Shown here: positions 1-39,658 of the stretch, in pieces
Layout of the letters: every line of letters starts with the position of its first letter
How positions within the stretch are numbered: position 1 is the stretch's first letter
Source: Draconibacterium orientale
Lineage (GTDB): Bacteria > Bacteroidota > Bacteroidia > Bacteroidales > FEN-979
Length of the DNA stretch: 39,658 nt
Assembly: GCA_020719165.1 (NCBI GenBank)
Contig: DYQT01000005.1
Coordinates: 1-39,658, forward strand
Reading direction: 5' to 3'
Notes under the pieces: model-generated
What the model was told of the DNA's origin: nothing
Database searches by the model: none
The model's input: only the letters and a program-made list of their open reading frames with translations
Made by a program: the position numbers and the translations under genes

Positions 1-37
1 CGTTTTTTATCCTATTTTTGTTAACTAAACGACATTG

Positions 38-69
38 ATTCGTAATTCGTAATTCGTAATTCGTAATTC
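38..69. repeat. 7-bp tandem repeat (ATTCGTA, about 4.6 copies)
   Basis: The unit ATTCGTA occurs four times head to tail at 38-65, followed by a partial copy (ATTC) that ends just before the stop codon of the citrate synthase gene at 71-73. It is a simple microsatellite in the 3' flank of that gene. No hairpin or T-tract is visible here, so it does not look like a terminator. Copy number could vary between strains by slippage. Confidence 0.9.
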
Positions 70-70
70 C

Positions 71-1417
71 CTACCGTTCCTCCAACGGAATATAACTCCT
101 CGGCGGCTCAACAGTCTTATATGCCGGTCGAATAATCCTTCTACCGCTGATCATCTCTTCCAGCCGGTGTGCGCACCATCCGCTGATGCGGGAGATGGCA
201 AACAAAGGGGTATAAAGTTCCTTTGGGATCTTCAGACATTCATACACAAACCCGGAATAAAAATCAACATTGGGAGAGATAAGCTTATCCTGGGTACCTT
301 TGAATTCATAGAAAATTTCAGGTCCGATCCGCTCAATTGCTTCATAAAGCGCCATCTCATCTTCCCTGCCTTTTTCAATGGACAGCAACCGTGCTTTTTC
401 TTTCAGCAGGATTGCCCTTGGATCTGAAACAGTATACACGGCATGACCGAATCCATAGATCAGACCGGTTTTATCGTGCACCTCTTTGCGGGTGATTTTG
501 CGCAGATACTCAGCCACTTCATTATCGTTGGCCCAATTTTTTACATTGGCTTTGATGTTATCCATCATGTCCATCACCTGGAGGTTGGCGCCACCATGCA
601 GGGGCCCTTTCAGTGAGCCAATGGCTGCAACAATGGCCGAATAGGTGTCGGTGCCACTTGAACTTACAACACGCGTGGTAAAGGTGGAATTGTTACCGCC
701 ACTGTGCTCTGCATGTAAAACCAACGAAAGATCAAGCAGTTCGGCCTCCAGTGCAGTGTAGTCATTTCCCTTAAGCATGTAAAGGAAGTTGGCTGCCGTA
801 CTTAACTTCTTGTCGGGATACCGCACGGTAAGGGTGTCGTAATAAATCAGGTGGCGCATCGAATGATAGGAGTAAACCGCAATCGTCGAAATCTTGGCAA
901 TCAGACTGATCGATTGCCTCAGTATGTTTTCAATAGAGGTGTCATCTGCTTTTTCATCCAGGGTATAAAGAGCAAGGATTGATCGTGCAAGCATGTTCAT
1001 AATGTCCTTGCCCTTCATTGTAAGGATCATGTCGCGGTTGAAATTCTCGGGAAGCGCCCGCATTTCGGCCAAAGCCGTTGAAAACTTATCAAGCTCCTCT
1101 TTCACTGGCAGCCGGCCAAACAGCAACAGGAATACGGTTTCATCAAAACCCGGTCGCTTTGCAGCCTGGCAGCCGTGAACCAGGTCGCGGATATCTATTC
1201 CGCGGTAAATCAATTTGCCATCAATGGCTTCAAGTTTATCATTTATTTTTTCATAACCTACCACGCTGCCAACACGCGTAAGGCCAACGAGCACGCCGGT
1301 GTGATCTGCATTCCGCAGGCCCCGCTTGACATCAAATTGCTTGAATAAACTCTCTTGAATGGTACAGGATTCATCGGTCAGTTTTGCCAGATCCTGAAGA
1401 AAATTATCTATGATCAT
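71..1417 (-). CDS. gltA: Citrate synthase
   Basis: Condenses oxaloacetate with acetyl-CoA to give citrate, the entry step of the citric acid cycle, in the cytoplasm. The 448-residue product has the catalytic triad expected of the family: His274 in LHGGAN, His325 in GFGHAVY, and Asp385 in NVDFYSG. A histidine-rich HAEHSGG segment lies near residue 235. It is somewhat longer than the E. coli enzyme because of an N-terminal extension of about 50 residues, as seen in Bacteroidetes homologues. The ATG at 1417 lies 11 bp after the aconitase stop codon, so acn and gltA very probably share a transcript. No separate promoter is visible in that gap. A 2-methylcitrate synthase activity cannot be excluded from sequence, but the acn/icd neighbourhood favours the citric-acid-cycle enzyme. 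Confidence 0.95.
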   Translation of the reverse strand: MIIDNFLQDLAKLTDESCTIQESLFKQFDVKRGLRNADHTGVLVGLTRVGSVVGYEKINDKLEAIDGKLIYRGIDIRDLVHGCQAAKRPGFDETVFLLLFGRLPVKEELDKFSTALAEMRALPENFNRDMILTMKGKDIMNMLARSILALYTLDEKADDTSIENILRQSISLIAKISTIAVYSYHSMRHLIYYDTLTVRYPDKKLSTAANFLYMLKGNDYTALEAELLDLSLVLHAEHSGGNNSTFTTRVVSSSGTDTYSAIVAAIGSLKGPLHGGANLQVMDMMDNIKANVKNWANDNEVAEYLRKITRKEVHDKTGLIYGFGHAVYTVSDPRAILLKEKARLLSIEKGREDEMALYEAIERIGPEIFYEFKGTQDKLISPNVDFYSGFVYECLKIPKELYTPLFAISRISGWCAHRLEEMISGRRIIRPAYKTVEPPRSYIPLEER

Positions 1418-1428
1418 GTTTCTTGGTT

Positions 1429-3687
1429 TTAAAGGGTTTTCATGTAATTAAGGGCGCTGCCTGCCTTGAACCAATGGATTTGCAGGTCGCTGTAGCTATG
1501 ATTTATGGTAATCTCTTCCTGTGTGTGATCCGCGTGGTGGAGAACCAACACCAAGGGGCTGCCCGGCTTAAACGATTCCAGTCCAAGCAGATCGAATAGG
1601 TCGTCTTCCCTGATTTTGGCGTAATCATCACCGTTGGCAAACGTAAGTGCCAGCATGCCTTGCTTTTTCAGGTTGGTCTCGTGGATCCGGGCAAATGACT
1701 TGACTAAAACGGCTGTAACGCCCAAATGGCGCGGCTCCATGGCAGCATGCTCGCGGGATGATCCTTCACCGTAATTCTCATCTCCTACGATCATCGTTGC
1801 GATGCCTTTGGCTTTGTAATACCGCGCTGTTTTTGAAACCTCGCCATATTCTCCTGTTTCCGCATTTTTAACAGCATTGGTCTTCTCATTGAAAAAGTTC
1901 ACTGCACCCATCAGGAGGTTGTTCGAGATGTTGTCAAGATGACCGCGAAATTTCAACCATGGGCCGGCCATGGATATATGATCAGTGGTGCATTTTCCTT
2001 TGGCTTTGATCAGCAATCGGATCCCGTGCATCTCTTTCCCATTCCAGGGTGCAAAAGGTTCAAGGAGTTGCAGCCTGTCGGAATCCGGACTCACACTCAC
2101 CACTACCGCAGCTGCGTTCGCAGGAGGGGCAAGATAACCAGGATCCTTTACCTCAAATCCCTTCAATGGCAACTCTTCACCTTTTGGCTCGTCAAGTGTT
2201 ACCTGCTCACCGTTCTCATTAACCAGAAAATCAGTTAAAGGGTTGAATGTAAGGCTCCCTGCAAGGGTTAGCGCGGTAACGATCTCCGGTGATGCAATAA
2301 AACTATGGGTTCCGGCATTGCCATCATTCCGTTTGGCAAAATTCCGGTTAAATGAATTCAGAATGGAATTCTTGCGATCGGGGTTGTCCATTTTGCGAGA
2401 CCACTGTCCGATGCATGGGCCACATGCATTGGCCATGATCACCCCGCCGATGTTGTCAAATACCTCTAACAAGCCATCTCGCTCACAGGTGTAACGAATC
2501 TGCTCTGAACCCGGGGTGACGATAAACGCCGACTTCACTTTCAGCTTCTTTTCCCCTGCCTGCCTGGCCACTGATGCTGCCCGGGATATGTCTTCATACG
2601 AGGAGTTCGTGCATGAACCGATTAACCCGACTTCAAGAGTTTCCGGGTAGTTGTTCTCCTTGACAAATGCCTTGAATTCCGTAATCGGATGCGCGATGTC
2701 CGGTGAAAATGGACCATTGATGTGTGGTTCAACCGTCGAAAGATCTATCCTGATGAAATGATCATAATATAATTCAGGATTTGCAAGGACTTCCGGGTCG
2801 GGTGACAGATATCCGGCATAGTTATCGGCAAGCGCAGAAACCTCTGCCCGTCCGGTGGCATCAAGATAAGCTTTCATTTTTGCATCATAGGTGAAAACAG
2901 AACAGGTGGCGCCGATCTCGGCCCCCATGTTGCAAATCGTTCCCTTACCTGTACAGGAGAGAGATTTCGCTCCTTCACCAAAATACTCTACGATAAAACC
3001 TGTTCCCCCTTTGACCGTGAGAATGCCAGCGATTTTCAAAATAACATCCTTGGCAGAAGCCCAGCCATTGAGCTTTCCCGTAAGTTCAATGCCCATGATT
3101 TTTGGCATTTTCAACTCCAGGGGCATGCCCGACATCACATCCACGGCATCGGCGCCGCCAACACCAATAGCAACCATACCCAGTCCTCCGGCATTTGGCG
3201 TATGCGAATCTGTTCCAATCATCATGGCTCCGGGAAAGGCATAGTTTTCAAAAATAACCTGATGGATAATCCCGGCCCCGGGCTTCCAGAAACCAATGCC
3301 GTATTTGGCCGATACGGTTTCCAGAAAGTCATAAACCTCCTTGTTTTGGACCATCGCGGTAGCAAGGTCGGTTTTTACACCAAGCTGTGCCTGAATGAGG
3401 TGGTCGCAATGCACGGTTGAAGGAACAGCTGCACTGTCGCGGCCTGCAGTCATAAATTGCAGAAGCGCCATCTGTGCAGTGGCATCCTGCATGGCTACCC
3501 GGTCGGGTAAAAAGTTGACATAATCTACTCCCCTGTGGTAGGGCTCCGATGGATTTAAATCGAATAAATGTCCGTATAGAATCTTTTCTGTAAGTGTCAG
3601 AGGCTTGTCAAGCAATTCTTTTGCCTGGGAAACACCTTTGGTGATTTTCTCGTATGTGCGATGTATTGATTTGATATCTAATAACAT
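1429..3687 (-). CDS. acn: Aconitate hydratase, mitochondrial type
   Basis: Isomerises citrate to isocitrate through cis-aconitate using a [4Fe-4S] cluster. The 752-residue protein carries the three cluster ligands: Cys359 in GSCTNSS, and Cys422 and Cys425 in [10 protein letters not shown]. The N-terminal segment with [18 protein letters not shown] and [14 protein letters not shown], together with the length, matches the mitochondrial-like aconitase class (known from Bacteroides fragilis) rather than AcnA/IRP or AcnB. The swivel domain with the [15 protein letters not shown] motif is complete. It is the first gene of an acn-gltA operon and is divergent from the synthetase-fusion gene, with 117 bp between the two starts. 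A weak promoter-like TACATTTA lies on the minus strand at 3740-3733. Confidence 0.96.
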
Positions 3688-3756
3688 AAATAGTTTATTT
3701 GTGTGGTAACGTAATCGATATATTTAGAAGTTTAAATGTAAAGGTATTTATTAAAA

Positions 3757-3776
3757 ATAACGTTATAAATTTATAA
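3757..3776. promoter_or_regulatory. Overlapping palindromes in the acn/fusion divergent intergenic region
   Basis: Two perfect palindromes overlap here: ATAACGTTAT at 3757-3766 and TTATAAATTTATAA at 3763-3776. They lie in the 117-bp AT-rich region between the divergent starts of acn and the 1529-residue fusion gene. They could be an operator serving both genes, but chance palindromes are common in such AT-rich DNA, so this is only a candidate. Confidence 0.3.
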
Positions 3777-3804
3777 AAAATTTCAACCTCAAACCAATTT
3801 TCAC

Positions 3805-6800
3805 ATGATGGACCTCGAAATGCTCCTCGAAAAATGGATGGTCTCTGGTAAACCAGCTTCTGAAAGCCATAAAATTGCTGTCAAAATTCTCACAGAATCA
3901 GAGAATGTTTTCTGCAAACAGCAGGAGCGCCAATTATCTCATACCTTCTGGTTCAACTTTCTCGATACAACAAAAAATACTGCATTTCTGAAGGCATTAG
4001 ATTCTGACACTAACCGGAAGCGGTGGACTGAGGTCGTTTTCAGGCTCCTGCAATACACCAATTATAATCTGCGAAACATGATGGAACAGCGGGTTGCTGA
4101 ACATCCCGCCTATGTGTTGTTTAAAGATATGTCGTCGGCAGGTGCTATTGAATGGACCTACGAACAAATTTATCGCCACCTGAGGGAAATCGCAAGTGTG
4201 TTTTATAGAGCCGGTTCTGATGCACCCCGGGTAGCCTTTTATACAGAAAACTGCCTGGAAGGGGCATGTACCGACCTGGCATGCCTCATGTTCGATATTT
4301 ACGACACACCTGTCAGTCCACACTTCAAAATCGATGTATTGCTTCATATTTTCAATGAATTAAAGATCAATATTGCACTGGCCGATACGGAAGAACGAAT
4401 AATGATGCTCCAACAGCTCAGGGGAAAAGCAGATGTAAAATTTTCTATTTATTCACTGCAGGCAGCTACAGCTAAAACAAAGGATGTTCCCAGCCTGGTG
4501 GAGGAGTGCAAGAAAATTTCGCGATGGGATATGGATGCGATCCTTGGAAATCTTCCTTTCAAACCAAACAACCAGGTGGCCACAACCATGTTTACTTCAG
4601 GCAGCACCGGATTACCCAAAGGCGTTTCGTTCTCCATCTACAATATCATTTCAAAAAGATTTGCCCGGGCAGCTGCGTTACCTGAAGTAGGAGAGGAGGT
4701 GTTTCTGTGTTACCTGCCTCTTTTTCATACGTTTGGCAGATACCTGGAGATGACGGGTACCATATTTTGGAACGGTACTTACGTCTTTGCCGGTAATACT
4801 TCCACCGAAACTTTGCTCTCTTTGTTCCCAAAAATCAACCCCTCCGGTTTTATCAGTATCCCCCTCCGGTGGCAGGAACTCTTTGACCGGTGTCAGGAAC
4901 GAATCAGTCTTGTTGGCAGTGATGACCTTCGCGAGCAGGCAGTTCGGGAGGTGGTTGGACACAGATTGCATTGGGGTTTGTCGGCAGCAGGGTATTTGGA
5001 TCCTGAAGTCTTCAGGTTTTTCAATCACCACGGGATACATCTGAACAGTGGATTCGGCATGACCGAGGCTACCGGGGGAATCACCATGACACCACCAGGA
5101 AAATATAAAGATTTTACAGTAGGAATGCCATTGCCAGGCGTCCAAACCAGGCTCTCGGGTGGTTCTGAACTTGAGATCAGCGGACATTATATCGGGCGCT
5201 ATCTTGAACAGGTAGGTCCCGGCGATTTCATCCCCTATCCGGTATCACCCGAAACCGACCAGTGGCTTTCGACTGGCGATGTTTTTAAAATTTCCGCGGA
5301 TGGATATTACCAAATCGTCGACCGGGTGAAGGATATTTATAAAAACAACCGTGGTCAAACAGTTGCTCCACAGGTTGTTGAAAAGAAGTTTAATAAAGTC
5401 CCTGGCATCCAAAACGTATTTCTTGTGGGCGACAACCGCCCTTACAACGTGCTGCTCATCGTTCCCGATAAAACCGATTCAATTTTCAATGCCTTGAATG
5501 ATGGCAATATTGAAGAATACTTTCACCAAATCGTCATGGCTGCGAACATGGATGTGGCACCTTACGAAAGGGTAATTAATTATACATTGCTCGATCGTGA
5601 CTTTAGCAGTGAAAAAGGAGAACTCACACCCAAAGGTTCTTTTAACCGGAAGACGATCGAAGTTAATTTTAAAGAGATCATCGAGTCGCTGTATCAAAGT
5701 AACATGGTGCAAATTAATGCCGGCGATTTTACAATTTCAATTCCAAAATGGTTTTTTCGCGACCTTGGCATCCTGGAAACTGATATTCGGTATGATCGCA
5801 ACTGGCTGATTAACCGTCATAACGGGTCAACTTTATATGTCAGGAAAACCAAAGGGAAATGGTTTCAACTCGGGAATTTAAAATACCATATTGAGTCGTC
5901 CAACATTGATCTCGGACTTTTAAGCCGTCAGCCAAAAATATGGATAGGTAACCCGGCAATGATCACTTTTTGTCCGGTAAAAGAGGGGTGGGACATGCCC
6001 ATGCACGGAGTCTCCCCAAGTGTTTACCTGCCAGGTTTCAAACAAATAGATGTCAAGCATTTCCCGGTTATTAAATCTGTTCGCGATCAGCAATTGATTG
6101 AGGTGAATCAACTGCTTTTTCGCAGTTTTTTTAGCCCGCTGGATGAAGCATACAAAGCGACAGATGAACTTGGGAAAATATTGATCCATGCCGAACCCCG
6201 GCTGGCGGTTGTTCTCCGGCACAGGCTTGAATCCCTTGCCTATCATCCGGAGGAGGAGATTCGTTGTCTTGCCTACCGTCTCATTCTGCTGAAGGCGCCA
6301 AATCCCGAGGATATTCAGAATATGCCATCCTTTATTGAATCAGGTCTCTCGTTTCTCAACGAAAAATCAATCAAAGAGATCGCCTCAGGGAATTTCGGCA
6401 AGCACCGGCTCGATGCGCTGAAGCAACGACTTTACTGGTACCGGACACATCTGCGTTGGCCGGCTTCAAAAAAACATCAGCGGGCATTTGGTGATGTGCT
6501 TGAAATGTTATACAACTTTGCAGTAATGCATCTTGAGTATTATGTTCCCGTCCGGGCCGAACTTTCGCGGTGGATTCTGCATAAACGGGATGGCAATCTT
6601 TCAAGAAAAGCGGAAAAATTATTCTATTCACTGGCGGCTGTTTTTGAGAAGGAGATGAATCAGAAATCGCACCGTACCAACTTGTCAGAGTGGAAGTCAA
6701 AGCTGGTTTTCGAACATGGTGTTTCCGATGTGGAAAAGCAACGCATTACCAAAATATTTCAGACAACCTCTTTCCTGAAGGAGAGCATCATATTGACATT

Positions 6801-8394
6801 TAATGAAAATGACTTTGATTTGAAGAATGTTGTTGACAAGGGAATCTGGATATTGCGGCTGCTCGCGTTTAAGGAGTTCAAACATTACCGGCTTGCCATA
6901 AATACCGTTGAAGGCAAACATTTTGATCTGCACATGGTTTTAAGCGAAAATCCCGATTTCAGGCCGCGGCCTGAAACGTTTTACTGGTTAGCTTCTTTGG
7001 CTGGGTTCCCTTACGGGCCGGCTGTGGCGCCAATGCTCGGCAGCAGCAGGCCAAATCTTGGTGTTTTAACCACCCAGTATATCGGAGGCCTCACAACATG
7101 GGATAAGATTCGGGAATTGTCCGAAATCCACCGTTCCTCAGGATTTATCAAAGGTAATGTTTGGAAAAAGATATTCATCAAATCTTTTGCCGTAATTTTT
7201 AAAGCCTGGCATCATAGTGGTTACCAGATTGTTCCGGGTGCCATATCCCCGGCAAATGTGGCAATTCCTGAGATGGATTTTCGTGAAAGCGCCGTCATTT
7301 TATCACTTTCCGGATGGTCTGAATATAAAAATACCTTGTCGCTGATCGAACCGATGCTTCAGGATTATTACTGTAAAACTGCCTCTATATATCCATGGTG
7401 CCGGAGCCAGCTCGATGTATCCTGGATTTTTGATGCCTGTATCGAAGCGCTGGGTAAGGAGGAAGCCTCTGTGTTTCTGCGAAAATTACAGCATGACCTT
7501 AAATCAAAATCGGTGACCTGTTTCGACACCACAGAGTTCAAAGTACATGTTGATCTTTATCTGAAAAATTCCGATAAACGCTACTATTTACCTGTTGCTT
7601 TGTTTAGTGCGATTGATCAGTACCAGGATTGGTACAAAATGAACCCGCTTACCACGGCAGCAGCCCGCGAACAAATTTGTATTGAGCTGCTCGAACTATT
7701 TAAACTGCACCAATATGCAGAACTTGTGCGGTATTTTCTTTATCGGCATACCTTTTTTTCAAATTCCCCGGATGAGATACATACTGCTTTCGAAAAGCTG
7801 TTGTTACGCATGGAAGAGCAGCCTGACGGAATGGCGATTCAGTTGATTGAACTTTCCGATCTTCAATCATGCCTGCATGATCCTGATGATAAAAATGTTT
7901 TTAGCCGGATGGTATTTCCGCGCCTGCAGGGCGAACAGGGTTTCGATTTGATGAAAATCGGTGAAAATCAAAAGGAACATCTTGTCGTTCGATTCCCGTT
8001 CCAGGACAAGTCGGGCAGAAACTTTATGCTGAGAGAACCAGTTTCAGCGCGTGAAATTGGACAGTTGTATCAGCTTTTTTTTCGGGAGAATTATCCCAAG
8101 GAGATTTCTGATACCGATCATCAGTTCGTGCTGATCGACGACGATGAAAAAATTGTTGGAGGTATGACCTTCCGATACATTGAAGACAACAACATTTTGC
8201 TTGATGGTCTTGTGGTCAATTCAACACTGCATGGCAAAGGCATCGCCTCAAGCATGATTGAAAATTTCTTTGCGAGCATGGCCGCCCGGGGTGTAGGGGT
8301 CGTTAAAGCGCACTTTCTTTTTGGAAACTATTATCTGAAACATTTCTTTGAGGTGGACAAGAAATGGGGAGCGCTCATAAAGAACTTAAAATAG
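3805..8394 (+). CDS. Fusion protein: acyl-CoA synthetase-like (ANL) + kinase-like region + GNAT acetyltransferase
   Basis: The 1529-residue product has at least three parts. Residues about 90-640 form an adenylate-forming (ANL) domain: the AMP-binding loop TSGSTGLPKG is at 264-273, the STGD motif ends at Asp492, DRVKDIYKNN starts at 506, and the C-terminal TPKGS lysine is Lys610. This layout resembles long-chain acyl-CoA synthetases that activate a carboxylate with ATP. Residues about 640-930 are undefined and helix-rich. Residues about 1040-1170 resemble a protein-kinase fold, with a hinge-like VLTTQYIGG followed by PGAISPANVAI at 1144-1154. In that segment a kinase catalytic HGD would be replaced by Pro-Gly-Ala while Asn1151 is kept. 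Residues about 1414-1529 are a GNAT acetyltransferase with an acetyl-CoA loop near HGKGIA (1476-1481). No signal peptide is visible, so it is probably cytoplasmic. ATG codons occur at both 3805 and 3808. The substrate is unknown. The ANL and GNAT calls are firm; the kinase-like call is inference. Confidence 0.85.
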   Translation: MMDLEMLLEKWMVSGKPASESHKIAVKILTESENVFCKQQERQLSHTFWFNFLDTTKNTAFLKALDSDTNRKRWTEVVFRLLQYTNYNLRNMMEQRVAEHPAYVLFKDMSSAGAIEWTYEQIYRHLREIASVFYRAGSDAPRVAFYTENCLEGACTDLACLMFDIYDTPVSPHFKIDVLLHIFNELKINIALADTEERIMMLQQLRGKADVKFSIYSLQAATAKTKDVPSLVEECKKISRWDMDAILGNLPFKPNNQVATTMFTSGSTGLPKGVSFSIYNIISKRFARAAALPEVGEEVFLCYLPLFHTFGRYLEMTGTIFWNGTYVFAGNTSTETLLSLFPKINPSGFISIPLRWQELFDRCQERISLVGSDDLREQAVREVVGHRLHWGLSAAGYLDPEVFRFFNHHGIHLNSGFGMTEATGGITMTPPGKYKDFTVGMPLPGVQTRLSGGSELEISGHYIGRYLEQVGPGDFIPYPVSPETDQWLSTGDVFKISADGYYQIVDRVKDIYKNNRGQTVAPQVVEKKFNKVPGIQNVFLVGDNRPYNVLLIVPDKTDSIFNALNDGNIEEYFHQIVMAANMDVAPYERVINYTLLDRDFSSEKGELTPKGSFNRKTIEVNFKEIIESLYQSNMVQINAGDFTISIPKWFFRDLGILETDIRYDRNWLINRHNGSTLYVRKTKGKWFQLGNLKYHIESSNIDLGLLSRQPKIWIGNPAMITFCPVKEGWDMPMHGVSPSVYLPGFKQIDVKHFPVIKSVRDQQLIEVNQLLFRSFFSPLDEAYKATDELGKILIHAEPRLAVVLRHRLESLAYHPEEEIRCLAYRLILLKAPNPEDIQNMPSFIESGLSFLNEKSIKEIASGNFGKHRLDALKQRLYWYRTHLRWPASKKHQRAFGDVLEMLYNFAVMHLEYYVPVRAELSRWILHKRDGNLSRKAEKLFYSLAAVFEKEMNQKSHRTNLSEWKSKLVFEHGVSDVEKQRITKIFQTTSFLKESIILTFNENDFDLKNVVDKGIWILRLLAFKEFKHYRLAINTVEGKHFDLHMVLSENPDFRPRPETFYWLASLAGFPYGPAVAPMLGSSRPNLGVLTTQYIGGLTTWDKIRELSEIHRSSGFIKGNVWKKIFIKSFAVIFKAWHHSGYQIVPGAISPANVAIPEMDFRESAVILSLSGWSEYKNTLSLIEPMLQDYYCKTASIYPWCRSQLDVSWIFDACIEALGKEEASVFLRKLQHDLKSKSVTCFDTTEFKVHVDLYLKNSDKRYYLPVALFSAIDQYQDWYKMNPLTTAAAREQICIELLELFKLHQYAELVRYFLYRHTFFSNSPDEIHTAFEKLLLRMEEQPDGMAIQLIELSDLQSCLHDPDDKNVFSRMVFPRLQGEQGFDLMKIGENQKEHLVVRFPFQDKSGRNFMLREPVSAREIGQLYQLFFRENYPKEISDTDHQFVLIDDDEKIVGGMTFRYIEDNNILLDGLVVNSTLHGKGIASSMIENFFASMAARGVGVVKAHFLFGNYYLKHFFEVDKKWGALIKNLK

Positions 8395-8397
8395 TTG

Positions 8398-8405
8398 TAA
8401 TTTTG
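8398..8405 (+). promoter_or_regulatory. Promoter -7 box (TAATTTTG) for icd
   Basis: TAATTTTG matches the Bacteroidetes -7 consensus TAnnTTTG. It starts 4 bp after the stop codon of the fusion gene and lies 46 bp before the icd ATG, so icd probably has its own promoter. No convincing -33 TTG is placed at the usual distance. Confidence 0.55.
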
Positions 8406-8451
8406 CACTTTGATTTTCTATTTTGATTTCACACACACTAACTTATATATT

Positions 8452-9723
8452 ATGAACGGAGAAAAAATTACCCTGATCAACGGAAAACTCAATGTTCCCG
8501 ATAATCCAGTTATCCCTTTTATTATTGGTGACGGAACCGGTCCCGACATCTGGCATTCCAGTGTACGGGTTTTGGATGCTGCTGTTGAAAAGGCATATGC
8601 AGGTAAGCGGAAAATAGCATGGCGTGAGGTTTTAGCGGGCGAAAAGGCATTCACGCAAACCGGCGAATGGCTCCCTCAGGAAACCCTCGATGTTATTCAT
8701 GAATATCTCGTGGCCATTAAAGGGCCACTCACTACACCGGTTGGAGGCGGAATCCGGTCGCTGAACGTTGCCTTGCGCCAGATACTTGACCTCTATACCT
8801 GTGTCAGACCTGTTCGCTATTTCGCGGGTGTTCCCTCGCCGGTTAAGCATCCGGAAACAACCGATATGGTTATCTTTCGTGAGAACTCTGAGGATATTTA
8901 TGCCGGTATTGAATGGATGCAGGGAACCCCTGAAGTGGAAAAAGTCATTAAATTTCTGATTGGCGAAATGGGAGTGAAAAAAATTCGTTTTCCTGAAACC
9001 TCCTCTATCGGCATTAAACCAGTATCTAAAGAAGGAACAGAGCGATTGGTGAGGGCTGCAATTCTGTTCGCAATAACCCATCATAAACCATCTGTTACGC
9101 TGGTGCACAAAGGCAATATCATGAAATTTACCGAAGGGCAATTCAAACAATGGGGTTACGAACTTGCTGAACGGGAATTTAGTGATAAGGTGTTTACCTG
9201 GCTTACCTATGATAAAATCAAAGCATCCGAGGGCGAAATCGCTGCTGAGAAAGCACAACAAGAGGCAGTTGCCGGCGGGAAAATCATTGTCAAAGATGTT
9301 ATTGCCGATGCCTTCCTGCAGCAGATACTCACACGGCCTGCCGAATATTCAGTTATTGCGACCCTTAACCTCAATGGTGATTACATCTCAGATGCACTGG
9401 CTGCCATTGTAGGAGGTATTGGAATTGCCCCGGGTGCCAATATCAACTACATCACCGGACATGCGGTTTTTGAAGCTACCCATGGAACAGCACCGAAATA
9501 TGCAGGAAAAGATCAGGTAAATCCCGGATCGGTTATATTATCAGGTGTGATGATGCTCGAATATATGGGCTGGAATGAGGCCGCAAAGATGATCGTCAAG
9601 GGTCTTGAAGGAGCAATTAAGAACAAACGTGTAACTTACGATTTCGAAAGGCTCATGGAAGGTGCAACAAAACTTAAATGTTCTGAATTCGGAACCGAAA
9701 TTATTGCAAATATGCAGGCCTAA
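8452..9723 (+). CDS. icd: NADP-type isocitrate dehydrogenase
   Basis: Oxidatively decarboxylates isocitrate to 2-oxoglutarate, completing with acn and gltA the oxidative branch that feeds glutamate synthesis. From the ATG at 8452 the protein has 423 residues, close to the E. coli Icd length. A TTG at 8410 would add 14 residues with no family support. Visible family features are [10 protein letters not shown] near the N-terminus, the substrate loop [12 protein letters not shown] with Ser103 (the position phosphorylated by AceK in E. coli), [15 protein letters not shown], and the C-terminal cofactor region with [20 protein letters not shown]. The stop codon overlaps the stop codon of the convergent porP/sprF-like gene by three bases, leaving no room for a separate terminator. 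Confidence 0.96.
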
Positions 9724-10820
9724 TAGAAGGTCGGACATTCCAGCGCGCTGCCACCTCTGCGGCCACTACCGCCGGGTACATATCCGCCTCCACCGCCTCC
9801 TCCGAAAATCGAAAGATTGTCAAACTCAAGTATCAGGCTGATTTCATGTGCACCACCAGTGCCCTGGAGATCTCCTGATACTTGAAGATCATAGCTGTAC
9901 ATGAATTTAATATTCATGTCTTCATAAAAAGAATACTTGTATCCGGCTACCAGAGCCACAGCGCTGTTAACAACTCCGGTCATGGTCGATTTATACCAGG
10001 CACCTATATATATGTTATACTTCAGCAAATTAAGACCTACCTGCAGGGAGTTCAGATTTGCCTGATTTTGATATATTCCTCCGAGATTGATCTTCAGGGG
10101 TTCATCACTTGCACGTGAACTCATGGAAGAGCCTCCCGGATCGGTGGAGATGATCAAATCAAACTGTCCTACCCACTTACGGGGATATAGAGAGCTGCCG
10201 GTTGACAGAAAACTTACATCCGGTTTAAACAGGTGATCAACTCCCAGTCCGATGTTACCGCTGATGTTGCCACCCGGATTGATGAATTGCAAAACGCCTC
10301 CTATGCCAAAATCAGGAACTACCCGTTTATTGGCATCCGGCGGGATAAAGGTCGAACTGTAAACATTGCCGTATTTCGGATCGAGCTGGCTTGCAAACAC
10401 CAGGTCATCCCAATTCACCCTGCGCTGCATGATGCCCGCTTTTATTCCGATTTGGGTCACCATGAAACTCGTGATTGGAATGCGTACACCTATGGTAAGG
10501 GCAGCGCCAAAATTATTGATCAGTCCGGCGCCCGGAGTATCCTGGTTGATTTGGATCCCGATGCCGCCTGAACCCGGAAGACTTCTGTCACCCAAATCAG
10601 CGGAAAAATAATAGGACTTGAAAGAAATCGGGAGACTGGGCCATTGATTGCGGTAGATAAATCGTGCCCTTACCCCGGAGTTGAGGCCTGTATATGCAGG
10701 GTTAAAGTAAATCGGTGTGCTGAAATACTGCGAGTAATTCATATCCTGGCTCTCAGCACCCGGAATAAAACCAAGTAAAATCAGAACCACTAAAATTGGA
10801 AATATAAAGCTGTTTTTCAT
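9720..10820 (-). CDS. PorP/SprF family type IX secretion outer-membrane protein
   Basis: The 366-residue protein starts with a signal peptide (hydrophobic stretch at residues 7-22, cleavage near AES-Q). It then shows the family hallmark: [19 protein letters not shown], followed by [14 protein letters not shown]. PorP/SprF proteins are beta-barrel-like outer-membrane partners that help T9SS export or anchor specific adhesins with gliding-type C-terminal domains. It is the second gene of a minus-strand operon, 18 bp downstream of the giant PKD adhesin, which matches the usual SprB-SprF style pairing. The C-terminus has an unusual glycine-rich run (about eight glycines in FGGGGGGG, then GGSGRRGG) before ECPTFY. 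Its stop codon overlaps that of icd on the other strand. Confidence 0.92.
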
Positions 10821-10838
10821 CTAGATAGTTTTTAGTGG

Positions 10839-13800
10839 TTATCGGATTAAAGTAACGGTACCCATGGTCTTGTTCGTATTGCCGAATCCAATATCAGATC
10901 CTTCCCATTGTGAATCATCAACAAATAAGGCGTTGATCCTCCACATATAATTACCCTGGGGCATTACCGCGCCTTCAAAGGTGCCATCCCAGCCTTCAGC
11001 CGGCATTCCTTTATCGTCCAGTTTTGAAGATTCCCACAAAAGGTGTCCCCACGAATCAAACACCGTAACATGATACTGTTTCAGATTAACCCCGACAGGT
11101 TGGAATAACCTGATGCCAAGGTTGGTGCTGGTGGGTGAAAACGCATTGGGAACGTAAAGGCCTTTGAATAACAACTCATAAGTGTAAAAAGTAGTGTCGG
11201 AACAATCAAATTGGTTTAGCGAAATAAGTTTAATGGTATAGGTGCCATCTTCAGTATAAAGCGCTACCGGATTTTCCTCTGTCGAGTATTTCTCATTCCC
11301 GAAATCCCACTTGTAACTTTCTGCGCCGGTAGATACGTTGGTGATTTTTACCTGGCCCTGCTTTCCGTTATATCCGTTGAGAACCGTGAAAGAACTTACA
11401 GGTGTTATGTTTACCTTCACAGTTGAGTCAACAGTGTCGATACAACCATAATGGTCTTTTACAATCATTCTTACCGAGTAATCTCCTGTACCTGGATAGC
11501 TGTAGCTCGGATCTTGCAATGTGGAGCTGCCTTTGAGTGAGTCACCAAAAGACCAGTGCCAGAATCCAAGCGTGGTATCAGATATCACCGATTTGTCGGT
11601 AAAGAAGGTAGGATCACCCACGCAGGCTGCTGTGTTTTCATAAATGGCCACCGGCAATCCATAAACGCGGGTTGGCTTGATTAACGAATCCATACAACCG
11701 AATTTGTTGTTGATGACCAGCTTTACGTTGTAGATGCCGGCAGTATCATAGGTATGGGTCGGATTTTTAATGGTTGAAGTATCTGTGGCCTTTGGGCTGA
11801 ATGTCCAGTCCCAGTTTGCAACACCCTGTCCGAAGGTTTTTGAGGTGTCCCTGAAAAGAGATACCTGATGCAAACACACGGGGACATTGGAGAAGTAGGT
11901 TATTGGTGTGGGATGAACCTTCACGGTGGAGGCCATGTTGTCGATGATGGTGGTGCCATTGACCAGCGCCTGAATCTCCAGTGTCACATTGTAGCTGCCA
12001 CTATCTGCATAGGTATGCATGATGGGTGTGTGGTGTGTCGTGTAAGTAGTATCCGGAGTTCCGTCGCCCCATGACCAGCGCCATTGGTTGATACGCGTAA
12101 CAGGCAGGGAACTGTCGGAGAAGGCAATGTTGTATCTGGCACACAAGGTGTCTTTATAGGTAAACCCGGCTTTAATACACGGGAACCGTTGTACACTTTG
12201 TGTGATGCTGTCAACACATCCGTTGGTGTTTGAAATGATCAGGGTTACCGGATATATTCCTGCGTTGACATAGAGGTGTGAGGTGTCACCATTACCCGGG
12301 GGGGTGATGATCACATCGGGTGTTCCGTCGCCAAATACCCAGTGCCAGCTTGCAATGGTTCCTGAGCCGCTGCTAATGGTTGAATCAGTGAAATAAACCG
12401 TACTGTCGCATGGGGTTGATAAGAAGGTGTAGTAAGGTTGCGGCGCTTCGTAAACCCTGACTTCGCGGTAAACGCTGTCGACACAGTTGTCGGAGTTATA
12501 GGCTTTCATTTTAACGATGAAAACTCCCGGATGGGTAAAGGTATGCATCGGGCGATATAACTGCGAAGTGTTGCTTGGCCCTGAAGTAGGATCTCCGAAA
12601 TTCCAGGTAACACTATAAAGCGTATCACCGGGAGTTTTATTCACCGGGGTGAAATGTGTGATATACCCCTCGCACACGGTATCATTGCTAAAGGCGAATG
12701 AGAATCCTGGTTTGACAAAAACGCTGTCAACAATGGTATCCTGGCATCCGTAGGTATCGGTTACAATCAGGGTAACCAGATATGTAGTGTCGGTCACAGG
12801 AAAGACATGAGATGGGTTGGGAATGTTAGATGTATAGCCAGGCTGAAAAATCCATTCCCTCTGGGCGATTGTTGATCCGGTTGCCGTTGAAATGTCGTGG
12901 AAATCTACTTTTCCTTTCGGACAGAAGTATCCTGAATGGTTAAATGCTGCAACAGGAGCAGGCCGTGAAATGACCGGGATGGTAACTGAATCGTCGCAAT
13001 TCGCAAGGTTGGTTACCTTGAGCCGAACCTGGTATGTTCCTGCGGTAGTATAGATATGAGTTGGATTCTGGATGGTTACAGCAGGCGATCCGTCACCGAA
13101 GTCCCACAACCAGTTTTTAATACTGCTCCCGGGTGCCGTTGACATATCGGTGAATTGAGTTTCTGTGTTCACGCATGAAGCAGAATATTGGAACATGGCC
13201 GCAGGCTTGGGGTTAACCACAATCAACATGGAGGTATCGTGAACACATTGAGTCGAATTGGTAACATGCAGTGTAACGGTATAGGTTCCCTGGGTATTAT
13301 AAATATGTGTGGGATCCTGCAACGTAGAGGTGTTTTGGGCTCCGCTGGCCAGGTCGCCAAAATTCCATAACCATGCTGCAATGGTTCCTGATGAGGTGGT
13401 GGAGGCATCAGTAAACTGCGTCGGACTGGCCAGACAAGAGGTGTCGGCTGAGAAAATCGCCACAGGCGCTGCATTTACAGTCACTGTTTTCCCTCCTGCT
13501 ACGCTGTCGTTACATCCATTCGCATTGGTAACCAATAATCTGACGGTGTAAGTTCCTCCGGCAGAAAACTCATGAACCGGGTTTTGCAAGATGGAAGTAT
13601 TGTTGGCACCAGAGGCAGGATCTCCGAAATCCCAGCTCCAGTTCGTAAGCGGCGCACCTCCATTAAGCTGTGATAAGTCGGTAAATTGTAGTGGCAGCAA
13701 CGCACATCCGCTCGTTCCGAAACTGAAATTTGCCAGGGGGTGGAAACCGATTTGAACCTGGGTAATCTTCTCCCTGGTACATCCATCGGATGTGAGTATG

Positions 13801-16800
13801 GTTAGCTTGACATTATAATTGCCGCCAGTGGTGTACTTATGCTTGACGTTTTGGTTTGCCGGGAAAATAATAGGTCCAACTATAGTGCCATCCCCGAAAT
13901 CCCATGTCCATTCTTCTATGTAACCATGAGGCGTTGACGATAGATCGGTGAATTGCACAGAGTCTCCTGCGCAATTGGGTGTTGAATATTGAAACGATGC
14001 AACCGGCTGACCTAAAACAAGTACCTGTTTCGTTGTATCTTTCAAACAGCCAACAGAGTTCATTACCGTCAGCTTCACATTGAAAGTACCCGATGTTGCG
14101 TATAAGTGAGTAGGGTTGGCGGTAGTAGATGTTTGGCCATCGCCAAAATCCCATAAACGGGTTGCGATTGTTCCTCCGGTTGAAAGATCGGTAAAGGTGG
14201 TCAGGCTGTTCTGACAAACAGTGTCGGCGCTAAAGTTAGCCAGAGGCCTTGCGTTAACAATTACTGCCGGCAGTGGTAGCAGCGTGTCTTTACATCCGTT
14301 GCCATTGGTAACGATCAAAGTGATGTTGAAGGTATTTGCCGAAGAAAACTGATGTATCGGGTTTTGAATCGTAGCAAAATTGTTCATGCCCGAAGGTGGA
14401 TCGCCAAAATTCCATGACCATGACTGAATGCTGCCTCCTCCGTTGGTTTGCGATAAATCGGTGAATTGAACGGGTTGATTGTCGCACAAAGTGGCTGAAT
14501 ATGAGAAGTTGGCAATCGGTGCAGGAACACTGGTAACCGTTTTTGATATCACGTTAACACAGCCTGCAGTGGTTGTAACTGTGAGGGTTACAACATGCGA
14601 AGTGGCTGTTCCTGCAAAAATGTGGGTCATGTTCGGGTTGGCCGGGAACAAAATCGGCGGAGTGGTTGATCCATCACCAAAATCCCACTCCCATTTGTTG
14701 ATGGAAGATGAAAATCCGGTTGGCACAAACGACTGGTTCACGAAATTTACCGGATTTCCAACACAGCTTGCTGCAGAAAAGGAGAAATCAGCAATCGGTT
14801 TTGGATTGACCAATACCTGTTTCGTTACCTGGTGAATACATCCATTGGAATTAGATACCGATAATGTTACACTATAGGTGCCATAAGTTGCGAAGATGTG
14901 CTGTGGCGATTGTGAAGTGGAAGTTCCGCCATCTCCAAAGTTCCATGCATAAGATACAATGGTAGTCGCTGGAGGGATGGTGGTGGATGCATCGGTAAAG
15001 GTGGTCGGGAAACCTTCGCACGCTTCGGTAAAGGTGAAATTGGCTGTCGGAAGCGGATTTATGGTAATGGTATCGGGTGGAGCTGAATTTATGCAACCAC
15101 TTGAACTTGTAACAGTTAATGTAATAATAAAATCGCCGGCTGCTGTAAATGCATGCGATGGATTTTGCAGTGTTGAAGTATTGTTGGCTCCTGATAACGG
15201 ATCTCCGAAATTCCAGCTCCAGGTTTGAATGCTGCCACCGCCATTATTTTGAGTTAAATCGGTAAAAGTAACTTGCTGTCCAAGACACAACGTATTCGAA
15301 TAACTGTAGTTGGCAATGGGGGATGGGATGCTGTTGACCGTTTTAAAAATCGAATCGATGCATCCATTGGTTGTATATACCTTTAATTTAACAATATGCG
15401 AGGATGCCAATCCCAAGAAAGTATGAACGATATTTGGGTTGGTCGGAAAATTAATGGTCGTAACTGGCGATCCATCACCAAAATCCCAATCCCAACGGTT
15501 GATGTAGGATGAAAATCCCGGTGGAACAAAGGATTGGTTGAAAAAACTAACCGGATTGCCAACACAACTGGCCGGCGAAAATGTGAAATCGGGAACAGGT
15601 TTGGGGTTCACTGTAACCTGGTTGCTGACAGTATGAATACATCCATTTGAATTGACAACCTCTAATGTCACGGTGTAGGTTCCATATGCAGCATAAGTAT
15701 GAAGCGGGTTCTGAAGGTTCGACGCTCCGCCGTCACCAAAATTCCAAGCATACGAAATGATAGTTGTCGCATTTGGTATGGATGTGTCTGTAAATGAGGT
15801 TGTAGTGCCTTCGCAGGCAGCAGTATTCGTGAAGCTGGCTACCGGTAAAGGATTAATGGTAACCAAAGCGGTGTCGGATTTTGTACACCCATTGGTACTC
15901 ACGATATTTAAAATTACAGTAAATGTTCCACTCGCGGTAAATGCGTGGGTTGGGTTTTGCAACGTAGATATGTTGTTCGCTCCTGATAACGGATCGCCGA
16001 AATCCCAATTCCAGTTTTGTATGCTGCCTCCGCCATTGGTTTGCGACAGGTCGGTAAATTGTACCGTTTGTCCGAGACAGGTTGTATTGGAGTGGCTAAA
16101 ATTTGCAATGGGCGATGGGATACTGTTAACTGTTTTTACAATGGAGTCAGAGCAATTCGTTGTTGTGATTACAGTGAGTTGCACAAGGTGGGAAGTGGCT
16201 GTTCCAAGGAAGGTATAAACAATATTGGGTGAACTCGGGTAGTTTATCACCACCGGTGCCGATCCGTCGCCAAAATTCCAGATCCAGGTTTTGATAGAAC
16301 CTGTAAAACCTGACGGGATAAAAGAGAGGTCGGTAAATGTTACCGGATTGCCAATGCAACTTGCCGCTGAAAAGGTGAATGAAGGAACCGGATTCGGATG
16401 AACCGTTACCTGTTTTGTTACCGTGCTGATACATCCGTTGGTATTGACGATGGTGAGTGTTGCATTGTAGATGCCGAACGTTGCATAGGTATGTGGTGGT
16501 GATTGCAATGTTGAAGTTCCGCCATCGCCGAAAGTCCAACTGTAAGAGGATATTGCCGTTGCATTAACGATGGAAAGATCTGTGAAATGTGTTGTTCCGC
16601 CGGCACAGGCTGAATCGGCCGAGAAATTGGCCACCGGAAGTTTATTAATCACAACCGGCAAAATAACCGAATTGCTGCAGCCATTGGCATTGGTAACAAT
16701 CAGGTTAACGCTGTAAGTCCCGTCGAGCAGGAAGGTATGCGAAGGACTGGGTGAAGTAGAGGTATTGTTGACCCCTGATCCGGGATCGCTGAAATTCCAC

Positions 16801-19742
16801 AACCACGAAACGATATTCCCTCCTCCGTTGGTTTGCGAAAGATCGTTGAACTGAACAACCTGCGTGGCGCAACTTGGTGTTCCGGGCAATACTTCAAATG
16901 CCGCAGTGGGAGCAGGTATGATTTGCACCGGATGGGTAATTGAATCTTTGCAACCAAAACTGGAGGTAATGGTCAGCTTTACAGTAAAATTGTATATAAC
17001 TCCGGGAAACACGTGGTTTAAGTTCGGACTTGCAGGAAAATAGACCGTGTCGGCAGTTCCATCGCCCCATGACCATACCCATTTGGTGATATATCCGGGG
17101 AACCCGGCAGGTACATACGACTGATCGGTAAATTGCACCGCAATGGAGTCGCAGGTCGGAGATGCAAAGGTAAATCCTGAAACTGGTCTCGGCATTACTG
17201 TTACGGTTTTTGAAAGAGAATTGGTACAACCATTCAAATCAGTTACCGTTAGAATTGAGGTATAGGTTCCGGCGGCGATATATAAGTGAGAAGCTCCGAG
17301 CGGACTTGTAACATGCGCTGATCCATCGCCGAAATCCCAATCCCATGTGGCAATATCCCCCGGAATCATAACACCGAGGTTAGCCGAGAAGGTAACAACC
17401 TGGTCGAGACATGTATTGTTGGTAAAGGTATAATCGAGTGGAATAGGCGGGTTTACGAAAACATCCTTAACAAGGGTGCTTGTGCAGTTATTTACATTGT
17501 CTGTTACCTTGAGTGTAACATGATATGTTTGGTTTGTTCCGCTGAAAATATGTGTTGGATTTGGAAGCACGGAGGTATTCACAATCCCTGACCCCGGGTC
17601 GCCGAAATCCCATGCCCATTCTATGATATTTCCTGATGTTGAAAACGAAAGATCGGTAAAATAAACTGTTTGATTCGCACAGGCGTATGTGTTCGGGAAA
17701 GATGGGTTGTTGGAATAGGTAAAATTGGCGGTTGGCAGCGGATAAACAACAACCTGGATACTGAAAGATTCGTAAAAGTTGGTCACATAGGTAACGGTCC
17801 GAGTAACGGTAAAGGTGCCCGATTGGGTGTAAGGATGTGTTGCGAATATCGGGAATACGGTGGGGGGATCGTACGTCACAACGTTGCCATCTCCAAAATC
17901 CCAAACCTCTTTCACGATATTACCACCCGGAATTTGAGGTGTAAAGTGCATCGTGTCTGCAATACACTTGGGCGAATCCGTTGTAAAGAAAGCAGATGCA
18001 TTGCCCAGCATGGTAACTTGCTTTTGAACAGTATTTGAACATCCGTTTATCGCATCTGTGGCTGTGAGTGTTACAAGAAAATTACCCGGGCCCTGGTAAA
18101 CGTGCGAAGGATCTGGTCCGTACCCATAGGTGCCATCACCATAGTCCCACACCAGATTGTTGCCAACCGACGGGCCGGTAAGATTATGGAAAAGAATCTC
18201 CCAGTTCTGCGTTCCATTCTGAAAAGTAAAATCAACAGCAGGCTTGGGGCTGACAACCAACGGCGGACTGATGACATAGGTATTGGCACATCCATCGGAA
18301 TTTGTAGCTCTAAGTGATACATTGTAGGAACCAACGGCACTAAATAAATGTGTTGGGTTGGTTACGGTGGAAGTGTTCGACCCCGACGCAGGATCATCAA
18401 AAGTCCAAAGATATTCGCTGATTTGATTGCCCCCGTTCAGGGTGCTTGTATTGGTAAAAGCAACGGCCTCTCCAAGACAAGCATTGCCCACGAGGAAACT
18501 GGCCATTGGTGAAGGATTGACAGAAACAGGTTTGATGAAATAATCAGAAGTACATCCGTTTGAGTTGGTAATTTTTAATTTGGCGCTGTATGTGCCAAGG
18601 CTTAAATAGGTATGTGAAATCAGTTCAGTTGGATCGGTACTGGTATATGCCGACCCATCTCCATAAATCCATTCAAGTTGGGTAATCGTCCCAACAGGAG
18701 TTACCGATGTGGTTGTGAATTCTGTTGCCTCGCCCAAACAGGCAAGAGAGTTGGTGAAAGAAGCTGTTGGAATGGTGTTGTCAATAAATATATCCTTTGT
18801 GTAGGTGTTGGTGCAATATTTAGAATTCGTGATGATCAGTTTCACGCGGTGTAGTCCGAAATCACTAAACACATGGTTTACAGTAGGAATAGTGCCGGTA
18901 TTAACCTGATTTGAAGATCCCGATCCAGGATCATCAAAATCCCACTCATAGTAAAGTATGGTAATATTCTCGGGGTTTGTAGGTGGTTTGGGCAGTGAAC
19001 CCGAACCATCAAAAGTCATCGGATTGTAAAGGCAGTTGGAGGGCTGCGGAGTGGCAGTGTTTGTAAAAGTTGCAATAGGCTTGTATTGATCGGGATTTAC
19101 GTAAACATAATCAATAATCTGGTCGGTTTGGCCTGCTGAATTTGTGACGGTAAGAGTTACTGTATAGGTTACGCCTGAAGCACCAGGGAAAGTGTGCTGC
19201 AGAACACCTGCTGCAGGTCCGGATACTACCGGGCTGCCATCACCAAAATCCCACGAGTAGGATATGGATGGATCAGCATGCACGGATACATCTCCTGTGA
19301 AATTGACTACATTGTAAAAACAACCTCCTGTTGGGTCAAACTGATAATAAAAGTAGGCATGTAATAATGGTTGAACGGTGATGGTTTTGGTAGCCACTTT
19401 TCCAATACAACCGGCAAATGTAGGATCATTGTTCCATTCGGTAACTTGAATTGTATAGGTACCCGTTGCCTGCCACTTCACCTGCAATTGGTTCTGGTTT
19501 GTAGCACCTATAATGGTCCTGCCAGTGGCCGGAGTCACAACCCACTGGTATGAATGGGTGGGAGTACCTGTTGTTGCAGGAGTTGAATAGGTGTACGTAA
19601 CCGAAGTTGCATTCTGGTCACAGGCAATGTCGGCCCCTGTAATAACAGGTTGTGTATCCGGACAGTCTTGAGCCAACACCTGAGAGGAAGCTGCTATCAG
19701 CAAGGTTGACAATAGGATACAGCGGAAAAATCGATGGAACAT
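10839..19742 (-). CDS. Giant PKD-repeat cell-surface protein with gliding-type (T9SS) C-terminal domain
   Basis: The 2967-residue protein opens with a signal peptide (residues 1-24, ending VLAQ). An Ig-like domain follows, then about 31 PKD-type domains recognisable by W-x-W/F-x-FGDG or FGDP cores and HxY/F-x-x-x-GxY/F motifs. The last ~100 residues begin LYVPNAFSPTSTN and include VFDSWGHLLWESS, GWDGTFEG and MPQGNYMWRI. This is the CHU_C / gliding-motility-associated C-terminal domain that directs type IX export and surface attachment. Many domains start with a cysteine. Domains 7-21 are arranged as repeating triads (see the repeat entry). It likely acts as a surface adhesin or gliding filament like SprB, with the PorP/SprF protein downstream as partner. 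No enzymatic domain was recognised. The ATG at 19742 is supported by the signal peptide that follows it. Confidence 0.93.
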   Translation of the reverse strand: MFHRFFRCILLSTLLIAASSQVLAQDCPDTQPVITGADIACDQNATSVTYTYSTPATTGTPTHSYQWVVTPATGRTIIGATNQNQLQVKWQATGTYTIQVTEWNNDPTFAGCIGKVATKTITVQPLLHAYFYYQFDPTGGCFYNVVNFTGDVSVHADPSISYSWDFGDGSPVVSGPAAGVLQHTFPGASGVTYTVTLTVTNSAGQTDQIIDYVYVNPDQYKPIATFTNTATPQPSNCLYNPMTFDGSGSLPKPPTNPENITILYYEWDFDDPGSGSSNQVNTGTIPTVNHVFSDFGLHRVKLIITNSKYCTNTYTKDIFIDNTIPTASFTNSLACLGEATEFTTTSVTPVGTITQLEWIYGDGSAYTSTDPTELISHTYLSLGTYSAKLKITNSNGCTSDYFIKPVSVNPSPMASFLVGNACLGEAVAFTNTSTLNGGNQISEYLWTFDDPASGSNTSTVTNPTHLFSAVGSYNVSLRATNSDGCANTYVISPPLVVSPKPAVDFTFQNGTQNWEILFHNLTGPSVGNNLVWDYGDGTYGYGPDPSHVYQGPGNFLVTLTATDAINGCSNTVQKQVTMLGNASAFFTTDSPKCIADTMHFTPQIPGGNIVKEVWDFGDGNVVTYDPPTVFPIFATHPYTQSGTFTVTRTVTYVTNFYESFSIQVVVYPLPTANFTYSNNPSFPNTYACANQTVYFTDLSFSTSGNIIEWAWDFGDPGSGIVNTSVLPNPTHIFSGTNQTYHVTLKVTDNVNNCTSTLVKDVFVNPPIPLDYTFTNNTCLDQVVTFSANLGVMIPGDIATWDWDFGDGSAHVTSPLGASHLYIAAGTYTSILTVTDLNGCTNSLSKTVTVMPRPVSGFTFASPTCDSIAVQFTDQSYVPAGFPGYITKWVWSWGDGTADTVYFPASPNLNHVFPGVIYNFTVKLTITSSFGCKDSITHPVQIIPAPTAAFEVLPGTPSCATQVVQFNDLSQTNGGGNIVSWLWNFSDPGSGVNNTSTSPSPSHTFLLDGTYSVNLIVTNANGCSNSVILPVVINKLPVANFSADSACAGGTTHFTDLSIVNATAISSYSWTFGDGGTSTLQSPPHTYATFGIYNATLTIVNTNGCISTVTKQVTVHPNPVPSFTFSAASCIGNPVTFTDLSFIPSGFTGSIKTWIWNFGDGSAPVVINYPSSPNIVYTFLGTATSHLVQLTVITTTNCSDSIVKTVNSIPSPIANFSHSNTTCLGQTVQFTDLSQTNGGGSIQNWNWDFGDPLSGANNISTLQNPTHAFTASGTFTVILNIVSTNGCTKSDTALVTINPLPVASFTNTAACEGTTTSFTDTSIPNATTIISYAWNFGDGGASNLQNPLHTYAAYGTYTVTLEVVNSNGCIHTVSNQVTVNPKPVPDFTFSPASCVGNPVSFFNQSFVPPGFSSYINRWDWDFGDGSPVTTINFPTNPNIVHTFLGLASSHIVKLKVYTTNGCIDSIFKTVNSIPSPIANYSYSNTLCLGQQVTFTDLTQNNGGGSIQTWSWNFGDPLSGANNTSTLQNPSHAFTAAGDFIITLTVTSSSGCINSAPPDTITINPLPTANFTFTEACEGFPTTFTDASTTIPPATTIVSYAWNFGDGGTSTSQSPQHIFATYGTYSVTLSVSNSNGCIHQVTKQVLVNPKPIADFSFSAASCVGNPVNFVNQSFVPTGFSSSINKWEWDFGDGSTTPPILFPANPNMTHIFAGTATSHVVTLTVTTTAGCVNVISKTVTSVPAPIANFSYSATLCDNQPVQFTDLSQTNGGGSIQSWSWNFGDPPSGMNNFATIQNPIHQFSSANTFNITLIVTNGNGCKDTLLPLPAVIVNARPLANFSADTVCQNSLTTFTDLSTGGTIATRLWDFGDGQTSTTANPTHLYATSGTFNVKLTVMNSVGCLKDTTKQVLVLGQPVASFQYSTPNCAGDSVQFTDLSSTPHGYIEEWTWDFGDGTIVGPIIFPANQNVKHKYTTGGNYNVKLTILTSDGCTREKITQVQIGFHPLANFSFGTSGCALLPLQFTDLSQLNGGAPLTNWSWDFGDPASGANNTSILQNPVHEFSAGGTYTVRLLVTNANGCNDSVAGGKTVTVNAAPVAIFSADTSCLASPTQFTDASTTSSGTIAAWLWNFGDLASGAQNTSTLQDPTHIYNTQGTYTVTLHVTNSTQCVHDTSMLIVVNPKPAAMFQYSASCVNTETQFTDMSTAPGSSIKNWLWDFGDGSPAVTIQNPTHIYTTAGTYQVRLKVTNLANCDDSVTIPVISRPAPVAAFNHSGYFCPKGKVDFHDISTATGSTIAQREWIFQPGYTSNIPNPSHVFPVTDTTYLVTLIVTDTYGCQDTIVDSVFVKPGFSFAFSNDTVCEGYITHFTPVNKTPGDTLYSVTWNFGDPTSGPSNTSQLYRPMHTFTHPGVFIVKMKAYNSDNCVDSVYREVRVYEAPQPYYTFLSTPCDSTVYFTDSTISSGSGTIASWHWVFGDGTPDVIITPPGNGDTSHLYVNAGIYPVTLIISNTNGCVDSITQSVQRFPCIKAGFTYKDTLCARYNIAFSDSSLPVTRINQWRWSWGDGTPDTTYTTHHTPIMHTYADSGSYNVTLEIQALVNGTTIIDNMASTVKVHPTPITYFSNVPVCLHQVSLFRDTSKTFGQGVANWDWTFSPKATDTSTIKNPTHTYDTAGIYNVKLVINNKFGCMDSLIKPTRVYGLPVAIYENTAACVGDPTFFTDKSVISDTTLGFWHWSFGDSLKGSSTLQDPSYSYPGTGDYSVRMIVKDHYGCIDTVDSTVKVNITPVSSFTVLNGYNGKQGQVKITNVSTGAESYKWDFGNEKYSTEENPVALYTEDGTYTIKLISLNQFDCSDTTFYTYELLFKGLYVPNAFSPTSTNLGIRLFQPVGVNLKQYHVTVFDSWGHLLWESSKLDDKGMPAEGWDGTFEGAVMPQGNYMWRINALFVDDSQWEGSDIGFGNTNKTMGTVTLIR
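13600..17670 (-). repeat. 0.8-kb higher-order repeat of three PKD domains (about five copies)
   Basis: Inside the giant adhesin the FGDP-type domain recurs with its core at about 17595, 16783, 15991, 15199, 14398 and 13618, giving intervals of 812, 792, 792, 801 and 780 bp. Each interval contains the same order of three PKD subtypes: an FTDLSQTNGGG...FGDP domain, a short FGDGG domain, and a longer domain with FPxNPNxxHxF. The middle copies (16.8-14.4 kb) are most alike in protein sequence, the outer ones more diverged. This points to expansion by duplication of a three-domain block. Confidence 0.85.
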
Positions 19743-19785
19743 ATGATTGGTATTTATGGAAATTTTCGCTTTGTAATGTTATACT

Positions 19786-19793
19786 CAAATGTA
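19786..19793 (-). promoter_or_regulatory. Promoter -7 box for the giant adhesin operon
   Basis: On the minus strand the sequence reads TACATTTG, matching TAnnTTTG. It lies 43 bp upstream of the adhesin ATG at 19742. A CAAA (minus TTTG) at 19810-19813 could be the -33 element, but its spacing of 16 bp is short. Confidence 0.5.
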
Positions 19794-19956
19794 CGACAAA
19801 AGTTTCATTCAAAAGGTTGCCTGATGCTGCAATTCCTGCTGAAAAAGATCACAGAATCTCTGAATCAACAAAATTAACAAAATAATACTGATTTTCGACA
19901 TCTGAAGACAACCATAACATCATTTATTTTGTCATTAAATAAGATGCAGAAAAAAT

Positions 19957-19986
19957 TTTGATATTGACTGAAACCTTGTATTTTTG
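19957..19986 (+). promoter_or_regulatory. Promoter (TTTG / TATTTTTG) for the small lipoprotein gene
   Basis: A -33-like TTTG at 19957-19960 and a -7 box TATTTTTG at 19979-19986 are separated by 18 bp. The box ends 20 bp before the ATG at 20007, leaving a short leader. Confidence 0.6.
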
Positions 19987-20006
19987 CATTTAACAATCTA
20001 AATCCC

Positions 20007-20324
20007 ATGAAAAAGCCAGCTTTAGCAATTTCCATCCTTTTTTTCGTTACCTTTTTGATCGTTTCTGCCTGCACATCCAAAGAAGCCGCTGATCCGTGTG
20101 ATGGAAAAGGAATATTAAATGTAGAAAACAAACTGGATTCTGCAATTTCTGTTAAAGTGGTCCAAACCCATGAGACCGTGACCATCAAAAAGGATTACAC
20201 GCTTCCGTTCTCTTTGGCTGGTAATCAGCCTTATACACTTACAATTGATGGTCCACAATATCACAAGGACACAACTTTCATGCTTCTCTATTGCGATAAC
20301 CTGCTATTCATTGTAAAAAAATAA
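20007..20324 (+). CDS. Small lipoprotein of unknown function
   Basis: The 105-residue protein has a lipoprotein signal peptide: MKK, a hydrophobic core, then the lipobox VSAC with Cys22 as the lipid-carrying residue. The mature part of about 84 residues contains two further cysteines (Cys31 and one near residue 96), which could form a disulphide, and ends in basic residues. I recognise no family. It has its own promoter and stands alone between the divergent giant adhesin and the convergent secreted protein, with only 5 bp between the two stop codons. Confidence 0.75.
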   Translation: MKKPALAISILFFVTFLIVSACTSKEAADPCDGKGILNVENKLDSAISVKVVQTHETVTIKKDYTLPFSLAGNQPYTLTIDGPQYHKDTTFMLLYCDNLLFIVKK

Positions 20325-20329
20325 CCCGG

Positions 20330-21907
20330 CTAATTGTCAAATCGAAGTTTGCTAAAATAAAAAACCAATCTTTTATTATTGGTTTCCAGTGCAATATTTT
20401 TTATTTCCTGGTATCCAAAACTCAGAAAATAATTTGCATACCAATGGTTTAGTATTCCTTTTGTCTCGGAAATGATTTTATCATCGGGGTATAATTTATC
20501 CAGGGGGGAAAAATCAAGTTTTTCAACCACTTTGCTTGTCTGGATAATTTTAGAACCTATCTTTCCATCACTGATGTAACATAACACCAGTTCGTTGCCG
20601 TTAGGGTAAACCACAACATTAGGAGATAAATCCGATGACACCAGATTTCTTATTTCCATATTATTGTCCCAGAGTAATTTGCCTTCAGTGTCAAATCCTG
20701 CAACAATGGTGTTGAAAAATCGGTAGCCATCAAATACCGAATAGCTGTTGGTATAAGGCCTGCCGTAAAAGTCAAAATCAGTAAAACTCTCTGTATGGTA
20801 TTGAGGTGAATAAAGCTCGGCGGTGAGAATGTATTCATCATGCAAAAAAATCAGGTCATGTAGCACGACCGAAAAATCCAGAGAATATTCAGATAGCGTT
20901 TTTTTCTTTTTCAGGGCTTTCTTCTTCAGGTTAATAATATCCTCTTCTCCAACAATTGAATGGGCATTCTTCAACTCAAGAAAGTTATAAAAACTGATTG
21001 ATTTTTGTATGCCTGTTTTAACCTGACTCGAAAAAAAACCTGTTGTCTCACCGATTTGCCTGTTTTTCGATGATGAATTTGTCACTCCTTGCCCATATGT
21101 CCCAAGCAATAATTCGGCAGTGGGACTTGTTGAAGCTACCTTTACCTGTGTTAAAGACCGTTCTTCATTTTGTGTGCCAATTAGCGCCTCATGTTTTATC
21201 AACCCATTCGTATCGTAACGAACAAAATAGTATTCGACATTTTTTTTGGTCACCGTCCGGTTCACAATAGCCGAAACAGAATTGGAAGAGGTGTCGGGGC
21301 TCATCCATAATACAGAGATCTGGCTGCCGTTTCCCAGCGGAAATGCTTTATTAACTCCCTGCTTTAGCTCGACATTCAATATTTTCCCAGCCTGGTCTTT
21401 GGTGTTGATTCCCAGCCAGGCGCGGTTTTTCTGAATACCAAATGCATCCACTACCGCACCAGTTTCCAAAATCCCGGTATTCAAAATCAAGGTTCCATTG
21501 TTGGGCACGATCCTGAGCATTTCAAACTTATTCTCTGTGTTTTTTAATTTCCCGGTACTCACGAATAACAATGCTGCGGTATCTTTTGTAATTTGATGGA
21601 ACCGAAAATCCTGATCATTAAACAGCGGAACACATTTTACCCAAATCTGCTGAAAGTTCGTATCGTAACATGTGAAATACCAATTTGTTCGTGCTGCATC
21701 AGCGACTTCCTGGCTTCTGAAAAACAGGATCAACCCATTGGTTCCGCACGGAATAATTCGGTATGTTTCATTGACCGAATTGGCTGGTATTTCAATGCGC
21801 AAGGGCATGTCGGTCGGATTTTTCGCCATGTTTTGCTGCGAAAGCAGTGATTTTCCCGGGTAGCCGGCCAGGATAAATATAAGGAGTATAAGTTGCCGCA
21901 TGAACAT
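20330..21907 (-). CDS. Secreted protein of unknown function, possible beta-propeller
   Basis: The reading frame is open further upstream, but the start is placed at the ATG at 21907 (or the in-frame ATG at 21901). A signal peptide follows immediately (MRQLILLIFILAG), and the upstream terminator and promoter lie between 21923 and 21963. The product is about 525 residues. It contains several segments of hydrophobic-aromatic strands with turns (for example WYFTCYDTNFQQIW and YYFVRYDTNGLIKHE) that suggest a WD/propeller-like beta fold, but no named domain was recognised. No T9SS C-terminal domain or lipobox is visible, so it is probably periplasmic or outer-membrane associated. A lysine-rich patch (LKKKALKKKKTLSEY) lies in the middle. 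Confidence 0.7.
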   Translation of the reverse strand: MFMRQLILLIFILAGYPGKSLLSQQNMAKNPTDMPLRIEIPANSVNETYRIIPCGTNGLILFFRSQEVADAARTNWYFTCYDTNFQQIWVKCVPLFNDQDFRFHQITKDTAALLFVSTGKLKNTENKFEMLRIVPNNGTLILNTGILETGAVVDAFGIQKNRAWLGINTKDQAGKILNVELKQGVNKAFPLGNGSQISVLWMSPDTSSNSVSAIVNRTVTKKNVEYYFVRYDTNGLIKHEALIGTQNEERSLTQVKVASTSPTAELLLGTYGQGVTNSSSKNRQIGETTGFFSSQVKTGIQKSISFYNFLELKNAHSIVGEEDIINLKKKALKKKKTLSEYSLDFSVVLHDLIFLHDEYILTAELYSPQYHTESFTDFDFYGRPYTNSYSVFDGYRFFNTIVAGFDTEGKLLWDNNMEIRNLVSSDLSPNVVVYPNGNELVLCYISDGKIGSKIIQTSKVVEKLDFSPLDKLYPDDKIISETKGILNHWYANYFLSFGYQEIKNIALETNNKRLVFYFSKLRFDN

Positions 21908-21922
21908 GTTGCTTCTGGATGA

Positions 21923-21930
21923 CAAAAGTA
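21923..21930 (-). promoter_or_regulatory. Promoter -7 box for the 20330-21907 gene
   Basis: Minus-strand TACTTTTG matches TAnnTTTG and lies 15 bp upstream of the ATG at 21907 and 21 bp upstream of the one at 21901. Such a short leader supports the later start choice. It sits directly after the T-tract of the upstream gene's terminator. Confidence 0.6.
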
Positions 21931-21963
21931 GAAAAAAAAAGGTCGCCTGTTTAAAGCGACCTT
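21931..21963 (-). terminator. Intrinsic terminator of the T9SS cargo operon
   Basis: On the minus strand AAGGTCGC pairs with GCGACCTT (8 bp perfect stem, 9-nt loop), followed by an uninterrupted run of nine Ts counting the last stem bases. It lies 18 bp after the stop codon of the 536-residue cargo gene. It is the clearest protein-gene terminator in the window. Confidence 0.88.
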
Positions 21964-21981
21964 CTCTTTCACTGTAATCGG

Positions 21982-23592
21982 TTACTGTACGATCAGTTTC
22001 CTGATTTGTGTTGTTTTTGATTCCGGTATCATAACCTTCACAAAATAAACGCCCGGCGACAAGGTGCTCAGGTTGAGTGAAGAATTCATCTGGTCTGTTG
22101 ATAATTCCATAACGGTATTTCCAACGATTGAAATTACCCTGATCTCTTTGTTCCCGGCATTGTTGAATGTCAATGTGCATTTTCCTGCAGCAGGGTTCGG
22201 CATTACTGTAAATCCTCCCTCTGATGAAGTCTTCTCATTAATGCCAATGATTTTATCACCTGTAATTACAATGTCATCAAGCTCCCAGGTTGAGGCTGCA
22301 ATTGCATCTGAAGTATATTTGAATCCAACATAGACCTGGGTTCCGTTAATCGCGCTGATATCAATCGCTCCTGAGGGTGTCCAGGCATAATTGCCTGCCG
22401 ACCATGTGGCAGTCAATGGAGTCCAGGTAAAGTCGCCGGGGTTTGTGGCTCCGTCGTAATCATTTGATATTAAAGCCTCCAGTGGAGCGCCTGTGTATTT
22501 GTAAGCAGACTGAAAGGTCAGAATTTCGTTCAAATACATGTTGAAATTCATAGGCGGTGAAATCAGCCAGTCCTCATTTACATTTGCTTGTCCGGCGTAT
22601 CCACTCATTTTGCCGCATGGACCACCGTTGATTCCGTGGATGGAGTCGACCACCCAAACTTCGGCGCCTGTTACGTTTTTCAGGATCCAGTTCGAGAAAG
22701 TTTTATTGGTAAAATGGAGGCTGTCGATGATCACCGTGTTTGCGGTTGTTGCAGCCGAACTAGGGGCAGTACCATCAGTTTTAAAATTGATCAGTGCGCC
22801 GGAATTGGTATAGGGGAAGATTTTAAAGAAATATTGTTTGCCTGCGGGTAAATTTCCAAATGCGGCAACCTGAAGTCCCTGAAGGATATTGAGTGCCCCT
22901 GATCCGTCGGCCAGGTTGGCATCATCAGGTATCGGGGTACCGTCAACCGGAGCTGCAATGTTGCTCTGATCGCTTGCCAAAACAATGTATGCTGCAGGCA
23001 ATTGAGCGCCTGTCGCATCAATCCATGCCAGATTGATGGTAAAAGGAGAAGGAGTGGCAGCAAAGCTGGTTGGGTAATTGGTCGGCTCAGGAGCAGGTCC
23101 GCCGCTATATCCTGTCCAGATTACATTGTCAATGGTTACCTGTCCCGAATTTGAACTGTCAGCTTGTTTGAACATGAGGGTAAAATCGCCGGGAGTGTTC
23201 ACGCTGATGGGACCTGAATTGTATAAAGTGCCCTGTGCAGCGCTTGTGACATTTTTCACCAGGAGTCCGTTCACAAAAAGATCTAAATTAACGGCCGTTG
23301 TAAATGGTTGTTTATAATCAAAACTGATCGTGCCACATCCATTGTGAAGAGTTCCGGAGATGATTTTTGATGTCATCGGACGTTTCTTTCCAAAAGTAGG
23401 TGATGGAGCAACGATTACAGAATCGCCGCGACTTTGGGTGTAGGACCAGGTTGAACCGTCCATGCCAATAAAGGTGCCATCGTGATAGGCATTCGCCGTT
23501 TCAGGGTAATTGGTGAAATTTTCGTTGCCCTGGCCGATTGCTAAAAAGCCTGAAAGCAGGAAGATTAGGGAAATCAGTAACTGTTTTTTCAT
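21982..23592 (-). CDS. T9SS type-A cargo protein with choice-of-anchor-J-like domain
   Basis: The 536-residue protein has a signal peptide (MKKQLLISLIFLLSGFLAIGQ), an N-terminal beta-rich domain (about 22-160) and a fibronectin-III-like section (about 170-285). A cleaved-adhesin / choice-of-anchor-J-like jelly roll follows at about 290-450 (EDWLISPPM, then LTFQSAYKY, ending in TWELDDIVITG). The last ~75 residues (FTVMPNPAAGKCTLTF to VYFVKVMIPESKTTQIRKLIVQ) are a classic type-A T9SS sorting domain, so the protein is exported across the outer membrane and attached or released. It is the second gene of an operon, 21 bp after the 844-residue cargo gene, and ends at the terminator at 21931-21963. 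No protease or glycosidase residues were recognised; a binding role is inferred. Confidence 0.88.
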   Translation of the reverse strand: MKKQLLISLIFLLSGFLAIGQGNENFTNYPETANAYHDGTFIGMDGSTWSYTQSRGDSVIVAPSPTFGKKRPMTSKIISGTLHNGCGTISFDYKQPFTTAVNLDLFVNGLLVKNVTSAAQGTLYNSGPISVNTPGDFTLMFKQADSSNSGQVTIDNVIWTGYSGGPAPEPTNYPTSFAATPSPFTINLAWIDATGAQLPAAYIVLASDQSNIAAPVDGTPIPDDANLADGSGALNILQGLQVAAFGNLPAGKQYFFKIFPYTNSGALINFKTDGTAPSSAATTANTVIIDSLHFTNKTFSNWILKNVTGAEVWVVDSIHGINGGPCGKMSGYAGQANVNEDWLISPPMNFNMYLNEILTFQSAYKYTGAPLEALISNDYDGATNPGDFTWTPLTATWSAGNYAWTPSGAIDISAINGTQVYVGFKYTSDAIAASTWELDDIVITGDKIIGINEKTSSEGGFTVMPNPAAGKCTLTFNNAGNKEIRVISIVGNTVMELSTDQMNSSLNLSTLSPGVYFVKVMIPESKTTQIRKLIVQ

Positions 23593-23613
23593 AATTGTTG
23601 GATTTGTTGGTGA

Positions 23614-26121
23614 TTATTGGTTGATGAGTTTTTGTGTGCTTATTTGTCCGGTTTTGAGGTCTTTAACCTGAATAAAGTAAAGGCCGCTGCCCAATTCCGG
23701 AAGATTAAAATCTGCTTTTTTTGTCGCAGTGATCAGGCTGGTAATCCGGTTCCCGATACTTGACATAATTTTAATTTCGTAAGTTGAACTATTTCTGAAT
23801 GTGAGCGAAAATTTACCCCTGAATGACGGATTCGGAATAATGGAAAAACCTTTTTCGGATGAGATATCCGACATCCCGGAAGTACCAACCTGAATAAACA
23901 AGGGCTTGTATTTAACACTTTTTCCGGCATTGTTTCTCGTGGTCAGTTTGACATCATATGAGCCCAGAATATTGTAGGTAACCGGGGGAGGAGTTTGACC
24001 TGAAAATGTTTCAGGGTTACCACGTTCAAATTCCCACTCCCACGAATCAATATCCCCTGTTGAGGCATCGGTAAAAATGACAGATTGACCCAGGGAAATT
24101 GTAGAATCGCTGGTCAGGAAATTGGCAACCGACAAGTAAGAACACCCGGCAAGCGGTGATGCAAATAATGAATCTCCGGCTGGTGTTTTGGCTTGATATT
24201 CAAGCGCATGACGCCAGTTTGCAGCCAGGGAATTATTTGCATTCGGATCGCAGAGTTCCAGTGTCGGACCTTTTCCGTTGGCCATGGTATCCCAAGGCAA
24301 TGTTGGAAGATATGATACAGAATCAACTACAAAACCATACAAATCCTTCAACACAATGGGTTCTCCGCCATTGCTGAGAGCAGATCCTGCATTCCACTGT
24401 AAGGAAGGTACATTGTAATAACTGGTCATGTAGGCTGAACTTTTCGCAACCATGGCGAATGACTGTGGATTTAATGTCATTGTTGGGAATGTGAACTCGA
24501 TTCCTTTACTGAAATAAAAACCCTGCAGGTCAATGGGCTGAGCGCCATTATTGTATACTTCAATGAACTCCAGTGAGTCGGTACCCCCAAGAGGCGACCG
24601 GTAGTTGATTTCGGTCATTACCAGTGGTGCATTGGTTGGCCCGATCACATGAATGTAAGCTGTTTTACAGGTAGTTTGCTGGCCCCATTGGTTTGTGGCG
24701 GTAAGGCATACCGTATAATCGCCCGAATAGTTATAGGTAATGCCGATCGGATTTTTCAGGATAGAACTGCCCGGAATACCTCCGTTGAAGGTCCAATTCC
24801 ATGATTCGGGGCAGAATTTTGTGGAGTCGAAGAAGTTTATGGATTCACCCACAGTGAGATTTATCTTGCTGGCCGAAAAATCGGGGAGTGGCGCCATCAC
24901 TTCACAAAGTGTACTGAAAGTTATATCGTTTCCATATGCCGTGCTAACTGTATTTGTGGCATAGGCCCTTACGTGGTATGTGGAATTGGGCAATAACCCG
25001 GTCATGTTGCTATTGAATGCACCCAGGGTTCCCGGCTCGGTGGAGTGGGGTCCGGCAATGGTTGGGTTGGCTGATAAACTCCAGCACAGTCCGCGAGCAG
25101 TAATATTTGCCCCACCTGTGTTGGTCACATTTCCACCACCAGTGGCGCTGTTGAAAGAGATATTGGTTACAACCGGGTCGGTGGTTACGGTGGGGCCACC
25201 GGGGCCGGCAGGGGTAAGAGGTGTGTCGGTATTGGTCAGAACAACAACATCCCGGCGAAGAGCTGCAGTTGTATTGGCTCCGCTTGGCCATATACCATTG
25301 GAACTGGTATTAAAAGCAAACACGGTATTGTCGGGGTTACGCGATTCAACACGGCGCACGCCGTTGGCATTATTTGCGCCAATGGGAACAACTGCAGGAT
25401 AATCGCCTGCAATACTTGCTCCTGCCTGCATGTACACATCGTTGATGAGGGTTGGCAAATCTGAATTGTTTGCCTGTGTTGGCAGCATCGGGCGAATCAT
25501 GTAAGCAAATAAAGGATCTCCGCTTCCGGCGGTGTTGTCAAACATCAACATGTATTTTCCATTGGAGGGTGCCAGCGAACTGCCTTTGACAAAGCAACCA
25601 TCATCGGTTGTTGCCGGGGTTCTTGCGGTTACGGCAATATCAAGGGCAGTAAGCACCTTTGTGCCAATAAAGATAGGGGCAGAAGGCATGCTTCCTCCCG
25701 TAACTACCCAACCAAGTCGGACATTATGCTGCTGTCCGGCATCAAAACGGGAGGAATTGCCGGTGGGTTGAATAAAAACCCATATCGGACCACTGCTTCC
25801 GGTGGCATCGGTTGTAAAGTATCCTGTAAGGTTGGTGGTGCCGGTAAAAGTGGTTCCGTTCCAGTAATTTCCAGCTCCATAAACGGTGCTGGCATCTGAA
25901 ACCAACCCAACTCCGGGTTTCAGGTCATAAACAGTACCGGGGGTCAGTCCGTCAATCTTTACACAAAAAGCAAATGCGGTTCGGGCATTGTTTGACGAGG
26001 AGGCTGTTTTACTGCCAAAATATTTGGGGATGACCAATTCTGTTACAGTTTGACCAAATCCAACGGCAAACAGGGATACCATCAACAAGGTTATCCCTAA
26101 AAATGAAATTCGATGCTTCAT
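23614..26121 (-). CDS. T9SS type-A cargo protein with PKD and lamin-tail domains
   Basis: The start is placed at the ATG at 26121, nine codons inside the open frame, because the signal peptide MKHRISFLGITLLMVSLFAVGFGQ follows directly; the product is 835 residues. A large N-terminal beta domain (to about residue 310) is followed by a fibronectin-like repeat ending in the AYATN-type motif, and a PKD-like domain (NWTFNGGIPGSS, YSGDYTVCLTATN). Next comes a lamin-tail-like domain (LVMTEINY, then SLEFIEVYNNG, IDLQGFYF, NGGEPIVLKD), a second PKD-like domain (EWEFERGNPE), and a type-A T9SS sorting domain starting FSIIPNPSFRGKFSLTF. It is the first gene of a two-gene operon with the 536-residue cargo protein. 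Similar proteins carry nuclease or phosphatase domains, but none is visible here. Confidence 0.88.
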   Translation of the reverse strand: MKHRISFLGITLLMVSLFAVGFGQTVTELVIPKYFGSKTASSSNNARTAFAFCVKIDGLTPGTVYDLKPGVGLVSDASTVYGAGNYWNGTTFTGTTNLTGYFTTDATGSSGPIWVFIQPTGNSSRFDAGQQHNVRLGWVVTGGSMPSAPIFIGTKVLTALDIAVTARTPATTDDGCFVKGSSLAPSNGKYMLMFDNTAGSGDPLFAYMIRPMLPTQANNSDLPTLINDVYMQAGASIAGDYPAVVPIGANNANGVRRVESRNPDNTVFAFNTSSNGIWPSGANTTAALRRDVVVLTNTDTPLTPAGPGGPTVTTDPVVTNISFNSATGGGNVTNTGGANITARGLCWSLSANPTIAGPHSTEPGTLGAFNSNMTGLLPNSTYHVRAYATNTVSTAYGNDITFSTLCEVMAPLPDFSASKINLTVGESINFFDSTKFCPESWNWTFNGGIPGSSILKNPIGITYNYSGDYTVCLTATNQWGQQTTCKTAYIHVIGPTNAPLVMTEINYRSPLGGTDSLEFIEVYNNGAQPIDLQGFYFSKGIEFTFPTMTLNPQSFAMVAKSSAYMTSYYNVPSLQWNAGSALSNGGEPIVLKDLYGFVVDSVSYLPTLPWDTMANGKGPTLELCDPNANNSLAANWRHALEYQAKTPAGDSLFASPLAGCSYLSVANFLTSDSTISLGQSVIFTDASTGDIDSWEWEFERGNPETFSGQTPPPVTYNILGSYDVKLTTRNNAGKSVKYKPLFIQVGTSGMSDISSEKGFSIIPNPSFRGKFSLTFRNSSTYEIKIMSSIGNRITSLITATKKADFNLPELGSGLYFIQVKDLKTGQISTQKLINQ

Positions 26122-26211
26122 AAGTTTTGATTTTAAGAAACCGCACAAGTATTAATCTACAAAAATGCTAATTTTTTTTGACATTTTCGAGGTTAATTTA
26201 TTAACAAATAG

Positions 26212-26244
26212 CAGGGGCTGATCTTAGAAAAAAACCAGCCCCTG
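26212..26244 (-). terminator. Hairpin, probable dnaK terminator
   Basis: CAGGGGCTG (26212-26220) and CAGCCCCTG (26236-26244) form a 9-bp perfect stem 22 bp beyond the dnaK stop codon. On the minus strand the stem is followed only by CTATTTGTT, so the U-tract is poor and the call rests on position and stem strength. Confidence 0.55.
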
Positions 26245-26266
26245 AAAAACCATCTGCAAACTTTGA

Positions 26267-28198
26267 CTATTTATCTTTTACCTCTTCAAAGTCAACATCG
26301 GTTACTTCATCATTTCCAGAGCCTTTCTGACCTTGTCTGCCCTGTTGCTGATCTTGTTGCGGGCCACCCTCAGGGCCTCCCTGGGGACCGGCCTGGGAGG
26401 AATTTTTGTACATCTCTTCACTGGCTGTTTGCCAGATTGCATTCAGATTGGCCATGGCTGAGTCGATAGCCGGCATGTCGTGATTTTTATGTGCATTTTT
26501 CAATTCACTCACTGCCTTCTCAATCGATTCTTTTTTATCTGCAGGGAGTTTATCGCCAAACTCTTTCAATTGTTTCTCAGTCTGGAATACCAACGTGTCA
26601 GCCTGGTTTAGTTTATCAACCTCCTCTTTCATCCTTTTATCGGCATCGGCATTCACTTGTGCCTCTTCACGCATCCTCCGGATATCATCATCCGACAAAC
26701 CGGATGAAGCTTCGATACGAATTTGCTGAGATTTGCCGGTAGCTTTATCTTTGGCTGTGACATGAAGAATGCCGTTGGCATCAATGTCAAATGTTACTTC
26801 GATCTGCGGAATGCCACGTTGAGATGGGGGTATTCCGTCTAGATGGAATCGGCCAATGCTTTTATTCTGATTCGCCATCGGACGTTCTCCCTGCAAAATA
26901 TGAATTTCTACCGAAGTTTGTCCGTCGGCTGCAGTTGAAAATACTTCCGATTTCCGGGTTGGAATGGTGGTGTTTGATTCGATCAGACGGGTCATGACAC
27001 TGCCAAGTGTTTCGATACCCAACGACAACGGGGTTACGTCAAGCAGCAGCACATCTTTGACCTCTCCGGTTAAAACGCCGCCCTGAATTGCAGCGCCAAT
27101 GGCAACTACTTCATCGGGGTTTACTCCTTTGGAAGGCTCCTTGCCGAAAAAATCACGAACAAGTTTCTGTACAGCAGGGATTCGGGTGGAACCACCTACA
27201 AGGATTACTTCATTCACCTCTGAGGCTTTCAATCCGGCATCCTGCAGTGCTTTCTGGCATGGTGGGATGGTTGATTGCATCAGACTGTCAACAAGTTGTT
27301 CAAACTTTGCACGGGTTATCTTTTTTACAAGATGCTTTGGAACGCCGTCAACCGGCATGATGTAGGGCAGGTTAATCTCGGTTTCCATGGAACTGGATAA
27401 CTCGATTTTTGCCTTTTCAGCAGCCTCTTTCAAACGCTGAAGGGCCATTGGGTCTTTACGCAAATCCAAACCTTCATCTTTCTGGAATTCATCGGCAAGC
27501 CAGTCGATAATCACATGGTCGAAGTCGTCGCCGCCAAGGTGGGTGTTTCCATTGGTTGATTTTACTTCAAAAACGCCTTCACCCAATTCAAGAATGGAAA
27601 TGTCAAATGTTCCGCCGCCAAGATCAAAAACGGCTACCTTAATATCTTTGTGTTTTTTGTCCAAACCATAGGCAAGTGCGGCAGCAGTAGGCTCATTAAT
27701 AATACGTTTAACTGTCAGACCGGCAATCTCGCCAGCCTCTTTTGTCGCCTGACGCTGAGAATCACTAAAATAGGCAGGTACAGTAATCACAGCCTCTTTA
27801 ACTTCCTGACCAAGATAATCTTCGGCAGTCTTCTTCATTTTTTGAAGAACCATCGCACTGATTTCCTGCGGGGTGTATAATTTACCGGAGATGTCAACAC
27901 GGGGTGTGTTATTTTCTCCTTTGGCTACCATGTAGGGCACACGCTTAATTTCTTTTTGCACCTGGTCCCATGTCTCTCCCATAAAGCGTTTAATGGAAAA
28001 AACAGTGTTTTTAGGATTGGTGATTGCCTGCCGTTTAGCGGGGTCACCTACCTTGCGTTCGCCGTTATCGGTAAACCCGACAACTGACGGGGTAGTTCGT
28101 CTCCCTTCGCTGTTTGGAATTACAACAGGTTCGTTTCCTTCCATCACAGCCACACAGGAGTTGGTGGTTCCAAGATCAATACCAATAATTTTTGCCAT
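26267..28198 (-). CDS. dnaK: Hsp70 chaperone DnaK
   Basis: ATP-driven cytosolic chaperone that binds exposed hydrophobic segments of unfolded proteins with DnaJ and GrpE. The 643-residue protein is full length: the phosphate loop [17 protein letters not shown] is at the N-terminus, followed by [31 protein letters not shown], the second phosphate motif [13 protein letters not shown], the linker [16 protein letters not shown], and a substrate-binding domain. The tail is rich in Gln and Gly and ends in [13 protein letters not shown]. grpE and dnaJ are not adjacent. An unusually good ribosome binding site (AAGGAGA on the minus strand at 28212-28206, 7 nt from the ATG) precedes it. No CIRCE-like inverted repeat is visible upstream. 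Confidence 0.98.
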
Positions 28199-28205
28199 GT
28201 TTAAA

Positions 28206-28212
28206 TCTCCTT
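28206..28212 (-). promoter_or_regulatory. Strong Shine-Dalgarno site of dnaK
   Basis: Minus-strand AAGGAGA lies 7 nt before the dnaK ATG. Genes of this phylum rarely rely on a Shine-Dalgarno sequence, and most genes in this window lack one, so this full-length match stands out. Confidence 0.75.
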
Positions 28213-28335
28213 ATAAATAATCAATAAAATTTTCAGAATTTCACTTCCCCAGTCAATGATTGTACCAACATCGATTTTGTGTCAGAGGCGTGACAAAAAG
28301 ACAGGAAAGGAGATGGAGAATGACAGACAAAAAAA

Positions 28336-29340
28336 TCAGAACCCGAGGTCTTTGGTGTGTGAGTTCACTTTTAATTCATCTTTGGTCATATCGCTGACGT
28401 TGAGTGAATCCACCGATTTCATAAACCGGGAGGAGAAAAGTCCGATGCCGTTGATGATATTGGTATAGGGAGGTCTCTCCTGAATAAGGGATAATGAGGG
28501 TTCGGTAACTTCCATGTAGGTGTTCAGCTCTGGCGCCGCAACCGTGAAAATGAATTCACAGTGATGGGCAACACGTGTAACGAGCGGGTTCACAGGCACC
28601 TTGGCACCTACCTGGGTGTAAAAATTGTCGCCCGGGAAATACAGGTCAAATGGTTGCGTACTGGAAATATCAGTCGGTCTTATATTGTTGAAAACCAGCC
28701 AATCCATCGATTTCATGTAACTGCTGTCCAAATTTGTTTTCAAGGTTTCGAGATAGAAAAACCTGATTACCAGTTGATATCGTTTGCCGTTTTTGGAGGG
28801 TTTCCACTTCACTTCAAATGATTTGCCCATGGGGAAACTGGCGGTGACCTGTGGACGGATGACTTCAAAATCAGACAATAAGCCGGTTTGGGCTGTGATT
28901 TCCTTGCCGGTTTGTCTGTTTTTGATGTATAACTTATATACATGACTCTCATTCAGCTTAAGCAGCGAATAGTACATCAGTTGGTTCGGATAATAAAAAA
29001 TGGAATCGCCGGCTTGTTTATTATGAATGGTAATGGTGTTGCATGGATATGATTGAATAAACAGGGTGTCCTTTTCATTGGCAACCACGTACTCGTCCAA
29101 TCTTACCTCCAGTTTGTCGGGATAGGTGCTTGAATCGGCCACTTTGGCGAACTCCAGGGCATTGCCCTCGCCCAGAAAAGCTTTAGTTATTTTGATGAAA
29201 GTGGTATCCTCAGTTTGGTCAAGCAGTCCGTACACCACGGTGATGTCTTTCCAATCAGCATTGACATTCAGTGACTTGTCGCATGAGGACAGAAATGACA
29301 GAAACAGTAAAACAAGGGGAAGGAATCGGGTATAGTTCAT
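28336..29340 (-). CDS. Lipoprotein of unknown function
   Basis: The start is set at the ATG at 29340 because a lipoprotein signal peptide follows (MNYTRFLPLVLLFLSFLSSC, Cys20); an ATG at 29373 would add 11 residues and overlap the promoter. The mature protein of about 315 residues has an N-terminal beta-rich domain (ITVVYGLLDQTEDTTFIKITKAF) reminiscent of Bacteroidetes lipoproteins of the DUF4249 type. A fibronectin-like segment (SFEVKWKPSKNGKRYQLVIRF) is in the middle. I cannot assign a function. It is probably anchored in the periplasm or outer membrane. It is divergent from panB, with promoter boxes on both strands in the 67-bp gap. Confidence 0.75.
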   Translation of the reverse strand: MNYTRFLPLVLLFLSFLSSCDKSLNVNADWKDITVVYGLLDQTEDTTFIKITKAFLGEGNALEFAKVADSSTYPDKLEVRLDEYVVANEKDTLFIQSYPCNTITIHNKQAGDSIFYYPNQLMYYSLLKLNESHVYKLYIKNRQTGKEITAQTGLLSDFEVIRPQVTASFPMGKSFEVKWKPSKNGKRYQLVIRFFYLETLKTNLDSSYMKSMDWLVFNNIRPTDISSTQPFDLYFPGDNFYTQVGAKVPVNPLVTRVAHHCEFIFTVAAPELNTYMEVTEPSLSLIQERPPYTNIINGIGLFSSRFMKSVDSLNVSDMTKDELKVNSHTKDLGF

Positions 29341-29358
29341 GCAGCTGAAATTTGATAA

Positions 29359-29391
29359 TTGGCAAAAGTACATAAAATTATCGTAGTTTTG
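29359..29391 (+). promoter_or_regulatory. Promoter (TTG / TAGTTTTG) for the panB operon
   Basis: A -33-like TTGG at 29359-29362 and a -7 box TAGTTTTG at 29384-29391 are 21 bp apart, close to the Bacteroidetes arrangement. The box ends 16 bp before the panB ATG. Confidence 0.65.
29363..29370 (-). promoter_or_regulatory. Promoter -7 box for the 28336-29340 lipoprotein
   Basis: Minus-strand TACTTTTG lies 22 bp upstream of the ATG at 29340. It sits right beside the -33 element of the opposing panB promoter, so the two promoters overlap. Confidence 0.55.
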
Positions 29392-29407
29392 CTTTCAAAT
29401 TGATATT

Positions 29408-30232
29408 ATGTCCACAGCCATATCTTTTAGGAATGTAACCAAGGTAACCACCCACATTCTTCAGGAAATGAAAAATAAGGGGGTGAAAATCGCCATGCTC
29501 ACTGCCTATGACTATTCCTTTGCCCGGATACTTGACAGTACCGGAATAGATGTAATTTTAGTAGGTGATTCAGCTTCAAATGTTATGGCCGGCCATTCCA
29601 GTACCCTGCCCATCACCCTGAATGAGATGATCTATCACGGGGTATCGGTGGTAAGGGCCGTAAAAAGGGCTTTGGTGGTAGTTGACCTGCCTTTTGGCAC
29701 CTACCAGGGCAATTCGAAGGAGGCGTTGAATTCGGCCATTCGGATCATGAAAGAAGCCGGTGCCGATGCCGTGAAACTGGAAGGTGGAAAAGAGATTCTG
29801 GAATCAGTCGACCGGATTCTTTCAGCCGGGATTCCGGTGATGGGTCATCTGGGGCTTACTCCGCAGTCGATTCATAAATTTGGAACCTATGTGGTAAGGG
29901 CAACGAGTGAGGGTGAAGCATCCAAATTGCTTGATGATGCCCATTTGCTCGAAAAATCCGGGTGTTTTGCCATTGTACTCGAAAAAATTCCGGCCACCCT
30001 GGGTGCCAAAGTGACACAGGCAGTGAAAATTCCGATCATCGGAATTGGAGCAGGCAGCGAAGTTGACGGACAGGTTCTTGTTTTGCACGACATGCTTGGG
30101 ATTACCATGGATTTTTCGCCCCGTTTTCTTCGGCGTTATGCCAACCTGTCGGAAGAGGTTCGCGGTGCGGTAAATAATTATATCCACGACGTGAAAACGC
30201 TCGACTTCCCCAATGAAAAGGAACAGTATTGA
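29408..30232 (+). CDS. panB: 3-methyl-2-oxobutanoate hydroxymethyltransferase
   Basis: Transfers a hydroxymethyl group from methylene-tetrahydrofolate to 2-oxoisovalerate, giving ketopantoate, the first step of pantothenate and coenzyme A synthesis. The 274-residue protein matches the family in length. It shows [10 protein letters not shown] near residue 30, the metal-binding region [29 protein letters not shown], and the catalytic glutamate Glu192 in [10 protein letters not shown], followed by [21 protein letters not shown]. It heads a long plus-strand run and overlaps the next gene by 20 bp, which suggests translational coupling. panC and panD are not in this window. Confidence 0.96.
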
Positions 30233-30929
30233 TCAGCAGATTTTATTTGAAGACAACCATCTGATCATCCTGAACAAACAGAGTTCGGATATTGTACAGG
30301 GCGATAAGACCGGGGATGAGCCACTGAGTGAGCTCCTGAAAAAATACCTCAAGGAAAAATACAACAAACCAGGTGCAGTTTTTCTTGGAGTGGTTCACCG
30401 GTTAGACCGGCCAGTGAGTGGCGCCGTAATTTTTGCCCGTACTTCGAAGGCACTCACCCGGTTGAATATCATGATTCGCGATGGCCTCATACATAAAACA
30501 TATTGGGCGGTTGTGAAAAACAGTCCACCACGCCCGGAAGACCATCTTGTTCAATATCTTACCAGAAATTCCGAAAAAAACAGATCATTTATTCATGATC
30601 ATCTTGTTAAGGGATCTCAGAAGGCAGAATTGATTTACAAAGTTGTCGATAAAAGCGATGGGTATTATCTTCTGAAAATAAATTTGTTAACCGGACGCCA
30701 TCATCAGATCCGAGCGCAGCTTGCAGCCATGGGGTGCCCGGTAAAAGGAGATTTGAAATACGGTTATCCCAGATCCAACCCGGGTGGTTTTATTCATCTA
30801 CACGCCCGTTGCATCGAATTTCATCACCCGGTCGGCAAGCAGCCCCTTAAAATAATCGCCCCGCCTCCAAAGGATAAATTATGGGACTTTTTTTCAGCCC
30901 GCCCGCATTTTGACACCGTATCAGAATGA
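30213..30929 (+). CDS. RluA-family RNA pseudouridine synthase
   Basis: Converts specific uridines of ribosomal or transfer RNA to pseudouridine. The 238-residue protein carries the family motif HRLDRPVSG with catalytic Asp65, then KTYWAVV, and the late motif [27 protein letters not shown]. There is no S4 domain, which fits the short RluA/RluC-like Bacteroidetes members. The target site cannot be predicted. The ATG at 30213 lies inside the end of panB (20-bp overlap), and its stop overlaps the ATG of the next gene (ATGA at 30926-30929), so all three genes are probably translated in tandem. Confidence 0.92.
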
Positions 30930-31720
30930 GCAAAATCACTACATCATCCGACACGACCTGCAACTGGATGAGCACCGGATCGTCTCAGCCGGTCTTTGAA
31001 AAATCGATTTTTCGCAGTCATCAGTTACGGGCAACAGATTTGGGGATCAATCAAGTGCGCGAAACTCAACCCGACTGGGTACTTGGTGTTCTGATGGGTT
31101 GTTTCATTCTCTTTGCATGGGCTCAGGTTTTTTACGCCAGAAGAATACGGCAGGTTTTCCGGGCGCCCTTTTCCAAACGTTTCATCAACCAGCTTACCCG
31201 CGACGGAAATCTTTTCAGGGAACGAATAAGTGTTGTAATGGGCAGCATTTACATTCTCACTTTCGCGCTGTTTTTATATGAATTCAATGAACAAATCTTT
31301 GGGTATTCAATTCATGGAATAACCGGGGTTTCATTGTATTGGTTGATTACCGGAGTGATCATTGTTTCCCTGGCAATGAAGGTGATCCTCGTGCGATTTC
31401 TGGGAGCCATTTTTAAAACAAGGGAAACAACCAACAATTACCTGCTTAACCTGCTGATTTTTGCCTTACTTGCCGGACCTGTATTCCTGGTTGCACTGGT
31501 GTTTATCGTTTATCTGAAATCGGCATTGCTCCTGTATCTTTGTCTGGCAGGTTATGTGATCCTTCTCTTATTTAGGTTTACAAGAGGTTTTTTTATAGGA
31601 ATGGAATTAAGGAAGTTTTCGTATTTATTTTTATTTGTGTATCTTTGCAGCCTCGAAATTTTACCCCTGCTGGTTCTTGTTAAAGTTTTACTTGACCACG
31701 CGCAACCTGCGGGAGCGTAG
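30926..31720 (+). CDS. DUF4271-family membrane protein
   Basis: The 264-residue protein has a soluble N-terminus of about 48 residues and about six hydrophobic segments: near 50-70, 102-120, 134-155, 172-195, 198-215 and 232-255. This matches the Bacteroidetes-specific DUF4271 inner-membrane family, which characteristically precedes hemD, as here. No catalytic residues are evident and the function is unknown. It overlaps the RluA-family gene by 4 bp. The last eight residues (DHAQPAGA) lie in a stretch that also forms hairpins at the RNA level, and a promoter box lies within its 3' end. Confidence 0.88.
   Translation: MSKITTSSDTTCNWMSTGSSQPVFEKSIFRSHQLRATDLGINQVRETQPDWVLGVLMGCFILFAWAQVFYARRIRQVFRAPFSKRFINQLTRDGNLFRERISVVMGSIYILTFALFLYEFNEQIFGYSIHGITGVSLYWLITGVIIVSLAMKVILVRFLGAIFKTRETTNNYLLNLLIFALLAGPVFLVALVFIVYLKSALLLYLCLAGYVILLLFRFTRGFFIGMELRKFSYLFLFVYLCSLEILPLLVLVKVLLDHAQPAGA
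31640..31647 (+). promoter_or_regulatory. Internal promoter -7 box ahead of hemD
   Basis: TATCTTTG matches TAnnTTTG and is followed by CA, as is common in this phylum. It is inside the 3' end of the DUF4271 gene, about 110 bp before the hemD start. TTTT at 31616-31619 is a weak -33 candidate. Transcription from here would give hemD its own leader of about 100 nt. Confidence 0.5.
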
Positions 31721-31745
31721 GTGTTTCGAGAGCGAGAACACTAAT
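31652..31745 (+). promoter_or_regulatory. Candidate structured leader before hemD
   Basis: Two adjacent hairpins can form: ACCTGCG/CGTAGGT with a GGAG loop (about 31705-31722), and GTGTTTCG pairing with CGA-G-AACAC (31721-31741) around an AGAG loop. Alternatively TTTCGAG (31724-31730) can pair perfectly with CTCGAAA at 31652-31658, which excludes the second hairpin. The mutually exclusive pairings resemble a regulatory switch upstream of a gene with a weak TTG start. Part of the region is also coding, and no known riboswitch was recognised. Confidence 0.35.
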
Positions 31746-31756
31746 ACGGTACGACC

Positions 31757-32509
31757 TTGAAAATAAAGAATATCCTCGTTTCCCAGCCTCAGCCTATCGA
31801 TTTTGAGAAATCTCCATATGGAGAGATTGCACGTAAATTCAACGTCAATATTACGTTTCGGAAATTCTTTATTATTGACGGAATCCCGGCTAAGGATTTC
31901 CGAAAAGAAAAAATAAACATCCTTGATTATACAGCTGTAATCTTCACTTCGCGTAATGCAGTTGACCATTATTTCAGGATGTGTAAGGAGATGCGAGTTG
32001 AGGTGCCTGAGACGATGAAATATTTCAGTATCTCAGAATCAACGGCCTACTATCTTCAGAAATATGTTCAGTTCAGAAAACGGAAAATTTTCCACAGTAA
32101 AGAAAATTATGCCAACCTCATGGAGCTGATAAAAAAACATAAAACTGAAAAATTTCTTCTCCCCTGCTCCGACATTCACAAGCAGGAAATTCCCAAGATG
32201 CTGGAGGATAATAAAATTCAATATAAGAAGGCGATCATTTACCGTACCATTGCAAGTGATCTTTCGGACATCGAAATTAAAGACTTCGACCTGTTGGTTT
32301 TCTTCAGTCCTTCGGGAATAAAATCTCTTTTTAAAAATTTTCCGGATTTTAGTCAGCGGGAATGTGCAATTGGAGCTTTTGGCCCTACAACACACAAGGC
32401 TGTAGAGGATGCCGGACTCGTTCTCAATGTGGAAGCTCCTACCAAGGATGCAGCGTCAATGACTGCCGCGATAGAGTTGTTCTTGCAAAACGAAGCGAAG
32501 AAAAAGTAA
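31757..32509 (+). CDS. hemD: Uroporphyrinogen-III synthase
   Basis: Cyclises hydroxymethylbilane to uroporphyrinogen III, the branch-point precursor of haem, sirohaem and cobamides. The 250-residue protein has the two-lobed HemD pattern: KIKNILVSQPQP at the start, VIFTSRNAVDHYF, and LLVFFSPSGIKSLFKNFP, followed by IGAFGPTTHKAVEDAGL and a final APTKDAASMTAAIE. The start is TTG. The only in-frame codons between it and the stop at 31742 are not start codons, and the family similarity begins right at this point, so TTG initiation is well supported. It lies in the usual Bacteroidetes order DUF4271-hemD-rnpA-yidD. Confidence 0.9.
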   Translation: MKIKNILVSQPQPIDFEKSPYGEIARKFNVNITFRKFFIIDGIPAKDFRKEKINILDYTAVIFTSRNAVDHYFRMCKEMRVEVPETMKYFSISESTAYYLQKYVQFRKRKIFHSKENYANLMELIKKHKTEKFLLPCSDIHKQEIPKMLEDNKIQYKKAIIYRTIASDLSDIEIKDFDLLVFFSPSGIKSLFKNFPDFSQRECAIGAFGPTTHKAVEDAGLVLNVEAPTKDAASMTAAIELFLQNEAKKK

Positions 32510-32569
32510 TAGACCGTTATTCGGGCTTGTGTGGGCCATCTAACCTGATAAGGAATTTCACCGGAAATC

Positions 32570-32962
32570 ATGAAACAAACCTTTTCAAAAGAAGAGCGGC
32601 TATGCAGCCATTTGTTGATCAGTATGTTATTTTCCAAAGGAAGCACCTTCTATCTTAGGCCATTTCGTGTTACCTGGATTCGGCAAACCGGTCACATTCC
32701 TTCACCGGCGCAAGTATTGATGAGTGTGCCAAAATATAATTTTCGTAAAGCGGTTCACCGAAACCTGATTCGCAGGCGGATGAAAGAGGCTTACCGCCTG
32801 AATAAGCTGCTTTTCTATGAGAAACTTGCCTGTACCGGTCAGCAAATCACCTTTTGCATTACCTATAACGCCAAAGAAATAGTCGGATACGAACTTATTC
32901 AAGCAAAAATAGTTTTACTTTTACAGCGTTTAATTGAAGAAAATGAAAAAGTTACTGGCTAG
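32570..32962 (+). CDS. rnpA: Ribonuclease P protein component
   Basis: Protein subunit that binds the catalytic RNA of ribonuclease P and helps mature the 5' ends of tRNA precursors. The 130-residue product has the family signature [19 protein letters not shown] (the RNR motif) and the N-terminal FSKEERL segment. The length is typical. The ATG at 32570 lies 60 bp after hemD, and its 3' end overlaps yidD by 20 bp, the common bacterial rnpA-yidD arrangement. rpmH and dnaA are not adjacent, which is usual for this phylum. Confidence 0.93.
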
Positions 32963-33164
32963 TTTTTTCATTTTATTGATTCGGATTTACCAGGGAGCTA
33001 TTTCTCCCTATTTGGCCCCATCATGCCGTTATGCACCGAGTTGTTCGGCTTATGGGATAGAGGCAATATTAAAATACGGTCCTTTCAAGGGAGGATGGAT
33101 GGCATTGAAACGCATTGGCCGCTGTCATCCCTGGGGGGGGAGCGGGTATGATCCGGTTCCATAG
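32943..33164 (+). CDS. yidD: Membrane protein insertion efficiency factor YidD
   Basis: Small inner-membrane-associated protein that assists YidC-dependent membrane insertion. From the ATG at 32943 the product has 73 residues ([18 protein letters not shown]); an in-frame TTG at 32934 would add three. It shows the family block [21 protein letters not shown], then [24 protein letters not shown]. It overlaps rnpA by 20 bp, so translation is probably coupled. Confidence 0.94.
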
Positions 33165-33204
33165 AACAACGGTAATGTACAAAAAGCAACATGTAAAACC
33201 TCAG

Positions 33205-33218
33205 CATGTTTAAACATG
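33205..33218. repeat. 14-bp perfect palindrome upstream of the S41 peptidase
   Basis: CATGTTTAAACATG lies in the 64-bp gap between yidD and the peptidase gene, 10 bp before the ATG at 33229. It could be an operator or a weak hairpin. It has no T-tract, so it is not a clear terminator. Confidence 0.5.
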
Positions 33219-33228
33219 TGGGTTATCA

Positions 33229-34977
33229 ATGAGTGTCAAATACAGAAATAAAAGGATGAAACGAATTACAGGATATCTTTTAATGGTTCTCATATGGGGC
33301 TTGCCTGGCATCGGAGCCATGGCTCAGGCACCGGGCCAGCATGGTTTTGAGATTATGAAAAATCTTGATATTTATTCTAATCTGATCAAAGAATTAAATC
33401 AAGACTATGTGGATGAGATCAATCCGGGCGAATTAACTCAAACGGGCATCGAAGCGATGCTGGAATCGCTGGACCCATACACCAATTTTATCCCTGAATC
33501 TCAAGTTGAAGATTATAAGTTTATCACAACCGGTCAATATGGCGGAATTGGTTCACTGATCCATCAGCAGGGCGATTACATTGTGATCTCGGAACCTTAT
33601 GAGGGTTCTCCTTCCGACAGAGCGGGGCTTAAAGCTGGAGATAAAATACTGGAAGTGAATGGGAAACAAGCCAAGGGTAAATCGTATGATGATGTGAGTG
33701 CGATCCTGAAAGGACAGGCAGGTACATCGGTGAATGTGCTGATACAACGCGATGGGGAGAGTCAGCCATTTGCGAAAACGATCGTACGCGAAAATATTAA
33801 AATTGATAATATCCCATATTCAGGAATGGTTGATCCCCAGATTGGATACATCAAACTGACCGGGTTTACACAAAATGCCGCCAAAGAGTTGAAGCAGGCC
33901 TTTCTGAAACTCAAAGAGGGCAACGATCTTAAAGGAATAATCATCGATTTGCGTGGTAATGGCGGCGGGTTGCTCAATGAAGCCGTTGATATTGCCAATA
34001 TTTTCGTCGAAAGAGGGCAGGAGATTGTTAGCACAAAAGGCAAAATGGCCGATAAAAACCGGTCCCATCTTACCATGAGCCCACCTGTTGATTTGAATAT
34101 CCCGATTGTTGTGCTGGTTGACCGCTCGAGTGCTTCAGCCAGCGAAATTCTGGCAGGCTCGCTTCAGGATCTCGACCGGGCTGTGGTTGTGGGTCAGCGT
34201 ACCTTTGGGAAAGGTTTGGTTCAGAATGTTGTGCCACTTTCCTACAACGCCCAAATGAAAATAACCGTAGCCAAGTATTACATCCCAAGCGGACGCTGCA
34301 TCCAGGCAATTGATTATGAACATAAAAAGAAAGATGGCTCCTTTGGGAAAATTCCCGATTCTCTGATCAGGGCTTTTAAAACAAAGAATGGCCGAACCGT
34401 TTACGATGGAGGAGGAATAAATCCCGATTTAATTACAAAATCGAGACAGTATAGCAATCTGGAACTGGCTCTCTATGGCAAATATTTCGTGTTCGATTTT
34501 GCTACCTTGTATGCCCGCCAGCATCAAACCATTCCCGCAGCCGATTTATTTGAGATTGATGATTCAACTTATAATAGCTTTGTTGCATACATCCATGGCA
34601 AGGACTACTCTTACAAAACGAAAAGTGAACGATCGCTGGAAGATTTGAAAAATATTGCGTTGAAAGAAAATTATTTCGATGCCATCAAAGAGGAATACGA
34701 CCGGCTTAAGAGCCGGATGGAAAAAGACAAGCAGGAGGATTTGAAAAAGTACAGCGATCAGGTCAAAGAGCTTCTTAAATTGGAAATTATCGCAAGGTAC
34801 TACTACCAAAGAGGGAAAATATTAGCCACCCTGAAAACCGATCCTGATATTTTTGATGCTATTGCCGTTCTAAAGGACAAAGAAAAATATGCCGGAATTC
34901 TTGCGGGGAAATATGTGCAGCCAAAGCCGGAAATTCAGGTCAGAAGCGATGATGAAGATGACCTCCCGATTGAATAA
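33229..34977 (+). CDS. Carboxy-terminal processing peptidase, S41 family (CtpA-like)
   Basis: Exported serine protease that cleaves near protein C-termini. The 582-residue protein has a signal peptide (best seen from the in-frame ATG at 33256: MKRITGYLLMVLIWGLPG, ending AMAQ), and an N-terminal helical segment. A PDZ domain (about 100-185; GGIGSLIHQQGDYIVISEPYEG, AGLKAGDKILEVNG) is followed by the peptidase domain with the Ser-Lys dyad Ser303 in SSASASEI and Lys328 in FGKGLVQ. A C-terminal charged helical extension of about 200 residues (KDKQEDLKKYSDQVKELLK) is usual for Bacteroidetes members. It belongs to the long plus-strand run, 9 bp before cdd. Confidence 0.93.
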   Translation: MSVKYRNKRMKRITGYLLMVLIWGLPGIGAMAQAPGQHGFEIMKNLDIYSNLIKELNQDYVDEINPGELTQTGIEAMLESLDPYTNFIPESQVEDYKFITTGQYGGIGSLIHQQGDYIVISEPYEGSPSDRAGLKAGDKILEVNGKQAKGKSYDDVSAILKGQAGTSVNVLIQRDGESQPFAKTIVRENIKIDNIPYSGMVDPQIGYIKLTGFTQNAAKELKQAFLKLKEGNDLKGIIIDLRGNGGGLLNEAVDIANIFVERGQEIVSTKGKMADKNRSHLTMSPPVDLNIPIVVLVDRSSASASEILAGSLQDLDRAVVVGQRTFGKGLVQNVVPLSYNAQMKITVAKYYIPSGRCIQAIDYEHKKKDGSFGKIPDSLIRAFKTKNGRTVYDGGGINPDLITKSRQYSNLELALYGKYFVFDFATLYARQHQTIPAADLFEIDDSTYNSFVAYIHGKDYSYKTKSERSLEDLKNIALKENYFDAIKEEYDRLKSRMEKDKQEDLKKYSDQVKELLKLEIIARYYYQRGKILATLKTDPDIFDAIAVLKDKEKYAGILAGKYVQPKPEIQVRSDDEDDLPIE

Positions 34978-34986
34978 ACCCAACTC

Positions 34987-35475
34987 ATGAAACAAATTTC
35001 TCAGTCATTTGAATATCAGGTTTTTGAATCGATCCATGAATTGCATGTCACCGATCGCGAATTACTTGATATGGCCAAAGATGCGATCTCCGGATCTTAT
35101 GCGCCCTATTCCCACTATCATGTCGGAGCGGCTGTTAAACTTGCCAACGGCACGGTAGTGTGCGGAAGTAATCAGGAAAATATGTCATTCCCTGCAGGAC
35201 TTTGCGCAGAAAGGGTTGCCGTATTTGCTGCTTCATCCGCTTTCCCGGGTGTTCCCATTTCGGCCATCGCCATCAGTGCCATTTCAGACGACTTTGAGGT
35301 TTCCGAGCCGGTGCCCCCTTGCGGTATGTGCCGCCAGGCCATCGTGGAGTATGAGATGAAATTCAATAACAAAATCCGGATTATTCTGGCAGGACAAACA
35401 GGGAAAGTTTTCATTTTCCATGGGATGGGAACACTGCTGCCACTGGCATTTCATGAGAAGGGCCTGGCCAAATAA
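34987..35475 (+). CDS. cdd: Cytidine deaminase
   Basis: Deaminates cytidine and deoxycytidine to uridine forms in pyrimidine salvage; cytoplasmic zinc enzyme. The 162-residue protein shows SYAPYSHYHVGAAV, the zinc and proton-shuttle motif with Cys73 and Glu75 in CAER, and the second zinc motif PCGMCRQ with Cys112 and Cys115. The size fits the small tetrameric type, with an N-terminal extension of about 25 residues. It starts 9 bp after the S41 peptidase gene and precedes the ChaN-like gene by 21 bp, so it is probably co-transcribed. Confidence 0.95.
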   Translation: MKQISQSFEYQVFESIHELHVTDRELLDMAKDAISGSYAPYSHYHVGAAVKLANGTVVCGSNQENMSFPAGLCAERVAVFAASSAFPGVPISAIAISAISDDFEVSEPVPPCGMCRQAIVEYEMKFNNKIRIILAGQTGKVFIFHGMGTLLPLAFHEKGLAK

Positions 35476-35505
35476 ATTTGAAAATTTCCAATAAATATGC
35501 ATTTT

Positions 35506-36408
35506 ATGAATCGGAACAACTATAAATTGTATTTGCTTGTTTTTCTTTTCATTCCATTTTTGGCCATGAAGAGCGATAAACCCGCGTACAGAGTTTTTAA
35601 TGCCAAGGGGCACATTGTTGATTATGAGGAGATGCTGAAAGCAGCTAAAAAATCTGATATTATTTTCTTTGGCGAACTTCACAAGAATCCTATTGCCCAC
35701 TGGCTTGAACTGGAGTTAACCAAAGACCTTTTTGCGGCAAAGGGTGCTAACCTGGTGCTGGGTGCTGAAATGTTTGAAGTTGACAATCAGCTTCTTATCA
35801 ATGAGTATCTGTCAAAAATGATCCGCAAAAAGGATTTTGAAGCTGAGGCAAAACTATGGCCGAATTATAGAACAGATTATGCACCGTGGGTTGATTTTGC
35901 AAGAGATAAAAATCTGAGAGTGATTGCTACCAATATTCCCAGGCGGTTTGCGGCTTTGGTTAACATCAAAGGATTTGAAGGGCTCGACAGCATCAATGCC
36001 CTGCAACGTGGCATGATTGCACCACTTCCTATAAAATATCCCGACACCCTTGAATGTTATGCCAACATTGTGAAAAGCGTTGGAGGCGGAATGCCGGCTC
36101 ATCAAACAGCTAATCTGGGCAAGGCACAAGCCATCAAAGATGCTACCATGGCACATTTTATTGTAAAAAATGGTGCTTTTGATGGAAAGACCATCCTTCA
36201 TTTTAATGGCTCATATCACAGTGAGAATAACCAGGGTATTGTCTGGTACGTCAATCAGGCAATCAGGAAGACCAGCTTTGAACTGAAAATTCTGACCATC
36301 TCCTGCATAGAACAGGAAAACATTGATACCATTTCAAAGACAGATGCCCGCAAAGCTGATTTTATGATCGTCATCCCGTCGTCAATGCCGGGCGCTGAAA
36401 GCCGGTAA
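35506..36408 (+). CDS. ChaN-like (haem-binding uptake, Tiki superfamily) protein
   Basis: The 300-residue product starts at ATG 35506 (an ATG at 35497 is also possible), followed by a hydrophobic signal/anchor (YKLYLLVFLFIPFLAM). It lacks a clear lipobox cysteine, unlike classical ChaN lipoproteins. The conserved motifs IFFGELHKNPIAHWLEL and VLGAEMFEVDNQLLINEYL, with later IATNIPRRFA and ILHFNGSYHSENNQGIVWY, match the ChaN/DUF399 family. Members of that family have been linked to haem binding and to metal-dependent hydrolase-like TIKI folds. The substrate is unknown. It ends the plus-strand run. Its TAA stop abuts the nfo stop on the other strand with no bases between. Confidence 0.82.
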   Translation: MNRNNYKLYLLVFLFIPFLAMKSDKPAYRVFNAKGHIVDYEEMLKAAKKSDIIFFGELHKNPIAHWLELELTKDLFAAKGANLVLGAEMFEVDNQLLINEYLSKMIRKKDFEAEAKLWPNYRTDYAPWVDFARDKNLRVIATNIPRRFAALVNIKGFEGLDSINALQRGMIAPLPIKYPDTLECYANIVKSVGGGMPAHQTANLGKAQAIKDATMAHFIVKNGAFDGKTILHFNGSYHSENNQGIVWYVNQAIRKTSFELKILTISCIEQENIDTISKTDARKADFMIVIPSSMPGAESR

Positions 36409-37245
36409 TTAAAAGGAATACAGCTGACTGATCTCCTGACTCCAGATTGTTTCATCAGGTGTTTCAAGGATCAACGGCATGTCATCAAACCGCGGATCGT
36501 GCATGAGCCATTTAAACACCTCGATCCCAAGAGTTCCTTTTCCAAGGCTGTCGTGACGGTCAACCCTGCTGCCAAGGCCTTTTTTTGAATCATTGACATG
36601 CATCCCCTTCAGGTATTCGAACCCCACCACCTCTCCAAAGTGATGAAAGGTTGTTCCAAAGGCAGCCTCTGACGAAAGATCATACCCTGCAGCAAAGGAG
36701 TGACACGTATCAATGCAAACCCCAACACGGCTTTTATCCTCCACATGATCGATGATAAAACGGAGATGTTCAAATTTAAACCCCAGGTTACTGCCCTGAC
36801 CTGCCGTGTTTTCAATTACAGCGATTACCCCTTTGGTCTTATCAAGTGTTAAATTAACCGATTCGGCGATCCGCAGCAAACATTCTTCGTCGCTGATTTT
36901 CCCCAGAGAACTTCCGGGGTGAAAATTCAGCCGGTCGAGTCCCAATTGCTCGCACCGTTGCATTTCATCGAGAAATGCTTCCCGCGATTTATCCAAACCA
37001 TCCTGATCGGGGTGCCCGAGGTTGATCAGATAGCTGTCGTGTGGAAGAATCTGAAACGGGAGAAAGCCTAGTCTGTTGCAATTCTCCCGAAAAAGCTTGA
37101 TATTGCTTTGGGTAAGTGGCGACGACTTCCATTGGCGTTGGCTTTTCGTAAAAAGCGCAAAGGCCCTGGCCCCGATCGCGGCGGCGTTAAGCGGAGCATT
37201 TTCAACCCCTCCGGAGGCGCTCACATGAGCTCCGATATATTTCAT
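36409..37245 (-). CDS. nfo: Endonuclease IV
   Basis: Zinc-dependent AP endonuclease that cuts DNA 5' to abasic sites in base excision repair. The 278-residue protein matches the family in length, with the signature blocks [91 protein letters not shown] and LILETPDE, which hold the metal-binding His, Glu and Asp residues. It is transcribed alone from a 181-bp divergent intergenic region and is convergent with the ChaN-like gene. Confidence 0.96.
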
Positions 37246-37319
37246 AGGTTTATTCAGTTAGGATAAAAAAGTAAAAATCATAAGAATCACAGGGAAACCA
37301 ATTGAATATTATTTCCTTT

Positions 37320-37327
37320 CAAAAGTA
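37320..37327 (-). promoter_or_regulatory. Promoter -7 box for nfo
   Basis: Minus-strand TACTTTTG matches TAnnTTTG and lies 74 bp upstream of the nfo ATG. No -33 element is clear. Confidence 0.45.
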
Positions 37328-37403
37328 CGGAAAAACCAATTTGTAAGCTCCGGTTTTATCATAAATTTAACATTTCAATACAGCGCCACCAAAAGATATT
37401 TGT

Positions 37404-37411
37404 TACATTTG
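37404..37411 (+). promoter_or_regulatory. Promoter -7 box for the 37427 cargo gene
   Basis: TACATTTG matches TAnnTTTG and ends 15 bp before the ATG at 37427. The short leader and exact match make it a good candidate; the -33 region is not distinct. Confidence 0.6.
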
Positions 37412-37426
37412 TAAAAAAAAGCAACC

Positions 37427-38476
37427 ATGAAAAAAATACATATACTCCTTTTATTTTCTTTTATCCTGTCAAATGTATCTGCACAGGTCATCCTGAACCA
37501 CCGAAGCAACGGGCTGGTGGCAGGAGATTCGTCCCGCCCGCGGGAGATTGTTTTTGTCGAACCAGGCCGGGAGGGTGAAAATCAGGTTTGGGATTTCTCG
37601 GGAATACAATTCACCGGAAAAACCACCTTCAACGGAATTACTGAAAATCTTGCTGTAAAATCTGCCGGGATTAATGAGCAAAATTTTATTGTCAGTGACG
37701 ATGGCTATGAATATAATTTTACCTCCGGTGAAGATGGCTACCGGGAAACAGGTTATGTGAACAACGGCAAAAAGCTGACATTGAATTACTCCAGTCCAGT
37801 CGTCAGGATGCAGTACCCGTTTTCCTATGGAGAGCATTTCAGCAACCCTTTTTCCGGTGTTGCCTGGGTGAACAATGTGAGCCGGATTGATGTAGGTGGC
37901 GTATATACAGTAAAGGCCGATGCCTTTGGCACGCTCATACTTCCCGATCGCATTCTTAAAAACACCTTGCGGGTAACCACAACTAAACAATATCTGCAAA
38001 CCAGTGTTTGTGGCTCGACCCAGTCAAATATTATCAAATATTGCTGGTTTTCACCAGGATACAGATATCCGGTACTAACCTTAATGGTTTCCGAAAATAC
38101 CTATTCGGGGAGGGAACCTGTTATTGTGAAAAGCGCCTGGCTTAATGTAAATCAGCATGCTTCTGATGCCCGCACATCTGCGGTGATATCTGAGAATCAG
38201 AGCACAACACCGGAAAACTCTGTTATTGTTTTTCCAAACCCATTCTCGGAGCAGGTAACCTATAACTATTTCTTACGGAATCAGGTGCATGTGTCGGTAG
38301 AATTGTATGATATGTCGGGGAAATTCAACATTTTGGTTGAAAAGAAGAGTTTTCAGTCTGAGGGATTGCATACCGGAACACTGAATGCCTTGGATCTTGG
38401 GTTGTCTCCTGGTGTATATTATCTCAGGTTCATGTTTGACAAGCAGGTTTTCGTAAGCAAACTTGTGAAGATTTAA
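37427..38476 (+). CDS. T9SS type-A cargo protein of unknown function
   Basis: The 349-residue protein has a signal peptide (MKKIHILLLFSFILSNVSAQ). A beta-rich central region (about 20-255) shows NQVWDFSGIQF and a VRMQYPFSYGEHFSNPFSG motif, reminiscent of other uncharacterised Bacteroidetes secreted proteins. The last ~80 residues (VIVFPNPFSEQVTYNYF to SPGVYYLRFMFDKQVFVSKLVKI) are a type-A T9SS sorting domain. No enzymatic motif is seen. Its stop lies 7 bp before the next gene, so the two are probably co-transcribed from the promoter at 37404-37411. Confidence 0.85.
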   Translation: MKKIHILLLFSFILSNVSAQVILNHRSNGLVAGDSSRPREIVFVEPGREGENQVWDFSGIQFTGKTTFNGITENLAVKSAGINEQNFIVSDDGYEYNFTSGEDGYRETGYVNNGKKLTLNYSSPVVRMQYPFSYGEHFSNPFSGVAWVNNVSRIDVGGVYTVKADAFGTLILPDRILKNTLRVTTTKQYLQTSVCGSTQSNIIKYCWFSPGYRYPVLTLMVSENTYSGREPVIVKSAWLNVNQHASDARTSAVISENQSTTPENSVIVFPNPFSEQVTYNYFLRNQVHVSVELYDMSGKFNILVEKKSFQSEGLHTGTLNALDLGLSPGVYYLRFMFDKQVFVSKLVKI

Positions 38477-38483
38477 AGGACCG

Positions 38484-39020
38484 ATGAAACAGATAATTCC
38501 ATTACTACCGGTTTTTATAATCCTGTTTTTTTTCGCCGGAGTTATTGATGTCAGCAGTAGCGACAGAGATCAGCTGGCTTTCGCTCCCAATGCATCTCCC
38601 ATTTGCGATACTGTTCCGGAACTGAATCAAAAAATAGTTGAACTGGTGCGGCAACAGATCGGAAAAAAAGTCGATCGTGGCGAATGTTGGGATCTTGCGG
38701 CCCTTGTGTTGAATCAAACCGGGGCAGAATGGGACGGGCAATACAACTTTGGGAAAAAGGTTGATCCCGAAAAGGAGTGTATTTATCCCGGAGACATCAT
38801 TCAGTTTGAAGGTGTCAGAATTAAATATACCAGAGAACGAGCTGTGCACGAAGAGACCATGGGACACCACACTGCCGTTATCATTGCCGTGAAATCCAAA
38901 GGTGTTTTTGTACTGGCACATCAGAATACCGGTTTTTCTGGTCGCACGGTGGGGCTCAGTGATCTTGATTTATCCACAATTATTAAAGGTAAATTTCAGA
39001 TTTTCAGGCCGGAACTTTAA
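38484..39020 (+). CDS. Small exported protein with cysteine-peptidase-like Cys/His layout
   Basis: The 178-residue protein begins with a hydrophobic segment (MKQIIPLLPVFIILFFFAGV) that is probably a signal peptide. The mature part has Cys68 in GECWDLA at the start of a helix, a strand with PGDIIQFEG, and His128-His129 in GHHTAVIIAV, ending in HQNTGFSGRTVGLSDLDL. Cys at a helix start followed by His on a strand is the layout of NlpC/P60 and CHAP papain-like enzymes, and also of the cysteine-proteinase-fold domain named after fungal BBC1/AIM3, which this resembles. It might cut peptidoglycan or peptides, or only bind; activity is inferred. It follows the T9SS cargo gene by 7 bp. Confidence 0.7.
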   Translation: MKQIIPLLPVFIILFFFAGVIDVSSSDRDQLAFAPNASPICDTVPELNQKIVELVRQQIGKKVDRGECWDLAALVLNQTGAEWDGQYNFGKKVDPEKECIYPGDIIQFEGVRIKYTRERAVHEETMGHHTAVIIAVKSKGVFVLAHQNTGFSGRTVGLSDLDLSTIIKGKFQIFRPEL

Positions 39021-39112
39021 AAATCCCGGAGGGATATCGTTCAAGGGACAGATAAACCTGCAGAAAGGCATATTAAAATCGGGGTCACGTTTTTTTCAGA
39101 AAGAAAATTGCT

Positions 39113-39120
39113 TATATTTG
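39113..39120 (+). promoter_or_regulatory. Promoter -7 box for tRNA-Pro
   Basis: TATATTTG matches TAnnTTTG and lies 31 bp upstream of the mature tRNA 5' end. A -33 TTG is not distinct, although a T-rich run lies upstream. Confidence 0.6.
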
Positions 39121-39151
39121 CACCCTCAAACCGGAGAACGATCCGGCAAAT

Positions 39152-39225
39152 CGGGGTGTGGCGCAGTTGGCTAGCGTACTTGCATGGGGTGCAAGGGGTC
39201 GGAAGTTCGAGTCTTCTCACCCCGA
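39152..39225 (+). tRNA. tRNA-Pro (anticodon GGG)
   Basis: The 74-nt gene folds as a standard cloverleaf. The acceptor stem CGGGGTG pairs with CACCCCG (39218-39224), and A39225 is the discriminator base. The anticodon stem CTTGC/GCAAG encloses the loop ATGGGGT with anticodon GGG at 39186-39188, and the T loop is TTCGAGT. C1-G72, A73 and G37 are typical of proline tRNAs. The 3' CCA is not encoded and must be added by a nucleotidyltransferase, which is common in this phylum. It is followed by a strong terminator. Confidence 0.96.
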
Positions 39226-39240
39226 CTTTTTAAAAATCAG

Positions 39241-39274
39241 ATGGCTGTATATCAAGTGTATACAGCCATTTTTA
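39241..39274 (+). terminator. Intrinsic terminator after tRNA-Pro
   Basis: ATGGCTGTATA (39241-39251) pairs perfectly with TATACAGCCAT (39259-39269), an 11-bp stem with a 7-nt loop, followed by a T-rich stretch. It lies 15 bp after the tRNA. Confidence 0.88.
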
Positions 39275-39288
39275 TTACGTAATAAAAA
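39269..39288. repeat. 20-bp perfect palindrome after the tRNA terminator
   Basis: The sequence TTTTTATTACGTAATAAAAA is a perfect inverted repeat with no spacer, starting within the T-tract of the terminator. It could let the region terminate transcription from the other strand, or be a binding or insertion site. The stretch from 39289 to about 39425 shows no gene or other structure I can support. Confidence 0.7.
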
Positions 39289-39427
39289 GCTGTAATAAAA
39301 TTCGTTGGCTGGATAATTATATCCATTATTATTCCTGTTTTCGACTATACCCAGATTGATTAACTGACAATCCCTACGCGACGTCTCGCATCAAAAAGGC
39401 GTATATGGACAACATCAACTGGTGGCA

Positions 39428-39633
39428 TCGGAAACGAGTTGGAAACGGTTCAAACAGAACCTGAAAGCGATCACCCGAAACCTGAACGGAGGAGGAAAAG
39501 CCTCATCCGGCTCGGTGTAAAACAAGAAATGGCCAGATCATGGAGCAGGACAAGGATGGGAGGATGGGCAAACGCCCAAAGGGGTTATGAATCTGCACTT
39601 GAACTTTACCTTAAATCCGCGACGAAGTTATGA
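39428..39633 (+). pseudogene. Decayed group II intron reverse transcriptase/maturase fragment (C-terminal part)
   Basis: Three blocks in family order but broken by frame change and deletion can be read. SWKRFKQNLKAITR (39437-39478) resembles the segment before the maturase helices. KPERRRKSLIRLGV, continuing to SRTRMGGWANAQ (to about 39579, shifted by one base), resembles the C-terminal maturase region of group II intron proteins, where similar proteins read WSRTRMGGWAVAQSPIL. RGYESALELYLKSATKL (39580-39633) resembles the last segment, with the SPIL...LKR stretch of about 14 residues missing. Thus the first two blocks lack roughly 50 intervening residues, and the reverse transcriptase domain is absent upstream. 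The fragment cannot be functional. No intron domain V/VI is visible before the window ends. The family call rests on recalled motif similarity. Confidence 0.65.
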
Positions 39634-39658
39634 ACAATAGCCATCAAAACATTGTGTA

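Follow-up and report, generated by a model that had tools for sequence, protein, structure and literature searches.

The window, the whole stretch of 39,658 nucleotides analysed here, carries a gene encoding a large fusion protein, and in bacterial genomes this gene is associated with citrate synthase. Judged from its sequence and predicted structure, the protein combines an ANL domain with intact ATP-binding motifs, a kinase-shaped core without conserved aspartates and a GNAT domain with a CoA-binding motif. The wide conservation of the fusion and the adjacency of citrate synthase suggest an undescribed control of entry into the citric acid cycle. We tentatively propose that the fusion is a conserved multidomain regulatory acyltransferase, working in the manner of the Pat enzymes without being one of them, with citrate synthase as its likely partner; this is the explanation that we prefer, and we would not yet call it probable.

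The gene is a single open frame at 3805-8394 (+) with an ATG start, encoding 1529 aa, exactly the uninterrupted frame given in the preliminary description of this DNA. Pfam matches to AMP-binding, AMP-binding_C_3 and Acetyltransf_1 bore out the claim that an ANL part and a C-terminal GNAT domain lie in one chain (Table 1). Nothing was matched by Pfam between AMP-binding_C_3 (516-632) and Acetyltransf_1 (1430-1515) in the window protein, and the intervening stretch, earlier described as undefined, comprises about 760 residues without a Pfam match. The reported citric acid cycle context is real, the fusion being flanked by genes for citrate synthase, aconitase and NADP isocitrate dehydrogenase. 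The start codons of the fusion and of the aconitase face away from each other and are separated by 117 bp, and the likely ATG of the isocitrate dehydrogenase lies 57 bp past the fusion stop; the fusion and this dehydrogenase are probably co-transcribed.

Table 1 Position of the fusion gene, its parts and its neighbours in the window
Feature	Coordinates	Strand	Evidence
Whole fusion gene, 1529 aa: N-extension / ANL / beta / helical / kinase-like fold / helical / GNAT	3805..8394	+	
N-terminal extension, residues 1-90, without Pfam match, weakly conserved	3805..4074	+	
ANL N-terminal domain AMP-binding, residues 94-451	4084..5157	+	Pfam E 4.5e-45
ANL C-terminal domain AMP-binding_C_3, residues 516-632	5350..5700	+	Pfam E 5.8e-12
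Residues 610-612 (KGS): invariant Lys610, Ser612 at canonical A10 lysine position	5632..5640	+	Family alignments
Small beta-rich domain, residues 640-740	5722..6024	+	AlphaFold2 model, alignment
All-helical domain (HEAT-like is our own naming), residues about 760-960	6082..6684	+	Predicted secondary structure, PI3K/mTOR chains among Foldseek matches of the whole model
Protein-kinase-like fold (pseudokinase-like), residues about 976-1237	6730..7515	+	PRPK/Bud32 structure matches, motif positions
Helical domain between kinase fold and GNAT, residues about 1240-1370	7522..7914	+	AlphaFold2 model
GNAT domain, residues 1395-1529	7987..8391	+	Pfam Acetyltransf_1 1430-1515 (E 2e-7), YhbS match
Citrate synthase (PRK14032 type), about 2.4 kb upstream of fusion, divergent	71..1417	-	
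Mitochondrial-type aconitase (TIGR01340), divergently transcribed	1429..3687	-	
NADP isocitrate dehydrogenase, likely start ATG 8452; ORF 8410-9723	8452..9723	+	

Several other genes of the window stood out. A 2967-aa protein (10839-19742, -) contains 27 PKD_4 stretches and a sub-cut-off match to the type IX secretion model CHU_C; a PorP/SprF protein (9720-10820) adjoins it, and a large repeat protein akin to it recurs near the fusion at 23 loci in 2 clades. Two frames on the minus strand, 20330-22180 and 21982-23592, overlap by 199 bp, the first without a Pfam match and the second with a type IX secretion tail. A 178-aa protein (38484-39020, +) matched the AIM3/BBC1 C-terminal cysteine-proteinase fold (E 4.9e-16), which is unexpected in a bacterium.

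Searches with the whole protein detected the fusion in 31 of 61 related genomes, its own counted: 17 of 19 in the genus (own included), 12 of 18 elsewhere in the family and 2 of 24 elsewhere in the order. In family member G036 the gene is split between two contigs, and a TAG interrupts one of the pieces. Fusion fragments aside, the other matches listed in the 61 genomes were at most 35% identical, and therefore no stand-alone close relative of the ANL domain was seen there. A profile made from the middle region only (A3) recovered relatives in 30 of 393 genomes of the order, belonging to 17 of 207 genera and again including the window's genome. Open frames measured 1518-1555 aa in 26 of these 30 genomes and were shorter in G120 (two matches), G283, G294 and G356; the loci retrieved for three of these genomes (L046, L058 and L064) are shorter than the flank requested, which suggests that contig ends explain the short frames. 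The two middle-region matches of G120 are on separate contigs (C231 and C89), and the gene may be duplicated there. At the level of the phylum, a middle-plus-GNAT profile (A2) found 21 of 395 genomes. Four of them are the window's own and 3 close relatives; the other 17 belong to another class, and their open frames measure 1515-1638 aa. Thirteen of these 17 divergent relatives were aligned and were 35-39% identical in the ANL domain and 15-25% in the middle, and co-linear throughout.

Scanning named genomes with two peptide patterns yielded 375 relatives, the best 80 of which were analysed as loci. The span from ANL to GNAT was present in all of these 80 except five at contig ends (L119, L148, L154, L176 and L188), so that the domain order is constant among the homologues analysed. 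The labels of the 80 loci, which are submitters' names for metagenome bins, at least one apparently wrong, include Bacteroidales/Bacteroidetes, Chlorobiota, Ignavibacteria, Kapabacteria, Acidobacteria, Thermoanaerobaculia, Aminicenantes, Zixiibacteriota, Calditrichaeota and 'Deltaproteobacteria'. L121 (SACF01000011.1), labelled Alphaproteobacteria, has a Bacteroidales-type locus nearly identical to L122 and is probably a mislabelled bin. L147, for which the frame was not recovered, was dropped from the residue counts on the 80 loci. Occurrence in 31 of the 61 related genomes and in wider relatives from the order, the phylum and the named genomes led us to reject a chance long open frame, and the carriers in genus, order and phylum show that this is not the lone fusion for which the preliminary description had left room. 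No PADLOC match to an anti-phage defence system was obtained at E 0.01, and the plasmid collection contained no match to the fusion at E 1e-50.

Membership of the ANL superfamily was indicated by Pfam scores over the cut-offs for both the N-domain (154.5 vs 29.9 bits) and the C-domain (46.5 vs 20.8 bits). TSGSTGLPKG was verified at 264-273, where it had been reported, and a further ANL motif, GFGMTEATGG, starts at residue 416. Among 96 distinct rows (two sets, the window protein counted once), residues 264-266, 269, 272, 273, 417, 418, 420, 421, 492, 507, 509, 513 and 514 were identical; one row with Leu at Met419 was the sole exception among the ATP-site and hinge residues checked. The ANL domain scored highest with models of long-chain synthetases (PRK06187, FadD11) without reaching their cut-offs, and stand-alone paralogues encoded in the window's genome shared about 30-32% identity with it.

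At the other end of the protein, the AlphaFold2 model of the GNAT domain aligned with YhbS (4rs2_B) at Z 16.4 over 132 residues and 1.8 A in VIA-align, which was applied to the GNAT and kinase parts. The Z-score to 4u5y_A, a Pat GNAT solved with an acetyl-CoA synthetase C-domain, was 13.6, and many GNATs scored higher. CoA-binding motif A reads HGKGIA in the window protein, with His rather than Arg or Gln at its first position; most relatives have Q/K/H there (R in the divergent class) followed by x-x-G-x-G/A/S. The CoA-binding Gly1479 was kept in 74 of 80 rows and in 13 of 13 divergent rows. Fold and motif A together place the domain in the GNAT superfamily.

The region between the two enzymatic parts was modelled together with the GNAT domain (AlphaFold2, residues 640-1529, 890 residues; mean pLDDT 88.4, pTM 0.81). 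From its N-terminal end, the model shows a small beta domain followed by an all-helical one; next comes the kinase-like domain, and a further helical domain lies between this and the GNAT. Residues 640-740 carry many of the most conserved positions of the middle. Foldseek searches with the whole model returned PI3K and mTOR-type chains at the top, followed by CaMKII, CDC7 and Bud32/PRPK, and matches to viral models were mainly kinase-like and GNAT. VIA-align gave Z 13.9 to Bud32 with 214 residues aligned. Modelled alone (AF2 pLDDT 90.4), the kinase part aligned with PRPK 7szc_A (Z 15.1, 207 residues, 3.5 A) and Bud32 4ww7_A (Z 15.0, 218 residues, 3.5 A), and the predicted structure is a bilobal fold of the protein kinase superfamily.

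The catalytic-loop and DFG aspartates expected of an active kinase are not conserved. With motif positions assigned by motif order (…PGAISPANV…) rather than by residue-level superposition, the catalytic-Asp position 1146 is Ala in 29, Ile in 10, Ser in 8, Phe in 7, Leu in 6 and Val in 5 of 80 rows; since these make up 65 of the 80, Asp can occur in at most 5. The DFG-type position 1169 is Asp in 4 of 80 rows, the loop Asn1151 is present in 80 of 80, and Asp occupies the catalytic position in 2 of 6 divergent-class rows printed (L095 and L099). We take PGAISPANV to be comparable with the GDxxxxN loop of PRPK/Bud32-like kinases. No kinase was found when PDB sequences were searched with a profile of the kinase part, and a profile of the middle returned only a chance match, Annexin A7 (E 0.29). 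In 18 members of the middle-plus-GNAT alignment, only GNAT models were matched by Pfam in more than one member. The label 'kinase-like' thus holds for the fold and fails for the sequence profile and the catalytic aspartates, and this part of the modelled protein is best called a pseudokinase-like domain.

A fusion of a donor-making with a donor-using domain could also serve biosynthesis in two steps: the ANL domain would activate a fatty acid and the GNAT, fed in cis, would N-acylate a small amine or amino acid to form a lipid or signal, the proximity of citrate synthase reflecting co-regulated acetyl-CoA metabolism. The leaning towards long-chain models and the invariant ATP-site residues, needless in a pure sensor, are consistent with such an enzyme. 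However, the top neighbour of the fusion is citrate synthase, no biosynthetic gene recurs outside one class, and the conserved core, roughly 760 residues with helical and pseudokinase-like parts, resembles a scaffold or sensor. Squalene-type genes lie near the fusion in 6 loci (L095, L096, L100, L101, L105 and L107), in which what we take to be squalene/phytoene synthase-like and FAD-dependent desaturase-like genes precede the citrate synthase-fusion pair. We regard a biosynthetic role as possible but doubtful.

The preliminary description had treated Lys610 as the catalytic lysine of the ANL C-domain and proposed that the GNAT might act on it. The lysine is invariant in 93 of 93 family rows; its assignment did not stand. 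The ANL catalytic lysine, called A10 and acting in adenylation according to PMC11255334, falls on residue 612 when the family is aligned with 4 stand-alone paralogues (2 from the window's genome and 2 from one relative; motif …S/TPTLKL(K/R)R…) and with carboxylic acid reductases. All 93 rows have Ser or Thr at residue 612, and the fusion consequently lacks the A10 lysine of ordinary acyl-CoA synthetases of FadD/Acs type; going by the alignments, Lys610 may stand in for it. If the GNAT acetylated its own ANL C-domain at Lys610, acyl activation would stop when acetyl-CoA is plentiful. The invariance of Lys610, the GNAT similarity to 4u5y_A (exceeded by many GNATs) and the precedent of AcuA, which places and acetylates Lys549 of AcsA (PMC11255334), speak for such regulation in cis. 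The analogy to Pat and AcuA is not supported at the target, as AcuA modifies the A10 lysine whereas the corresponding residue is Lys in none of the 93 rows, and we consider self-acetylation unlikely.

To describe the genome neighbourhood, all frames of at least 100 aa within 3.5 kb of the fusion, excluding those inside it, were clustered without preselection at 97 loci (the best 80 of the 375 named-genome loci, 16 further loci and the window), 55 of which have 3 kb on both sides. Citrate synthase was the commonest neighbour, present at 33 of 97 loci and in 12 of 33 fusion clades (55% identity linkage); the runner-up cluster reached 5 clades. Most of the 12 clades sit in one divergent class and are not independent, and a FastTree tree with 90 of the 97 rows (7 dropped) puts the adjacency at about four or five points. 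The neighbouring citrate synthases are of two kinds, the PRK14032 type of the window and a Si/eukaryote-like PRK09569 type, which are 25% identical to each other. Ten of the 13 divergent-class loci have citrate synthase upstream on the same strand, at a gap of 71-370 bp in eight (counted up to the stop codon that precedes the fusion frame) and of 2-3 kb in L103 and L104. It is likewise upstream on the same strand in L141 and L148 (0.8-1.9 kb), divergent in L150 and convergent in L151 and L154. Next to the fusion of the Acidobacteria-like relatives, no citrate synthase was detected.

The arrangement of all three cycle genes is more restricted. The window's clade accounts for 29 of the best 80 loci. 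In 25 of these 29 a divergent aconitase lies within 500 bp, and in 26 of 29 isocitrate dehydrogenase follows on the same strand within 160 bp, 2 of the 3 misses being at contig ends; the citrate synthase arrangement of the window recurs in its relatives. The aconitase-fusion-isocitrate dehydrogenase order was seen only in this clade and was rejected as a general feature. The neighbourhood first described therefore holds for the window's clade, whereas in distant clades citrate synthase recurs; similarly, of the suggested link to neighbours such as isocitrate dehydrogenase, the cycle context survives but the signal favours citrate synthase.

Co-occurrence pointed to the same enzyme. The sample comprised 295 genomes of the order, 24 holding the fusion by middle-profile search and 271 taken as fusion-free from that search; all Fisher p-values given below are raw in that they ignore shared ancestry. 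Any citrate synthase (PF00285) was present in 24 of 24 fusion genomes and 141 of 271 others (p 4e-7). The Si type, scored at E 1e-100 or better, was found in 119 of the 295 genomes, including all 20 fusion genomes from other families than the window's and 98 of 271 others (p 5e-9), the any-type association being the weaker of the two. At genus level the counts were 12/12 vs 66/169 for the Si type (p 2e-5) and 15/15 vs 95/169 for any type (p 3e-4), and in the phylum sample 20 of 20 fusion genomes other than the window's had the Si type. Of the four fusion genomes that the window's family contributes to the order sample, one (G022) carries the Si type and three (G000, G020 and G027) the window type, which in G027 lies beside the fusion (L123). 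Among the six remaining of the 30 fusion genomes of the order, G356, G383 and G423 have the Si type and G025 the window type (L128), while no citrate synthase of any type was found in G362 and G422, which are fragmented bins (82% and 92% complete). Citrate synthase is therefore present in 28 of 30.

Exceptions occur in both directions. The only citrate synthase found in G002, G012 and G013, which belong to the genus and carry the fusion, is of another type and on another contig. A Si-type citrate synthase without the fusion occurs in family members G003, G021, G028, G031 and G034, the last four also having aconitase; in G009, G023 and G024 neither fusion nor citrate synthase was found. Mitochondrial-type aconitase was not enriched (15 of 30 fusion genomes vs 163 of 363 others, p 0.36), and a tie of the fusion to the whole oxidative branch was rejected on this ground.

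These data also bear on whether the co-localisation is generic, reflecting inherited gene order and lifestyle with no functional tie to citrate synthase. The small number of tree placements, the Acidobacteria-like members without an adjacent citrate synthase and the two fusion genomes without any are what such an origin would predict; the varied orientations, the involvement of two distantly related citrate synthases and the lack of enrichment of aconitase, another marker of the cycle, argue against it, and we judge it quite unlikely. It is very doubtful that the fusion merely activates a carboxylate (acetate, propionate or similar) to supply citrate or methylcitrate synthase with acyl-CoA, its GNAT and kinase-like parts being structural or vestigial: adjacency and the intact ATP site would fit, but the GNAT fold is confidently predicted, Gly1479 is conserved, and the ANL domain is nearer to long-chain than to acetyl-CoA synthetases.

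Collectively, the constant architecture, the motifs, the folds, citrate synthase as top neighbour and in co-occurrence, and the precedents of sensor-GNAT enzymes (PMC8556138) support the reading of the fusion as a regulatory acyltransferase; the few tree places with adjacency, the Acidobacteria-like relatives, G362 and G422, the unlinked citrate synthases of G002, G012 and G013, the citrate synthase genomes without fusion and p-values that ignore shared ancestry weigh against it. In such a regulator, the ANL domain would bind a carboxylic acid and, with the displaced Lys610, probably adenylate it, and would thereby report on or supply acyl-CoA. The helical and pseudokinase-like core could act as ligand sensor and partner-binding scaffold, and the GNAT would move an acetyl or acyl group onto lysines of a partner protein, the best candidate being citrate synthase, through which acetyl-CoA is committed to the cycle. 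The working mode would resemble that of Pat types I-III, with an AMP-forming instead of an NDP-forming synthetase as the acyl-CoA arm. A more specific and more speculative version, which we think rather unlikely as it stands, is an undescribed class of one-chain regulators that occurs in Bacteroidota, Acidobacteriota and neighbouring phyla: acyl-CoA made or sensed by the ANL domain would be relayed through the pseudokinase core to a GNAT that acylates citrate synthase, fatty-acid status directly gating entry into the cycle.

If this is true, citrate synthase in several environmental bacterial groups has a dedicated, genome-linked regulator, carboxylate activation and protein acylation are coupled in one polypeptide, and a pseudokinase joins the parts list of bacterial acyltransferases. 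The long-standing question of how enzymatic lysine acylation is targeted to central metabolism outside Pat and AcuA would become directly testable. Whatever its target, the fusion defines a conserved family of large multidomain proteins, about half of whose length no Pfam model covers.

The ANL, GNAT and kinase folds are all known, and their combination and its link to citrate synthase appear undescribed. A full-text literature search covering few subscription papers gave no characterised ANL-kinase-GNAT protein or family, in line, within that coverage, with the preliminary description, which knew of no such system. Compared with long-chain synthetases of FadD11/FadD15 type, with which it shares the ANL domain, the fusion has PKGS/T in place of PTLK, an N-terminal extension and about 890 extra C-terminal residues. 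Residues 976-1237 share the fold of the atypical kinases PRPK/Bud32 and RIO (Z 15 and about 12), but identity is about 10% (up to 15% for RIO), the aspartates are not conserved, and the kinase part is not recognised by sequence profile. The AcsA/AcuA pair of Bacillus subtilis also consists of an ANL synthetase and a GNAT acting on each other; these are separate proteins in which, according to PMC11255334, the A10 lysine is acetylated, whereas the fusion family has Ser/Thr there. Type III sensor-GNATs (cAMP-Pat, ACT-GNAT/AAPatA and MxKat) similarly have one or more extra domains ahead of a C-terminal GNAT. The putative sensor of the fusion differs in being a kinase-like fold, and Pfam detected no cNMP, ACT or Rossmann sensor domain in the window protein or the 18 alignment members. 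Closest in plan are Pat types I and II (PatZ/SePat and SlPatA), which join a large domain derived from an acyl-CoA synthetase to a GNAT. These enzymes sense acyl-CoA in cis, as the fusion may also do. Their synthetase domain is NDP-forming and catalytically inactive (PMC8556138). The fusion is not a Pat of type I or II, because Pfam matches its synthetase part to AMP-binding domains and detects no NDP-forming one; at about 1500-1640 aa, it instead joins an AMP-forming ANL domain with intact ATP motifs to a kinase-like core.
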